Shown here: positions 1 to 64,000 of the stretch, one piece after another
Numbering within the stretch: position 1 is the stretch's first letter
Layout of the letters: the number at the start of each line of letters is the position of its first letter
Assembly (NCBI RefSeq): GCF_024347135.1
Contig: NZ_AP024907.1
Location: 3,773,001-3,837,000, forward strand
Length of the DNA stretch: 64,000 nt
Reading direction: 5' to 3'
Source of the DNA: Vibrio spartinae
GTDB lineage: Bacteria > Pseudomonadota > Gammaproteobacteria > Enterobacterales > Vibrionaceae
Position numbers and translations under genes: made by a program
Notes under the pieces: generated by a model
What the model was told of the DNA's origin: nothing
Database searches by the model: none
The model's input: the letters and a program-made list of their open reading frames with translations, nothing else

Positions 1-429
1 ATCCTGCGTTTTATGCACGGCCAGCAAATCACCATCCATGATGCCAATATTTTTCATACTCTCACCATGGACTCGCAGCAGAAAATCAGCTTGAGGTTTG
101 AACATGGCGGGATCGACCTGATAGTGTGCTTCCACATGTTCCTGCGCCAGAATCGGTTCACCCGCGGCAACGCGGCCAATCAGTGGCAGACCCTCTTCAA
201 CCGAATCATGCGCTGAATTGAGCAGAATGCGTATGCCACGCGAAGCGCCCGGAACAATTTCAATCACTTGTTTACGCGCAAGCGCTTTCAAATGTTCTTC
301 AGCCGCATTGGCAGAACGGAACCCCAATTCTTTGGCAATTTCAGCGCGAGTCGGTGGCATTCCGGAATCTTCAATCCGGCTTTTGATCAAATCAAAGACC
401 TGTTGTTGGCGTGGTGTTAAAGGCTTCAT
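1..429 (-). CDS. lexA: LexA repressor, SOS response (3' end cut by window)
   Basis: Transcriptional repressor of the SOS regulon, inactivated by RecA-stimulated self-cleavage. The 143 residues visible from ATG at 429 begin [15 protein letters not shown], the N-terminal winged helix-turn-helix. The Ala-Gly cleavage site is seen in GRVAAGEP and the catalytic serine in HGESM. The reading frame is open to base 1, so the end of the peptidase domain with the catalytic lysine lies outside the window. Two SOS boxes directly upstream indicate autoregulation. It lies downstream of dgkA on the same strand, as in the enteric dgkA-lexA order. Confidence 0.97.
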
Positions 430-436
430 AATTCAC

Positions 437-472
437 CTGTCTTTTTATACAGTTAACTGTGAGTATATCCAG
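437..472 (-). promoter_or_regulatory. Two tandem LexA (SOS) boxes upstream of lexA
   Basis: Positions 437-452 match CTGT-N8-ACAG perfectly. Positions 457-472 read CTGT-N8-CCAG, one base from consensus. The boxes are separated by 4 bp and lie 7-43 bp before the lexA start. E. coli lexA also has two adjacent operators, the second ending in CCAG, so this is the classic autoregulated arrangement. Confidence 0.93.
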
Positions 473-521
473 TATTCTGATAAATGAAAAGTGAATCTTT
501 CAAACCCAGTCTTTGAAAGAC

Positions 522-884
522 TTAGAATACAAAAATATCGACCCAGATATAGAGCGACATGAAAATCGAGAGTAATACGGCTGCAGACCCCATATCCTTG
601 GCCTGTCCCGCCAATTGATGGTGCTCAAACCCGATGCGATCGACAACTGCCTCAATCGCACTATTCAACAGCTCCACGATCAAAACCACCAGCAATGAAC
701 TAATGAGCAGTAAGCGTTCGATTTGGGTCACATCGGCGAACAAGGCGATCGGTATCAGGATAAGGCACACGATCAACTCTTCCCGAAAAGCAGCTTCACC
801 AGTGATCGCGGCACGAATGCCCTGATAGGAATATTTCGCTGCGTTCAATATACGTGTTACACCTTGAGCGGGTTTCTGTTGCAT
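522..884 (-). CDS. dgkA: Diacylglycerol kinase (integral membrane)
   Basis: Phosphorylates diacylglycerol to phosphatidic acid in the inner membrane, recycling the lipid released by membrane-derived glucan synthesis. The 120-residue length equals the family norm. Sequence shows the amphipathic N-terminal segment, the EAAFREE motif, three hydrophobic segments and the signature VELLNSAIEAVVDRIG, which carries the catalytic glutamate. It is divergent from plsB and sits between plsB and lexA, the same neighbourhood as in enterics. Confidence 0.96.
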   Translation of the reverse strand: MQQKPAQGVTRILNAAKYSYQGIRAAITGEAAFREELIVCLILIPIALFADVTQIERLLLISSLLVVLIVELLNSAIEAVVDRIGFEHHQLAGQAKDMGSAAVLLSIFMSLYIWVDIFVF

Positions 885-1112
885 ATATTTTTCCGATTAA
901 TGAGTGTGAATAGGGACATCTGGACAAGCAGAAAGAATCCTATCACGACGGTGGCAGAGAACTGTAGTGGTACACAAAAATAGTCGTGAATAGTAAAAGG
1001 TTGCCCCTGTTTCTGTTATTCTAAACCACATTCCGGCGACTAGGTTGACGTGATTGATATTGTGACAATCTGGTCCCTATTTCGTTATTCATTCTTGAGA
1101 GTCCGAGCTTTT

Positions 1113-3536
1113 ATGTCAGTCCGACAATCAGTATCACGTTCGCTATTAACTATCCCTGTATCTGCTTTGACCAAGAGCACGGTTGTTCCTGCCGATCCCA
1201 TCGCAGATCACCATATTGATCTGGAGAAGCCCATCGTCTATGCGCTCCCGTTTCAATCGACCGTCGATCTGCTGACTTTAAAACAGCAAACGGAGAAACT
1301 AGGGCTACCGGATCCATTTCAACCTTTAGAAATTGATGGTAAAAAACTCACGCGTTATATTTTTATTGCCTCCCGCCCAACGCTGATTCGCAGCGATGAC
1401 GATGTACCATACGGCTCCGTCACTCAGTTCACAGAGTTACTTGCATTGCATCAAGCCAATTCTGAGCTTGATATTCAGTTACTGCCGACATCCGTCCTGT
1501 GGGGCAGAAAACCCGGCAAAGAAAACCAGAGTAAAGCTTATCTGGAACCCATGAACGGCCCACAAAAGGCCAAAGCGGTATTGCTGTCCGGCAGAGACTG
1601 CTTAGTGCGTTTCAGCCCTGTGGTTTCTCTGCGCTATATGGCAGACAGCCACGGCACGGATGCCGCCATTGCCCATAAAGTTGCACGGGTCGCCCGGATT
1701 CATTTTTCACGCCAGAAACTGGCAGCCTCAGGGCCGCAACTGCCGGAACGTGAAGTATTATTGCAACGGTTGATGCAATCCCAAGCCATTCGCCATGCGA
1801 TTAATGACGAAGTTAAAACCAAAAATATTTCGCAGAAAAAAGCGCAGAAAGAAGCGCTGAAAATATTGGATGAGATCGCAGCAAACTTCTCTTATTCTCT
1901 CGTGCGTAAAAGTGATCGCTTGCTGAAATGGCTCTGGAACCGAATCTATCAAGGGATCAATGTGCACAATGCGGCGCGTGTCCGCCGTCTGGCTCAAGAT
2001 GGCCATGAAATTGTCTATGTGCCGTGCCACCGGAGTCACATGGACTATCTGTTATTGTCCTATGTGCTCTATCACGAAGGGATGGTTCCTCCCCATATTG
2101 CTGCGGGGCTGAATCTGAACTTTTTCCCGGCAGGGCCGTTATTCCGTCGCGGCGGGGCGTTTTTTATCCGACGCAGTTTTAAAGGCAATAAGCTTTATTC
2201 GACGATTTTCCGCGAATATCTGGCTGACTTGTTCGCGAAAGGATACTCCGTTGAATATTTCAGCGAAGGGGGACGCTCGCGAACCGGACGCTTACTACCC
2301 GCCAAAACGGGAATGCTGGCGATGACGATCCAAGCCATGTTAAGAGGTCTCAACCGCCCTGTCACTTTGGTGCCCGTGTACATTGGCTATGAACATGTCA
2401 TGGAAGTTTCGACCTATGCCAAAGAACTGCGCGGTAAGCAGAAAGAAAAAGAAAATGCCAGTCTGGTGATCCGGACAATTCGTAAACTGAAGAACTTCGG
2501 CCAAGGTTATGTCAATTTTGGCGAACCCATCTTGCTCAACCAGTTTTTGAATGAGGAAGTGCCTGACTGGACCAAAGATATTGATCGGGTTGGGAGCAGC
2601 CGTCCTCAGTGGATTACACCGCTTGTCAATCAACTCGCCACCAAAGTAATGACCCGTGTCAATGATGCTGCGGCAGCAAATGCCATGACGCTATGTGCAA
2701 CCGCGCTGCTCGCTTCCCGTCAGCGTGCGCTGGCCCGGGAAAACTTGATCAAACAGATCGACTGTTATCTTGAACTGTTACGCAATGTCCCTTACTCGGA
2801 AACGATGACCGTTCCGGTAGATAGTGCTGAGACATTGGTGGAACATGCGACGTCTCTCGATAAGTTTCTTATCGAATCCGACAGTATTGGTGAAATCATC
2901 TCACTGGATCGACATCAATCGATTCTGATGACTTACTATCGAAACAATATTATTCATCTGTTGGCATTGCCGTCACTGATTTCTCAGATATTGGTGAGCC
3001 ATCAATCGCTATCGCTCGATACGCTGCGCAATTATGTGGCGCTTATCTATCCATTCATCAAGCAAGAGTTGTTCCTGAGTTTCCAACCGGAAGCACTCAA
3101 CAATCATATTGATGCTTATCTGTGCGAACTACAGCGTCAGGAATTAATCCAATGTGAAGATGACACGGTGTCGATCAATCCGGCCAAAACACAAGTGTTA
3201 ATCTTACTCGGCAGAACGATTTCCGAAACACTACAGCGTTATGCGATTACGTTAAATTTACTGGTCTCGACACCGGATATGACGAAAAGCGAGCTCGAAA
3301 AAAATAGTCAGGAAATCGCCCGTCGGCTGGGACGGCTCCATGGTATTAATGCACCGGAGTTTTTTGATAAAGGTGTATTTACGGCCTTAATGACCACGCT
3401 GAAACAGCAGGATTATCTCAATCATGATCAGCAACTCTGTGCGGAAAAGTGTCAGCAATTGTCTGAACTGATGTTCACCTTGCTCTATCCTGAAATCCGC
3501 TTAACCATCAGAGAGAGCATCTATCTGATTGAGTAA
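1113..3536 (+). CDS. plsB: Glycerol-3-phosphate 1-O-acyltransferase
   Basis: First step of phospholipid synthesis: acylates sn-glycerol-3-phosphate at position 1 from acyl-ACP or acyl-CoA, on the inner membrane. The acyltransferase motifs are present in order: HRSHMDY with the catalytic His near residue 307, GAFFIRR, the phosphate-binding EGGRSRTGR, and [12 protein letters not shown]. With ATG at 1113 the protein is 807 residues, as in E. coli, and begins [12 protein letters not shown] like Vibrio PlsB. An in-frame GTG at 1050 would add 21 residues that look unlike the family. A hairpin terminator follows. Confidence 0.96.
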
Positions 3537-3541
3537 ATCAG

Positions 3542-3589
3542 TGCTGGGTAAACCTGTGTCGGATGAATCGATGCTGGGTGAACCTGTGT
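3542..3589. repeat. Imperfect direct repeat after plsB
   Basis: Two 18-bp copies of TGCTGGGTRAACCTGTGT at 3542-3559 and 3572-3589 differ at one base. They lie in the short plsB-ubiA gap, before the terminator. No function is evident. They may be a small local duplication. Confidence 0.6.
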
Positions 3590-3624
3590 TAGAGGTAAAC
3601 ATTGAGGCTCGGGATCATCCGGGC

Positions 3625-3659
3625 AAAAAGAAACGGCATCATTTGATGCCGTTTTTCTT
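3625..3659. terminator. Bidirectional terminator between plsB and ubiA
   Basis: A perfect 11-bp stem (3631-3641 with 3644-3654, 2-nt loop) is preceded by an A-run and followed by a T-run. It therefore works as an intrinsic terminator in both directions between the convergent plsB (+) and ubiA (-). Confidence 0.88.
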
Positions 3660-3678
3660 GCCGCGTTTCATGTACGGC

Positions 3679-4539
3679 TCAATGGGACCACATGGAAACC
3701 AGCAAACCCGCAGTAATCACCATGCCGACATAATTGTTGTTCAAGAATGCTTGTAGACACAGGGTTCGCTGCCGATGTCGAATTAAATGCTGTTGATAAA
3801 CAAATAGTCCGCTCACGATCAGCACACTCCAATAAAACGCGGCACTCAACTGATACATCACACCCACGCCAATCAGCATCAGTAACGTGATCAGTTGGAG
3901 AACACCAATGATCAGCTTATCAAAGTGGCCAAACAGAACAGCGGTTGACTTCACGCCGATCTTTAAATCATCTTCCCGATCGGTCATCGCATACTGTGTA
4001 TCATAAGCCACCGTCCAGACCGAATTAATCAGAAAAATAAACCATACCACGCCCGGTAAGCTATTTGACTGGGCCGCCCAAGCCATCGGAATCGCCCAGC
4101 TAAAAGCCAGTGCTAAGAAAACCTGAGGTAAATGTGTATAGCGTTTCATGAAAGGATAAATAAACGCCAATACAATCGCAGCAAAAGAGAGCTGAATGGT
4201 GAGTTTATTCATCGTCAGAACCAGCGCAAACGAGAACAACGACAGAATAAGAAATAAGCCGACCGCCTCTTTCTCGGTCACGAGGCCAGCCGGTAAGGGA
4301 CGCATATGTGTGCGCTGAACATGACCGTCAACATGACGATCCGCAAAATCATTAATCACACAGCCGGCAGACCGCATGAAAATCACCCCAAGAACAAATA
4401 CAAACAGCACATTCAGATCCGGAATGCCTTCGGCAGCAAGAATCAATGCCCATAACGTCGGCCATAGCAACAGCAAAGAGCCGATGGGGCGATCCATCCG
4501 CATCAACTGCCAGTATGCTTTTGCCTTTGATACCGTCAT
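3679..4539 (-). CDS. ubiA: 4-hydroxybenzoate octaprenyltransferase
   Basis: Membrane prenyltransferase that joins the polyprenyl tail to 4-hydroxybenzoate, the second committed step of ubiquinone synthesis. The two aspartate-rich Mg-diphosphate motifs are visible: [11 protein letters not shown] and [13 protein letters not shown]. They are set among about eight hydrophobic helices. The start at 4539 (286 residues, [18 protein letters not shown]) fits the family's usual ~290 and has a GGAG ribosome site. The reading frame is open further upstream to 4647 but that extension overlaps ubiC and is not conserved-looking. ubiC precedes it, the two probably forming an operon ubiC-ubiA. Confidence 0.96.
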
Positions 4540-4552
4540 TCTTTGTTCTCCT

Positions 4553-5116
4553 TCACATACACGGGGCGTCAGGTAAAAATAGTTCAGTGACAAGCATCGG
4601 TTGATGAGCCATCCATAGCCTTGAGCGACGCGCCCACAATACGCCATCTTCAGTGTCTACTTTTGCGACCTGTAACGCATCTCGTTGAACATCCTCAGAT
4701 TGAAACACAAAATCCCCCAGTGAACTCGCTCCCAATTGAAAGAGACGATTCGATAAGTCACTCTTGTCCAGTCGCGGAATCAACGTATGACCAATCACCC
4801 ATGGTGTGTTGTCTCCCGACAATAACACCTGACGGATCAGACATCGTTGAGGAGAAGACAACAAGCTTTGCTCTTGCACAGAAAGACAGGCCCTATCCAC
4901 CCAGTCATGCCGGAGTACATCAACGGAGAGGGAATGGCAATAGTTTTTCATCAACAGGGAAAGCGATCCCTGTTCTTGTAACCATTGTCTAATCTTTGGC
5001 GTCGGAAAATAGAAATTTCCGCATTCTTGCCAAATTATCTGGTTTAATAGCGGTAGATAAGGCGAAACTGATTGATGCATACTACTATTTTTATGTGAAT
5101 GCCTTTGTGATTGCAT
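4553..5116 (-). CDS. ubiC: Chorismate--pyruvate lyase
   Basis: Soluble enzyme that removes pyruvate from chorismate to give 4-hydroxybenzoate, the UbiA substrate encoded 13 bp downstream. The C-terminal [10 protein letters not shown] and [10 protein letters not shown] are typical, the glutamate of TELFLP matching the catalytic Glu155 of E. coli UbiC. The arginine in [11 protein letters not shown] aligns with Arg76. ATG at 5116 has an AGGAT ribosome site, giving 187 residues. An internal ATG at 5080 (175 residues) is closer to the family length but lacks a good ribosome site. Confidence 0.92.
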
Positions 5117-5136
5117 AATATCCTGATTAGGATATT
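5117..5136 (-). promoter_or_regulatory. Hairpin covering the ubiC ribosome-binding site
   Basis: AATATCCT-GATT-AGGATATT is a perfect 8-bp inverted repeat with a 4-nt loop, immediately before the ubiC ATG at 5116. In the ubiC mRNA the AGGAT ribosome site lies in the 3' arm, so folding would hide it. It could also be a small operator. Both roles are inference. Confidence 0.5.
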
Positions 5137-5247
5137 GTTTTGAAGCGAATGTCGAAGGCTGTCAGCTTTGTTATCAACGGGTAAACTATTGTAACAAGAT
5201 CAGAGCGATTCGAATATCATCAACCTTTGTCAGATTATAACATTATT

Positions 5248-5658
5248 ATGCTGAAACGTTATTTAGCCCTCATCATTTTCATGACAGGCCTATGCACTGT
5301 CTCGCTTAGCCATGCGGCTGAGGATTCAGGCGCACCTAAACTTGCCTATTTTACGCTGGAACCCGATCTCACCACCAATTTCTTTACCAAAGGGAAAGAG
5401 CTTGGATATATTCAAGTCCGTATCGAGATTATGGTTGCCAGTAATTCAGATCTGCCGATCATCGAAAAGCATCAACCACTGATTCGCGATACGGTGGTCG
5501 AGCTGATGGGGAAACAGACCGCTGATACGATTCGCTCTCTTGCGGGAAGAGAAGATCTGAGAAAGATGTTGGTGAAAAAAATCAATGATTTGCTTTTGCC
5601 GGAAACGGGACGTTCTATCGTCGCTGATTTGCTATTTACTAAATATATTTATCAGTAA
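5248..5658 (+). CDS. FliL-family secreted protein, flagellar-associated homologue
   Basis: Paralogue of the flagellar basal-body protein FliL, which acts near the stator. From ATG at 5248 it is 136 residues. The first ~24 (MLKRYLALIIFMTGLCTVSLSHA) look like a cleavable signal peptide ending in SHA-A, unlike classical FliL, which keeps an N-terminal membrane anchor. The rest holds the FliL core, with LGYIQVRIEIMV, the RDTVVELMGKQ segment and a TGRSIVADLLFTKYIYQ tail. No flagellar gene is nearby. Vibrio genomes carry such a stand-alone copy beside ubiC. A TTG start at 5227 is possible but less likely. Confidence 0.82.
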   Translation: MLKRYLALIIFMTGLCTVSLSHAAEDSGAPKLAYFTLEPDLTTNFFTKGKELGYIQVRIEIMVASNSDLPIIEKHQPLIRDTVVELMGKQTADTIRSLAGREDLRKMLVKKINDLLLPETGRSIVADLLFTKYIYQ

Positions 5659-5739
5659 ACGCCGCACAGAGGCCATCTGCTACCATCTGCTCACAAGAGA
5701 CCGCCAACCTGTCCGGCAAGGTTCCACGAGTTTGTTTAC

Positions 5740-6576
5740 CTATACGTTTACCGGGGCTCGCTTAGCTTCATACAGTCCGAGTCCCATTCCAATCAACAAT
5801 CCAGCCACGTGCGCACTATTGGCAATGGGCATAAAGGGCTGCACAAAAGCAATCACTAACCAGATCAGCATGAAACCGAGTAGCGGTTTCTGAATCGATA
5901 ATCCAAGTTCAGGTCGCTTCCAGCCGAACATCCAAATAAAGCCGACCAACGCATAAACCACACCGGATAAGCCACCAAACCCCGGGCCATCACTCCAATA
6001 TTGTACGATCCCGGATCCGGCTGAAGACAACACCAATAGGTTAGCCAGTCTCCAAGCGCCCAAACGTTTTTCGAGATCGCCCCCCAGATACCACCACCAC
6101 AACAGGTTAAAAATGATATGGAGAATAGAAAAATGCAGAAAAGCCGGTGTAACCCAACGCCAGATCTGCCAAGCGCCAGTTTGAGAGGTGGGAAAATGGA
6201 GTAGATTGAACATCGTTTGTTGCAATCCAAACATCTGAAGCACAAAAACAACGATACACAATAAGCACACGCCTAATGTCATATAACCGGCTTTGGCATA
6301 AAACAGTTGTAAAACACTTGGTGAACGGTAACGAAATAATGGTTTTTGCTTGCCGTCGGTCTGCCAAGATGCCGCACTATATTTCGGGTCTTCAGGGTGT
6401 GCTAAAAACTGCTTCAGCTCGATGTCGGTTTCATGCAAGTGTTCATCTTTGACTAACCATAAACAGAACGTTGCTTCTACGTCCGGTACCATCACAATCT
6501 CTATATGCTTTAAAGCCATATAATCGATAAATGCCTGCCCCAAACGAGGATTATCGATCGTAATCAGACGCATCAT
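5740..6576 (-). CDS. glpG: Rhomboid intramembrane serine protease GlpG
   Basis: Cleaves transmembrane substrates within the inner membrane. The 278-residue length is near the 276 of E. coli. The N-terminal ~90 residues are the cytoplasmic domain. Six membrane helices follow. The catalytic serine is in GGLSGVVYAL and the catalytic histidine in NSAHVAGLLIGMGLG. The oxyanion-region HIIFNLLWWWYLGG is also present. It follows glpE, a pairing shared with the enteric glpEG operon, although no glpR is visible here. Confidence 0.96.
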   Translation of the reverse strand: MMRLITIDNPRLGQAFIDYMALKHIEIVMVPDVEATFCLWLVKDEHLHETDIELKQFLAHPEDPKYSAASWQTDGKQKPLFRYRSPSVLQLFYAKAGYMTLGVCLLCIVVFVLQMFGLQQTMFNLLHFPTSQTGAWQIWRWVTPAFLHFSILHIIFNLLWWWYLGGDLEKRLGAWRLANLLVLSSAGSGIVQYWSDGPGFGGLSGVVYALVGFIWMFGWKRPELGLSIQKPLLGFMLIWLVIAFVQPFMPIANSAHVAGLLIGMGLGLYEAKRAPVNV

Positions 6577-6667
6577 ATCTCTGTCTCTTCTTCGTCGAAT
6601 AGTGGGAACATTGGATGATTCACAACGTCATGTTATGCGCTCACAATGGCCATTGAGGGCGCTGATA

Positions 6668-6991
6668 TTATGACAACGATGAGACCGGTAAATTCGCCCG
6701 ATGCCAAGCTTCAAAACCACCATCAATGCTATATACCGCTTCAAACCCCTGATTAATCAAATACTGTGCCGCGCCCTGACTACTGACACCGTGATAACAC
6801 ATCACAAGCACCGGGTGCTCATAATCAATATCGGCCATAAACTGATTGATCGTATCGTTGGTCAAGTGAAACGCAGATTCAGCATGTGCCACGGCAAACG
6901 ACTGGGGATCACGAATATCGACTAACGTTGCGCCCAGCTCTTGCATCATGTTCAGCGCCCCCTGAACATCAATATGTTGAAATTGCTCCAT
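6668..6991 (-). CDS. glpE: Thiosulfate sulfurtransferase (rhodanese) GlpE
   Basis: Single-domain rhodanese of 107 residues that moves sulfane sulfur from thiosulfate to cyanide or thioredoxin in the cytoplasm. The active-site loop [16 protein letters not shown] contains the catalytic cysteine and matches the GlpE-type six-residue loop. [14 protein letters not shown] is the rhodanese signature near the N-terminus. It lies 91 bp before glpG on the same strand, and its upstream gap carries the DnaA-box-like cluster. Confidence 0.95.
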
Positions 6992-7070
6992 GATTTATCA
7001 CTCCCGCACTCTATCGGTGAATCCTATTGTAACCTATTCAGGTCCTATCAATACAATCGAATCACAAGGG

Positions 7071-7287
7071 TTATCCATGATTGATCATTTTTTCACCATC
7101 AGTGGATAAAGCTGTGAATTGTGTTGATAAAGTAGTCAGAGTGAAAATGATCCACAAGATGTAGTGATGATCTTTATTTTACTGTGTGTAAATCTTTTGA
7201 TATCCCCAAGCGAAACAATCCGTTCAGCGCTTGGTAATGACGTCTCATACACCGTAAGTCAATCATTTAAACACAGACTTATCCACA
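7071..7287. promoter_or_regulatory. Cluster of DnaA-box-like sequences upstream of glpE
   Basis: The glpE-rpoH gap (6992-7389) holds no convincing gene. It contains one perfect DnaA box TTATCCACA at 7279-7287 (+). One-mismatch versions occur at 7101-7109 (-, TTATCCACT), 7122-7130 (-, TTATCAACA), 7148-7156 (+, TGATCCACA) and 7183-7191 (-, TTACACACA against TTATACACA). A weaker one is at 7071. GATC sites lie at 7083, 7149 and 7169, and a GATCTTTATTTTA stretch at 7169 resembles oriC 13-mers. It could be a DnaA-titration site or a DnaA-controlled promoter. It is not the chromosomal origin by gene context. Confidence 0.5.
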
Positions 7288-7321
7288 GGATGATATTGAC
7301 AATACTGCACAGGTTTGGATC

Positions 7322-7357
7322 AAAAAATAAAAACCGGGATCGCTGGGATCCCGGTTT
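7322..7357 (-). terminator. Intrinsic terminator of rpoH
   Basis: An 11-bp perfect stem (7331-7341 with 7347-7357) rich in GC is followed, on the minus strand, by a TTATTTTTT run. It lies 33 bp after the rpoH stop. Confidence 0.9.
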
Positions 7358-7389
7358 CTGAATTTGGTCTTGCTGAGAAAAATGAATGT

Positions 7390-8244
7390 CTACATTTCTC
7401 CGACAGCATCCTTCAGTTTCTTCATGGCATTTTTTTCCAGCTGACGGATGCGCTCAGCGGATACACCATAATTATCGGCTAAATCTTGTAAAGTGACTTT
7501 GGGCTCATCCAACCAACGAGACCGGACAATATGCTGGCTACGCTCATCCAGACTCGATATCGCTAACGACAGACGATGATTGGTATGCTGTTCCCAGTTG
7601 GTGCTTTCCAAGCTTTCAGCAACATCAGAATTTTTATCTTCGAGATAAAGGACCGGCGCTGAAGCTGCATTGCCTTCGTCGTCATCAACAGACATATCAA
7701 AGGTCGCATCCTGAGCCGCCAAACGAGATTCCATCTCCCGAACTTCTGACGGTTCAACACCCAGCTCTTTCGCAACCGTTTCAACTTCACTATGGTTAAA
7801 CCAACCAAGACGCTTTTTCGATTTTCTTAAATTAAAGAAAAGTTTCCGTTGCGCTTTCGTTGTAGCGATTTTGACAATACGCCAGTTGCGAAGTACATAT
7901 TCATGAATTTCAGCTTTAATCCAGTGCACAGCAAAAGAGACCAGACGAACACCAACTTCAGGATTGAAGCGCTTGACTGCTTTCATCAAGCCGATATTAC
8001 CTTCCTGAACCAGATCTGCCATTGGCAATCCATAACCGGAATAACCACGAGCAATATGAACGACGAAACGAAGATGCGACAGAATCAAACCTTTCGCGGC
8101 TTCAATTTCACTTTTGTAATATAATCGTTCCGCAAGCTCATGTTCTTCTTCTGCACTCAGCATCGGATAACTATTCACAGAACGGATATAGCTGTCCAGG
8201 CTATCTTTTGTCAGAGCTGCCATTGGATACGTATGGTTTGTCAT
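7390..8244 (-). CDS. rpoH: RNA polymerase heat-shock sigma factor RpoH (sigma-32)
   Basis: Directs RNA polymerase to heat-shock promoters. 284 residues, as in E. coli. Visible parts are region 1.2/2 ([57 protein letters not shown]), the RpoH box [12 protein letters not shown] that separates it from sigma-70, and region 4.2 ([28 protein letters not shown]). It lies downstream of ftsEX, as in enterics. A weak -35-like TTGACT on the minus strand at 8361-8366 is the best promoter candidate in the 171-bp gap to ftsX. Confidence 0.98.
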
Positions 8245-8415
8245 TCAATTCCTCATCAATTTCTGATTAAGAGTGTACTCAACCTATTTATGTAGGACTC
8301 TATCATCTTGTTGCTTACGAGTTAAGTCCAACAGATACAGATAAACAATTTTCTATCGGAAGTCAAGCTCCCACTTTTACTCACTATGCATTTCAGGAGA
8401 TAAGACACGTCTTTT

Positions 8416-9399
8416 TTACACAGGTTCAATTTCTTTCAAATGTCGTTGTGCCGATAACTTGGCTGCGATACAGCTGAGTAATGTACCGACCATCAGAAGT
8501 AGCAAAGATTCATCCCAGCCTAATCCTAACAGACGGAACTGACTGTCGTAGAGTGTTGCAATCTGATTCACTGCACCATTGAATAATATAGTCAGCAAAG
8601 CCGTAAATAGCCATGCACTGACTGAACCGAGAAAACCAAACCACATGCCGGAGTACAGATAAGGACGCAGAATAAACACATCTGTCGCTCCGATGAGTTT
8701 CATCGTTTGAATTTCTTCTTTGTTGGCTAACACATTAAAACGTAACGTATTCCCGACAATTAAGAACACAGCGGCAAACATCAGCAATGACAAGCACACG
8801 ACAACCATTGTCGCCAGATGTTCGATCGCATCCAGACGTGTCAGCCAATCTTCGTCAAGGCGCACATCCGTCACATTCTGCTCATGCTGAAGACTTTCAG
8901 CTAACTGCTTTACTTCGGATTGATTGTTCACCGTAGGCGTAATCACGATCACCCCGGGTAATGCATAATCATCCAACAGACTGATCGCTTGCTCAAACCC
9001 CGCATGTCGGCTCATTTCGGCCAACCCTTGTTGCGGAGAAATGTATTCAACCTTTTGAACGCTCGGACGCACTTCTATTTCATCTTTCAGCACCATCACC
9101 CGAGCTTCCGGCGTCCCTTCTTCAAGATAAACACTGATTTGCGAAGGCGTAGCAACATGGCTGGCAACCGAAGCAACATTTTTACTTAACAGATACAGAC
9201 AGGCAGGCATCGTTAACGCCATCGAGATGACCGCCAATGTCAGTAAGTTTCCCATCGGTCGCTGCTGCCAAAGGGCCAGAAAAGACAACTTCGCCTGCTT
9301 GTAATGTATTGCCAGAAAGTGATCGCGAGGCGGACGCTTTTGTTCGCGTTTTTTCTTTGAGTTGGAGGAGGCGCGTTTGTTTTTCGGCTTAGTTGCCAT
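8416..9399 (-). CDS. ftsX: Cell-division ABC transporter permease-like protein FtsX
   Basis: Membrane partner of FtsE in the divisome. It transmits ATP hydrolysis to periplasmic amidase activation. It has a basic, Lys/Arg-rich N-terminus, a first membrane helix (LLTLAVISMALTMPACLYLL), a periplasmic domain of ~110 residues and three further helices near the C-terminus (e.g. MVVVCLSLLMFAAVFLIVG). ATG at 9399 has a GAGG ribosome site. It overlaps the ftsE stop by 11 bp, so the two genes are translationally coupled. A TTG at 9408 is a less likely start. Confidence 0.95.
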   Translation of the reverse strand: MATKPKNKRASSNSKKKREQKRPPRDHFLAIHYKQAKLSFLALWQQRPMGNLLTLAVISMALTMPACLYLLSKNVASVASHVATPSQISVYLEEGTPEARVMVLKDEIEVRPSVQKVEYISPQQGLAEMSRHAGFEQAISLLDDYALPGVIVITPTVNNQSEVKQLAESLQHEQNVTDVRLDEDWLTRLDAIEHLATMVVVCLSLLMFAAVFLIVGNTLRFNVLANKEEIQTMKLIGATDVFILRPYLYSGMWFGFLGSVSAWLFTALLTILFNGAVNQIATLYDSQFRLLGLGWDESLLLLMVGTLLSCIAAKLSAQRHLKEIEPV

Positions 9400-10063
9400 A
9401 ATCTTCAACCTCGCTTAAGAAACCCTGATTTAACTCGAGATGACGATACATCGGACGGGAATTGACCAGATTAATATCATGTGTAGCAAGAAGAATTGTC
9501 ACACCTGCCCGGTTGAATTCCTCAAACAAGCGAAGAATCCGGTTGGATAAATCCGGATCGAGATTACCGGTTGGTTCATCAGCCAATAGCAAAGTCGGCC
9601 GATTCACCACCGCTCTTGCGATACCGACACGCTGCTGTTCCCCGCCGGAAAGCTGACTCGGCAGGCAACGCGTTTTATCCAGTAGTCCGGTTTTATCCAA
9701 AGCCGCTGAGACGCGTCTTTTGATCTCATTCTCAGAGATCGATTCAATCCGCATTGGGAGTGCCACGTTATCGAACACGCTGCGATCCATCAACAACCGG
9801 TGTTCTTGAAAGACAATCCCGATATTACGCCGTAAAAACGGAATATCGGGATTTGGAATACGTGTAATATCGTGTCCGTTAAAATGGATCCGCCCGTCAG
9901 TCGGGCGTTCGATAGCACAAATCAATTTCAGTAATGTACTTTTCCCAGCACCTGAATGCCCACCAACAAATGCCATTTCCCCACGACGGAGGTAGAAGTC
10001 GACTTTTTGTAAGGCTTGTCGTCCTCCTCGATAGGCTTTACTCACTTGCTGAAACCTGATCAC
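9389..10063 (-). CDS. ftsE: Cell-division ATP-binding protein FtsE
   Basis: ABC-type ATPase of the FtsEX complex, which couples divisome assembly to peptidoglycan hydrolysis. 224 residues. Walker A GGHSGAGKST, Q-loop FQEHRLL, signature LSGGEQQR, Walker B LLADEPTGNLD and the H-loop ATHD are all intact. It lies between ftsY and ftsX on the same strand, the conserved ftsY-ftsE-ftsX order. Confidence 0.97.
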   Translation of the reverse strand: MIRFQQVSKAYRGGRQALQKVDFYLRRGEMAFVGGHSGAGKSTLLKLICAIERPTDGRIHFNGHDITRIPNPDIPFLRRNIGIVFQEHRLLMDRSVFDNVALPMRIESISENEIKRRVSAALDKTGLLDKTRCLPSQLSGGEQQRVGIARAVVNRPTLLLADEPTGNLDPDLSNRILRLFEEFNRAGVTILLATHDINLVNSRPMYRHLELNQGFLSEVEDYGN

Positions 10064-10160
10064 TCGCTATCCCCTTCCTCAAGCATAATCCATGTTTGTT
10101 GCCCGTCTATATACTTTCTTTACAACAGTCTGTTTGCAGCATCGTCAGTTTTGAACCGCG

Positions 10161-10188
10161 CCAGTTTGACGATCCCAGTTTGACGATC
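10161..10188. repeat. Perfect 14-bp tandem duplication in the ftsY-ftsE gap
   Basis: CCAGTTTGACGATC occurs twice head to tail at 10161-10174 and 10175-10188, between the ftsY stop and the ftsE start. It looks like a recent slippage duplication. No known protein site matches. Confidence 0.75.
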
Positions 10189-10229
10189 ATTATTCACAGG
10201 CATGACCTGAACGATTGATCTCACTGCTG

Positions 10230-11477
10230 CTATTCATCCCGACTGAACAACGCCTCAATAAACTCTTCCGTTTGGAAAGGACGTAAATCATCAATGCCTT
10301 CTCCGACGCCAATAAAGCGAATCGGGATTTTAAACTGATCAGCGATCGCAAAAATCACCCCACCTTTGGCAGTTCCATCCAGTTTTGTCAGGGTAATCCC
10401 CGTCACTGGTGCAACCTCACTGAATAATTTGGCTTGGCTGATCGCGTTCTGGCCGGTACCGGCATCTAAGGTCAGCATAATCTCATGAGGCGCCGATTCA
10501 TCAAGCTTCTTCATAACGCGTACAATTTTGCGCAACTCTTCCATCAGGTTGCCTTTATTTTGTAATCGTCCGGCAGTATCAGCAATGACCACATCGACAC
10601 CCCGCGCCTTGGCAGCTTCAATGGTATCGTAAATCACGGAGGCACTATCGGCGCCGGTATGCTGGGCAATCACTGGCACTTGATTACGCTCCCCCCAGAT
10701 TTGCAACTGCTCAACGGCAGCGGCCCGGAATGTATCCCCGGCAGCAAGCATGACCTTTTTACCCTGCATCTGATATTGTTTCGCCAGCTTACCAATGGTT
10801 GTCGTTTTCCCCACACCATTGACACCGACCATCAGGATCACGTAAGGGGTTTTCTGCTCATCAATCACTAAAGGCTGCTCGACGTGAGAGAGAATCTCTC
10901 CCATTTCTTCTTTCAGCAAGCTGTATAATGCTTCACCGTCTTTTAACTGTTGGCGATTCGCTTTTTCTGTCAGGTTATTGATGATCTTGACCGTTGTATT
11001 CATACCGACATCGGCAACTAACAACTGCTCTTCAAGTTCTTCGAAAAGATCTTCATCGATCTTTTTCCCTTTGAATAAACCAAAAAATCCGGCACCGATA
11101 TTAGCTTTGGTCCGGCTCAGGCTTCTTTTTAAACGTGTAAAAAAGCCTTCGGTCGGTTTTTCCTGTTCGGCAACTCTCACGGGTTGCGGTGCTGCCGGGA
11201 CAGCGTCTGCTTCACTCGCTTCACTCGGTTCCTGGATACGATCCGTTTCCACCTCGATTTGACGTTCAGGAAGCTCTGCTACTTCACTGGCCGCGCTTTC
11301 CTCTGTCGGCGCTACATCTGTCGGTGCAACATCTGCCAAAGACTCTTCCGCCTCAGGGACATCTTCACCAACATCGCTATCGGTCGTTGTTTCAGTCAGA
11401 TCATTTTTTTCATTGGGAGTCTCATCATCACCAAAACCAAGCCATGACAGCAGGCCACGCTTCTTTTTTTCTGTCAT
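10230..11477 (-). CDS. ftsY: Signal recognition particle receptor FtsY
   Basis: GTPase receptor that docks SRP-ribosome complexes at the inner membrane. 415 residues. An acidic, Glu/Asp-rich N-terminal A domain of ~110 residues includes a DVAPT-DVAPT repeat. The N domain and the G domain follow, with G1 GVNGVGKTTT, DTFRAAAVEQL, G3 DTAGR, G4 TKLDGTAKGG and the C-terminal GVGEGIDDLRPF. The A domain is the variable part in this family. It is divergent from rsmD and heads the ftsY-ftsE-ftsX cluster. Confidence 0.97.
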   Translation of the reverse strand: MTEKKKRGLLSWLGFGDDETPNEKNDLTETTTDSDVGEDVPEAEESLADVAPTDVAPTEESAASEVAELPERQIEVETDRIQEPSEASEADAVPAAPQPVRVAEQEKPTEGFFTRLKRSLSRTKANIGAGFFGLFKGKKIDEDLFEELEEQLLVADVGMNTTVKIINNLTEKANRQQLKDGEALYSLLKEEMGEILSHVEQPLVIDEQKTPYVILMVGVNGVGKTTTIGKLAKQYQMQGKKVMLAAGDTFRAAAVEQLQIWGERNQVPVIAQHTGADSASVIYDTIEAAKARGVDVVIADTAGRLQNKGNLMEELRKIVRVMKKLDESAPHEIMLTLDAGTGQNAISQAKLFSEVAPVTGITLTKLDGTAKGGVIFAIADQFKIPIRFIGVGEGIDDLRPFQTEEFIEALFSRDE

Positions 11478-11719
11478 CTGGAAATATCCTAGATTTATTC
11501 ATCGCTTCAAAACGTTATAATACCAGTTCTACTGATGACGTCATTGGTATCATACTTTTCTCAGAATATTGATATGCTCAAGAAAAGAAAAATGACAAAG
11601 CCGTGAAAAATCTAAACTCAGGCTGTTAAACTTCATCATGCTTCAATTCGTACCTTCACCCGTCTGCAACAACACAGGCCGGGCGGCTATATTAACACTT
11701 TATTTTCGGTCAAAAAATC

Positions 11720-12322
11720 ATGGGAAAACATCGTCAGCCAAACCAGTCACAAAAAAAAGACAAATCAGGCTTTATTCGGATTATTAGTGGATTGTGGAGA
11801 GGCCGAAAACTGCCGGTTCATGATGCTGAAGGTCTCAGACCCACCACAGACAGAGTCAAAGAAACCCTGTTTAACTGGCTGGCGACCGATATCCCTCAAG
11901 CCCGTTGTCTCGATCTGTTTGCCGGCTCAGGGAGTCTGGGCTTCGAAGCGGCATCACGTCAGGCTGAACACGTGACGATGATTGAGAAAAACCCAGCCGC
12001 ATTTCAGCAACTCAAGAAAAATCAGCAGGCGCTGTCAGCAACGCAACTCCAAGTCATTCAGAGCGATACGCTGCTTTATCTCGCCCAAACGCCGCCAGAA
12101 AGGGCCTACGACATTGTGTTTATCGACCCACCGTTCCGACAAGGGCTACTAGAGGATACACTCCGGTTACTGGAGAGCAACCAATGGTTACACGAACAGG
12201 CAATGATTTATATCGAGAGTGAAAAAGAATGGCCAGTCGCCGCCATTCCTGCATCTTGGCAACTCTACCGAGAAAAAATTGCCGGACAAGTTTGCTATCG
12301 CTTATACCAAAAAGCCCCTTAA
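11720..12322 (+). CDS. rsmD: 16S rRNA m2G966 methyltransferase RsmD
   Basis: SAM-dependent methyltransferase that modifies guanine 966 of 16S rRNA. 200 residues. SAM-binding motif LDLFAGSGSLGFEA, acidic motif VTMIEKN and the catalytic DPPF (FIDPPFRQG) are present, with LRPTTDRVKETLFNWL near the N-terminus. It is divergent from ftsY, as in enterics. The stop codon lies in the loop of the terminator hairpin. Confidence 0.96.
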   Translation: MGKHRQPNQSQKKDKSGFIRIISGLWRGRKLPVHDAEGLRPTTDRVKETLFNWLATDIPQARCLDLFAGSGSLGFEAASRQAEHVTMIEKNPAAFQQLKKNQQALSATQLQVIQSDTLLYLAQTPPERAYDIVFIDPPFRQGLLEDTLRLLESNQWLHEQAMIYIESEKEWPVAAIPASWQLYREKIAGQVCYRLYQKAP

Positions 12323-12337
12323 AACGGGGCTTTTCCA
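12306..12337. terminator. Bidirectional terminator after rsmD
   Basis: AAAAGCCCC (12310-12318) pairs with GGGGCTTTT (12326-12334) around a 7-nt loop containing the rsmD TAA stop. The flanking A- and T-runs serve both rsmD (+) and the convergent MarC-family gene (-). Confidence 0.9.
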
Positions 12338-12357
12338 ATGGCGGGCCTGAAACAGAC

Positions 12358-12945
12358 TCAGCCTGCCACATAACTTTTGATGCCATCCAAAAACATCTGC
12401 GTTGAAACCATCACCAAGAGTAATCCCATCAAACGCTCGGCTGCTTTCAAACCTCTTTCGCCTAAAATCCGGTGGAAAAAGTCATAAAACATCAAAATAA
12501 CTGAAGTGCCGGACCATGCCAGAAAAACAGCCAACGCCAACTCTGGTAAGTCATTTGGCGATTGTGTAGAAAATACCAGTAACGATGCGATCAAAGACGG
12601 ACCGGCAATCATCGGAACAGCCATCGGTACGATAAAAGGTTCTTCGCCAGCAGCCAGACCCGTAATTGAACCGGCACTGGGGAAAATCATCTTAATGGCA
12701 ATGATAAACAGAATCACACCGCCGGATATACTCAACGTCTCCGGTGCCACTTTCAGGAAACCAAGGATGTTTTTGCCGGCAAACAGGAAAATCATCAGAA
12801 TGAGTAGTGCAAAACACAATTCCCGGATCAACACGATGCGTCGTCGTTTCGGGTCGAGGTGTTTTAATATCGCAAGCACGATAGGGAGGTTGCCAAGCGG
12901 ATCCATGATCAAAAACATCATGGTCGCGACGGAAATAATTTCCAT
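12358..12945 (-). CDS. yhgN: MarC-family inner-membrane protein (YhgN-like)
   Basis: 195-residue protein of the MarC/YhgN family, annotated as NAAT-type transporters but with no established substrate. Six hydrophobic segments, an early MDPLGNLPIVLAIL motif typical of the family, and FIVPMAVPMIAGPSLI in the middle. Convergent with rsmD. The function remains uncertain, although the family assignment is firm. Confidence 0.88.
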   Translation of the reverse strand: MEIISVATMMFLIMDPLGNLPIVLAILKHLDPKRRRIVLIRELCFALLILMIFLFAGKNILGFLKVAPETLSISGGVILFIIAIKMIFPSAGSITGLAAGEEPFIVPMAVPMIAGPSLIASLLVFSTQSPNDLPELALAVFLAWSGTSVILMFYDFFHRILGERGLKAAERLMGLLLVMVSTQMFLDGIKSYVAG

Positions 12946-13078
12946 ACTTACATCTCAGACGGTTCAGTAAAAAACGGAGTATAACAACCTGCAAGCAAGA
13001 TTTCGACGTCCGAATGAGCTCGTCGGAATGCTCTGTATTCGGTCACTTCCATCTGTCAGAAGCACCCAAAGAATCAAC

Positions 13079-13672
13079 TCAGGGATACGCTGGCAATATC
13101 GCAACAACAAGCAGACATAATGCCACTAAAAACCCGCAGGTCGTGACTAAAGAGAGTTGATTCACCTTTTTTTGACCGGGATAAACCATGACCCGAAAAA
13201 ACACGACAAACCATAGCGTGGCACCGACAGAAGCTTCCAAAGCACTCCAACTGCGAGCCTGAAGCCACCAGCCACTGGCAGACCAAATCAGCCCGAGTAG
13301 ACCCGTGCCTAAAACAGCAACAACGGTCATTCGTTTATCGATATAAGGCAGGAAAAGCAAATAGAGAACAATACCAAGCGCGATCAGGGTAACCGGCAAC
13401 CACCACTGGATCGGAGACAAAATATGTTGCCAAAAGGCCAAGCTGAAAGCGATGCAACTCAATAGGAAAGCGGAAAAAGATAAGCGAGATTTAGTTTTCC
13501 CGACAAAAGACCAAGTAAAAATCAGACAGCAACATAATGCGACTGAACTCCAGACAATTGAAGCACGCCATTCTGACGTAAGGCTCCACATCAAAACCAG
13601 TAATACTGTGGTACAAATGAGCCCCAAATAAAAAGAGAGTCTGTTTTGGTGACCGACATGGCTTTCCTGCAT
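13079..13672 (-). CDS. YhhN/TMEM86-like membrane protein
   Basis: 197 residues with about seven to eight hydrophobic segments. The segment SWSALEASVGATLWFVVFFRV resembles the conserved part of the YhhN (lysoplasmalogenase-like, TMEM86) family, and E. coli yhhN is also a neighbour of rsmD-ftsY. I therefore place it there with moderate confidence. Activity on lysoplasmalogens is known for some members but is not shown by the sequence. ATG at 13672 has an AAGG ribosome site. Cysteine-rich hydrophobic stretches (SSVALCCCLIF) are odd but not diagnostic. Confidence 0.65.
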   Translation of the reverse strand: MQESHVGHQNRLSFYLGLICTTVLLVLMWSLTSEWRASIVWSSVALCCCLIFTWSFVGKTKSRLSFSAFLLSCIAFSLAFWQHILSPIQWWLPVTLIALGIVLYLLFLPYIDKRMTVVAVLGTGLLGLIWSASGWWLQARSWSALEASVGATLWFVVFFRVMVYPGQKKVNQLSLVTTCGFLVALCLLVVAILPAYP

Positions 13673-14005
13673 ACAAGCTACCTTCGTGTTGAACAGCTGC
13701 TAGTTTATAGCCGTTTTATGAGAAATCCACCGATGACGTCAAAAACTTGGATCTGGGTAAAGAAGTAAACCTGCACGATATAAAAACCGTAAAAATCCGC
13801 TAAAAAACCATAAAAATGACGAGAAATGAATGAACCCTAATTTTTAGCAAAAAACCCCAACAAACAGATAAACATTTAACCCGTTTTAAATGTCACAAGC
13901 AGAACACCTTAAGATAAAAACACCATTATAAACAATTATTTAAAATAAAACCTCAAAAAATAAAAACACAAGTTAAAATTCGGGCATAACCGATAAAAAA
14001 ACACA
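13673..14005. other. AT-rich intergenic stretch
   Basis: About 330 bases clearly richer in A and T than the flanking genes, with many A-runs. I see no convincing gene or RNA. The end nearest 13672 must hold the promoter of the YhhN-like gene. The base composition suggests the edge of an acquired or fast-evolving accessory segment reaching to about 14.5 kb. Confidence 0.5.
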
Positions 14006-14203
14006 TCAGACCACTGAAAAATGACGTTCACGACGTTCAATTTGATAACCACTGTCAAATGCATCGATAAATAGACCGTTTTCTTGCTTAAAAAGCCCCA
14101 TAAAAACCATAGAACCACCTAAACAACCAAAACCAACAAGGCTATATAACAACCACCCCTCAACAGTAATATTATAAATAAAAATCAACAAGTTAAATAA
14201 CAT
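14006..14203 (-). CDS. Hypothetical small membrane protein
   Basis: An open frame of 65 residues from ATG at 14203 (longer with TTG at 14242). Two hydrophobic segments, MLFNLLIFIYN and WLLYSLVGFGCLGGSMVFM, precede a polar tail ending GYQIERRERHFSVV. The tail has balanced codon use compared with its AT-rich surroundings, which suggests real coding. There is no clear ribosome site. I do not recognise the family, and it could be spurious. Confidence 0.4.
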   Translation of the reverse strand: MLFNLLIFIYNITVEGWLLYSLVGFGCLGGSMVFMGLFKQENGLFIDAFDSGYQIERRERHFSVV

Positions 14204-14390
14204 TTTATAGCTAAATATCGATATAGAACAAATAACAAACAAACAAAACCAACATTAAAACCAGCCACAAACCGTATCTAACGCATCATAAACATAGTTT
14301 TTCAAAGATTTTACAAAATAAATTTGATCAATCATGAAAAAATGATATTCTGTATAAATATTAACAACTAAATTTTAGGAGCAGTGTGTT

Positions 14391-14471
14391 ATGATCACGC
14401 CATCGCAAAAGCAGGGACTTGTCATGATTGCAGTTATTCTCGGCCTTATGACACTGCCTCTGTTTTATTGA
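14391..14471 (+). CDS. Probable 26-residue membrane microprotein
   Basis: ATG at 14391 is preceded by TAGGAG with 9-nt spacing, a strong ribosome site. It encodes 26 residues: a short polar head MITPSQKQG, then a single hydrophobic helix LVMIAVILGLMTLPLFY. The stop at 14469-14471 is followed 6 bp later by a 20-bp perfect terminator. Ribosome site, helix and terminator together argue for a real gene. It resembles in size the small bacterial membrane proteins that attach to larger complexes. I cannot assign a family. Confidence 0.65.
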   Translation: MITPSQKQGLVMIAVILGLMTLPLFY

Positions 14472-14477
14472 CATCTT

Positions 14478-14521
14478 GATAAACAAAAAGGGACGCTAAA
14501 AAGCGTCCCTTTTTGTTTATC
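14478..14521. terminator. Bidirectional terminator with a 20-bp perfect stem
   Basis: Positions 14478-14497 pair perfectly with 14502-14521 around an AAAA loop, with GGGACGCT at the tip and A/T runs at the base. It separates the microprotein gene (+) from the convergent HEPN-like gene (-). Confidence 0.93.
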
Positions 14522-14528
14522 AAATGAT

Positions 14529-14900
14529 TCATTCAAATAACTTCGCAGATACAAACTCCCAATGGATGTAATAAACACCGAGAGCAATCATCGTCATCAC
14601 CATCATCACAGAGATCGCTGCACGCCAGATAAAGCGACCACTCCTTGGCATTAACTCTTTCATACACTCATCATAAGCATCCAAAAATGCTTCACAATCG
14701 TCTAATTGATAGTCGGTTTCATGCATTAACTTGTTCCGAACCGTCGCGATATATCTCAATTTTTTGATAACATCATGCGGTAATCGATTTTCACAACTCG
14801 AGATCAGTTGATGCAACCCTCGTCCTTCTGCGTGATATTGAACACGAAGGAGATGTTCCAGTTTTCGTGTTCTGATAACAACTTTTTCAATCTCTGACAT
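14529..14900 (-). CDS. HEPN/DUF4145-like protein with C-terminal membrane anchor
   Basis: 123 residues. The N-terminal ~90 look like an all-helical domain, with HDVIKKLRYIATVRNKLMHE containing RNKLMH, the R-X4-H motif of HEPN domains, many of which are RNases or toxins. A single C-terminal helix (AAISVMMVMTMIALGVYYI) would anchor it in the membrane. ATG at 14900 has a GAGGGG ribosome site. It resembles the DUF4145 group. Nuclease activity is an inference from the motif only. No nucleotidyltransferase partner gene is adjacent. Confidence 0.68.
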   Translation of the reverse strand: MSEIEKVVIRTRKLEHLLRVQYHAEGRGLHQLISSCENRLPHDVIKKLRYIATVRNKLMHETDYQLDDCEAFLDAYDECMKELMPRSGRFIWRAAISVMMVMTMIALGVYYIHWEFVSAKLFE

Positions 14901-14950
14901 GGCAATCCCCTCGATTTCTCCTGATACCCAGAGAACCTATGATGCTGACA

Positions 14951-15955
14951 TTATGGCAACAACCAGTGAGTCAACCGGAAACGAGCACATACCCAACTCA
15001 TCACCAAAGCACCGATATAGCTCATTATAATCCATAATGGAATCACCCAAAGCGGATGCCCCGATAAATTTAGCTCAAAATGATGCATGGGCCATAAAAC
15101 CAGCGGATGCAGGATGTAGATCCCCAAACTATAGCGGCTGGTAAAGCGTATCACTTTTTGCCACATCGGAGATAAGCGCTCCCCCCAGTGTCGGCACATG
15201 ACAAAAATCATCCCTGCAACCACAACGGTATTGATCGTTTTGTAGGAAAGCCAGCGCTTGACGGTATATTCCCCCGCTTCCACACTCAGATGAATCACCA
15301 TATACGCGGTTACCATCAAGCCAATACTTCCCAGCAGCCCCCAAAGCCAGACATGAACCGCTTCCCGGGACAGATAATATCCGAACAGCAGATAACCGGA
15401 GTAAAGCCATAATGAATAAGACCAAAACCCATTCCAATAAAACAAATACGCGACTGAACTGAAAATCCATAGCAACAGATAGCCTTGCGTAAACCATTCA
15501 TATCGTCTGACAGCCCAGTGAAAGAAAGGGATTAAAGCGTATAACGGGATAAAGTAATAAAAGAATCCAAGATGATAGTAGGTCGCTTCATGGGGCATCT
15601 CGATGAGTCGTTCCTTGACATTATCCCAATCAAAACCAGTCGCATCCCACCCGGATAAATAGGCATAGAATACGGACCAGATCAGAAACGGAATCACGAC
15701 TTTCATGACTCTGCGCTGAAGATAGTATTTCCCGTCGAAAGGACGGGCATCACTGATAAGAAGCGCACCAGAGACCATGATAAATACCGGAACGGCCCAC
15801 CGGCTGACACTATTTAAACCGGCAGCAACCACCCAGTGCTCAAAAGGAATCGCACCGTATTGATGACGAAATGGCCCCAAGACATGAATACCGACAACAA
15901 ACAGTGCAGCCAAAGAACGCAGTAAATCGAAATAGAAAACCCGACTGGGACTCAT
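14951..15955 (-). CDS. Acyltransferase family 3 membrane protein (O-acetyltransferase-like)
   Basis: 334 residues with about ten hydrophobic helices. The N-terminal FYFDLLRSLAALFVVGIHVLGPF contains the R...H pattern of acyltransferase-3 proteins. WAVPVFIMVSGALLIS and YSLGIYILHPLVLWPM are further family signatures. Such proteins move acyl groups, usually acetyl, onto surface sugars from the cytoplasm. It resembles WecH-like O-acetyltransferases. The substrate cannot be read from the sequence. No polysaccharide genes are nearby. Confidence 0.85.
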   Translation of the reverse strand: MSPSRVFYFDLLRSLAALFVVGIHVLGPFRHQYGAIPFEHWVVAAGLNSVSRWAVPVFIMVSGALLISDARPFDGKYYLQRRVMKVVIPFLIWSVFYAYLSGWDATGFDWDNVKERLIEMPHEATYYHLGFFYYFIPLYALIPFFHWAVRRYEWFTQGYLLLWIFSSVAYLFYWNGFWSYSLWLYSGYLLFGYYLSREAVHVWLWGLLGSIGLMVTAYMVIHLSVEAGEYTVKRWLSYKTINTVVVAGMIFVMCRHWGERLSPMWQKVIRFTSRYSLGIYILHPLVLWPMHHFELNLSGHPLWVIPLWIIMSYIGALVMSWVCARFRLTHWLLP

Positions 15956-16170
15956 CTTGAATCTCTCCTCTTATCTTGTCGATGACTCTAGCGAGATTGT
16001 CCTGTCAGATACAACAATCTATGGTTATCTTTTATTCAAGCTTATGTCAGAAATTCATTTTGATAGGAATTACCAATTAATAAAATCAACTTAACCGAAT
16101 TTATTTCATTGTTTGGCCGACGTATGATGAACGGGAATTAAACAGAATTCAGCAATAGATGGAGTGTCTT

Positions 16171-16641
16171 ATGAAAACGAATGTTATCGGCTTAGACAGT
16201 ACAACGAGCCAAAAACTTGCCACATCTTTAAATCAACTCCTTGCCAACTATCAGGTATTTTACATGAATGTCAGGGGTTACCACTGGAACATTAAAGGGC
16301 CAGAGTTTTTTGAACTTCATACCAAGTTTGAAGAGATCTATACTGAACTACTGACTAAAATCGATGAAGTCGCTGAGCGAATTCTGACGTTAGGAAGCAC
16401 ACCGCTGCATACCTTCAGTGATTATGTAGCATGCTCTGAAATTCAGGAGCATAAGCAAGCTTCACAGGCAAAAGCAACGGTTGAAGGTTTAGTACAGGGG
16501 TTCGGAACGCTGGTAAAACAGCAACGAGAAATTTTAGGGATTGCAGGTGATGCAAGCGATGAAGGAACCGCAGCATTGATGAGTGATTACATCAGAGAAC
16601 AAGAAAAACAAATCTGGATGTTTAACGCTTGGCTACAGTAA
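16171..16641 (+). CDS. dps: Dps-family DNA-protection / ferritin-like protein
   Basis: 156-residue mini-ferritin that oxidises iron with peroxide and stores it, protecting DNA. The ferroxidase residues are visible in NVRGYHWNIKG, FFELHTKFEEIY and IDEVAERI. ATG at 16171 has a GGAG ribosome site 6 nt upstream. The in-frame ATG at 16159 overlaps that site and is rejected as the start. It stands alone, convergent with the EAL-HDOD gene. The upstream 15956-16170 gap shows no clear OxyR site. Confidence 0.92.
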   Translation: MKTNVIGLDSTTSQKLATSLNQLLANYQVFYMNVRGYHWNIKGPEFFELHTKFEEIYTELLTKIDEVAERILTLGSTPLHTFSDYVACSEIQEHKQASQAKATVEGLVQGFGTLVKQQREILGIAGDASDEGTAALMSDYIREQEKQIWMFNAWLQ

Positions 16642-16705
16642 AGTGATTGGTTTTCGAACTCGCGTATCACACCCAAGCTAAATTCTGAGAACGTTCTATA
16701 ACTAT

Positions 16706-16751
16706 CGGTCTGAGGGATGGCGGTCTGAGAGATCGACGGTCTGAGGAGTCA
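16706..16751. repeat. Triplicate ~15-bp tandem repeat
   Basis: CGGTCTGAG-containing units start at 16706, 16721 and 16737 (units CGGTCTGAGGGATGG, CGGTCTGAGAGATCGA, CGGTCTGAGGAGTCA). They end exactly at the stop of the EAL-HDOD gene, so the last unit may be where a duplicated gene end began. No function is evident. Confidence 0.65.
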
Positions 16752-17975
16752 CACGATATATTGAGCATTGTTACTCCAACACAATGCTTCATGGAGTGAC
16801 AGACTGACTTCCTCAACCGATAGGCCGATTTTTGCGCTCTCCGTTTCAATGCCATGCCAGTCACCTCGTTCAAAATATTCCTGAATCGTCAGTAGGTCGC
16901 CAAAAGCACCTTTGCGCTTCGCCAGCGCTTCTTTCGCTAATTCAGGTAATGGTAACTGTTCCATTAAATCATCAATGGAAACGTCCAGAATGGCATCGAG
17001 CACAGAAAACAGACCGATCATAAATGCCTGCCCTTTCAACTCATGAAAAACGTCATGGGATGACATCAACTGACAAAAATGAGCGCGCTGGAGCGATAAA
17101 CGATAGAGTTCTTTCGGCTTATCCACGGCAATGTAAGATGCAACGGTCAGAGATACAAAAGACTTGAGTCGGTCTTGACCTAAATAGATAAGCGCTTGGC
17201 GGAACGAGGAGATGCTGACACAAAGGCGATCTGAAAGTGCATTCACAAAACGTAGTAGTTTATAAGACAAAGTCACATCTTGTGAGAGGATTTCTTCAAC
17301 TCGGTCAAAATCCACTTCGGGCCGACAGACTTCAATAAATAAATTCATTGCAGTCAGGTATTCTGGAACCACATAGCGCTTTTTCATCACCTGTGGCTTT
17401 CTAAAATAATAACCTTGAAAAAAGGAGAAGCCGGCAGCTTTGGTTTGCAGAAACTCTTCTTCCGTTTCTACCCGCTCCGCAAGAAACCGACACTGACATT
17501 TCTCGGCAATTTTTTCTTGGACAAACTGACAAGCTTCATCCACACCCAAAGCCATAATATCCAGTTTGACGATATGAACATAAGGGAGAAAGCGTTCCCA
17601 CGCTGGTGAATAGACGAAATCATCGAGTGCCAGTAAATAGCCGTGGCGATGTAAATCACGGATAACATAGTATAACTCATCGGTCGGTTCACAAGTTTCC
17701 AATACCTCGACGACAATCCGGTGCTTGGGCAGCGTAAAGGGAAGGCGACGAATCAGACTTTTATAGGGAAAATTGATAAAACAACGCGCTGACCGTCGCT
17801 CAGATATTCTGCCAACTGCCAGGAAGTTTTCAGCGATTAAACGATAGGTTGCCCGCTCTGAACTGATGTGAGATGGAAACGCATTCATTTCTCCGTCACG
17901 AAAAAGTAATTCGTAGCCTAGCGTGACGCCTTTTGCATTAAGAATTGGCTGACGAGCAACATATGTATATCGCAT
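16749..17975 (-). CDS. EAL-HDOD domain signalling protein (CdgJ/YuxH-like)
   Basis: 408 residues: N-terminal EAL-type domain (about 1-200), then HDOD domain (about 200-400). The EAL domain starts VARQPILNAKGVTLGYELLFRDG, with ELL in place of EAL, and ends with a FFQGYYFRKPQ motif. Some active-site glutamates and aspartates are replaced, so cyclic-di-GMP hydrolysis is uncertain. This EAL-HDOD architecture is common in Vibrio, where CdgJ affects motility and biofilm. Which cdg gene it matches is not resolved. Confidence 0.87.
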   Translation of the reverse strand: MRYTYVARQPILNAKGVTLGYELLFRDGEMNAFPSHISSERATYRLIAENFLAVGRISERRSARCFINFPYKSLIRRLPFTLPKHRIVVEVLETCEPTDELYYVIRDLHRHGYLLALDDFVYSPAWERFLPYVHIVKLDIMALGVDEACQFVQEKIAEKCQCRFLAERVETEEEFLQTKAAGFSFFQGYYFRKPQVMKKRYVVPEYLTAMNLFIEVCRPEVDFDRVEEILSQDVTLSYKLLRFVNALSDRLCVSISSFRQALIYLGQDRLKSFVSLTVASYIAVDKPKELYRLSLQRAHFCQLMSSHDVFHELKGQAFMIGLFSVLDAILDVSIDDLMEQLPLPELAKEALAKRKGAFGDLLTIQEYFERGDWHGIETESAKIGLSVEEVSLSLHEALCWSNNAQYIV

Positions 17976-17984
17976 TTTTCGAAC

Positions 17985-18602
17985 CTAGGCTTTTGCCACA
18001 GCCAATAAAGCACCACAACCCAAAAATGCAGATCCAAACACCTTATTTAAACGACGCATCACAAACTCCGAGCGCATATATCGTCTGAGCTTCGCAGCAA
18101 GCGAAGTATATGTCAGCATCACCAGTGTATCGATAAACATGGTTGTGACACCTAAAATAATGAGTTGAATCATCTGAGGGCCTTCCGGTTGAATAAATTG
18201 AGGGAAAAGTGCCACCAGAAAAACAATTGATTTCGGATTGGTTAAATTGATCAACATCGATTTACGTAACATAACCCAAGGTTGATGCGAAGTCTGTGAT
18301 TCAGTTGTAAAAGACGTGCTAGTATCGCGCCATTTTTGGATTCCCAACCAAACCAGGTAAGCAACGCCAACCCATTTAATGATGCTAAACGCAAGCACTG
18401 ACTGAGCCACCAAAGCACCGACACCAACGCCAACCAACAAGATATGAAAGCACAATCCCAACTGTAGCCCTGCAACCGCAAACAAAGACCTGCGGATACC
18501 GTAATTGAGACCATTGCTGATAGAATTCACAGTGCCAGAACCGGGAGCCAAACTGAAAATAATTGCCGTGGCTACATAAGCAAGCCAGACGTGTAGTTCC
18601 AT
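17985..18602 (-). CDS. LysE/RhtB-family amino-acid exporter
   Basis: 205 residues with five to six hydrophobic helices. The N-terminal AYVATAIIFSLAPGSGTVNSISNGL matches the LysE/RhtB signature, and LINLTNPKSIVFLVALFPQF is the second family motif. These inner-membrane proteins export amino acids such as homoserine, threonine or lysine. The substrate is unknown here. It lies 9 bp upstream of the EAL-HDOD gene on the same strand, so the two may be cotranscribed, with pldB divergent. Confidence 0.88.
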   Translation of the reverse strand: MELHVWLAYVATAIIFSLAPGSGTVNSISNGLNYGIRRSLFAVAGLQLGLCFHILLVGVGVGALVAQSVLAFSIIKWVGVAYLVWLGIQKWRDTSTSFTTESQTSHQPWVMLRKSMLINLTNPKSIVFLVALFPQFIQPEGPQMIQLIILGVTTMFIDTLVMLTYTSLAAKLRRYMRSEFVMRRLNKVFGSAFLGCGALLAVAKA

Positions 18603-18674
18603 GGGAATTCCTCTATAATAAAGACACTTAACGCAATACGAATAGTTCTCATACTATCAGCAATCAGTTGGATT

Positions 18675-19673
18675 ATGAATCAACATAAAATACTGACCTT
18701 CCCTTATACGCAAGAGTTTCTCTTTGAGCAAGCCGTCAGCACCGATATTTCAACTTTCTGGCAGGAGAGACAGGAGGGGACACTCCGTACCTTTGATCAA
18801 AAGCGACTCTACTGGTGCCGCTTCACTCATCCCGATCATGACCAAATGATATTGATTGCAAACGGACGCATAGAGTCCGTGTGGAAATATCAGGAGCTAC
18901 TCTACGATTTATTTCACCAAGGGTATGATGTTTATACGTATGATCACCGCGGACAAGGGCTGTCTGAGCGACTTAGCACTGACAAGCAAATCGGCCATGT
19001 CGGTAAGTTTCATGACTATGTTCGTGATATGGAGACCATCCTTGCCCAAACTTTAGCAACCAAAACTTACCGGGCCCGTTTTCTCCTCGCCCACTCGATG
19101 GGGGGCGCAGTCGTCACGCGCTATATTCAGACCCATCCAGAGCATGGCTTTGATGCCATGGCATTAACCGCACCGATGTTCGGAGTCCACATCCCCTACT
19201 TACTGCGTCCGATTGCGCTCCCTTTGACTCAGATTTTGTCTGCACTAACATCTGAGCCGAAATATGCACCGGGCTATCAGGGATACTTGTCTAAACCGTT
19301 TGAAAATAATCCGTTGACCCATAGCCAGACAAGATATCGCTGGTTCAGACAGCTGTATGATAATCATCCTGAATTAAAATTAGGCGGGCCCAGTGCGCAG
19401 TGGGTCTGGCAAAGTCTCATGGCAATCAAACAATGCCATCAACTGACGCGGCAAGTCACGCTGCCCACGCTGATCGTACAAGCGGGAGAAGACAGAATCG
19501 TCAGTAATCATGCCCAGGATTTGTTCTGTCGCAAAGTCGCGAAAACCAACCCACACAGCGCCTGCCTTAAGATTGAAGGTGCAAATCATGAGTTGTTATT
19601 TGAAAGCGATCAATATCGGATACCCACTCTGGATGCGATTCTCCGACACTTCTCATCCCATCGCTCAGCCTGA
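18675..19673 (+). CDS. pldB: Lysophospholipase L2-like alpha/beta hydrolase
   Basis: 332 residues of the monoacylglycerol-lipase type, which hydrolyses lysophospholipids at the membrane. The nucleophile elbow LLAHSMGGAV holds the catalytic serine, YDHRGQGLSER is the strand-4 motif, and EDRIVSNHAQ and GANHELLFE supply the acid and histidine. It precedes yigL by ~150 bp, the same pair as in enterics, supporting the pldB name. Confidence 0.9.
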   Translation: MNQHKILTFPYTQEFLFEQAVSTDISTFWQERQEGTLRTFDQKRLYWCRFTHPDHDQMILIANGRIESVWKYQELLYDLFHQGYDVYTYDHRGQGLSERLSTDKQIGHVGKFHDYVRDMETILAQTLATKTYRARFLLAHSMGGAVVTRYIQTHPEHGFDAMALTAPMFGVHIPYLLRPIALPLTQILSALTSEPKYAPGYQGYLSKPFENNPLTHSQTRYRWFRQLYDNHPELKLGGPSAQWVWQSLMAIKQCHQLTRQVTLPTLIVQAGEDRIVSNHAQDLFCRKVAKTNPHSACLKIEGANHELLFESDQYRIPTLDAILRHFSSHRSA

Positions 19674-19827
19674 TTTGCCCATTGATGACAAGTTTGGTAA
19701 CAGAATAGCCGGCAGCAATAAAAGAGGAAAACTGATAAGCTAGATTTTACCCTCTTTTTCCCCTTTATATTTTCGTAAAATAGTCAATAAAGCAGTTTTG
19801 CATTTCATTTTTTCACATGAGGATTTT

Positions 19828-20649
19828 ATGACGTTGACCAGCAAAGATATTCGTATTGTTGCTTCTGATCTTGATGGTACATTACTCGCTCCAGACCATA
19901 AGTTAAGCCCATTTACTAAGAGCACACTGAAAGACCTCCATCAGAAAGGGTATACATTTATCTTTGCAACCGGACGTCATCATATTGATGTGGCAGGTAT
20001 CCGTGAAATTGCAGGTATCCCTGCGTTCATGATTACCTCGAATGGTGCCCGGATCCATAGCCCGGATAATCAGCTGATGTTCAGCCGTAATGTCCCAAAA
20101 GAGTTGGTTCAAAGCCTGATTGATCTCTGCAAAGATGATCCGGATATCTTCATTCATATATACCACGATGATCAATGGCGACTCAGCGCGATCGATGAAA
20201 CGATTCGACAATATCACAATGAATCTGAATTCACGTTTCAGATGTTTGACCCGGAAAACCCACCGTTGGATAATGTCGCAAAAATTTTCTTCACGCACAG
20301 TCAGTCCAGCCACGATGCGCTGGTGCGCTATGAGAAAATCCTCAATCAACGTTTCGCAGGGAAAGTGACGATCGTATTCTCCAGCGCGACGTGCCTTGAA
20401 GTTATGGGGCCGGATATATCAAAAGGCCATGCATTACAAGTGGTTGCCAATTCACTGAATCATACATTAGACCACTGTATCGCATTTGGTGACGGGATGA
20501 ATGATATTGAAATGTTGTCGATGGCAGGCCGGGGGCTGATCATGGAAACCGCACATGAAAATGTCTTCTCCGCCTTGCCACAGACTGAGCATATCGGTAG
20601 CCATGCGGATGATGCTGTCGCCCACTATCTACATCAACACTTACTGTAG
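19828..20649 (+). CDS. yigL: HAD-family sugar/pyridoxal phosphatase YigL
   Basis: 273 residues of the Cof (IIB) group of HAD phosphatases. The nucleophile motif ASDLDGTLL is near residue 15, ISNG-type ITSNGARI follows, and the C-terminal FGDGMNDIEML binds Mg. E. coli YigL removes phosphate from pyridoxal phosphate and sugar phosphates during sugar-phosphate stress. The start at 19828 has a TGAGGA ribosome site. The frame is open 30 bp further up without one. Confidence 0.92.
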   Translation: MTLTSKDIRIVASDLDGTLLAPDHKLSPFTKSTLKDLHQKGYTFIFATGRHHIDVAGIREIAGIPAFMITSNGARIHSPDNQLMFSRNVPKELVQSLIDLCKDDPDIFIHIYHDDQWRLSAIDETIRQYHNESEFTFQMFDPENPPLDNVAKIFFTHSQSSHDALVRYEKILNQRFAGKVTIVFSSATCLEVMGPDISKGHALQVVANSLNHTLDHCIAFGDGMNDIEMLSMAGRGLIMETAHENVFSALPQTEHIGSHADDAVAHYLHQHLL

Positions 20650-20692
20650 TTCACACGTAACGCTTCCTCCGCGCATCCGTTATCTATCCGAT

Positions 20693-20725
20693 CCACCAGC
20701 AATCGATATTCGATAGTGCTGGTGG
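20693..20725. repeat. Inverted repeat between yigL and the NRPS gene
   Basis: CCACCAGCA (20693-20701) pairs with TGCTGGTGG (20717-20725), with a further ATCGA/TCGAT pairing inside. It lies 43 bp after yigL and 48 bp after the NRPS stop on the other strand. There is no T-run on either side, so it may protect 3' ends rather than terminate on its own. Confidence 0.55.
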
Positions 20726-20772
20726 TGAATGTCCGACAGTCGGGATTGAATATAACGACAGAGTGATATCGC

Positions 20773-23700
20773 TCAGTTGACGGATATCGGTATAGTCGTT
20801 TGCACAAAGTGACTTGCGTCAACCGATGCCGCTCGGTTTTCGCCCCCCATCGTCGGTAACTCGGTTGACACGGCGAAGTCAGGCGCCAAAGTATAGTGTT
20901 TCAGCGCCATCATCGGTTGCTCAATGATCTGCACCAGCAGTTGTTCAAACCGCCTTGCCAGACGCTGAGGTGAATAGCGGATTGACCGATACGCAATCAG
21001 CACATCCAGAGATTCTCCGGGGGTCACGAAAACGGTCAGTGGCAAATGAGTATAACCTCGGTTTTCCATCGCTGTCAGTTTCATGCCATGGTAATCGATG
21101 CTAAACCAATGATCATAATTCGGATAATTATCCACAGACAACATGGTATCAAACCAACACGCCTCTCCCGTCAGTTGCTCGATCTCATCCAACCCCAACA
21201 TATCGTGTTCACACAGATGAATCTGTTCCGACTGAACGTCTTTCAGTTGTTCAATCAATGGACGATTTGGCTGGAGTCGCATCCGGACGGGAACCGTATT
21301 GGTAAACAGACCGACATAAGATTCGATGCCTTCAATGTCACAAAGACGTCCCGAAACCGGTGAACCAAAAATAACATCTTCACATCCGGAGATATCACGC
21401 AAGATCATTCCCCACACCCCTTGCATCAACGAATTGACGGTTAAACCATTGTGTTGGCAGAGCGTCATCAGCTTCTGCGTCATCAGAGGTGATAACTGAA
21501 AAGATGCATCTCTGACCTGTGCTGACGGTGATTCACCTTGATAGAGAAGGGTTGGTTGCGCGCCAGCCAATGCCTGTGACCACGCTTGTCTGGCGACAGA
21601 TTTATCTCGTGAAGCTAATTGTCTAATCACGCTGGCATAACGATCAGGACTTTGCGGTGTGACCAACCCCGTAGCCTGAACATAAGCCTGAAGCAGATCG
21701 CGTAGCAAAATCGGCATTGACCACCCGTCAATAACCAAATGGTGTTCAGATAAAAACAGCGTATGCTGATTGTTATGGTGATGCACTAATACGGCATAAA
21801 GTAATGGCTGGCGGGTATCATCCATATCAAAGGGACGTAAGATTTCCCGGGACTCAATGGTGGCCAGCACGGCATCTTGCTCCTCACTCGGTAATTCATT
21901 GAGAGAACAAATTTCCAGCGGCCATAAGCTGCTTCCTTGTTCCACTGCCGCCACTGTAATTTGGGGCAGCACTTGAACCGCTTGATCTAAAATATGAACG
22001 TCAAAACGAGCCAGTAATTGTGGGTGGCGTAATACAACACAATCGAGCGCTTGCTGTAAGCGTTGCACATCCATGTCACCGACGAACTGCATCTTTGTCA
22101 GGGCGTTATAGTTGCTCTGTTGCCCGCGGGTACGGGCATGAGACAGCAGACCATTCTGAACCGGTAAAGTCGGAATAATGTCACGAATTGCACCATATTC
22201 AGCCGTAAATTGTGCCCGAACATCATCACTCATCCGGAGCGGGACTGCGGAATCATCCACATGCGGCACACGGGTGTGCTGATGGTGATCAATTTGCAAT
22301 GCTATTTTTTCCAGCGTCTTTTCCACAAAGATATCTTTGACCTTCAAAATGTATCCTTGCTGACGTATCCGGTTAACCAAAGCCATTGCCGAGATGCTAT
22401 CACCACCGAGTGAAAAAAAGTCATCTTCCGCAGAGATCACCGAGACCCCGAATAATGACTGCGCTTCCTGACACAATAGTCGTTCGATATCAGTCTGCGG
22501 TGCACGACCAATCCGTCGGGTCACCGACAGCGGCATCGCAGCCAACGCTTTGCGATCAATCTTACCGCTCGCATTAATCGGCATTTCATCAAGGATCTCA
22601 ATCACCGAAGGAACCATATAGTCAGGCAGAACTTGCGCAAGAGCCGCCGATAAACACTCCTCATTGCGTTGACAGGCATGCTCAGGCGTCAGCACACAAA
22701 ACCCGATCAAGCGGTGCGTTCCAGCAAAAGGCTCTGCGACAACGACAGCCTGAGCAACACCTAGCTGCACTGACAATGCATTTTCAACCTCGCCCAGCTC
22801 GATTCGATAACCCCGGATTTTCACCTGATCATCACAACGTCCGATAAAAGCAAGTTGCCCCTTTTCAGACCAACGCACTAAGTCTCCGGTCCGGTACATC
22901 ACCTCACCGGCAACAAATGGATCCGCGACAAAGCGTTCTGCGGTCATACCGGGTTGATTTAAATATCCCTGTGCCATGCCCGCCCCGGCAAGATAAAGCT
23001 CTCCTACATACCCTGTCGGCACCGGTGTCAGTGTTTCGTCTAATACATAAGTCCGCGTATTGGCGATGGGGCGGCCGATCACTGGGGTATCATCCGCTTT
23101 AAAACTGGCACTGACCGCATCAACCGTATATTCCGTTGGCCCATAGAAGTTTTCAACCATCAGCGCAGGGTACTCTCTCACCTTCTGCCACAATTTATGC
23201 GGTATTGCCTCACTTCCGACCAAGACGAGCGTCGGCACATGCGACATCGTCATCAGTCCGGCTTCCAACATCTGATAAAACAACGACGGAGACAGATCTA
23301 ACGCGTCAATTTGATCGTGTTCAACCAACCGGGTCAGTTCAAACGCATCCCGACGTTGTTCATTTGAATAGAGATACAGTGTATGTCCGTGAATCATCCA
23401 TAAAATTTGTTCCCAAGACGCATCAAAAGAAAAAGAGGTGGTATGTGCAGCCCGGACCACAGGGCAATCGCACGTTTGCTTCAACTGCGACAACGTCCGT
23501 TCAAAAATCGTCTGTCGATGAGACAGCGCGAGATTCAGTAGTGCGCCATGATGGTTTAAAACCCCTTTCGGCTTGCCGGTCGAACCGGATGTAAAAATAA
23601 TATAAGCCGTATCCTCTCTCTGCGGGGCGGGATAATCGGAGGGAAAGTCTTCCCCGGCGCACAGCAAGGTCGCGAGCCGCCATTGTAGTATGGTGGGCCG

Positions 23701-24378
23701 TGGTGTGGTGGATTCTCGTTTGGTAGATTCTCGCTTAATAGATAGCGACGAGGTAGACAGCGACGAGGTAGATAGCGACGAGGTAGATAGCGACGAGGCA
23801 GACAGCGGCTTGGTGACATGCTGCATCGCTTGTTGCAAACCACACGATGGATGCTCATCGAACAGCACACCCCGGGGACGCGCCTGTTCCAGAATCGCCT
23901 CAATTCGTTCTTGAGGGTAATCCGGATCAATCGGGAGATACACAGCACCGCACTTCATCACGGCCAAAAGCGCAATCACCGCCATCCCTGTTCTTGGCAG
24001 AGCGACGCCAATGACATCGCCATGACGGACGCCAGCTTGCAGGAAGTTGGCAGCAAGTGTATTAACCTGTTCATGCAGTTGCGCGAACGTCCATGATGTC
24101 TGCCCGTCGCACAATGCCAGTCGTGCTGGCAATGATTCAACTTGCTGCCCCAGCAGGTCAAGAATGGTTTGATACTCATTCGGAAGCGCTAATGTCGCAC
24201 CGGTAGACCAAGGCTGGATAGCGAGTTTCGCTTGCGGTGTACGTGCTGCGAGGCCACCGGCCGGGTTCAATGGGAAGGTACCCGGCTCCGTATCTTTGAC
24301 AAAATCAATATCTTCTGGCTGTCTTGCGGCCTGCGACCATTGTGCCGGCGATTGATCGATCATATTGCTCATAGACAT
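20773..24378 (-). CDS. Non-ribosomal peptide synthetase, A-PCP-C, no thioesterase
   Basis: 1201 residues. Residues ~70-610 are an adenylation domain with all core motifs: A2/A3 [10 protein letters not shown] and [14 protein letters not shown]5 [11 protein letters not shown]7 [10 protein letters not shown]8 [14 protein letters not shown]10 NASGKIDRK. Residues ~630-700 are a carrier domain ([12 protein letters not shown], Ser661 for phosphopantetheine). Residues ~730-1170 are a condensation domain with active HHLVIDGWS (879-887) and [11 protein letters not shown]. No thioesterase or reductase follows. A4 reads FDASWEQ, one residue shorter than the usual FDxSVWE, so the usual ten-residue code cannot be read safely and I name no substrate. 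A repeat-coded insert lies at ~193-225. It ends an operon with MbtH and a PPTase. The ribosome site is GAAGGA. Confidence 0.94.
23711..23815. repeat. Seven 15-bp tandem repeats inside the NRPS adenylation domain
   Basis: Units of exactly 15 bp keep the frame. Four near-identical units at 23741-23800 (GATAGCGACGAGGTA type, coding S-L-S-T-S on the minus strand) are flanked by a degenerate fifth at 23801-23815 and two units coding K-R-E-S-T at 23711-23740. The result is a low-complexity Ser/Thr loop between motifs A2 and A3. It should vary in copy number between strains. Confidence 0.88.
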
Positions 24379-24391
24379 AGCGATAATTCCT

Positions 24392-24604
24392 TCATGAATT
24401 CAGCCCGGAGAGATGACCATGCTGCCAGTTTTGTTCGACATAACTGAGACAGTCAGATTTATCTTTCGGACCGAAGATCGCTTGCCAACCTTGAGGAACC
24501 GGACTAAATTCCGGCCACAAACTGTACTGACCACGGTCATTGGTCAGTACCAGAAATCGATGATTCACATCATCAAATGGATTGGTATATTTTTTATCAT
24601 TCAT
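24392..24604 (-). CDS. MbtH-family NRPS accessory protein
   Basis: Small protein that binds adenylation domains and helps them fold or work. From ATG at 24604 it is 70 residues, the family norm. It carries the typical [22 protein letters not shown], and C-terminal SYVEQNW signatures. The frame is open to 24643, giving 83 residues, but that extension is atypical. It lies 13 bp before the NRPS gene on the same strand, so it almost certainly partners that A domain. Confidence 0.93.
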
Positions 24605-24655
24605 TATGTTTAAGCCACCCTGCCAACTAAGGGAAATATTCATACTTTGTTTACA

Positions 24656-25345
24656 TCAGGCATCTCGTTCAATCGGTATCAATGTTACGAGTGCGTCTTC
24701 CAGAAACAGATAATGTCCATGACAAAACTGTATTCCGGTCTGTTGCTGAAGTATTGGGGAGAGTTCAAATGTGAAATGTGAATACTGCGGCTCAAGCGAA
24801 ATCAATTGCGCATCATGGAAGTCAAGGTAACGTTTTACTAAAGGATAAAGCGCCTTAAACAGGCTCTCCTTGGCAGAAAACATCAAAGACATAAACTGTG
24901 CTTTATGCCAATCGGTGACATCCTGAAGCCGGATTTCCTCAGGCGTGACGATCATTCTTCCGATCGACTCGCAGAGTGTTTCATCCATGATGTTTTCGAC
25001 ATCAACCCCGATTGATAACCGCTCCGCTTTCGTCGCCACAGTAGAGATAGCCGTATCATCCGTATGTGAGATGGAGCCGATAAATCCGTCAGGCCACAGC
25101 GGTGAACGATGCTCTCCGATTCCGACCCAAGGTTCAGATGCGCCTCGGTGCAGCAAGGCATATTTTGCAGCAATTCTGCCGGCAACAAATTCTGCTTTTC
25201 TTTTGCTGACCGCCCCGAGCAGGGACTCAGGTAAGGTGATGCCTTCTTGTGCTGCCCCTGCCGTATACTGATCACGCACATAGCGATTCATAAAAAGCAT
25301 CTGTCCACCCAAGCATAATTGCTTTTGCCAGATCAGAAATGTCAT
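24656..25345 (-). CDS. 4'-phosphopantetheinyl transferase (EntD/Sfp-like)
   Basis: 229 residues. Transfers phosphopantetheine from CoA to the serine of carrier domains, activating the NRPS two genes downstream. The Mg and CoA motifs are visible: GSISHTDD, GVDVENIM and FSAKESLFKALYP. The N-terminal SKRKAEFVAGRIAAKYAL is typical of the EntD group. ATG at 25345 is preceded by GTG at 25348. It heads the PPTase-MbtH-NRPS operon and may also serve other clusters in the genome. Confidence 0.92.
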   Translation of the reverse strand: MTFLIWQKQLCLGGQMLFMNRYVRDQYTAGAAQEGITLPESLLGAVSKRKAEFVAGRIAAKYALLHRGASEPWVGIGEHRSPLWPDGFIGSISHTDDTAISTVATKAERLSIGVDVENIMDETLCESIGRMIVTPEEIRLQDVTDWHKAQFMSLMFSAKESLFKALYPLVKRYLDFHDAQLISLEPQYSHFTFELSPILQQQTGIQFCHGHYLFLEDALVTLIPIERDA

Positions 25346-25631
25346 CACTTATCTTCCCTAAACTCGTTCATCATATGTGCAAATCAATTGAAAATAGGTC
25401 TCAAACAATGGAGTAAGCCACCCCCATCCGGGCACTCAACCTTGTCTGCCAAAGCAAACATTCATGATTATTTTTCTGGATCTCTCGTTAATACTTGCTT
25501 CACCGTTGCACTGCAACAGCAGCTATTAGCATACAACCAATGCACGTATAAACTCCAATATAAATCCTCTTAACTCACAGCAAAGATCGCATTATTTCCT
25601 ATATTTCTGACTCATATAGTGTTAATTCACA

Positions 25632-25660
25632 TGATAACAGACCGTTATCAGACTGTTATC
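25632..25660. promoter_or_regulatory. Palindromic operator candidate upstream of the NRPS operon
   Basis: TGATAAC-N5-GTTATCA (25632-25650) is a perfect 7-bp inverted repeat, followed at 25655 by a third half-site GTTATC. Alternatively read, GATAACAG (25633-25640) pairs with CTGTTATC (25653-25660). The rest of the 25346-25773 gap is AT-rich with no supported gene and no Fur-box-like sequence. The shape suits a TetR- or GntR-type regulator, which is an inference. Confidence 0.5.
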
Positions 25661-25773
25661 CATAAGCAAATTGATGAATCAGAATCGTTAAACGTGAATT
25701 AAACGTGAATGTATTGATGGCCGATGCATGAACAATAGACAGGCGGTGAGAGCCGCGTATGGGTGAGCGGATT

Positions 25774-26226
25774 TCAACGCAGGGAAAGTATTGCCAACCA
25801 CTCCGCTTCAGTGACTGGCATAATGGAAAGCCGGTTGCCCTGTTTCACCAAAGGCATCTGCGTCAGTTCGGGCATTGTTTTCATAACAGCGAGGGGAATA
25901 ATCCGCGCCATTTGGCTGACAAAAGCAACATCAACCATTACCCAACGCGGGTTTTCCGGGGTTGATTTGGGATCGTAAACCTCGCTGGCGGGGTCAAATG
26001 CAAAGTGATCAGGATAGGCTTCACGGACCACCTCAGCAATACCAGCTACCCCAACCTGTTTACAGGATGAATGATAGATCAGGACCTGATCCCCACGACG
26101 GACTTGATCGCGCATCATATTACGCGCTTGATAGTTTCTGACGCCTTCCCAACAAGCGCGCTGCTGCACGCGTAAAGTATCAATTGAAAAAGTATCAGGC
26201 TCTGTTTTAAATAACCAATATGCCAT
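25774..26226 (-). CDS. EVE-domain protein (Thy28-like)
   Basis: 150 residues forming one EVE domain, a PUA-like fold that binds modified nucleobases. MAYWLFKTEPDTFSIDTL, WEGVRNYQARNMMRD and VLIYHSSCK are the family's conserved stretches. The biological role in bacteria is not settled. It is divergent from the lipoprotein gene with a 61-bp gap. Confidence 0.92.
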   Translation of the reverse strand: MAYWLFKTEPDTFSIDTLRVQQRACWEGVRNYQARNMMRDQVRRGDQVLIYHSSCKQVGVAGIAEVVREAYPDHFAFDPASEVYDPKSTPENPRWVMVDVAFVSQMARIIPLAVMKTMPELTQMPLVKQGNRLSIMPVTEAEWLAILSLR

Positions 26227-26287
26227 AATGTTATGCTGTCGCTATACGAGACGATGTCTAATCCGGTTAAGGTAAGGAAGATATACC

Positions 26288-27301
26288 ATGAAGCCCTTGA
26301 AAATTCTAATATTCAGCTCATTGATGTTACTCTTGCAAGCCTGTACATCATCAATGGTGTCTTCTCCTTCCGATCACGTTACGCTGGGGCAATCGGCAGA
26401 GATTCAGCTCCCGCGAATCATGTTCCGGGGTCAGCTCGTGATTGGCCCGCAAACCAGCTCATTCACCCCCTGTAACAGTAACCAACAATTTCTATTGACG
26501 CTGTCGGCACAACAATATCAGACACTGAGTCAACAGGTCGCCTCACCTTATCAATCGATCTACGGCGAAATCATTGGTTTCCTGACTGCGCCAAGTCAGA
26601 CAGGTTACAACGCTGACTTCAGAGCGCGATTGATTGCTCATCAGATTAACTATGTCTCACAGGATGCCGTCAAAGGCTGTAGTCAGCCAGTACAAAGCAC
26701 CGAGACGCAGGGACAAAAACCGCCCTGGCGTGTTCGTATGACATCACCAGAGACCTTGGCGGTTAAATTTGGCAACTCATCACCTCAGCAGTGGCCCGTT
26801 AAACGGGTGAACCACACCGAAGAACATCGTGTGTATACAACACCTCAGGGAACGCTGACACTATCACCATCAGTCTGCCAACTGAATCATCAGGCCTTAT
26901 ACGGCTGGATGGCAACCTTCAACACTCAGAAAGGCCGATACCGGGGCTGTGCCCGACTCGGCAATCAGGATCCGTCCACAACATGGATCGCGACCTATCA
27001 TGCAAGCTCAACCCGACAAGACAACTTTTCTGTGACATTGACGCTAAAGGCGGATCACACCGCTCGAACACTTTATCGTTATCAAAATGATCCGGTTCCC
27101 ATTGTCGAAACTGGCTTTTGGCAGGCACTGAATGCCGATCAGATTCAGGTGGTCATGACCCAACATCAACAGCAATACCTGCTCTCCCAACGGATTTTCA
27201 CACGCAAGGGCGATCAAATTCACGCCCCCAAAGAACAAGTCGGGCAGCAGATCTATCATATCAATGAGGGCGGGTTAACCCTGTACCGGAGTGAGCCATG
27301 A
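26288..27301 (+). CDS. Predicted outer-membrane lipoprotein, META/NlpE-like C-terminus
   Basis: 337 residues with a lipoprotein signal peptide ending LLLQAC, lipid-modified Cys19. Position +2 is Thr, so outer-membrane sorting is expected. The last ~100 residues (FSVTLTLKADHTARTLYRY, PIVETGFWQALN, then a C-terminal GGLTLYRSE) look like the beta-strand repeats of META/NlpE-type domains that read out as small-molecule or copper stress proteins. I do not recognise the N-terminal two-thirds. It has an AAGGAAG ribosome site and overlaps the next gene by 4 bp (ATGA). Confidence 0.75.
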   Translation: MKPLKILIFSSLMLLLQACTSSMVSSPSDHVTLGQSAEIQLPRIMFRGQLVIGPQTSSFTPCNSNQQFLLTLSAQQYQTLSQQVASPYQSIYGEIIGFLTAPSQTGYNADFRARLIAHQINYVSQDAVKGCSQPVQSTETQGQKPPWRVRMTSPETLAVKFGNSSPQQWPVKRVNHTEEHRVYTTPQGTLTLSPSVCQLNHQALYGWMATFNTQKGRYRGCARLGNQDPSTTWIATYHASSTRQDNFSVTLTLKADHTARTLYRYQNDPVPIVETGFWQALNADQIQVVMTQHQQQYLLSQRIFTRKGDQIHAPKEQVGQQIYHINEGGLTLYRSEP

Positions 27302-27957
27302 AAGTGAATCAACAGCCGGAACAATTACCGACCCCATGCCCCGGCTGTGGTTTGGTCTATCAGTGCATTTGTCAGGCCATTCCCCGTTGCGCGAGTGGCA
27401 TCAAGCTGTCCTTGCTGGTTCATGAACGGGAGATCAATCGGGCAACCAATACCGGACGCTGGCTCGTCCATGCACTGCCGCAGTGTCAGTCATACCTCTG
27501 GCAACGCAAACAAGCCGATGTGCAATTCCAACAACAGTTGGACGATCCCCGATTTTTTCCGGTGCTGCTATTCCCGGCTCCCGACGCACTTACAGCGGAT
27601 GAACTTTGCGCTCAAATATACACTGAGCACAAACCTCAGACTCAAGCGCACGATCATCAACCACAGCAACCCGTGCCACATTTCATTTTGCTCGACGGGA
27701 CTTGGCAAGAAGCGCGGAAGATGGAAAGAAAGAGTGCTTGGCTGGCAGCACTGCCCCGCATGCAGATCACGCCAAATACAACCTCATCTTACCGGTTGAG
27801 ACGCAACCAACAGCCTGACTCACTCTGCACATTGGAAGTCGTAGCCGCCCTGCTCGAACAACGCGGTGAGACCAAGGATGCTCAGGCATTAAACGATTTT
27901 TTACACCTGTTTATGGATGCCTTGCAAGCGGATAAAAACCGCGCTCCGGGACGATAG
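27298..27957 (+). CDS. DTW-domain tRNA-uridine aminocarboxypropyltransferase (TapT-like)
   Basis: 219 residues. The N-terminal zinc-binding cysteines CPGCGLVYQCIC and the DTW-type motif LLDGTWQEARKM define the family, whose studied members add a 3-amino-3-carboxypropyl group from SAM to tRNA uridine 47 or similar positions. TSSYRLRR and CTLEVVAALLE follow as expected. It overlaps the upstream lipoprotein gene, so the two are translationally coupled. Confidence 0.88.
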   Translation: MKVNQQPEQLPTPCPGCGLVYQCICQAIPRCASGIKLSLLVHEREINRATNTGRWLVHALPQCQSYLWQRKQADVQFQQQLDDPRFFPVLLFPAPDALTADELCAQIYTEHKPQTQAHDHQPQQPVPHFILLDGTWQEARKMERKSAWLAALPRMQITPNTTSSYRLRRNQQPDSLCTLEVVAALLEQRGETKDAQALNDFLHLFMDALQADKNRAPGR

Positions 27958-27994
27958 GTTCAGCGATAGCGGAACATGTCAGATCATCATAACG

Positions 27995-28711
27995 TTACAC
28001 AAGACCTAACAAGCTTGATAACTGCTTAATCTCGACATCCGGCAGTAACATCGCTGCCGGTTCGGTACGGATATTTTTATGTTGGTCATTCAACCAGCAG
28101 GCTGCAAACCCATTCATTTTGGCGCCATAAACATCAGTATTCAGATGATCACCGACATGCAGAATCTGGTCAGCAGGCAGATCGAGAGTGCGTTGCGCTT
28201 TGATAAACAGATCGGGATAAGGTTTGGCAAAGCCGTCAGGACCCGCTTGCAGTGTTTGCTGAAAATAGTGCCCCAGCCCAATTTTATTCGGGTCGACATT
28301 GCCATTGGTCACAGCAATTAACGGGACCTGTCGGCTCAATAAGGTCAGCACACGGTGTGTTTCTTCCGGAACCGCTATCTGATGACGCCAATAGAACATT
28401 TCATTGATTGCATCTTCAGCGGCTTGACGAGCGTCATCGGCTGAATACCCCAACAGTATCAACCCCTGCATAACCTGCTCATAACGCCATTGCGTCACAT
28501 CATGCGCCAACTCAGGAGATTGCTGGGCGACATTGGTTTTCAATTGCTTCCACCACGCCATCGGATGCAACGCACTGACCGGATGATTCAAATGCATCCA
28601 ATCCAACATTTTACGTTCCAGTTGGCGAATCACAGGGACGTTATCGTAGAGCGTATCGTCCAAATCAAAGGTCATTGCCTGAATCACAGGGAGAGAGCGA
28701 TAATAAAACAT
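27995..28711 (-). CDS. yigB: HAD-family FMN/ARPP phosphatase YigB
   Basis: 238 residues of the HAD family. DLDDTLYDN is the nucleophile motif, AVTNGN motif II, and HVGDHLNTDVYGAKMNGF the Mg-binding end. E. coli YigB dephosphorylates FMN and 5-amino-6-(5-phosphoribitylamino)uracil in riboflavin synthesis. It lies 3 bp downstream of xerC, the conserved xerC-yigB arrangement. Confidence 0.92.
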   Translation of the reverse strand: MFYYRSLPVIQAMTFDLDDTLYDNVPVIRQLERKMLDWMHLNHPVSALHPMAWWKQLKTNVAQQSPELAHDVTQWRYEQVMQGLILLGYSADDARQAAEDAINEMFYWRHQIAVPEETHRVLTLLSRQVPLIAVTNGNVDPNKIGLGHYFQQTLQAGPDGFAKPYPDLFIKAQRTLDLPADQILHVGDHLNTDVYGAKMNGFAACWLNDQHKNIRTEPAAMLLPDVEIKQLSSLLGLV

Positions 28712-28714
28712 GCG

Positions 28715-29644
28715 CTATGGTTTCCGTTTCTTCTTGGCGCGCGGATGAGCTTGATCATAAGCCTGCGCTAAATGCTGAAAATCGAGATGGGTATATATCT
28801 GAGTGGTTGAAATATTTTCATGCCCCAAGAGTTCCTGAACCGCACGCAAATTATGGCTTGATTCAAGAATATGAGTGGCAAAAGAGTGACGTAATTTGTG
28901 GGGACTGATATGGCTGGCGACCGACTGCTTCATTCCCCACTCTGACATCCGTTTCTGGACATTGCGATGCGAAATTCTTCCGCCACGACTCGAAACAAAC
29001 AGAGCAGGCTCATCGGCATGAGCAAGTTGCCCGCGAACAGCCATCCATTTTTTCACCCACGTCACAGCCTGACCGCTAAACGGTACTTTACGTTCTTTGT
29101 TACCTTTCCCAATCACGCGGATTTCTCCCAGACCGGGGTGAATATCTTTCAAATTGACGCTGACCATTTCCGCCAGACGCAGACCGGCACCATACATCAA
29201 TTCCATCATAGCCCGATCGCGAATCGCGAGCGGATCATCTTCATTCACTTCAAGTAACTGAGCGACTTCATCGACATCTAAATTTTTAGGCAAGGGGCGT
29301 TTCTTCTTCGGTGCAGAAACACCTTTGGCCGGATTTGCGGTTAAATCCCCCCTTAATACCAGAAAATCCAGAAAGCTACGCAAGGCAGACAAGCGCGTCG
29401 CTAAACTACTGGCCTTGATGCCGTCACGCATCCCTTTCGCTGCCAGTTGTCTGACCCATGCCGAATCCAATTGCTGCCAGCATGTCACCCCATTGCCAGC
29501 CAGATAAGCCGTCATCTGAGTCAGTTGTTGCTGATAATTCTGACGCGTATATAGACTCAACCCCTTCTCACTTCTCAGATATTCATAGAAGCGTTGAAGG
29601 GGTTGCTGTAATTCATCCGGTAATCTCAGACTTTCACTATTCAT
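28715..29644 (-). CDS. xerC: Tyrosine recombinase XerC (dimer resolution at dif)
   Basis: 309 residues. With XerD it resolves chromosome dimers at dif. The N-terminal SAM-like domain (FYEYLRSEKGLSLYTRQNYQ) is followed by the catalytic domain with the Arg of GAGLRLAEMV, the HKLRHSFATH His-Arg box, LLGHENISTTQIYTH, and the tyrosine nucleophile in that last motif. Operon order DUF484-xerC-yigB is as in enterics. Confidence 0.97.
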   Translation of the reverse strand: MNSESLRLPDELQQPLQRFYEYLRSEKGLSLYTRQNYQQQLTQMTAYLAGNGVTCWQQLDSAWVRQLAAKGMRDGIKASSLATRLSALRSFLDFLVLRGDLTANPAKGVSAPKKKRPLPKNLDVDEVAQLLEVNEDDPLAIRDRAMMELMYGAGLRLAEMVSVNLKDIHPGLGEIRVIGKGNKERKVPFSGQAVTWVKKWMAVRGQLAHADEPALFVSSRGGRISHRNVQKRMSEWGMKQSVASHISPHKLRHSFATHILESSHNLRAVQELLGHENISTTQIYTHLDFQHLAQAYDQAHPRAKKKRKP

Positions 29645-29681
29645 ACGACGAACTTGTTCATCTCTATGTTACTGACTCATA

Positions 29682-30368
29682 TTAGACGCGTTTCCATGGC
29701 AGTACAGATAATAAATGGGTCAACACCTCCGCCAGATAACGCAAGAACAATGTATCCATACTTGGCTGGAAATGACCGCCGTCTTCACTGGAAAAAGCCA
29801 GAATACCATGCGTGTCTGTGCTTCTGATCGGTAGTACCACGTAAGAACCGAACTCAGGCGCGCCTGAGTGTTCACCAAACAGACCATCGCGATCCGCTTT
29901 ACGCATTCTGCCTAAATAAGCACGGTTCCCGTTAAAATTGTTGGTGGAAAAACGTTGCCAATAGGCCAAGTCCAAGGCGTATGGTGTCGGCACACCCGAC
30001 AGACGGATATGCGCTTTCAGCGACATCTGCTCCGCTTTCCGTTCAATCGCCTCAATGACCTGACTCAACTCATCACACCGAAACATCTGTTCTTGCAGAT
30101 CCATAAATGCATGCAGCGTCCGGTCATTACTTGCTGCCAGAGACATCAACGCCGTAATTTCTTCTTCAAGCTCTTCGATCCGGTGTCTCTGCCGGTTCAA
30201 CTGAATGTGAACCAAAGACACTGCGCCAAGTTGCTGATGTGGTAGTGCAAGGCGATCAACCAACGCCGGACGATTCATAAAGAAATCCGGATGATTTTGT
30301 AAATAATCAGCCACCACTTCAGCGGTTAACACATCATTTTCATTAATTTCAGTTTCAGTGTTTGACAC
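29682..30368 (-). CDS. DUF484 family protein (GAF-like)
   Basis: 228 residues of the DUF484 family encoded between dapF and xerC in many gammaproteobacteria. ADYLQNHPDFFMNRPALVDRL is the N-terminal signature, then a coiled coil and a GAF-like domain with YVVLPIRSTDTHGILAFSSED. Function is unknown. I start it at GTG 30368, where an AAAGGG ribosome site has 5-nt spacing. The TTG at 30395 lacks one. Confidence 0.85.
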   Translation of the reverse strand: MSNTETEINENDVLTAEVVADYLQNHPDFFMNRPALVDRLALPHQQLGAVSLVHIQLNRQRHRIEELEEEITALMSLAASNDRTLHAFMDLQEQMFRCDELSQVIEAIERKAEQMSLKAHIRLSGVPTPYALDLAYWQRFSTNNFNGNRAYLGRMRKADRDGLFGEHSGAPEFGSYVVLPIRSTDTHGILAFSSEDGGHFQPSMDTLFLRYLAEVLTHLLSVLPWKRV

Positions 30369-30410
30369 AACAACCCTTTCTACAACGTTCTTCAATAGTT
30401 TCAGTGCTTC

Positions 30411-31241
30411 TCAGCACGCAATCTGACCTTCATAAATATGTGTGGCAGGTCCGGTCATATAGAGTGGTTGTCCCGGCCCCTTCCAGCTAATATTCAGGTC
30501 ACCACCCGGCAAATGTACGGTGACATTCTCGGCCAACTGCTCTTGAATAATCCCCACAGCAACAGCGGCACAAGCGCCACTGCCGCACGCCTGAGTTTCA
30601 CCAGCCCCACGCTCATAAACCCGTAACCGGATTTCATTGGGGCTCACGACCTGCATAAAACCAGCATTCACGCGTTCAGGAAAACGTTCATGGGACTCCA
30701 GTAGTGGCCCAAGGTGATCCACATCTGCGATATCGACATCCTCAACTGTTGTCACCACATGGGGATTCCCCATACTGACCACGCCACAAAACAGTGTCTG
30801 TTCTGCAATGCGTAAAATATAAGTCTTTTCTGACTGCTTTGCCTTAAACGGGATTTTCGCAGGTTCAAATACTGGTAATCCCATATTCACGGTAATCTGG
30901 TTGTCGTCTTCGACATTCAGAATCATCTTTCCTTTCTTGGTGCTGACATGAACGCTGTATTTGTTCGTCAAACCTTTCAGTCGAACAAAGCGCGCAAAAC
31001 AACGAGCACCATTTCCACACTGCTCAACTTCACTGCCATCTGCATTGAAGATCCGATAGTGAAAATCTGTTTCCGGATCATAAGGCGCTTCAACCAATAA
31101 CAATTGGTCAAAACCGACACCTGTGTGCCGGTTCGCTAAGCGACGAATCAGATCCGGTGAGAAGAAAATATTCTGGGTAATACAATCAACGACCATGAAG
31201 TCATTACCCAAACCGTGCATTTTAGAAAAATGAAAATGCAT
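30411..31241 (-). CDS. dapF: Diaminopimelate epimerase
   Basis: Interconverts LL- and meso-diaminopimelate for peptidoglycan and lysine. 276 residues from ATG at 31241, near the E. coli 274. The two catalytic cysteines are in CGNGARC and ACGSGACA, and [12 protein letters not shown] is the typical start. It lies 8 bp after lysA, so the operon is lptM-lysA-dapF-DUF484-xerC-yigB. The frame stays open to 31280 inside lysA. Confidence 0.97.
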
Positions 31242-31249
31242 AGGTTTCT

Positions 31250-32503
31250 TTACTCCGGTAAAACACTTTCCAAAGCCCACAAACTACTGAGAGGCTCGCG
31301 CTGGCGTACCAGATGAACCTGTTCTCCATCAACCATGACCTCAGCGGCGCGTGAACGCGAATTATAGTTTGATGACATGGCAAATCCATAAGCACCTGCC
31401 GAACGAACCGCCAGGAGATCACCTTCCTCAAGCACCAGCTCGCGCTCTTTACCGATAAAATCACCGGTCTCGCAAACAGGCCCCACTAAATCATAAACCA
31501 GCGCCGTTCCTTCCCGGGGAGTAACCGGTACAATTTTCTGCCATGCCTGATACAAAGCCGGACGCATGAGATCATTCATCGCTGCATCAATAATCGCAAA
31601 ATTCTTATACTCGGTATGCTTCAAGAATTCGACTTTGGTCAGTAGAATTCCGGCATTTGCGGCAATCGCCCGCCCCGGTTCAAACACCAGCTCCAAATCT
31701 TGATAACTTCCCAGACGCGAGAGTAATGCTTTGGCATATTCTGCCGGCTGTGGTGGCGTTTCTGCATCATAGACCACACCCAAACCACCACCGACATCCA
31801 GATGGCGAATATGGATGCCTTCCGCTTTAAGCGCATCGATAAGCGCCAGAAGACGGTCCGTTGCATCAATAAAGGGATCGATTTGAGTCAACTGTGAACC
31901 GATATGACAATCAATCCCATGAACGTCCAGATGCTCCAATTGATGCGCTAAGCGATAGACTTCGCGCGCGCGGTCAAAAGCAATCCCGAATTTATTGTCA
32001 CGTAGTCCTGTCGAGATATATGGATGTGTTTTGGCATCAACATCCGGGTTAATCCGTAGAGATACCGGGGCCTTCACACCAAGAGACTGAGCCACACGGT
32101 TCAAACGGTGTAACTCGGATTCGGATTCAACATTGAAGCACTTAATCTTCAATTCGAGTGCACGTTTCATTTCCGCTTCGGTTTTACCCACACCGGAAAA
32201 CACGATTTTCTCGGGATTTCCGCCAGCCGCTAAAACCCGCTCCAGCTCCCCTTGGGATACAATATCAAATCCAGAGCCAAGCCGCGCCAAGACACTCAAC
32301 ACCCCTAAATTGGAGTTTGCTTTCACGGCATAACAAACCAGATGTGGATGTGCGCCAACAGCCTGATCAAACGCATTCCAGTGGCGTTCTAGCGTTGCTT
32401 TTGAATAAACATAAAGTGGTGTGCCATAGTCCTTTGCCAGCTCTGCGAGACGAACCCCTTCAGCACATAGCTGTCCATCGTTCTGGTAATTAAAATAATC
32501 CAA
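31250..32503 (-). CDS. lysA: Diaminopimelate decarboxylase
   Basis: PLP enzyme that makes lysine from meso-diaminopimelate. 417 residues. CYAVKANSN holds the PLP lysine, HIGSQ and GGGLGV the phosphate-binding parts, and CETGD the active-site cysteine. The start is TTG at 32503, preceded by AGGAAAG, and gives the conserved MDYFNYQ opening. No ATG fits nearby. Confidence 0.96.
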
Positions 32504-32533
32504 AATACTTTCCTAATTATCAATGACTAAGGA

Positions 32534-32653
32534 TTAAGGTTGTGATTGATTTTGCGGTGTATTGTCTTGAGGCATATACAACGGTCCGGTCTGTCCACAA
32601 CCTGCCAACGCTAACACGCACAGCACTAAAAGTGCAGTAAACTTTTTATTCAT
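32534..32653 (-). CDS. lptM: LptM (YifL) small lipoprotein, LPS transport accessory
   Basis: 39 residues: lipoprotein signal MNKKFTALLVLCVLALAGC, then GQTGPLYMPQ, matching the GxxGPLYxP core of LptM, which helps the LptDE outer-membrane translocon mature. Signal peptidase II cleavage before the cysteine is expected. It lies 30 bp before lysA, between it and the divergent cyaY, the usual place. Confidence 0.93.
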   Translation of the reverse strand: MNKKFTALLVLCVLALAGCGQTGPLYMPQDNTPQNQSQP

Positions 32654-32729
32654 TTTGCATATATCGTGATTATTCATTCAATGCCCCCTATAATCGCACC
32701 AGATTCAGGAAAAGCAATAGGATGTGAGG

Positions 32730-33044
32730 ATGAACGATACTGAATTCCACCAACTTGTTGATCAAATGCTAGAACAGATTGAGCAAATGATTGATGACTC
32801 AGGTGCCGACATTGACTACGAGACAACAGGCAATGTCATGACACTGGATTTTGAAGATCGCAGTCAGATTGTGATCAACCGTCAGGAGCCGATGCATGAA
32901 ATTTGGCTGGCCTCCAAATCCGGCGGATTCCATTTCCAGTACACGGATCAACAATGGATCTGCTCTAAAACCGGTCTGGAACTCATCGCATTAATTCGTC
33001 AGGAATGTGAAAAACAAGCCGGAGAGTCAATTGAGTGGGATTGA
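32730..33044 (+). CDS. cyaY: Frataxin-like iron-sulfur assembly protein CyaY
   Basis: 104 residues. Acidic protein that binds iron and regulates IscS. The first helix is rich in Asp/Glu (LEQIEQMIDDSGADIDYE), followed by TLDFEDRSQIVINRQEPMHEIWLASKSGGFHF, the frataxin signature. Start at ATG 32730. GTG at 32724 overlaps the ribosome site. It lies between the divergent lptM and the convergent cyaA, as in enterics. Confidence 0.97.
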   Translation: MNDTEFHQLVDQMLEQIEQMIDDSGADIDYETTGNVMTLDFEDRSQIVINRQEPMHEIWLASKSGGFHFQYTDQQWICSKTGLELIALIRQECEKQAGESIEWD

Positions 33045-33174
33045 GACAAGCAATACCTGCCACATCGATTGACATCGGAGTCCCGCTGATAAGTCTAATC
33101 TCGGGGCTCTGACCAACAGCCGGATTCAGGAATAACCAGACACGAACAATGAAGGAACGCGTGCTCGGCCTCGT

Positions 33175-35712
33175 TTAGGCGTTTACTGCTTTGGTTGGCA
33201 CCACAGTCCCTGAAGATCGGTCACTACGGTAAGGAATGATACAAGTGCTGCCATTATCCGCATGGATCACCTGATAATACTGCGGCAAATTGAAGTTAAT
33301 CAGTTTCGATGCCACTTTGTTTTCATCCAGTATCGACGAATAAAAACTATTTAGGCTATGAATCATCTCATTTTTACTACCACTAAATTGATGGTAGACC
33401 TCGACACGATTCGACTCATCAAGGACATAGATATTAAAGCCGGTCTCGCTATCTTCGAAGAAAAACTGAATGAGACCTTCACTGGCAAAACCATCGATCG
33501 CTTCAGGCAAGTGATAATCCTGCTCCCGATCAATCATCATCAATGGCGAACCTTTGAGTTTGTTGGTCGAGATACTGCGATAAAAATCGACCGAATTTTC
33601 CAACCGCTGGACAGACACGCCCCGCCGTTCAAAAAACAGCCCGTACATTTGACGACCGACCCGCAATGCTTTGAAACGGCGTCGCTTTTCCGGCTCGATT
33701 TCAACTGGTTTCAACCGTAAATCAATACATTCAGCCAATAACTGATAAATGGCATTGCGGATTAATCCCCGCAAATTTTTACTGTAGCAAAACACGTCCA
33801 CTGATTCTGGTGGTAACGCATCCTGATGCATCTTGCACAATACCGTTTTAAGCGCATCAAGAACCGCACCTTCGCCTTCGAAATGAAGTGTTCTGACTTC
33901 ATGCCACGAATTACGATAAACCAGATCAATACTACCGACGAGGCAGCGCTGTTCCGGCCCGAAGCTTAAAATATCGACCGTTTTTAAATCAACGCGAAGA
34001 GATTTTCCCGACACGGCATAAGTGGGGTCTTGTTCAAAATTAATAAACATCGCCAATTGATTAATTTCACAAGGGCTAGCGAGTGCGTGCATGGTTGGAC
34101 GACGTTTATGCAAAGAGAAGGTATTTCGCAAATCACCAACCATCTGATAAAACTTGTCAATATCAAGCTGAGCATCCTGAACAACGGCGTTAAGCCTTGT
34201 TGATTCAGTGATCAAACCATTAAAAAATGCCCAAGCGACTAACTTACTCAGATATTCATGATGTTCCAGATAATGCTGCCCCATCATCCGACGCGGTACC
34301 AACGGTTGCTTATAAAGGTACCAGCCAGCAGGGTTACTACGGTTCTGTTGCACTTCAATAAAGGTCAGATCTGACTCATGCAAGTCAGGAGAAATCTGCG
34401 GATTAAGCAGCGTGACTTTTCCCGGAAGAATTTCAAAAGCAGCATACAGTTTACGGGAAAGAATCGAAATATCCTGAGGACTAATAGAAGACGTAATATC
34501 ATTGCGCCGGGCGAATTGAATGAGATTACGGTAGCTCTGCATCAAAGCATCCAGTAGCCCCGTATGCATGAAAGAAACTTGTTCGACTTTCCAGTTTCGT
34601 CGATTATCCAGCTCGGCAATAATACCTGCCGACCATTGCCAGACTTGCGTCAATTCTTCCAATACCATCCGTCGCCATGGAACGGAGCCGGCACCCGGTT
34701 CACGAGATAATTTCTCATGTGTTTTCAGATAAAAGCAGCGCCGTACCAAATCCAATCGAGGCTGATCATTAATCCGTTCTAAATAACGAGTGACCTTTTC
34801 CAGCATCAGATAATAAGCATCCATCCCATACAAATCGGGCTCATGGGTAAAGAAGCGCCGCTTGGTATCGATACTTAAGAGTTGCGTAAATGGATATTCC
34901 CAAGAATACGCTTCGAGTAAGATCGCTTTAAGCACTGATTTATAAGGAGAATCAATGCTTTTATACAACTGCCACAAACTGGCACCAAAATATTCTTCTG
35001 CCGGGATATGATTGAGTCGGCCAAAATCAAACCATTCATTACAGTTGATATAAGAATAACTACACAAATGGCTGACATATTCGTCATAGCACTCTTCCAT
35101 CTCCGGTGGCACGATTTGCCACAAAAGACGTTTCCCGGCCATCCGCACGGCAGAGCGGTAGAATTCATCCAGTAATAATAGGTGTTGCGAAGAACCACAG
35201 TTTTCACCTGTCATTTCATCGGACTGCTTACACCGGAAACGCTGCTCATCCATGATAAAAAAGTTGGCTTCAACACCTTGTGTCTTTGCCCAGTCGGTCA
35301 ACAGCAAACATTTATTGGCCAGTTTTTCCCGACGGCTGGCACTCATCAGCGAAGAGACACACACCCAGATATCGAGATCACTGGAAGTACTCTGCCCGAT
35401 CGATGAGGTGCTTCCCATGGTGTACAGCCCCTGAATTTCAGGCTCGCTTGAAATCGGAAGTGACTGCCCCAACGCTAGTTCTGTATCGTGGATAAGCTGT
35501 TGTTGTGCGTCATCCGCTTCAAACCCCCACACCCCGAAAGGCACGTCTTGGGCATAGTAACCGGGAATTAATGGATGATTGAATTGAAAGAATGCTGGAA
35601 TTAAGTGAAAAACACGACGACTTTGTAAATCCATTAACGCCAACGCACGCTCGGTGCGCTGCCGATTCAGATTATCTAATCTTTTGATTAAAGTCTCGGT
35701 GTATGTCTGCAA
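33175..35712 (-). CDS. cyaA: Class I adenylate cyclase, TTG start
   Basis: Makes cAMP from ATP, the signal for CRP. It holds the N-terminal catalytic domain with GSTSSIGQSTSSDLDIWVC (the nucleotidyl-transfer G-S-x-S/D-x-D pattern) and a C-terminal regulatory half reacting to the PTS. I start it at TTG 35712, giving 845 residues beginning (M)QTYTETLIKRLDNLN, which aligns with the E. coli start, also TTG. An AAGGA site lies 7 nt upstream. A TTG at 35742 would add ten residues with no ribosome site. Confidence 0.95.
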   Translation of the reverse strand: MQTYTETLIKRLDNLNRQRTERALALMDLQSRRVFHLIPAFFQFNHPLIPGYYAQDVPFGVWGFEADDAQQQLIHDTELALGQSLPISSEPEIQGLYTMGSTSSIGQSTSSDLDIWVCVSSLMSASRREKLANKCLLLTDWAKTQGVEANFFIMDEQRFRCKQSDEMTGENCGSSQHLLLLDEFYRSAVRMAGKRLLWQIVPPEMEECYDEYVSHLCSYSYINCNEWFDFGRLNHIPAEEYFGASLWQLYKSIDSPYKSVLKAILLEAYSWEYPFTQLLSIDTKRRFFTHEPDLYGMDAYYLMLEKVTRYLERINDQPRLDLVRRCFYLKTHEKLSREPGAGSVPWRRMVLEELTQVWQWSAGIIAELDNRRNWKVEQVSFMHTGLLDALMQSYRNLIQFARRNDITSSISPQDISILSRKLYAAFEILPGKVTLLNPQISPDLHESDLTFIEVQQNRSNPAGWYLYKQPLVPRRMMGQHYLEHHEYLSKLVAWAFFNGLITESTRLNAVVQDAQLDIDKFYQMVGDLRNTFSLHKRRPTMHALASPCEINQLAMFINFEQDPTYAVSGKSLRVDLKTVDILSFGPEQRCLVGSIDLVYRNSWHEVRTLHFEGEGAVLDALKTVLCKMHQDALPPESVDVFCYSKNLRGLIRNAIYQLLAECIDLRLKPVEIEPEKRRRFKALRVGRQMYGLFFERRGVSVQRLENSVDFYRSISTNKLKGSPLMMIDREQDYHLPEAIDGFASEGLIQFFFEDSETGFNIYVLDESNRVEVYHQFSGSKNEMIHSLNSFYSSILDENKVASKLINFNLPQYYQVIHADNGSTCIIPYRSDRSSGTVVPTKAVNA

Positions 35713-35742
35713 GGGTGTTTCCTTGGTTGGCTCAAAACTCAA

Positions 35743-36117
35743 CGAACTGATTGCCCTTTGTGCAAAATCGCCGTCAAAACGTGATCAATTTAACACTTTA
35801 TCTATCGATGGTAAAGATATCTCTCCCGGAGAACCATGTGGGTCATCCAGAGAATTTAGGGATACTTTTTCGTTGATACATATCTCATTCATATTATCTA
35901 GCTATCATAGCTCAAACTATAAACAAGAGCTACATCACATATTTCAAATTAGACTATGGTCGTATATCTCAAAATTTACAAGTTTTCCTATGCACTTTTT
36001 CATGAATACACTTCTCGGCACCAAGTGCTATTTTTCAACCGTTTAGGTGAACTTGGGGATCGAAAAAAACAGTGATAGGATGTGATCTATCATTTTTCTC
36101 TGACCGACTCATAACCT
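35743..36117. other. cyaA-hemC divergent intergenic region
   Basis: About 375 bases between divergent cyaA and hemC. No gene is supported. A GATAG-N8-CTATC inverted repeat encloses TGTGATCTATCAT at 36081-36093, a CRP-half-site-like sequence 25 bp before hemC. This is only suggestive of cAMP-CRP feedback, as at the E. coli cyaA-hemC region. Confidence 0.4.
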
Positions 36118-37056
36118 ATGACTGATTCATCTCCTATTCGTATTGCTACCCGAAAAAGTCCGCTAGCCCTGTGGCAGGCCCATTATGTAAAGGATGCGCT
36201 TCAGGCGGCCCATCCGGGTCTGACCGTTGAACTGGTTACGATGGTGACGAAAGGCGATGTCATTCTGGACACCCCGCTGGCAAAAGTGGGCGGTAAGGGA
36301 CTCTTCGTCAAAGAACTTGAAATGGCAATGCTCGAAGACCGGGCTGATCTCGCAGTTCATTCGATGAAAGACGTCCCGGTTGAATTTCCACCAGGATTGG
36401 GACTCGTGACGATCTGTGAACGGGAGGATCCGCGTGATGCTTTCGTCTCCAATCATTATGCAACCTTCGATGAACTTCCCAATGGTGCCATCGTCGGGAC
36501 TTGTAGTTTAAGACGCCAGTGCCAATTAAAAGCAGCCCGTCCGGATATCGTCATCAAAGAACTCCGTGGCAATGTCGGCACCCGACTCAGCAAGCTGGAT
36601 GCCGGAGAATATGATGCGATCATTCTTGCTGCTGCCGGTCTCAAGCGTCTCGAACTTGAAAGCCGAATCCGGAGTTATCTGACACCGGAGCAATCGCTGC
36701 CGGCGGTTGGTCAGGGAGCTGTGGGGATTGAATGTCGTTTAGATGATGAGCGATTAATTGAATTATTGAAACCACTGAGCCATCAGGAAACCACGGATCG
36801 GGTCCTTTGTGAACGCGCAATGAATACTGCCCTTCAAGGCGGTTGTCAGGTACCAATCGGTAGTTACGCGCTATTGGAGAATGATCAACTCTGGCTACGG
36901 GCTCTGGTCGGCGAACCGGACGGCAGTCAAATCATTCGCGGGGAGATCAGAGGCGCTCGCAACGATGCGGAACAACTGGGAGACGCGCTCGCCCAACAAC
37001 TCTTGCAGCGTGGTGCCCAAGAGATACTCGCCAATCTCTACCATGAGCACGACTAA
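36118..37056 (+). CDS. hemC: Hydroxymethylbilane synthase (porphobilinogen deaminase)
   Basis: Joins four porphobilinogens into hydroxymethylbilane. 312 residues. [19 protein letters not shown] (substrate arginines) and GGCQVPIG with the cysteine holding the dipyrromethane cofactor are intact. First gene of hemC-hemD-hemX-hemY, 2 bp before hemD. Confidence 0.98.
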
Positions 37057-37058
37057 TC

Positions 37059-37811
37059 ATGTCGGTACTGGTGACCCGCCCCGGTCAACCGGGAGAAGCA
37101 CTCTGTCATCAACTTCAGGCCGTTGGTATCAAAGCGGTCCATCATCCTTTAATTGATTTTCATGCCGGTTCGGAACTTGAACAACTACCGGTTCGACTGA
37201 AACAGTGTGATCTGGTCATCGCTGTCAGCCGGCAAGCGGTTCTTTATAGTCAGGAATATCTCGACTTGCACGGCTTTTCATGGCCGTCTGACATTCGATA
37301 TCTTGCCATCGGTCAAAAAACCGCACAGCTTCTAAGTAATTTTACCCAACAAACGGTAAACTATCCTGCGATAAGCGATAGTGAAAATTTTCTCTCTCTC
37401 CCCGAGCTTAGTGCGCCTGTCGGGTTACGCGTTGAAATACTGAGAGGAAATGGCGGCCGGGATTTAATCGCCCGACAGTTAAAATCTCAGGGAGCAGCGG
37501 TCAATTATTGCGAAGTTTATCAGCGAGAGATGCTCCCTTTTAATACTCGGGTTGCAGTTTCCGAATGGCAAAAGGCAGCGATAGATTGCGTCATCATCAC
37601 CAGTGAGCAACAACTCCGGTTTTTCGTCACGCAGCTCGCTGAATACAATATGCCATGGTTATTAAATCAAACATTTTATGTTCCCAGTGAACGGATTGCA
37701 CATGATGCACAGTCGCTGGGAATCAAGCATACCATTGCTGTGGGTAGTGCCAGCAATTCAGACTTAGTGGCCGCAATTCTGGCCGAGAAGAATGACAGGA
37801 ATCATGAATGA
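37059..37811 (+). CDS. hemD: Uroporphyrinogen-III synthase
   Basis: Closes hydroxymethylbilane to uroporphyrinogen III. 250 residues of the poorly conserved HemD family. VLVTRPGQPGEALCHQL at the start and GNGGRDLIARQLKSQGAAVNYCEVYQR in the middle are characteristic. It overlaps hemX by 4 bp. Confidence 0.94.
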   Translation: MSVLVTRPGQPGEALCHQLQAVGIKAVHHPLIDFHAGSELEQLPVRLKQCDLVIAVSRQAVLYSQEYLDLHGFSWPSDIRYLAIGQKTAQLLSNFTQQTVNYPAISDSENFLSLPELSAPVGLRVEILRGNGGRDLIARQLKSQGAAVNYCEVYQREMLPFNTRVAVSEWQKAAIDCVIITSEQQLRFFVTQLAEYNMPWLLNQTFYVPSERIAHDAQSLGIKHTIAVGSASNSDLVAAILAEKNDRNHE

Positions 37812-38962
37812 CTGATACAAAAAAAGCCGTTACCCCAACCTCAGAAGATAAGCAAAAATCAGCCACATCTTCTTCCGCATCAGCATCTAAGCCTGAAGCA
37901 ACAGCACCTTCTGGCGCGAAATCAAAGCAAAAAACTCCCGCATCGGGTGCGAGGCTCAGTAAAATTGCCATTGTGCTGACCTTACTCAGCGGTGGCGGAA
38001 TTGCCGCTTATGTTCAGTACACCATGCACGGCTATCAGCAACAAATCACCCAACTTCAGCAACAACTGAGTCAATCCGTAAGCCAAGTTGAAACACAAGT
38101 GACGCAACTCAATCAAGACGTCGATAAAAAAACAGCCACGGTCATCAATCAGGTTGATACTCATTTGGATCAACAGCAAAAAAGTATTGATAGTCTGCAA
38201 CATGCGCTTGCTGATATGAAAGGACGTCGTCCGAATGACTGGCTGTTGGCTGAATCTGATTATCTGGTCAAACTTGCCGGTCGGAAATTATTCCTCGAGC
38301 ACGATGTGCTGACTGCGACTCATTTGATGGAAAGTGCTGATGCACGAATCGCAGCACTCAATGATCCGAGTCTGGTATCACTGCGTCAGGCGATGGCCAA
38401 TGATATCACCACGCTGAAGTCTCTCCCTTTGATCGATAAAGATGGTCTGGTTCTGCGCCTCACCAGTCTGGAGCAGCTCATCGATAAACTGCCGTTGGCC
38501 AACGCCATTCTTCCGGATGCTCCTCAAGAACAGAAACCACAAGTCAGCGAGGACATCAGCCACTGGCAAGATAACCTGCTCACATCGATGAAAAGTTTCG
38601 CTGAGCAGTTCATCACTTTCAGAACCCGAGATGGTAACGTCATTCCGTTACTGTCTCCAGAACAAGATTTTTATCTGAGAGAGAACCTGAAAGCCAAAAT
38701 AGAAACAGCAATCAGAGCCATCTACGACGAAAATCAGGAGATTTATACAACGGCTTTAACCACAGCGAATCAATGGTCAATCTCGTTCTTGAACCCTGAT
38801 AATGCTCAGGTCAAACAGTTTAACCAAGCCACTCAATCCCTGAGTCAGAAGAAAATTACCATTCAATATCCGATAAAGCTGGCATCTCAACAACCGCTCA
38901 CTGATCTCATTCATGAACGTTTGCGTAAACAAGTCTCCGGTTTGATGAAGGAGGAAGAGTAA
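37808..38962 (+). CDS. hemX: HemX-like membrane protein
   Basis: 384 residues. A disordered Ser/Ala/Lys-rich N-terminus, one membrane helix (ARLSKIAIVLTLLSGGGIAAYVQY), then a long Gln-rich coiled coil and a periplasmic domain with DWLLAESDYLVKLAGRKLFLEHDV. Named for its place in the hem operon. It was once thought to be a methylase, but no SAM motif is visible. It overlaps hemY by 1 bp. Confidence 0.9.
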   Translation: MTDTKKAVTPTSEDKQKSATSSSASASKPEATAPSGAKSKQKTPASGARLSKIAIVLTLLSGGGIAAYVQYTMHGYQQQITQLQQQLSQSVSQVETQVTQLNQDVDKKTATVINQVDTHLDQQQKSIDSLQHALADMKGRRPNDWLLAESDYLVKLAGRKLFLEHDVLTATHLMESADARIAALNDPSLVSLRQAMANDITTLKSLPLIDKDGLVLRLTSLEQLIDKLPLANAILPDAPQEQKPQVSEDISHWQDNLLTSMKSFAEQFITFRTRDGNVIPLLSPEQDFYLRENLKAKIETAIRAIYDENQEIYTTALTTANQWSISFLNPDNAQVKQFNQATQSLSQKKITIQYPIKLASQQPLTDLIHERLRKQVSGLMKEEE

Positions 38963-40146
38963 TGATTCGAGCCATTTTTCTCTTTGCGGTCCTCGGTATC
39001 GGATTATATGTCGGCACCCAATATTCCGGTCAACAGGGATACGTTCTGATTTCAATTGCTAACAAAACTATTGAGATGAGTGTCACCACGTTGATCCTGC
39101 TGGTCATTGCTTTACTGGCAGTCCTGTTCGGCATCGAGTTTTTGCTCAAAAAAGCGCTGCATATTAGTAGCAGCACTTGGAACTGGTTTGGCTCACGAAA
39201 ACTAAAACAGTCTCGTCGGGATACCAACGAAGGCATCGTGAAACTCATCGAGGGAGACTGGAAACAGGCCGAAAAGAAAGTCACCCGACTGGCAAAAAAT
39301 CACGATATGCCACTGCTGTGTTATCTCATTGCCTCTGAAGCGGCGCTCGAGCAAGGCAACCAAGAAAAACGGGATCACTACTTGTCTCTTGCCGCCAAAC
39401 AAGAGAACTCAACCCTCGCCGTCGAACTCACCAAAGCAAGACAGTTCACCAAAGAGCAGCGTTATCAGGATGCATTCAACGTGTTGAGTGAGGTCGCTAT
39501 CCAGCATCCGGATAACCCGGTGGTCGTCAGCCTGCTGAAGACGACATATCACCATCTCCGCCAATGGCAGCCGCTACTCGGTCTGATGCCGCAGCTCAGA
39601 AAGCTCAAATTAGCCGGAGAAGAGGAAATCATCCGTCTGGAAATCGAATCCCGCAGCCACCTCATGGAACAAGCCGCAGCGATCCGAGGAAAAGAGACCC
39701 TGACCGAATACTGGAAAGATTTGCCCAAGCGCCTGAAAAACACACCGGAACTGATGGTGTGCTATGTACAGTTACTCCTGAAGCATCAAGGCGATGAAGA
39801 AGCATTTTCGCTCCTGAAAGAGCAGATCAAGAAGCATCCAAACTCAAACAGTTATCCACTACTGCCTGAACTCAACCTAGAGAGTCGCCAGCCGGTAATC
39901 AAACTATTACAAGATGTGATTCGTAAAGATGAGCAACATGCCGAAGCGCACAGTGCATTAGCACAGCTCTATTTTCAGGAGAAAAAATTACCGTTGGCAC
40001 AAGGGCATCTGGAAAAAGCGCTGCAAATCAGAAACAGCATCTCAGACTATCAGCTGCTTGCTCAGGTTCTGGAACAGCAAAATATGTCTCAGGCAGCCCA
40101 TCATGTCAGTAAAAAAGCACTCTCACTGATTGAGCCGACCTCTTAA
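38962..40146 (+). CDS. hemY: HemY, TPR membrane protein of the heme operon
   Basis: 394 residues. Two N-terminal membrane helices (IRAIFLFAVLGIGLYVG and VTTLILLVIALLAVLFG) followed by a tetratricopeptide-repeat domain (e.g. DEQHAEAHSALAQLYFQEKKLPLAQGHLEKAL). Linked to heme synthesis by operon; it is unrelated to the Bacillus oxidase of the same name. The TAATG overlap with hemX indicates coupling. Confidence 0.92.
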   Translation: MIRAIFLFAVLGIGLYVGTQYSGQQGYVLISIANKTIEMSVTTLILLVIALLAVLFGIEFLLKKALHISSSTWNWFGSRKLKQSRRDTNEGIVKLIEGDWKQAEKKVTRLAKNHDMPLLCYLIASEAALEQGNQEKRDHYLSLAAKQENSTLAVELTKARQFTKEQRYQDAFNVLSEVAIQHPDNPVVVSLLKTTYHHLRQWQPLLGLMPQLRKLKLAGEEEIIRLEIESRSHLMEQAAAIRGKETLTEYWKDLPKRLKNTPELMVCYVQLLLKHQGDEEAFSLLKEQIKKHPNSNSYPLLPELNLESRQPVIKLLQDVIRKDEQHAEAHSALAQLYFQEKKLPLAQGHLEKALQIRNSISDYQLLAQVLEQQNMSQAAHHVSKKALSLIEPTS

Positions 40147-40174
40147 CCATATTGGCAGTTTTAGCGCAACCAAC

Positions 40175-40212
40175 AACAAAAAAGCCAGCATCTGTTCTGC
40201 TGGCTTTTTTGG
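40175..40212. terminator. Bidirectional terminator between hemY and hemN
   Basis: AAAAAAGCCAGCA (40178-40190) pairs with TGCTGGCTTTTTT (40198-40210) around a 7-nt loop, with A/T runs at both ends. It serves the hemCDXY operon (+) and hemN (-). Confidence 0.93.
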
Positions 40213-40285
40213 TACGGTGATATCAGTTGTACCGTGGTATCAGCATCGTGAGTTGTGTTACGCAGAGCCGCAACACGACATGCAA

Positions 40286-41671
40286 TCATATCACCCGGGA
40301 AAACTGCTGCTGTCTTGCTCTTTCTCGCAAATAACGGTCAAAGCACATACAGATATTACGAATCAACAGGCGACCTTTTGGCGTCACCGTCAACTGCTTA
40401 TCACGGACTAAAACCAACCCATCTGCGATGAAATGTTCCAGTAGTGCTAAGTCTGATTGGAAATACCGATCAAAGTCGAGCTGATGAGCGCGCTCGATCT
40501 GAGTTTTATCGAGAGCAAAGTTACACATCAATTGCTTAATCACATCCCGACGGGCTAAGTCATCCTTATCCAACGCCACCCCTTTCCATAACGCATGACG
40601 CTGATGTTCCACTTGCTGATAGTATCTCTTCAGCTCTTTCTGGTTCTGAGCATAAGCATCACCCACCATCGATATTGCTGACACCCCAAAACCAATCAGA
40701 TCACAATCACCATAAGTGGTATACCCCTGAAAATTACGATGAAGACAACCTTCTCTTTGGGCAATCGCAAGATCATCTTCGGGCAGCGCAAAATGATCCA
40801 TACCGATAAACTGATAGCCCGCATCCGTCAGCGTACCAATGGTCATCTGCAAGATATCCATTTTTTCTTGCGCTGTCGGCAGAAAATCTTCTCTAATCTT
40901 CCGCTGTGCAGCAAACAATTGAGGCATATGTGCGTAGTTAAAAATGGATAACCGACCCGGTTTCATTTCCAGAACCCGGCTTAACGTCCGCGCAAATGAA
41001 TCGGAGGTCTGCTTGGGCAAACCATAAATCAGGTCAAGGTTGGTCGAACGGAAACCCAATTCCCGGGCACGTTCTGCCAAAGCGAAGATGAACGTTTCAT
41101 CCTGAATCCGATTGATGAGCAGCTGAACTTCTTTGTTGAAATCCTGAACCCCGATGCTTAAACGGTTAAAACCTTCTTGATAAAGATGGTCCAGAATATC
41201 CAGTTCTATCTCGCGTGGATCGACTTCAATACTGATTTCAGCCTCAGGCTCAAAATCAAATTCTTGCCTGATCAGTGTCATCAAACGCGTGATTTGGGGA
41301 GCGGTCAGAAATGTCGGAGTACCACCACCGAAATGAAGCTGAACCACACGGCGACCCGCTAACAGTGCTGCACGCTGACGAATCTCCAGCTCCAGCATAT
41401 CCAAATACTCATCCGCTTTATGGGAATGACGCGTGACCACCTTGTTACAACCACAGTAGTAACAGAGCTTATGGCAAAAAGGGATATGGACATAAAGAGA
41501 AAGTGGACGCTCCGGATACTGAACACAAGCCATATCAAAGTCCGCAATCGTAAATGCTTCATGGAATTCGACGGCTGTCGGATAGGAGGTATAGCGAGGT
41601 CCGGAGTAATTATATTTATCCAACATTGCCTGATCCCAGACAACCTGCTGACGAGATACCTGCTGAAACAT
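40286..41671 (-). CDS. hemN: Oxygen-independent coproporphyrinogen III dehydrogenase
   Basis: Radical-SAM enzyme that decarboxylates coproporphyrinogen III without oxygen. 461 residues. The CxxxCxxC cluster motif is in FCHKLCYYCGC, followed by GGGTPTFL. The N-terminal YNYSGPRYTSYPTA is the HemN-specific trip-wire region, which separates it from HemW. Confidence 0.97.
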   Translation of the reverse strand: MFQQVSRQQVVWDQAMLDKYNYSGPRYTSYPTAVEFHEAFTIADFDMACVQYPERPLSLYVHIPFCHKLCYYCGCNKVVTRHSHKADEYLDMLELEIRQRAALLAGRRVVQLHFGGGTPTFLTAPQITRLMTLIRQEFDFEPEAEISIEVDPREIELDILDHLYQEGFNRLSIGVQDFNKEVQLLINRIQDETFIFALAERARELGFRSTNLDLIYGLPKQTSDSFARTLSRVLEMKPGRLSIFNYAHMPQLFAAQRKIREDFLPTAQEKMDILQMTIGTLTDAGYQFIGMDHFALPEDDLAIAQREGCLHRNFQGYTTYGDCDLIGFGVSAISMVGDAYAQNQKELKRYYQQVEHQRHALWKGVALDKDDLARRDVIKQLMCNFALDKTQIERAHQLDFDRYFQSDLALLEHFIADGLVLVRDKQLTVTPKGRLLIRNICMCFDRYLRERARQQQFSRVI

Positions 41672-41812
41672 ATTTATCTTTCCGAATGGGTCGATGAACC
41701 CCTATTTTGCCACACTGCGATACTGACAAGTCGGGCAGCAAAATAGAAATCCATGATTATTGTGTGAAAGTGCTACAGAGATCACCGAATGAGTCGCTGT
41801 AAGACTCGAGAT

Positions 41813-42301
41813 TTAAACCATCTGAACCTGAATTTGTTGATTCAATGGCTGAATCATATCCTTCAGCGTGGTCAGCTCTCGGATAATATCATCCTCCAGC
41901 CGACTCTCAGCCTTCATCCGTTCCAGATTTTGCTGCATCCTTTCTTTTTTAGGCATCTCTTGCCGCACCTCGCCACGAGGCATATCTTTAACGGTATGAT
42001 AAAGCTCTGAAATCGCTGGGAATTTGTTGTCAAAATCAATACGATTCTCACCTTGAACATAGTCCATGATGCAATAAACACGAATACTGATTTCCGACAG
42101 ATCACATTGTCCTTGAATCCCGACCATACAGAGTGTGTTTACGTTCTCGAAAATATTTGCATTTCGCTTTTCAATCGCCAACTCACGATGTTTGGCAACC
42201 AACGCTTTCTGCTGCTTCAACTTCACCAGCAAGTATCCGGCATAAATCGCCAGACCTGCAACAATCAGACACCCAACAATCACGAGTACAGTCAGATTCA
42301 T
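41813..42301 (-). CDS. DUF2489 family membrane-anchored protein
   Basis: 162 residues. One N-terminal membrane helix (VLVIVGCLIVAGLAIYAGYLLV) followed by a charged helical cytoplasmic part with two cysteines (CMVGIQGQC). The family is common beside yihI in Vibrio. Function is unknown. It has an AGGAG ribosome site and lies 12 bp after yihI on the same strand. Confidence 0.82.
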   Translation of the reverse strand: MNLTVLVIVGCLIVAGLAIYAGYLLVKLKQQKALVAKHRELAIEKRNANIFENVNTLCMVGIQGQCDLSEISIRVYCIMDYVQGENRIDFDNKFPAISELYHTVKDMPRGEVRQEMPKKERMQQNLERMKAESRLEDDIIRELTTLKDMIQPLNQQIQVQMV

Positions 42302-42313
42302 ATGGCACTCCTA

Positions 42314-42871
42314 TTACTGAAAATCATCCGAATTCAATCCGGTAAATTTCTCCAGAAGTTCGTCATCTGATGCGCCTTGCTTTGATTTCACCACCGGAGA
42401 CTCAGAGGATACCTCTTCATCACTCTCTTCATCACTATCTTCATCAAATAGCCCAAGCTGTTTCATCAGCTGTTCAATTCGATTGAGCTTCTCATCAACA
42501 TACTGCTGCAAGCCTGCACCCAGCTTTTCCCCCTGATCTAACCGAGCAAGTAAAGCATGAAGCTGCGCATCATTTTCGAGCAAAGCCAGCTCTTGTTCTG
42601 CTTGCACTTGCCGTTTCTCAGCGATGACTTTGGGCTGGGTTTCGACGACCAGCGGAATTTTTTTCTTACTCCCCAGACGAGGATCCTGCGTTTGCGAAGT
42701 ACTCAACCGACGTGCATTGCCGGATTCTTCCGAATGACGGCTGCCGGTTTTCAAGCCTTTTCTCTTTTTCAGCTTCTTGCGCAAACGCCCTTCAATATCA
42801 GTCTGAGAGCGCTGACGAACGACAACGACTTCTGTATTCCCAGATGATCTTACTTTCTTGTTACGGCTCAT
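42314..42871 (-). CDS. yihI: Der GTPase-activating protein YihI
   Basis: 185 residues, a modulator of ribosome assembly that stimulates the GTPase Der. The basic N-terminus (MSRNKKVRSSGNTEVVVVRQ, then RLRKKLKKRKGLKTGSR) and the acidic Glu/Asp-Ser C-terminus are characteristic. The start overlaps the stop of the methyltransferase gene (TAATG). Confidence 0.92.
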   Translation of the reverse strand: MSRNKKVRSSGNTEVVVVRQRSQTDIEGRLRKKLKKRKGLKTGSRHSEESGNARRLSTSQTQDPRLGSKKKIPLVVETQPKVIAEKRQVQAEQELALLENDAQLHALLARLDQGEKLGAGLQQYVDEKLNRIEQLMKQLGLFDEDSDEESDEEVSSESPVVKSKQGASDDELLEKFTGLNSDDFQ

Positions 42872-43509
42872 TACTGGCTCTTCCTCAGTAAAATTACATC
42901 ACTACCGATAAATTCAATTTCGAGAGCATCCCGTTCTGCTAGAAAACAGAAAGTCTCTCGGCTAAAAAAGCTTACATGGGTGAGATCATTTTTATAATGC
43001 CACCGTGTAAACGCGTCCAAATTTTTGACTAATTTGGTCATGATTCCGATATATCCTCCCGGCTTCACCAATGTCAGCCACTGCTGCCACACTTGGCCCG
43101 GAGAATATAAGTGTTCAATCACTTCTGTTGCGGTAATAAAATCATAGGTTGATTCTAACACCGTCTTCTGTGGGAAATAAAAGACATCGTACACAGCCAT
43201 CCGGAACCCTTGCTCTTCCATCATGAAAGAGAGCGTTGGCCCGGGGCCACATCCAAAATCTAACCCATGTGCATCTGGGGCGATCCGCGCCACCAAAGGC
43301 ACCGTCAGGCGAGACAAAAATCGCCGATATCCCGTATCAGATGGATGATTCTCATGCAGATCATAGATGGATTTTTCTGATTCTGCATCCAGATGGAATG
43401 CAGGTGCGACACTCACCAAATAGCATTGGTGGCATTGCCAATAGTCGCGATGTTTATCCCGATGATAAACCCCCAGCGATTCAGCACCGCACAGTGGACA
43501 TGAGATCAT
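42871..43509 (-). CDS. SAM-dependent methyltransferase with N-terminal zinc ribbon
   Basis: 212 residues. CPLC...CHQC near the N-terminus forms a zinc ribbon. GLDFGCGPGPTLSFM is the SAM-binding motif and ITATEVIEHL motif II, as in class I methyltransferases. The C-terminal HVSFFSRETFCFLA resembles ubiquinone/menaquinone or tRNA methylase-like proteins. The substrate is unknown. It is coupled to yihI by a 1-bp overlap. Confidence 0.85.
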   Translation of the reverse strand: MISCPLCGAESLGVYHRDKHRDYWQCHQCYLVSVAPAFHLDAESEKSIYDLHENHPSDTGYRRFLSRLTVPLVARIAPDAHGLDFGCGPGPTLSFMMEEQGFRMAVYDVFYFPQKTVLESTYDFITATEVIEHLYSPGQVWQQWLTLVKPGGYIGIMTKLVKNLDAFTRWHYKNDLTHVSFFSRETFCFLAERDALEIEFIGSDVILLRKSQ

Positions 43510-43644
43510 ATGGGCTCCTTGTTACAGGATGCGCAACATACCAGAAACTCACTCGATAGTGGAGTATTTAAGCTTATTTTTTCTTCAGCTTTTTATTCAG
43601 CAGATAGACGCGATGACTTTCAGTTTGGCCAAAAGAGAGAGATA

Positions 43645-44010
43645 AAAAAAGCGACAGAATGGTCTGTCGCTTTCTAAACAGTCACCGTAGTGACGGAAAC
43701 CATTCTGGCACATAGCGATGCGCACAATATTCCTTTTGTTTTTCGTGCTTTCCTTGCAAAAACATTGTTGTTCGTCATCAATCCTGATGAATTTTCCCTA
43801 TCCCTGAAAACATCATTGTAACAAAGCACTTCCGTGGCTTGGTTCCATTACATCCCCACTCCATAGGGCCAAGCAGACCATCCTTATCAGACAAACATCC
43901 TGTTTGTCAGTCACTTCAGAATGAGCGATTCATCCCTGAAGCAACACAGCAACTTTACCCCTTCTCCCGTCAGACACAACCCATCAAAAAATGATTCTGG
44001 TCACATTTCA
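43645..44010 (-). ncRNA. csrC: CsrB/CsrC-family RNA antagonist of CsrA
   Basis: No protein is coded here. The minus strand carries 13 GGA motifs in ~366 nt, many as CAGGATG, CAGGGAT or AAGGATG hairpin-loop forms, the binding sites of CsrA. A GCGACAGA-stem terminator with a T7 run ends it at ~43645. A TAATAT -10 element at 44017-44022 with no good -35 suits activation by a response regulator such as VarA. It sits between engB and the yihI operon, the same place as E. coli csrC, which is why I use that symbol. Vibrio has several paralogues, so the exact number is uncertain. Confidence 0.88.
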
Positions 44011-44209
44011 TACGCAATATTAAAAATAATAATAAAATCATTAAATTAAAATCATTTCTAGTGTAATCATCAGCTTATCTATAGCAGATCTCGCACAATC
44101 TATATAGAAAAAAGGGAACACCCCGGGCCAGAGGCATGTCAGTCCCCGTCAAACCCGTCACTCGCCACACCACCACTCACGAACTTCTGCCCGTTGAGCG
44201 GTGATAATG

Positions 44210-44239
44210 TTCCAGATCCTGATAGGAGTCGTGTATAAT
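44210..44239 (+). promoter_or_regulatory. Promoter candidate for engB
   Basis: TATAAT at 44234-44239 with TTCCAG at 44210-44215 (18-bp spacer), about 100 bp before engB. The -10 is perfect. The -35 is weak. It is the best promoter in the 44011-44347 gap. Confidence 0.55.
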
Positions 44240-44347
44240 CGCCAGTCCCATTGAATCAGGGGAGCGTTTCGCAGAGATCATCTTTAAGATTAGAGCTGTG
44301 ATACCATTGCATTCCGGCACATGATTCATCAACAGCAGACAGTGACC

Positions 44348-45016
44348 ATGGAGTCTACCTTGAGTGTAAAAATCCACTATCAAAATACGCATTTTATTAC
44401 CAGTGCCCCAGATATCCGCCACTTACCGGAAGATGAAGGCATCGAGATCGCGTTTGCCGGGCGCTCCAATGCAGGAAAATCCAGTGCTTTGAATCGCTTG
44501 GCAAATCAAAAAAACTTAGCCAAAACCAGTAAGACACCGGGACGAACTCAGTTAATCAACCTCTTTCAGGTTACGGATAGCTGCCATATTGTCGATCTGC
44601 CGGGATATGGATTCGCCCAGGTCCCACCGGAACTCAAGAAAAAATGGCAAAAAGCACTCGGAGAGTATCTGCAAGCACGCCAGTGTTTGAAAGGGCTGGT
44701 CGTCTTGATGGATATTCGCCATCCCATGAAAGATCTCGACCAACAGCTGATCGATTGGGCGGTGGAAAGCAATATTCCGGTCCAGGTTCTGCTGACGAAA
44801 GCCGATAAACTCAAAAGTGGTGCGAGAAAAGCACAAGTGCTGAAGATTCGCGAAGCGGCACTGGCATTTTGTGGTGATGTCTGTGTTGATGCATTTTCCT
44901 CAACTTCAGGACTGGGCGTTGATGTGCTGCGCCAAAAACTCGATAGCTGGTATGCACCGGCATTTGCCCCTCAGGATGAGCAAGATAGTGACGCGAACAG
45001 CGAGTCTACTCACTAA
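44348..45016 (+). CDS. engB: Ribosome biogenesis GTP-binding protein EngB (YihA/YsxC)
   Basis: Essential GTPase for 50S assembly. 222 residues from ATG at 44348 ([16 protein letters not shown]), or 231 from ATG 44321. Neither start has a strong ribosome site. G1 [10 protein letters not shown]3 [10 protein letters not shown]4 TKADKL and G5-like SSTSGLG are intact. It is convergent with polA and spf. Confidence 0.95.
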
Positions 45017-45034
45017 ATCAAGCGCTCTGAGCTT

Positions 45035-45070
45035 CGGAAGAAATAGCGCAACAAACATGCTTTTCTTCCG
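45035..45070 (+). repeat. Inverted repeat after engB
   Basis: CGGAAGAAA (45035-45043) pairs with TTTCTTCCG (45062-45070) across an 18-nt loop holding AGC/GCT. It lies 18 bp after the engB stop and may help end engB mRNA, although no T-run follows on the + strand. Confidence 0.5.
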
Positions 45071-45074
45071 GGCA

Positions 45075-45141
45075 TAAAAAACCCCGCCTTCCTGGCAGGG
45101 TAATGGGAGAGATAATGAACTTCTTCTAATTGTTTTGTTTT
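45075..45141 (-). ncRNA. Candidate small RNA downstream of Spot 42
   Basis: On the minus strand, CCCTGCC-AGGAA-GGCGGGG followed by six Ts is a strong intrinsic terminator (45075-45100). It is better on this strand because one pair is G-T in RNA. No gene on this strand ends here: the nearest is spf, which has its own terminator ~360 bp upstream. A CTTATAGG -10-like element at 45148-45155 would start a ~67-nt transcript. A short sRNA beside spf (VSsrna24) has been described in Aliivibrio. Whether this is the same one I cannot tell. Confidence 0.5.
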
Positions 45142-45460
45142 TGTGTCCCTATAAGCATCGTTGAATTCATCTGATTTTTCAATCCTTCCGCACCGATCCC
45201 TCATCGACCTCAAAATAGATCTAATCCCTTGAAAAACATAAAATTTAACTAAATTTTAACACTTTGTTTCTTCAATGAAATAACTATTCTGTGAAGGGTA
45301 ATTAATTACAGAATCGTTACATTACTTCATTTAAGAATTTTAACGTGCCCGAAGAGAAACCAAGATTTTTATCAATGATTTGTAGAATAGACGTTGGAAC
45401 ATGAGCATTAAATACGGATGGGAATTCAAATTTATTGATGAATAACATAGGCTTAACACA

Positions 45461-45567
45461 ATAAAAAACGCCCCAGTCAAAAACTGACTGGGGCGGCTGA
45501 AACAGCCTAATCCAATAACGTGAAACAAAAGGTCTGAAAGATAGAACATCTTACCTCTGTACCCTAC
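45461..45567 (-). ncRNA. spf: Spot 42 RNA
   Basis: Minus-strand sequence starts GTAGGGTACAGAGGTAAGAT and continues with the conserved TCTATCTTTCAGACC and CACGT segments, ending in the GCCCCAGTCAG...CTGACTGGGGC terminator and T6, as E. coli Spot 42. The Hfq-dependent RNA represses catabolic genes when glucose is present and is itself repressed by cAMP-CRP. It lies between polA and engB, the usual place. The inner reading frame SpfP has lost its stop codon, described among the findings. Confidence 0.97.
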
Positions 45568-45680
45568 GTCATTAAATGTACAATAAACTGATGAAAAAGA
45601 AAACCCATTTTGTAGTTTTTTTTCACTCATATTAAATCAGACAACATAAGAAACTGATATTTTGTTACTTTTTTTATGTC

Positions 45681-45709
45681 AAAAAAAAGCTGACACTTGT
45701 GCGCCAGCT
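45681..45709 (-). terminator. Intrinsic terminator of polA
   Basis: On the minus strand, AGCTGGCGC pairs with GTGTCAGCT (with G-U pairs) around a 4-nt loop and is followed by eight Ts. It lies 35 bp after the polA stop and separates polA from spf. Confidence 0.85.
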
Positions 45710-45744
45710 CATAAAAACCATGCCATTTTGGTCAAAAAAACTAA

Positions 45745-48516
45745 TTAATGGGCTTTTTCCCAGCTTTCACCCCGTCCTACCTCTGCAACTAAAGGCACAC
45801 GCAGGGTTGCTGCGGATTCCATGAGTTTTTGTATTTTACTTTCAATTTCGGTCAGAGATGACTCTTGGACTTCAAAAACCAGCTCATCGTGTACCTGCAT
45901 CAATAACCGGACTCTCCCATGACCTTCTTGCTCGATCCACGCATCAACAAATAGCATTGCTTTTTTGATGATATCAGCGGCAGTTCCCTGCATCGGTGCA
46001 TTGATCGCAGCGCGTTCTGCGGCTTTTCTCCGCATTCCATTACCAGAGCGAATTTCCGGCAGATGCAAACGACGACCAAAGAGTGTTTCGACATAGCCCT
46101 GCTCGCTTGCTTGCGCACGGGTATCTTCCATGTACTGCATCACACCGGGATAACGTTCGAAGTATCTCTCCATATAAGATTGCGCTTCTGTCCGAGGAAT
46201 ACCAAGCTGTTTAGCCAGACCAAACGCACTCATGCCATAGATCAAACCAAAGTTAACGGCTTTGGCGCGGCGACGCTGTTCGCTGGAGACCTGCTCGAGT
46301 GAAACCCCTAAAATTTCAGCGGCCGTGGCGGCATGAATATCTTTCCCTTGCTGGAAAGCATCCAATAGCGACTGATCACCAGACAAATGTGCCATAATTC
46401 TCAACTCAATCTGAGAATAGTCGATCGCGACAATCTTCCAACCGGGTTCAGTGATAAATGCCTGACGAATCCGCCGGCCTTCTTCATTCCGCACCGGAAT
46501 ATTCTGTAGATTCGGATCCGTAGATGAAAGCCGTCCGGTTGCGGTCACCGCTTGATGATAAGAGGTATGCACGCGCCCTGTGACCGGATTAATCATTTTG
46601 GGCAACTTATCGGTGTAAGTCGATTTCAGTTTCGCCAAACCACGATGCTCCAGAATCACTTTCGGTAACGGATAATCCAGTGCCAGCTCCTGTAAAACTT
46701 CTTCATTAGTGGATGGGGTCCCCGACGGTGTTTTTTTCACCACCGGCAGCCCCATTTTTTCAAAGAAGATATGTTGTAGCTGCTTCGGAGAACTCAAGTT
46801 AAATGACTCTCCGGCAATCTCAAATGCCTTGCTCTCCAATTCCTCTAAACGCTGAGCAATTTCCTGAGACTGAACATTCAAACGCATGTCGTCGATATGA
46901 ACACCGGTTCTCTCCATCCTTGACAACACGGGCACCAGTGGCACTTCAATGTCTTGGTAGACGCGCAATAGTGCTTCATTCTGCGCTAGATGATCCATCA
47001 AGCGATGGTGTAACCGGAGTGTGACATCCGCATCTTCTGCCGCGTAAACACCCGCTTGTTCCAGATCGATCTGGTTAAATGTCAGCTGATTTTTACCTTT
47101 GCCGGCAATTTGTTCGAATGAAATACAACTATGTTGCAGAAAACGGAGCGCCAGACTATCCATATCATGCCGACCGCCCACACTGTCATATACGTAAGAA
47201 GCCAGCATGGTATCGTGCGCAATCCCGCGTAACTCAATGTCATAACGAGCCAGAATACTCATATCAAATTTCAGGTTCTGTCCGACTTTATGGCAGTGTT
47301 CATCTTCCAGAACCGGCTTAAGCTGAGCTAATACCCAATCGCGATCCAACTGTTCCGGTGCATCCATGTAGTCATGCGCAACCGGCACATAGGCCGCTTC
47401 ACCCTCGTTAATTGCAAATGACACCCCGACGAGATTGGCTGTCATATAATCCAATCCATCGGTTTCGGTATCAAAAGCAAACAGAGATGCATTTTTTAGC
47501 TTGTCTAGCCAAGCCATAAAATCAGATTCATTTAAGACAGTCTGGTACTGGCTGCGATCAATATTGACCGCCGATGTATCCATCGTTGCCGAAGCCGCAT
47601 CAGATGCCTGATTCATTTCAGGGCTTCCCTCCGGACTTTCAAGCAATTCATTCAGCCAGGATTTAAATGTCAGTTGCCCATACTGCTGAATCAGTTCTTC
47701 TCGATCCGCAGGGCGTTTGACCAGCGTATCTAGTGTGTCTTCCAGCGCGACATCCAGTTTAATCGTCGCGAGTTGGTAAGAAAGCCACGCATTGTCTTTA
47801 TTCTCTGCCAGCTTCTTCGCCATCGTCTTGGAGCCGCGGAATCCCAAGTCAGCAATTTTATCGAGATTCTGATAGATCGCTTCCAAACCACCGATTCCCT
47901 GAAGCAATGCAGTCGCCGTCTTTTCACCGACACCCGGCACGCCCGGAATGTTATCAACTTTATCACCCATCAATGCCAGATAATCGATGATCAGTTCCGG
48001 AGGTATCCCGAACTTCTCTACCACACCTTCGCGATCCATCACGAGATTCGTCATGGTGTTAATCAAGGTCACCTTATCGTTCACCAATTGCGCCATATCT
48101 TTATCACCCGTGCTAATCAGCACTGGCATGTCGGCATTGGTCGCTTGCATTGCAATCGTCCCGATCACATCGTCGGCTTCCACACCTTCGATGGCGAGCA
48201 ACGGTAATCCCATAGAACGGATAATCTTATGCAGCGGCTCAATCTGGCAACGTAATTCATCCGGCATCGGTGGGCGATTGGCTTTATATTCGGCGTACAT
48301 TTCATCGCGGAACGTTTTGCCTTTGGCATCAAACACGACTGCAATCCGCTCCGAAGGATACTGACGCATCATGCTACGGATCATATTAATGACACCATAA
48401 ACGGCATTAGTGGGGATTTCACCATTGCTCATGGTGCTTGGATAGGCATGGAATGCACGATAAAGATAAGAAGAACCGTCAATCAAAATGAGTGGGTTAT
48501 CAGGAATATGGGCCAT
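45745..48516 (-). CDS. polA: DNA polymerase I
   Basis: 923 residues. The 5'-3' nuclease domain begins [18 protein letters not shown] and has VEADDVIGT and [11 protein letters not shown]. The proofreading domain has [13 protein letters not shown] with both metal aspartate/glutamate residues intact. The polymerase domain shows motif [18 protein letters not shown], motif [17 protein letters not shown] and motif [15 protein letters not shown] at 48516 gives the family length (928 in E. coli). The frame is open to 48588 without a conserved extension. Confidence 0.97.
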
Positions 48517-48747
48517 AGTTTTTGGTATCCGAGGTGGAGGTCTCAAAATTATCTGCTTAGAATGCCATGAGTTCCCCGAGGATGCCACGTTCTACCGGGT
48601 TTTTACCGAAATCCCAAACGGCTGAAATCCATAGAAGAGACTTGATATTGTGGATAAGTCTGTTCATAGTTTTATTCCCATTGATATAAAACCAGTAAAA
48701 AAAACTAAAAACACATATATAAACACTTGATTTTTAATTGTTAAATA

Positions 48748-48776
48748 AAAGATCTGTGTAAAAACACATGATCTTT
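48748..48776. repeat. Hairpin in the polA upstream region
   Basis: AAAGATCTGTGT (48748-48759) pairs with ACACATGATCTTT (48764-48776) with one bulged base around an AAAA loop. On the minus strand TTTTATTT follows, so it may be a back-up terminator for transcripts that read through from ryhB into polA. Confidence 0.5.
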
Positions 48777-48839
48777 CCGGGATCAATCACTGTGGAAAAG
48801 TATATCGTTCTGTTAACAGAACTTATCTCATTAGAAAAG

Positions 48840-49057
48840 AAAAAAGCGACACCCAAAGGATGTCGCCTAGCATAAGCAAGAAAGTGATACGTGTGACCAG
48901 ATCGCTTTCTTATAAAGCTATAAATACACTGGAAGCAATGTGAGCAATGTCGTGTCAAAAAGAAGAGTGCAAGCCCGTAAATACCATCGCATTAAGCAGC
49001 AAAAATAAATTGAGCTACATCTAAGCGCTGTGGTGGACTTCCTCATTTCCCTAAGAC
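48840..49057 (-). ncRNA. ryhB: RyhB, iron-responsive small RNA
   Basis: The minus strand contains CACGACATTGCTCACATTGC followed by TTCCAG (48929-48954), the near-invariant pairing core of RyhB that represses sodB and other iron-protein mRNAs with Hfq. The predicted start is ~49057 and the end is a GCGACA-stem terminator with T6 at ~48840, giving ~218 nt. This is close to the long V. cholerae form rather than the 90-nt E. coli form. It lies between hemB and polA. The promoter is overlapped by a Fur box. Confidence 0.95.
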
Positions 49058-49061
49058 GATA

Positions 49062-49093
49062 GTAATAATAATTATTCTCATTTAAAAGATCAA
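49062..49093 (-). promoter_or_regulatory. ryhB promoter with overlapping Fur box
   Basis: On the minus strand, -35 TTGATC (49088-49093), a 17-bp spacer and -10 TATTAT (49065-49070) make a good promoter. The 19-bp stretch 49062-49080, TGAGAATAATTATTATTAC, resembles the Fur consensus GATAATGATAATCATTATC and covers the -10, so Fur-Fe would block it. Confidence 0.85.
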
Positions 49094-49156
49094 GCATTAA
49101 ATGAGAAAAAATCTCATTTACTTGCCGTAACTGGTGTAACTCATTCATAAGTAAAA

Positions 49157-49186
49157 CAATAAAGGCTGACAACGGTCAGCCTTTGA
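49157..49186 (-). terminator. Intrinsic terminator of hemB
   Basis: AAAGGCTGAC (49161-49170) and GTCAGCCTTT (49175-49184) form a perfect 10-bp stem with a 4-nt loop, followed on the minus strand by TATTGTTTT. It isolates hemB from ryhB 60-odd bases further on. Confidence 0.87.
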
Positions 49187-49223
49187 TACACTTTTTAACT
49201 CAATGAGAGCACCGACATTGATA

Positions 49224-50605
<1,382 letters not shown>

Positions 50606-51370
50606 ATGATTGATACGCACGCCCATGTTTATGCCCGCGAATTTGACCATGACCGACAAGACGTGATTCAACGAGCGCTGACACAAGGGATCGATATGAT
50701 CTGTATGCCGAATATCGATCTCGACTCTATCGAACCGATGCTGGCAACCGAAGCCACCTATCCTGAAATATGTCGTTCGATGATGGGATTACATCCTTGC
50801 TACGTGGATCAAAATGTTCATCAGACGCTGGATATCATTCATGCATGGTTTGATAAACATGAGTTCATTGCCGTCGGTGAGATTGGCATCGATCTATACT
50901 GGGACACCACGTATCAAGCACAACAAGAGGAAGCGTTTCTCACTCAGTTGAGCTGGGCAAAAGAAAAGCAGCTCCCGGTGGTGATTCATACCCGCAACTC
51001 AATGCAAGAAACCATTCAGCTACTCAGCCAGGCACAAGATGGTTCGCTGCAAGGCGTCTTTCACTGTTTTGGTGGCAGTGTTGCAGAAGCCAAAGCGATT
51101 CAGGATTTAGGCTTTCATCTTGGTTTAGGCGGTGTCACAACATTTAAAAATGGTGGCATGGACCAAATCGTTCCTCATCTGGATATCCGGCAAATCATTC
51201 TGGAAACAGACTGTCCTTATCTGGCCCCGGTGCCTCACCGCGGGAAACGCAATGAACCGGCCTACACTCACCTTGTCGCCCAACGAATTGCAGCACTGAA
51301 AAAGATGTCGCTTGAAGAGGTGGACAAACTGACCACGGATAATGCGCAGCAGTTATTTCGCCTGCCTTGA
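50606..51370 (+). CDS. tatD: TatD-family metal-dependent hydrolase
   Basis: 254 residues of a TIM-barrel DNase family. DTHAHV, GEIGIDLYW, VVIHTRN, FHCFGGS and ETDCPYL are its metal-binding motifs in order. Members act as 3'-5' nucleases. The link with Tat export is by genome position only. It is convergent with the lysR gene. Confidence 0.88.
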   Translation: MIDTHAHVYAREFDHDRQDVIQRALTQGIDMICMPNIDLDSIEPMLATEATYPEICRSMMGLHPCYVDQNVHQTLDIIHAWFDKHEFIAVGEIGIDLYWDTTYQAQQEEAFLTQLSWAKEKQLPVVIHTRNSMQETIQLLSQAQDGSLQGVFHCFGGSVAEAKAIQDLGFHLGLGGVTTFKNGGMDQIVPHLDIRQIILETDCPYLAPVPHRGKRNEPAYTHLVAQRIAALKKMSLEEVDKLTTDNAQQLFRLP

Positions 51371-51425
51371 GACAAAACAACAGCACTGCCGTACCATTGC
51401 CATTGAACGAGATTGAGCAAGGGGG

Positions 51426-52394
51426 TCACTCATCCCCTTGTCGAAACTGGTACGCGGTCAGTTTTTCTTCGGGAAAATGCAGCGACGGGTTACGCGCGAA
51501 AGCTGCCAGCAGATAATCAACCGTAACTTTCACCCGGGGTGCGATCAGCGTGCGATGCGGATATTGAATGACCATCTCATAACTTCCGGGATCATACTGC
51601 CCCAAAAGTACAGCCTTTAACTGACCGCTTTCAAGATATTGCATCGCATGATGAATACCGATTTGTGCAATCCCCATTCCGGCAACAGCAGCCTGAACCA
51701 AAGCTTCAGGGGCTGAGAGGGTCAATACCGCTGGCTGCGGATCCACCGTCGTCAGACTGCCGTCCTGACTCTTGAATCCCCAAGGATTAATACGCCCGCC
51801 TAAGAAACGTCGGGCAATCAGACGGTGTCGCGTTAAATCTTCCGGTATCTGGGGTGCACCATGTATGGCTAAATAGTCTGGCGAAGCAGCGAGAACCGTC
51901 TTTAACCGACAAACCGGCCGGGTAATCAACGACGAATCGACAATTCGTCCCCCACGAATCGCAATGTCATAACCATCGTGAATGAGCTCCCTCATCCGGT
52001 CATCAAAATCCACATCAACGGTCAATCCCGGATAAAGCTCAAATAATCCGGGTAACACCGGTAATAAATATTCCCGGCCGAAAGCAGCACTGGTTGCGAT
52101 CTTAACATGACCGCTCATTTCGACCTTGCTTGCCACCAGATTATCAACCGCACTATCCAGCGCTCCCAAAGCAATACGAGCCTGAGATAAAAAAGCAGCG
52201 CCTTCCTCCGTCAAATTGATTTTTCTTGTTGTCCGGTTCATCAGGCGAACACCTAACACCTGCTCCAGAGCAGCGACATTCTTACTGACCGCCGCAGCGC
52301 TGATGCCCAGCTTTCTGGCCGCGGCAGAAAAGCTACCGACATCGGCAGCTTCGACAAATGACAAAATGGCGCGGACATGCTGCGAAACTTCCAT
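51426..52394 (-). CDS. LysR-family transcriptional regulator
   Basis: 322 residues. N-terminal helix-turn-helix (FSAAARKLGISAAAVSKNVAALEQ), then an effector-binding domain with EYLLPVLPGLFELYPGLTVDVDFDD. CrgA/quinone-sensing-like by overall type. It is divergent from the NAD(P)H oxidoreductase gene, which it most likely controls. The shared 204-bp gap contains a palindromic site. The tatD-tatC gap has been widened by this two-gene insertion. Confidence 0.93.
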   Translation of the reverse strand: MEVSQHVRAILSFVEAADVGSFSAAARKLGISAAAVSKNVAALEQVLGVRLMNRTTRKINLTEEGAAFLSQARIALGALDSAVDNLVASKVEMSGHVKIATSAAFGREYLLPVLPGLFELYPGLTVDVDFDDRMRELIHDGYDIAIRGGRIVDSSLITRPVCRLKTVLAASPDYLAIHGAPQIPEDLTRHRLIARRFLGGRINPWGFKSQDGSLTTVDPQPAVLTLSAPEALVQAAVAGMGIAQIGIHHAMQYLESGQLKAVLLGQYDPGSYEMVIQYPHRTLIAPRVKVTVDYLLAAFARNPSLHFPEEKLTAYQFRQGDE

Positions 52395-52442
52395 GACGAC
52401 TCCAAAAGAAGATTGTTGTTAAAGCACACGAAGCCGCATTAT

Positions 52443-52490
52443 TAACTTTAAGTTGAAAACTGTTCAACCATACACGCCATTAAAGTTATA
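52443..52490. promoter_or_regulatory. LysR-type operator candidate
   Basis: GTTGAA-N5-TTCAAC (52452-52468) is a perfect inverted repeat of the T-N11-A type. TAACTTTAA (52443-52451) and TTAAAGTTA (52482-52490) form a second repeat around it. Both lie between the divergent lysR and oxidoreductase genes, where LysR proteins bind. Confidence 0.6.
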
Positions 52491-52598
52491 AATAAATGCA
52501 TTCATACTATCAATCCTGAACAGCGAACGGGGCCAGATAAAAACGTCTGCGGACAGCTTCAGCCCCAAAATTCATATGTATTCCCGGAGATAGATTGA

Positions 52599-53123
52599 AT
52601 GAAAACACTGGTTATTGTTTCACACCCTTACGCAGAGCAGTCCACCGTCATCAAAGCACTTGAACAAGTGGCACTCGATACGACGGCGGTCACCGTCCGC
52701 AATCTGGACACAATTTATGGCAAGAATGTCAGTCAGTTTGACATTGCCACAGAACAGGCCGCCTACGAAGGGATGGACCGAGTCGTTTATATGTTCCCGA
52801 TCCATTGGTTCAACATCACGCCGATGCTGAAAGCCTATCTCAATGAAGTCTGGACTTATGGCTGGGCATTTGGCCCGGAAGGCAAAGCGCTCCAAGGCAA
52901 AGAAATGCTGATCGTCACCTGCACCGGCGCAAATGAAACGACCTATTCATCGACCGGACGGGTTCAAAGTACCATCAAAGAAGTGCTGACGCCGATGAAA
53001 GCCAGTGCATTATATGTTGGGATGACCTTTATTGAACCATTAGCGTTTCATGAAGCGATGGATATAACGCCCCAAAAGCTGACGTCATTCCAAAGTCAGC
53101 TCGCACAGCGATTGCTGGCTTAA
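52599..53123 (+). CDS. Flavodoxin-like NAD(P)H oxidoreductase (KefF/MdaB type)
   Basis: 174 residues. VIVSHPYAEQSTV binds FMN phosphate, MFPIHWFNITPMLKAYLNEVWTYGWAFG is the substrate/dimer motif and IVTCTGAN a further FMN-binding loop of the Flavodoxin_2 family, which reduces quinones. A GGAG ribosome site precedes ATG 52599. Probable target of the divergent LysR protein. Confidence 0.88.
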   Translation: MKTLVIVSHPYAEQSTVIKALEQVALDTTAVTVRNLDTIYGKNVSQFDIATEQAAYEGMDRVVYMFPIHWFNITPMLKAYLNEVWTYGWAFGPEGKALQGKEMLIVTCTGANETTYSSTGRVQSTIKEVLTPMKASALYVGMTFIEPLAFHEAMDITPQKLTSFQSQLAQRLLA

Positions 53124-53162
53124 ACAGACTTCGGCAGCAGCAATGACAAGATCTGGAATCAA

Positions 53163-53912
53163 TCATGCGTCCAGATCTTCTTTTTCAGGTTGTTTTTTGC
53201 TGTAGAAACGGGCACAAAAAACCCCGACCTCAAACAGTAAACAGATCGGAACAGCCAGCAGCGTCTGAGAAATAATATCCGGTGGGGTCAGCACCATCCC
53301 GACCACAAATGCTCCGACAATAATGTAAGGTCGTTTTTGCCGAAGAGCTTTTGGTGTGGTTGCCCCCGTCCAACAAAGCAGCATGATGGCAACCGGCACT
53401 TCAAATGCAATCCCAAATGCTAAAAATAGCGCCAGCACAAAATCAAGATAGCTGGCAATGTCGGTCGCAAAAGCCACGCCCCCGAGCGAAATTGCTGTAA
53501 AGAAACTGAAAATTAAAGGAAAAACCACAAAATAAGCGAATCCGACCCCACAATAAAACAAGATCGAACTCGAAACGATCAGGGGCATCACCAGCTTGCG
53601 TTCATGTTTATACAGCCCCGGAGCAACAAAGGCCCAGATTTGGTAAAGCAGATACGGTACCGTCACGAACAACGCAACAATCAATGTCAACTTGAGCGGT
53701 GTAAAGAATGGTGAAGCGACATCGGTGGCAATCATGGTGGCGCCTGAGGGTAACCGCTCAACCAGCGGCCGGGCAACAAACTCGTAAATATGACTGGCAA
53801 AATAGACCAAACCAAAAAATACAACGATAACGGCCACAATGCAGCGCAGCAATCGATCACGTAATTCCAGTAAGTGACGAATTAAAGGTTGGGTTTGCTC
53901 AACAGACGACAT
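53163..53912 (-). CDS. tatC: Sec-independent protein translocase TatC
   Basis: Receptor of the twin-arginine translocase, which exports folded proteins. 249 residues, six membrane helices. [11 protein letters not shown] and [11 protein letters not shown] are the TatC signatures, and [10 protein letters not shown] is also present. Final gene of tatA-tatB-tatC; a ~100-bp gap precedes it. Confidence 0.97.
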
Positions 53913-54012
53913 ATTGACTCCATATTACGTCAGGAACAGGTGACGTCAGAAAAAACCAAGTTTAAGCAACACACAGCATGCAAAATACATCGCAGCAGTT
54001 ATATCACCGCTG

Positions 54013-54336
54013 TTATTCAGACGGTTTCTCTGCACTTTTATCATCCGTTGGAGGTTGCTCAACATCACGAATGGGCGTGTCCACGGATTCATGTGATTGG
54101 TGTAATTCAGGAAATGGATCGTTCGCTTTCATTTGCTCAGCTTGTTGATGGTTGTCTTTGAGTTCCTCAATCTGCAACTCTTGAGACAGTTCATGCTGGA
54201 CATGATTAGCGACTTTTTTCACGGACGCAATCAATCGGGCGAGACTTCGAATCGCCTGGGGCAAGCGCTCCGGCCCCAGAACAACCAGTGCAATCACCGA
54301 GATTAATACCAGCTCCCAAAAACCGATATCAAACAC
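54013..54336 (-). CDS. tatB: Sec-independent protein translocase TatB
   Basis: 107 residues. The N-terminal helix MFDIGFWELVLISVIALVVLGPERLP is characteristic of TatB; the amphipathic helix and a long charged tail follow. The start codon is GTG at 54336. It lies 6 bp after tatA. Confidence 0.96.
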   Translation of the reverse strand: MFDIGFWELVLISVIALVVLGPERLPQAIRSLARLIASVKKVANHVQHELSQELQIEELKDNHQQAEQMKANDPFPELHQSHESVDTPIRDVEQPPTDDKSAEKPSE

Positions 54337-54342
54337 CGAAAT

Positions 54343-54564
54343 CTACTCTTTGTCTTGATGGTTCTGCGTAGAAGAAGCAGATTTCTGTTGTGTTTCATCC
54401 GGCTTTTCACGCTTCGCTTCAGCAGGATCTTCATCCATTGCTTTTCTAAAGCCTTTCACGGCACCACCGAGATCGCTACCCATGCTCCGCAGTTTTTTAG
54501 TGCCAAACAGTAACACCACAATGGCTGCAATAATTAGTAATTCCGTAACACCAATGCCACCCAT
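54343..54564 (-). CDS. tatA: Sec-independent protein translocase TatA
   Basis: 73 residues. One short helix ([35 protein letters not shown] region) with the FG hinge, and a charged tail rich in Glu, Asp and Lys. TatA forms the transport pore. It lies 44 bp after ubiB on the same strand. Confidence 0.97.
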
Positions 54565-54608
54565 ATCACAATCCTTTTATGCTTCGTCAAACTTCTCAGC
54601 AGATATGC

Positions 54609-56246
54609 TTACCGACGGTAGAACATCCAACTGATTAACCAAGACATCCCTCCGACCACAGCAGTACTGATTGACAGATGTGGCGCTTGCCCACTCGCCA
54701 AAAAGACCGCTGAACAGATCAGCGCAGTTGCCCCAATCCCTAAGAAAAACTTTCCTCGGGCCTGATCCCGTTTCACCTGACGGTAATCCTGATACATCGC
54801 ATTGACCCGTTGATTCATCACGCGCCCTTGCTTGAGACTTTCGTAGACCAGTTCTGGCAATTCCGGTAACTTTTCTACCCAGAATGGTGCCTTCTCACGG
54901 ATAGAACGCAATACTGCCCCCGGCCCAACCTGATCCATCATCCAACGTTCCAAAAACGGCTTGGCCGTTTTCCATAGATCAAGTTGAGGATATAACTGTC
55001 GCCCTAAACCTTCCACATAAAGTAACGTTTTTTGCAGTAAGACCAGTTGCGGCTGGACTTCCATATTGAAGCGGCGGGCCGTGTTAAATAAATTCAACAG
55101 CACATAGCCAAATGAAATCTCACACAACGGCTTGGCAAAAATTGGTTCGCACACGACCCGAATAGCACTCTCGAAGGCATCAATATCCGTATCATATGGC
55201 ACCCAACCGGACTCGACATGGAGTTCAGCAACGCGCTGATAATCACGATTGAAAAACGCCAGAAAATTTTCCGCCAGATAGCGTTTATCTTCTTTATTCA
55301 GCGTTCCGACAATCCCGCAATCCAACCCGATCCATTGCGGATTCTCAGGGTGAGCCGGCTGCACAAACACATTGCCCGGATGCATGTCGGCATGGAAAAA
55401 ACTGTCTCGGAAGACCTGCGTAAAAAAAACACTGACGCCTCGTTCCGCCAACAACTGCATATTGGTGCCGTTTGCCTGTAACGCATCAATATCCGAGACC
55501 TGAATCCCATAGATACGCTCCGATACCATCACGGTTTCATTACTGTATTCCGAAATGACCTCCGGAATGTAGAGTTCTTCACTTCCCTCAAAATTACGTC
55601 GCAACTGAATCGCATTCGCAGCTTCTCGCCGTAAGTCTAGTTCATCCAGCAACGTTTTCTCATATTCCCGAACCACTTCAACCGGCTTTAATCGGCGTGT
55701 TTCGGGCAGTGCTTTGGCAACAAGACGAGCCATTCGATGCATCAGTCTAATATCCGCGGCAATCACCGGCTGGATATCAGGACGAATTACTTTAAGCACC
55801 ACCTCACGGCCGTTGGATTTCAATGTTGCAGTATGTACCTGAGCAATTGACGCGGAGGCCAACGGTTCAACCGAAAAATCATCGAACCAAGTCTCGACCG
55901 CACCGCCCAACGCTTTTTCAATCTGTAGCTTCGCTAAGTGACCGTCAAACGGTGAGACTTTATCCTGCAACAGCGCTAATTGATCGGCGATATGCGGGGG
56001 AAACAAATCCCGTCGGGTAGACATCATCTGACCAAACTTAATCCAGACCGGGCCCAACTCCTGAAGCGCCAAACGCAGACGCTCACCTAATGGTTTCTCA
56101 GGATAACGATTCTGCAGCCAGAAGAGCGCTTTTCTCGCTAATAATGGGGCACGGAGCAAGTGATGATCAGGGAGAAATTCATCAAGACCATATTCCAGCT
56201 GTACCTTGATGATCCGGTACAACCGCTTGATTTCTGTTGGTGTCAT
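54609..56246 (-). CDS. ubiB: UbiB, atypical kinase/ATPase of ubiquinone synthesis
   Basis: 545 residues of the ADCK/UbiB family. The KxGQ motif is in [15 protein letters not shown], the Ala-rich loop [11 protein letters not shown] replaces the usual Gly loop, and MHPGNVFV and DCGIVGTL are the catalytic and metal motifs. Two membrane helices end the protein. It overlaps ubiJ by 4 bp. Confidence 0.97.
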
Positions 56247-56848
56247 AGTTTCTCCGCCAGCGACTGAATCCGGCTTTCAAGCCGGGCTAACTGACTGTGT
56301 ACTTCGTCCACTTGATCACAAAAATCAGCCACCGCGAGTGGTCCCGGAGCGATTTGCCACTCTTCGGTTAAAACCTGTGCAACATGGGATTGGTGACGCT
56401 GATGTTGTGTTTGCAGAAAATGACTAAAATCTTTGGCGGCTTGCGTCACCGTATGGGCGACGACATCTCCGCTCAGGCGTGATAACCACTCTTCCCAATC
56501 CGGCTTGCAGTCCGTCATCAGTTGAGCAAACTTCTGAGCCAGTTGGATATCACCTTCCAGTATCAACTTATCCTGTTTGATCAGTTGCGTGATGTTGGCC
56601 TGCTCCCGTAACTGCGGCAGCGTCGATAATGTCAGAGACAGATAGCAATCCGGTGTGCCTTCGTACCGTGCTAACACATCAATTTGCTGGCTGAAAACAA
56701 ACGTCAACGTTTGATTAAGCTCTTTCAGATGAATCTGAATCACATGACCTTTCAGGCGGGCAAGCTGACGAATCAGCACAGGATCATCCTGAATCAATCG
56801 GTTCAGGATGGTTTCAATCGTTGCGGTCAGTAAAGGTGCAAATGGCAT
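56243..56848 (-). CDS. ubiJ: UbiJ, SCP2-domain ubiquinone accessory factor
   Basis: 201 residues from ATG at 56848 ([19 protein letters not shown]). An N-terminal SCP2 lipid-binding domain is followed by a coiled-coil C-terminus ([26 protein letters not shown]). With UbiK it helps the soluble Ubi complex. An extension to 56893 overlaps ubiE and is not typical. It lies between ubiE and ubiB, as in enterics. Confidence 0.92.
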
Positions 56849-56861
56849 AGACACCGCCTTG

Positions 56862-57614
56862 TCAGAATTTATAACCACGGTGAAGCGCCACAATACCCGC
56901 AGTCAGATTGTAATAACTTACTTGCTCAAAACCCGCATCAACCATCATCCCTTTTAACGTTTCCTGATTCGGATGCATCCGGATCGATTCGGCAAGATAA
57001 CGGTAACTGTCAGCGTCGTTGGCAATGAGCTGCCCCATCTTCGGCAGGAGATGGAAGGAATATGTATCATAAACCTTGGATAACGGTTCAAATACGGGTT
57101 TCGAAAATTCCAGTACCAACAGACGCCCACCGGGTTTGAGCACCCGAAACATCGAGCGTAACGCTTGATCTTTATCGGTGACATTGCGCAGGCAAAAGCT
57201 AATTGTAATGCAGTCAAAATAATTGTCGGGGAATGGCAGTTCTTCCGCATTCGCCTGAACATAATGTACATTGCCGATAATACCACTATCGCGCAGCTTA
57301 TCCCGACCGACACATAGCATTGAATTGTTGATATCCGCCAGCACGACGTGTCCAGTGTCACCCACCATCCGGGAAAACTTGGCCGTCAGGTCTCCAGTAC
57401 CACCGCCCAGATCCAAAATTCGCTGTCCGGCACGAACACCGCTGCAATCAATCGTAAATCGTTTCCACAATCGGTGAATACCACCGGACATCAAGTCATT
57501 CATGATGTCGTACTTCGCTGCGACAGAATGAAAAACTTCTGCCACTTTATGCGCTTTCTCCGCTTTGGCGACGGTTTCAAAACCAAAATGGGTCGTTTCT
57601 TGATTTTCTGCCAT
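56862..57614 (-). CDS. ubiE: Ubiquinone/menaquinone C-methyltransferase UbiE
   Basis: SAM-dependent C-methylation in both quinone pathways. 250 residues from ATG at 57614 ([15 protein letters not shown]). [30 protein letters not shown] and [12 protein letters not shown] are the typical motifs. The frame is open to 57665, with a GTG start possible at 57632. Heads ubiE-ubiJ-ubiB-tatABC. Confidence 0.96.
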
Positions 57615-57770
57615 TTTTTCAGATTGCACGCCTTTACCTACCTTGCATGATCGAATATAAGCCACACATCACATTACCACATCATCCATAATGCTGAATA
57701 AACAGATGCTTGATAAACCAATGTGACTGATTGGTTGCGCTAGTTTACTGGATCCCCTGACGGATGTCTT

Positions 57771-59339
57771 TCAGCAATCGGCAGATTTTGTGCCGATGTA
57801 TACACTGTCATTTTCTCCGCTCTCTGCCGGTAAAACCGCCTCAGACGAACCGACATCAGCCCCCTCTCTCTGCGACGCCTCAACCCACCGGGGAGCAATC
57901 GACCGTTTCACTTCAACGCCCAGTTGCCTAAAACTTTCCGCCTGTCGAATTGCGTTGCCACGCCCGCTCGACAGTTTATTCATGGCACTCTGATAACTCT
58001 GTCCGGCCTTCTCTATTGCATTGCCCAGCGTGTCCATATCGTCAACAAATAAGCGTAATTTGTCATAGAGTTTTCCGGCTTTTTCCGCAATGCGTTGGGC
58101 ATTTTGATTCTGAAATTCATTGCGCCATAAATTATCGATGGTGCGTAAAGCGACCAGTAGTGTGGTTGGACTGACAATAATGATGTTTTGTTCCATCGCA
58201 TCTTTGATTAAAGCGGGATCTGCCTGTATGGCCAATTGGAATGCCGGTTCGACCGGAATAAACATCAAGACGTAATCTAACGTCTGGATACCTTGCAACT
58301 GCTGGTAATCTTTCTTACTTAGTCCTTTGATATGAGCGCGAATCGCAAGTAAATGTTCACCAAGTGCTTTATCCCGCTCAACGTCATTCTCGGCATGGAA
58401 ATAACGTTCATAGGCGACCAGTGCCATTTTTGAATCGATCACCACCTGCTTCTCATTCGGCAGGTTGACAATTACATCCGGTTGATAGCGCTTACCCGCT
58501 TCATTTTGCAAACTGACCTGCGTCTGATACTCATGTCCTTCGCGTAACCCTGATTCCGCCAGAACCCGGGCCAACACCACTTCTCCCCAGTTACCCTGTT
58601 GTTTATTATCGCCTTTGAGTGCCTGCGTCAGATTCAGCGCTTCTTTCGCCATCTGTTCATTGAGACGTTGTAGATTCTTCAACTCATGGGTCAGTGTATG
58701 GCGTTCCTTCGCTTCTTGGCTGAAACTGTCATTGACCTGTTTTTTGAATCCTTCCAATTGTAACTTCAGCGGATTCAGTAATCCTTCCAGACTCTGTTTA
58801 TTCTGCTGATCAACCTTCGCTGTTTTGACATCAAATAACTGATTCGCCAGCTGTTCAAATTGCTGCTTCAAGCGTTCTTCAGCGCGTTCCAGCAACTGTA
58901 ATTTTTCTTGACTGGCAACCATCTGAGCTTGATGTCGCGCTTCCTGTTCTCGAAGCTCCCCTTGCAATTGCGCGTGCTGTTCCCGTAACAGAGCCAGCTC
59001 ATCATTCAGTTGTGTCCGCTCTTGCTGTAAGGTCGCCATTTGCCCCAGTTTTTCAGTGGCTGCCATATACTGCCCATGCAACTGTTTCAGCTCAGCCATT
59101 GCCAGATCATGGGCATCTTCTGATTCATGCAAATCAGCCTGGGTTTGTCGCAATTGCGTGGTGAGCTGATCCAACACTTGTTCGTGGAGTTGCTGTTGAC
59201 TCGCCAGTTGTTGCTGCAACTGACTCAATTGCAGTTGCATTCTTTGCTTCATCCACCAGCCCGTGATGCCAGCAGAACCGACAATACCGATGGCAGACAT
59301 CAACAGTAGGGATTGGTATTCAATAATCCATTGCATCAT
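57771..59339 (-). CDS. rmuC: DNA recombination limiting protein RmuC
   Basis: 522 residues from ATG at 59339. One N-terminal membrane helix (SLLLMSAIGIVGSAGITGW), a long Gln/Leu-rich coiled coil (~30-220), then a nuclease-like domain with QPDVIVNLPNEKQVVIDSKMAL, a PD-(D/E)XK pattern. It limits recombination at inverted repeats in E. coli. There is no strong ribosome site. Confidence 0.92.
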   Translation of the reverse strand: MMQWIIEYQSLLLMSAIGIVGSAGITGWWMKQRMQLQLSQLQQQLASQQQLHEQVLDQLTTQLRQTQADLHESEDAHDLAMAELKQLHGQYMAATEKLGQMATLQQERTQLNDELALLREQHAQLQGELREQEARHQAQMVASQEKLQLLERAEERLKQQFEQLANQLFDVKTAKVDQQNKQSLEGLLNPLKLQLEGFKKQVNDSFSQEAKERHTLTHELKNLQRLNEQMAKEALNLTQALKGDNKQQGNWGEVVLARVLAESGLREGHEYQTQVSLQNEAGKRYQPDVIVNLPNEKQVVIDSKMALVAYERYFHAENDVERDKALGEHLLAIRAHIKGLSKKDYQQLQGIQTLDYVLMFIPVEPAFQLAIQADPALIKDAMEQNIIIVSPTTLLVALRTIDNLWRNEFQNQNAQRIAEKAGKLYDKLRLFVDDMDTLGNAIEKAGQSYQSAMNKLSSGRGNAIRQAESFRQLGVEVKRSIAPRWVEASQREGADVGSSEAVLPAESGENDSVYIGTKSADC

Positions 59340-59433
59340 GGGAATCAATTCTGTTTCTCAGCATATTCGAACTAAAAATGGTATTGCGGGACTGGATCAA
59401 TGTCCAGTAGATTTGCGGTACAAACCGGTCAAA

Positions 59434-59667
59434 CTAACCTCCGATGACAGGCGGAGTGAGCTGAGCATATGCGGTTGTGACCGATTCCAGTGATTCATCC
59501 GGAACATGCACAACCTGTCGACATTGCTTGCACGTCGTGACGACAATGCCCATCACCATGCCGGTTTGCCCCAATAAATGCACGTTTCTCAACTGAGAGC
59601 GCAATTCCACCGGACCACATAACGGACAGATCCCCCAAATTTTCCCACCAGATTGCGTCTCCGTCAT
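59434..59667 (-). CDS. Small zinc-ribbon protein
   Basis: 77 residues from ATG at 59667, with AAGGAAAAGAGG upstream as a strong ribosome site. CPLCG and CKQCR, about 35 residues apart, form a zinc ribbon around a hydrophobic GMVMGIVVT core. The role is unknown. Confidence 0.7.
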   Translation of the reverse strand: MTETQSGGKIWGICPLCGPVELRSQLRNVHLLGQTGMVMGIVVTTCKQCRQVVHVPDESLESVTTAYAQLTPPVIGG

Positions 59668-59927
59668 CCTCTTTTCCTTAGTAACTTTTCCCTTATCAAC
59701 CGTGCTGAGCAACGATTGCGAAAGCGCGAATTTTCGCCCGAAAATCTTACCGCCAGATCGCAGGCAATCCGAATCCCGTCACTTCGTCATGCGAGCAACA
59801 TCTCACCAACTCATCATGTTGTAACACTTGGATTTATTGTTTATATGACACAAATAACATGGTTGGCAGAAGCTTATGTTATGCTCAGGCCATCGAGTGG
59901 CGGATTGAAATACATGGCTTACCCAAG

Positions 59928-60851
59928 ATGAATAACAACCTAATCAATGAAAAACAAGCCTTGCTCTTCGGTCTGACAGCGGTCTTATTGTGGTCAACGG
60001 TCGCAACAGCATTCAAACTCACACTGGCACAACTGACCCCCATTCAAATGCTGGCTGTCGCGTGCGTTATTTCAGTCATTTCATTACTGATGATTTGCGC
60101 CTATCAGCGTCAACTGGGGCAAATCCTGCCGACATTTACCGCCAATCCCAAATATTTCATCATTTCCGGATTGATTAACCCGCTCTGTTACTATCTGATT
60201 CTGTTTCAGGCCTATCGCCTGCTCCCCGCCTCTCAGGCACAATCGATTAACTATAGCTGGGCCATGATGTTAACCATTATGGCGGCTATTTTTCTGAAAC
60301 AAACGATCCGCAAACAAGACTATCTGGCAGCGGCTCTGTGTTATTTGGGGGTGTTGGTGATTGCGACCCGGGGCAATTTGCTTGCGCTGGATTTCGCGAG
60401 CCCTGTGGGTGTCGGACTCGCCCTATTATCCACACTGCTGTGGGCCGGTTACTGGATTCTCAATACCCGTAACACGGCGGATCCTGTCGTTAGCCTGCTA
60501 TTAGGATTCCTCGTTGCTCTCCCTTGTACACTCATCCTGTCACTCTACGAAGGTGCCGACTGGTCTCATATCACAGCACAAGGCTGGCTCAGTGCCGTTT
60601 ATGTCGGGTTGTTTGAAATGGGCATCACCTTTTTCCTTTGGCTGAACGCACTGAAACGGACCCGCCACACTGCCAGAATCAGCAATCTGATTTTTATTTC
60701 TCCGTTTATTTCACTGCTGTTGTTAGCGGTGATCATTCAAGAACAGATTCATCCGGCAACGCTCATTGGACTGGTCTGTATTATCACCGGGCTGACGATT
60801 CAGCAATTCAAGCCAAAACGCGCAAACACACCTCAAGAAACCGAACAATAG
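59928..60851 (+). CDS. EamA/DMT-family transporter
   Basis: 307 residues from ATG at 59928 with ten hydrophobic helices in two EamA repeats (first GLTAVLLWSTVATAFKLTL; second VGVGLALLSTLLWAGYWIL). Such proteins export metabolites or amino acids. The substrate is not evident. It is convergent with araC; an upstream frame to 59859 is not typical. Confidence 0.88.
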   Translation: MNNNLINEKQALLFGLTAVLLWSTVATAFKLTLAQLTPIQMLAVACVISVISLLMICAYQRQLGQILPTFTANPKYFIISGLINPLCYYLILFQAYRLLPASQAQSINYSWAMMLTIMAAIFLKQTIRKQDYLAAALCYLGVLVIATRGNLLALDFASPVGVGLALLSTLLWAGYWILNTRNTADPVVSLLLGFLVALPCTLILSLYEGADWSHITAQGWLSAVYVGLFEMGITFFLWLNALKRTRHTARISNLIFISPFISLLLLAVIIQEQIHPATLIGLVCIITGLTIQQFKPKRANTPQETEQ

Positions 60852-60900
60852 CTTCAGGACTTGTCCTGAAGCTTGCTCCAAGATTAGGCAAACGTCGAGC

Positions 60901-61737
60901 TTAGGTAATTTGCTCCCGATAGCGTTTGGGGCTGACCCCCGACTTACGTTTAAACACCCGGGAAAAATAGAGGGGATCGGTATAGCCGACAATTCGACCG
61001 ATTTGGTTGACCGAATAGTTAGTGGTGACCAGCAGCTGTTTGGCACGGCTGATGCGCTGATCATCACGCCATTGCGTAATGGTCATCGACATTTCTTCAC
61101 GGAACAGGTGTCCTAACCGCGACGGAGACAGGCAGATGTGCGAGGCGACCATTTCCATGGTGAAATCCTGATTGAGGTTCTGCGTCATATAATTCATCGC
61201 CTCGATCACACGCGGATCGAGCGGTTTACTCACCACATCCGGTTGCAAACTCTTACAACGAATCAGCAGTTGTTCCAGCAGATTGATCGATAAATCACTC
61301 CGATAAGGTTCATCGGATTTGGCGGTATACTCGATATCAATGAATAAACGTTCCAGATGATGAACTGTGGTTTGGTCCAATCCTCGGGTGATATACACCC
61401 CGTGTTGCTCTTCCTGCCAATTCAACCAATCATGCCAGAAAGCTCTGGGACGAAAATAAACCCAGCGATGGAACCAGCACACACTGTCTGCTTCACGATG
61501 GTAATAGTGAGCCGCTGTCGGGGGAAACAGCACTAAATCACCGGGGCCGACATTGATTGCCTGATCACCGGCAAAAAGCGTACCCTCACCTTTACTCGTC
61601 AGGTTGATAATATACCCTTTCATACCGTTGGGGCGGTCAATGGTGAAATCCAGTTCGTCTCCTTCAATAATCGGCGTCAGCCCTGCCACTAAATGTGCAT
61701 CGAAGTTATACCCTGGTTTGAGCGGATCGTCTTGCAT
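60901..61737 (-). CDS. araC: Arabinose operon regulator AraC
   Basis: 278 residues. An N-terminal cupin-like sugar-binding domain (FDAHLVAGLTPIIEGDELDFTIDRPNGMKGYIINLT and GDLVLFPPTAAHYYHR) resembles E. coli AraC closely. The C-terminal domain has the two helix-turn-helix motifs (MVASHICLSPSRLGHLFREE and VNQIGRIVGYTDPLYFSRVFKRKSG). With arabinose it activates ara genes. It lies downstream of araA and the 174-residue gene on the same strand. Confidence 0.94.
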   Translation of the reverse strand: MQDDPLKPGYNFDAHLVAGLTPIIEGDELDFTIDRPNGMKGYIINLTSKGEGTLFAGDQAINVGPGDLVLFPPTAAHYYHREADSVCWFHRWVYFRPRAFWHDWLNWQEEQHGVYITRGLDQTTVHHLERLFIDIEYTAKSDEPYRSDLSINLLEQLLIRCKSLQPDVVSKPLDPRVIEAMNYMTQNLNQDFTMEMVASHICLSPSRLGHLFREEMSMTITQWRDDQRISRAKQLLVTTNYSVNQIGRIVGYTDPLYFSRVFKRKSGVSPKRYREQIT

Positions 61738-61898
61738 CCTACATCCTATACTACTTTCCTTTAACGACCGAGTGTACGCTAACTCTCCGATTTCATACGA
61801 TTTAAGACTTCACAGTTTCGTATAAAACTTGTTACACCTGTTTGCTCTAAAAGCCACTCGATACTCGCAAAAATATGACGTAAAACTAAAACCGTAAG

Positions 61899-62423
61899 CT
61901 ATGACAGGAAAATCCACTGTGTGGCAGAAAATGCCTCTCTGAAATGTTGATTCCCAGACTCAACCAGATAATCACTTGGCCGCTCATTATTCTGGCGCTG
62001 TAACTGATCCACCCGACCCTTCATATCTGCCACGGATCGCGGTTCAGAACCGTGCTCAGTCTGAATCGCCTGAATATTATGGCGTATATCCAAACGGGTC
62101 GGTACACGGTTTCGTGCCATATATTCGATCACCAACGCATCCGGCTGAAAAGAATAGGTGATACCGAGTGAGAGGGTTTCTCCGAGCTGCACGTTACACC
62201 ACTGCTCAATCCGGTTATCTTTGATCCGAAACCGCCAGTGAAAGTCATCGGTATTGACAACCTCATCATTGTTGATCAGCTCTAACTGACCACTAAAAAA
62301 CAATTGACGACGGAAGAACAACTGAAATACCACCGGTGTATGTGACACAATTTCCAGTTGCCAGTGATCATGAAACAACTGTGCCCGATCCGACACCTGA
62401 AATTCATCCGGGTCTATCTTCAC
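61899..62423 (-). CDS. Uncharacterised protein of the ara locus
   Basis: 174 residues from GTG at 62423 with AAGGAG 5 nt upstream (the nearby ATG is followed directly by TGA). No signal peptide or membrane segment. The sequence looks beta-rich (LEIVSHTPVVFQLFF, FHWRFRIKDNRIEQW, ALVIEYMARNRVPTRLDIRHN), faintly like the sugar-binding strands of aldose epimerases, but no mutarotase catalytic residues are clear. It follows araA by 45 bp and a hairpin, so an arabinose-linked role is inferred from context. Confidence 0.75.
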   Translation of the reverse strand: MKIDPDEFQVSDRAQLFHDHWQLEIVSHTPVVFQLFFRRQLFFSGQLELINNDEVVNTDDFHWRFRIKDNRIEQWCNVQLGETLSLGITYSFQPDALVIEYMARNRVPTRLDIRHNIQAIQTEHGSEPRSVADMKGRVDQLQRQNNERPSDYLVESGNQHFREAFSATQWIFLS

Positions 62424-62438
62424 ATTGGCTCCTTATGA

Positions 62439-62460
62439 GGTGCCTGCCAGAGCAGGCACC
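62439..62460 (-). repeat. Stem-loop between araA and the following gene
   Basis: GGTGCCTGC (62439-62447) pairs with GCAGGCACC (62452-62460), 4-nt loop. No T-run follows; the ribosome site of the next gene starts 6 bases on. It may protect the araA 3' end or damp the downstream gene. Confidence 0.7.
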
Positions 62461-62468
62461 ATCCGATG

Positions 62469-63971
62469 TTATATCTGACCATTCAGCCGATAGTACAAAC
62501 TGTTATGTTTCAAATCCTGTTTATACTGACGTAAATGAGTCTGCTGATCGATCAGCGCCATTTCAATGCCTGCAATCTCAGCATAATCTGTAAGCATATC
62601 GACAGAAACTGACTGACTATAGACTGTATGGTGAGCACCACCGCCATAAATCCAAGCGCTTGCAGCGACTTCAAGACTTGGGTGCGGTTCCCACAGTGCA
62701 TGAGCAACCGGTAGATTCGGTAAACCCTGAGGCGGCGTGACTGCATCAACGGTATTCACCAGCATCCGGAAACGATCCCCTAAATCAATCACCGAAACAT
62801 TCAGCGCCGGGCCAGGCTTACCGGTGAAAATCATCCGTGCAATCGGACAGTCACAACCGATCGTATGCCGATGAATTTCAATTTTCGGCCGTGCAGCGGC
62901 AATCGACGGACACACTTCCAGCATATGGGCACCAAGCACCTGACTACGCTCACTAAAGTTATAAGTGTAATCTTCCATGAAGGACGTTCCACCGGGCTTG
63001 CCTTGTCCCATGACTTTCATCATCCGGACCATTGCTGCGGTTTTCCAGTCGCCCTCACCGCCATAACCGTACCCTTTTTCCATCAAGCGTTGTGTTGCTA
63101 ATCCGGGCAGGTTCGTCAAGCCGGTCAGGTTCTCAAATGTATTGGCAAATGCACGCGCACCGTGCTCAATCAAAAACTGCTCCATTCCCAATTCAAGGCG
63201 GGCTTCCTGTTGGAGGATTGCCAGTGAATCCCGATCATTGAGCAAGCCGGGGGCAATCTCATAGCTTGAGGCATATTCATCAATCAGCGCAGCCACGTCG
63301 TTATCAGCGACTGCATTGACGCGCTCGCTCAATTCACCCAAACCATAGGCGTGAACTTCATAACCGAATTGAATTTGTGCTGAGACTTTATTCCCTTCCG
63401 TCACAGCGACTTGGCGCATGTTGTCACCAAACCGGGCCACTTTGAGTTGCTGTGCTTCAGCAATCCCGACCGCTGCGCGACACCAATCATCAATCTGACG
63501 ATGCACCGCAACATTTTCCCAATGCCCGGTAACCACTTTCCGGTTGAGATTCAATCGTGTGCCGATGAAACCAAACTCCCGACAACCATGTGCACTCTGA
63601 TTGAGGTTCATAAAGTCCATATCAATCTCTTGCCACGGTAGTTCGGCATTAAACTGCGTGTGTAAATGTAAGAACGGCTTGTTGAGCTGACTCAGACCGG
63701 CAATCCACATTTTGGCGGGAGAGAACGTATGCATCCATAACACCAGTCCCACACAATCCGGATCATTATTTGCTCTGCGACACACTTCAAGAATTTCATC
63801 CGGCGTTTTCACCACTTCCTGCTCAACCACTGCAACAGAAATATCAGCAGCCGCATTCAGCCCGGCAACCATCTCATGGCTATCGGCAGCAACTCGCTGC
63901 AAGACCTTTGGTCCGTACAGATGCTGGGAACCCGTGACAAACCAGATCTGTTTCTTATCGAAAATTTTCAT
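62469..63971 (-). CDS. araA: L-arabinose isomerase
   Basis: Converts L-arabinose to L-ribulose. 500 residues, full length. [11 protein letters not shown] at the start, [14 protein letters not shown], and the metal-binding EGDWKTAAM and FMEDYTYNF motifs match AraA. An AAGGAT ribosome site precedes ATG 63971. Only 29 bases remain before the window edge, so araB or araD would lie beyond it. Confidence 0.97.
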
Positions 63972-64000
63972 CGTGTATCCTTATTTTTCGTGATGTTCCT

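Follow-up and report, generated by a model that had tools for sequence, protein, structure and literature searches.

The locus raises the question of what a nonribosomal peptide synthetase (NRPS) could make when it begins with an adenylation (A) domain, ends with a condensation (C) domain and carries no release domain. In the window, the 64,000-nucleotide stretch of Vibrio spartinae DNA analysed here, three genes read in one direction, as the first-pass annotation had stated, all on the minus strand. An EntD-like 4'-phosphopantetheinyl transferase (PPTase; 230 aa, 24656..25348) is followed by an MbtH-like protein (83 aa, 24392..24643; PF03621, 1e-24) and by the NRPS (1201 aa, 20773..24378, from Pfam and ORF calls). 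The gaps between genes are only 12-13 bp, and we therefore infer a single operon, headed by a conserved 5' leader or promoter region (25349..25650, minus strand). The PPTase is of EntD/Sfp type by Pfam (4PPT_N and ACPS domains); its best NCBIfam match was EntD (2.2e-28, 99 bits, below the cut-off of 169), and the MbtH protein matched no NCBIfam family.

Pfam confirmed the described order of A, carrier (T) and C domains. Matches were AMP-binding at residues 78-473 (3.8e-75), AMP-binding_C at 530-606, PP-binding at 634-693 and a single Condensation domain at 732-1168 (4.1e-64), which places A at about 71-615, T at 625-700 and C at 731-1168, between a vestigial N-terminus (1-70) and a short variable tail (1169-1201). 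The motifs seen comprised 27 residues (not shown) and HHLVIDG. The protein had no thioesterase or reductase family (Pfam, E <= 0.001), no GxSxG, no starter condensation domain (C1) for dihydroxybenzoate (DHB) and, by Pfam, no second module A(Ser)-T-TE. A 15-bp tandem repeat (23739..23807, minus strand, 4.6 copies) adds (SSLST)n in frame to a part of the A domain that varies; the V. gazogenes orthologue (P0001) is without it. The operon contains no transporter or tailoring genes, and no DHB genes or siderophore receptor were seen by eye among the ORFs of positions 15000-32000, the part of the window for which ORFs were listed; the orphan context held. A LysE/RhtB-like ORF was noted by eye at 17985-18602. 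That no further NRPS is in view was true of the window, which has one of the genome's 28 C-domain matches, but not of the genome, where the other 27 lie elsewhere.

The specificity residues of the A domain, DAWEDVVFVD in five of six orthologues, were those of both V. palustris-type sequences and differed from a named VabF by a single V/I exchange; L-Arg is therefore the predicted substrate. In the V. mangrovi orthologue the residues were identical to those of an NCBI-named VabF (P0135). They place the domain with first-module A domains of the Arg/Lys type, among them the M1 domains of VabF and CbsF, which activate Arg and Lys, respectively (PMC3795760). Two sequences with the label Chrysobactin have DSWEDVIYID and DSWEDIIYID. 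In a JGI record (P0232) annotated as an arginyl-carrier ligase the residues are DSWEDIVFVD, and position 236 is thus no clean Arg/Lys separator.

A tree of 47 C-type domains (21 of the genome's 28 plus relatives, VibH not included) showed the origin of the terminal domain. It was sister to C2 of a V. palustris synthetase (99/98) and then to the C2 domains of VabF (100/98), and so is a C2 of the VabF/CbsF/FreF/TnbF type, which belongs to DHB-basic amino acid-Ser catechol synthetases. The tree ruled out a starter-C reading and did not bear out the proposal of a special terminal C domain: the domain groups with intermodular C2s of DHB-Arg-Ser enzymes. The V. palustris NRPS (P0121 / L046, 2360-2372 aa) is a predicted DHB-L-Arg-L-Ser synthetase. 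Its cluster comprises entA, entC, entE, entB-ArCP, PPTase, MbtH, C-A-T-C-A-T-TE, MFS and TonB receptor genes, several of them assigned by eye. A close homologue in a known siderophore cluster was among the findings that the annotation itself would have counted against its reading; this one lies in such a cluster. Similarity to the VabF-like protein elsewhere in the same genome (C1:1.626-1.635 Mb) was 53-56% in the A domain and 44% in C2. The V. mangrovi orthologue retains, by eye, the C-lobe half of C1, seen as a second Condensation match. The window NRPS is a derivative of a siderophore synthetase rather than a free-standing invention.

The operon, with its leader, was present in 6 of 227 genus genomes and, in the Vibrio gazogenes group, is flanked by two ordinary chromosomal genes. 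Across the six genomes, dN/dS was 0.095 for A, 0.059 for T and 0.117 for C, with relaxed values at the N-terminus (0.37) and tail (0.46). Intact VabF of the same genomes gave 0.114 (A1), 0.118 (T1) and 0.130 (C2): the three domains look constrained like their VabF counterparts, the A core and T most strongly. Near-invariant family columns were kept at 79 of 80 positions in A, 15 of 16 in T and 66 of 75 in C. The median full-length relative, near kin set aside, departs at 1.3% of such C columns, and V. palustris and some other full-length relatives reach 9-10 departures. With 9 of 75 columns changed, the C domain may have drifted or altered in specificity. The NRPS gene is open in all six genomes, and together with the low dN/dS this makes a pseudogene unlikely. 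Judged by these substitution patterns, the enzyme looks to have been preserved by selection although both its ends are lost.

The PPTase may have a wider role. In all seven other genus genomes with a VabF-type match, a PPTase was encoded no more than about 18 kb from the match to the VabF A domain; this was so in none of the six A-T-C genomes. Since the vab-like cluster here is without its own PPTase, the operon PPTase probably also primes, in trans, that cluster and other NRPSs of the genome. Against this, an extra PPTase is present in this genome and in one other (G154). In V. anguillarum, VabD is required for two siderophores (PMC6083037). The description of the locus as a self-sufficient unit is not supported, and the PPTase is probably not private to it. 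A relocated VabD was not supported by the PPTase tree: three of the seven vab-cluster PPTases formed their own clade (100/100) and the window type another (100/100), whose place among the rest the tree, with its several long branches, did not fix. The analysis points to a probable activator of siderophore and other NRPSs in the V. gazogenes group.

Upstream of the operon, this genome showed no Fur-like site scoring above chance, in agreement with the first reading. Scanned with a 19-mer Fur consensus, the 500 bp upstream of the PPTase gave a best match of 12/19; of 300 mononucleotide shuffles, 57% scored at least as high. Five orthologous upstream regions scored 12, 12, 12, 12 and 14 (the 14/19 in G134), and four intergenic regions of this genome's vab cluster, which are shorter and without a shuffle baseline, scored 16, 15, 15 and 14. 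In the leader, a conserved RNA structure was rejected (2 of 85 predicted pairs change on both sides; covariation term -0.55), and two Rfam snoRNA matches far below gathering were judged to be chance.

We read the locus as part of a siderophore synthetase that has been retained as an A-T-C enzyme loading Arg, with a PPTase that would separately prime other NRPSs, and give this reading a probability of roughly 70%. Against it stand the failure to find any acceptor or partner, the lack of transporter and tailoring genes in the operon and the nine changed C columns. The ancestor would have been a locus for a catecholate siderophore, ordered PPTase - MbtH - C1-A(Arg)-T-C2-A(Ser)-T-TE, from which C1 and the entire Ser/TE module were lost. 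The operon PPTase would prime the T domain, and the A domain with MbtH would activate L-Arg and load it onto T. C2, which originally would have transferred DHB-Arg to Ser-S-T2, would now transfer Arg to an acceptor not supplied by the locus. That acceptor would be a soluble amine or, in trans, the aminoacyl carrier protein of a different NRPS. Because the A-T-C core looks selected despite the loss of its ends, it probably joins arginine to some partner; because it lacks C1, the Ser module and TE, its product is probably not a catechol siderophore, as had been proposed. Rather more doubtful is the extension that evolution pared the synthetase down to a three-domain minimum, not controlled by Fur, whose product is a small conjugate of arginine that serves a novel function in the physiology of the cell. 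That conjugate would be an arginyl-amide or Arg-X dipeptide in the V. gazogenes group, and the acceptor of an orphan terminal C domain becomes a question for a small, testable enzyme. Among the open-licence papers listed for nonribosomal peptides in V. gazogenes and for siderophores in V. ruber, none was seen to treat this locus.

The two kinds of acceptor divide the preferred reading. Partnership in trans with an NRPS elsewhere in the genome is a tentative possibility, with VabF, a 2685-aa type, a 1083-1092-aa type or a large multimodular cluster as the most plausible candidates. No partner supplying an acceptor carrier is encoded at the locus, and several NRPSs are common to the six genomes: VabF-like, 2685-aa and 1083-1092-aa frames occur in all six, and the large cluster is represented by 4284-4352-aa frames in five of them, with shorter ones in G154. 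AmbB offers a precedent, condensing in trans with AmbE T1 while its A domain loads AmbE T2 (PMC8968710). However, VabF is complete, with its own Arg module, and in seven genomes of the genus a VabF-type match occurs with no A-T-C match. The missing half was not found apart from VabF: in the six genomes VabF itself holds the nearest A(Ser)-T-TE (60%), and a close free-standing one was found in none. This absence, with that of a co-encoded partner, favors the stand-alone amide synthase proposed by the first-pass annotation, in which C would couple Arg with a soluble amine such as a polyamine or agmatine and no other NRPS is needed; we regard it as somewhat unlikely. The glidonin synthetase provides both a precedent and partly adverse evidence: its C13 takes free putrescine and the fragment A12T12C13A*T13 made Ala-putrescine in vitro, but bare A12T12C13 was insoluble and, with A12T12 alone and no C13, the yield was low (PMC10587159). 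The grouping with C2s that take carrier-bound Ser, in a tree without VibH, also argues against it.

Two further rival readings were weighed. An arginine carrier, whose A-T would give Arg-S-T to another enzyme or load VabF T1, agrees with the strong constraint on the A core and T and with the in-trans loading by AmbB (PMC8968710), but C retains HHLVIDG and has a dN/dS like that of VabF C2 (0.117 vs 0.130), and we hold it improbable. A decaying relic, kept merely because its operon holds a PPTase likely needed by the vab-like cluster, would explain the loss of C1, A2, T2 and TE, the relaxed ends and the nine changed C columns. It too is improbable: the A-T-C gene stands third in the operon and has an open frame in all six genomes, and its three domains have dN/dS like that of intact VabF.

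Among known systems, AmbB of Pseudomonas aeruginosa resembles the window NRPS, which by Pfam has A, T and C only, as in AmbB-type in-trans synthetases. AmbB likewise uses its A, T and C domains at the donor side of a condensation, but its partner AmbE lies in the same cluster, where none was seen here; the likeness meant is one of domain content. VibH and VibF C2 are C domains that use soluble amines. Like these and glidonin C13, the window enzyme could release its product by the C domain alone, although that domain is an intermodular C2 by phylogeny (tree without VibH). VabF, the vanchrobactin synthetase (DHB-D-Arg-L-Ser), shares an Arg-type A domain and a related C2 but has in addition C1, E, a Ser module and TE. 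The V. palustris NRPS is homologous in its A-T-C core (53% over residues 231-1166), with identical specificity residues and the same gene order PPTase-MbtH-NRPS; it is, however, an intact C-A-T-C-A-T-TE enzyme whose DHB cluster includes a receptor and an exporter, whereas the window NRPS is A-T-C only, without DHB, receptor or exporter neighbours. From the full synthetase of V. palustris through the half C1 of V. mangrovi to the bare A-T-C of the V. gazogenes group, the series offers a case of modules being lost from an assembly line that selection may nonetheless maintain.

The three genes lie on the minus strand, PPTase at 24656-25348, MbtH at 24392-24643 and NRPS at 20773-24378, tightly spaced with intergenic gaps of 12 and 13 bp. 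Pfam matched adenylation (A), carrier (T) and condensation (C) domains in the NRPS but no thioesterase (TE) or reductase at E <= 0.001, and all core motifs searched for were found. Coordinates and Pfam matches thus confirm the first-pass annotation's observation of three same-strand genes with an A-T-C NRPS lacking a release domain. In the V. spartinae copy, a 15-bp tandem repeat (23739-23807, 4.6 copies) runs in frame within the A domain. The genome (5.19 Mb, two contigs) contains 28 C-domain matches, one of them inside the window. All six A-T-C genomes (V. spartinae, G060, G061, G131, G134, G154) also carry a 2685-aa C-A-T-C-A-T-TE NRPS (L045, contig C1:3850800-3859000 in V. spartinae) roughly 52-58 kb away from the operon; its specificity residues are, by eye, of Leu type.

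A search of ~5.8 billion proteins, with candidates limited to 0.55-1.75 times the query length, gave 3792 matches at E <= 1e-100. Among the best 120, the top full-length matches came from V. gazogenes (87%), V. sp. MEBiC08052 (84%), V. ruber (82%), V. rhizosphaerae (80%) and V. mangrovi (70%), followed by a Microbulbifer protein (41%; C-A-T-C-A by eye). With the three best candidates scored per genome, 14 of 227 genus genomes matched at E <= 1e-150: V. spartinae, the five with orthologues, V. palustris (G110) and seven with only VabF-type synthetases, the vanchrobactin (DHB-Arg-Ser) type. A VabF-like match was also present in all six A-T-C genomes. Frames in the seven were 2822-2850 aa, except 2010 aa in G104, whose vabF (L108, 8435-16965) reads as two ORFs of 2009 and 836 aa. 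Across the family, 11 of 197 sampled genomes matched. Beyond the genus, the sole match (G307) covered 253-728 inside a 2844-aa frame, so this sample yielded no A-T-C protein from other genera.

The V. palustris NRPS (100% identical to P0121) is a 2372-aa C-A-T-C-A-T-TE protein, 53% identical to the window NRPS over the A-T-C stretch. Its cluster shares the PPTase-MbtH-NRPS order and includes an entB carrying a carrier domain; by eye it also holds entA, entC, entE and genes for a TonB receptor and an exporter of the MFS type. In a C-domain tree (IQ-TREE, 47 rows), the nine window-type rows formed one clade, sister to the second C domain of V. palustris (99/98); eight VabF second C domains came next outward (100/98), with starter C domains placed elsewhere. 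By eye, the second A domain has the residues DVWHFSLVD in both V. palustris and VabF, and DVWHFSLVDK is listed as a Ser code in the available text of PMC3795760. The V. palustris NRPS had two Condensation stretches only and no epimerization (E) domain match, like FreF, described in excerpts of PMC8480324 as lacking E and yielding DHB-L-Lys-L-Ser. Catechol clusters of G103 (L139, 10114-14367, 1417 aa) and G123 (L140, 10098-14360, 1420 aa) encode T-C-A-T-TE NRPSs, a further truncation within this synthetase family. No carrier domain was matched by Pfam in their EntB proteins, and the leading T may act as aryl carrier. The G103 cluster also has the PPTase-MbtH-NRPS order (MbtH by eye).

The V. 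mangrovi orthologue (1364 aa) has a second Condensation stretch; its N-terminus aligns to the C-lobe of the first V. palustris C domain, without the HHxxxDG half (by eye). The window NRPS keeps just a short N-terminal remnant. Only ~120 bases separate its stop from the following gene, too few to hold a remnant Ser module downstream. An EVE-domain gene was found in six of eight other Vibrio genomes searched. In five of these (G001 differs) its distance is 48-116 bp to a HAD gene, identified by eye, that resembles the one flanking the window operon. The 23.5 kb surrounding the G154 operon yielded no EVE gene. The operon therefore mostly splits two genes that are otherwise commonly paired.

Specificity residues were taken from ten alignment columns picked by motif (position 239 ambiguous) in the six orthologues and 121 other rows. 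DAWEDVVFVD occurred in five orthologues (V. spartinae, P0001-P0004) and both V. palustris-type rows; V. mangrovi had DAWEDVIFVD, identical to NCBI-named VabF P0135, and the V. spartinae VabF-like protein DAWEDVICVD. Rows labelled Chrysobactin by their source read DSWEDVIYID (P0195) and DSWEDIIYID (P0225), and P0232, a JGI record labelled arginyl-carrier ligase, DSWEDIVFVD. The module 1 amino acid is given as Arg for VabF and Lys for CbsF (PMC3795760, in part). L-Arg is the predicted substrate of the window A domain.

Mean dN/dS (Nei-Gojobori, 15 pairs, six A-T-C genomes) was 0.095 for A, 0.059 for T, 0.117 for C, 0.37 for the N-terminus, 0.22 for the T-C linker and 0.46 for the tail, with 0.153 for MbtH and 0.112 for PPTase. 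The VabF-like protein of these genomes gave 0.155 (first C), 0.114 (first A), 0.118 (first T), 0.137 (E) and 0.130 (second C), and five neighbouring genes in three genomes 0.03-0.08. Comparing means directly, constraint on A-T-C resembles that on the intact synthetase and is weaker than on those neighbours. Near-invariant columns (>=95% conserved among 118-121 full-length relatives) were kept in all of V. spartinae and P0001-P0005 at 79/80 (A), 15/16 (T) and 66/75 (C). Each orthologue deviated at 8 of 75 C-domain columns. When near kin were excluded, the 121 relatives had a median deviation of 1.3%, and the V. palustris-type rows deviated at 9 and 10 of 77.

The best Fur-like match 5' of the PPTase was 12/19, chance level, in agreement with the earlier report of no Fur box. 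Orthologous upstream regions scored 12 (four) and 14 (G134), and vab-cluster intergenic regions 14-16. The ~300-bp leader (25349-25650, minus strand) showed 92% mean column identity across the six genomes and was matched in 6 of 227 genomes, at a single site each (three candidates scored per genome); no Rfam family exceeded its cut-off. A possible short ORF (about 25470-25545) has three Cys codons and, in five of six genomes, a GTG start (by eye).

The window NRPS is a truncated catechol siderophore synthetase fragment, apparently still under selection. The first-pass interpretation, a self-sufficient unit that could pass one amino acid to a free acceptor rather than make a siderophore, is supported in part: the release-less anatomy stands, whereas the siderophore-synthetase ancestry counts against a self-sufficient unit. 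This anatomy would place the predicted Arg on the donor side. Precedents for possible acceptors in the available excerpts are AmbB working in trans with AmbE (PMC8968710) and glidonin C13 accepting free putrescine (PMC10587159); a bare A-T-C fragment in the glidonin study was insoluble (PMC10587159). No leftover partner module was found in the six genomes, where the closest A(Ser)-T-TE was VabF (60%); others reached <=47%, save two short matches at 52-54%.

V. spartinae has four PPTases: AcpS, one of 243-247 aa (missing from G060, G061, G131 and G134), one of 289 aa in a prodigiosin-type-looking cluster (by eye), and that of the window. Its vab-like cluster (C1:1.622-1.646 Mb; L043, L044) holds receptor, esterase, MbtH, transport and DHB genes, some assigned by eye, and a complete VabF-like synthetase (three Condensation stretches, two A, two T, TE); no PPTase was matched there. 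In all seven other VabF-type genus genomes, a PPTase match and the match to the VabF A domain are 6-18 kb apart. None of the six A-T-C genomes has such a neighbour: the nearest PPTase match is >280 kb away in five, and G134 vabF lies on a 29-kb contig without a PPTase. According to excerpts of PMC6083037, V. anguillarum mutated in vabD produces no vanchrobactin and no piscibactin, so one shared PPTase is already known in vibrios, and we infer that the window PPTase likewise serves the vab-like cluster.
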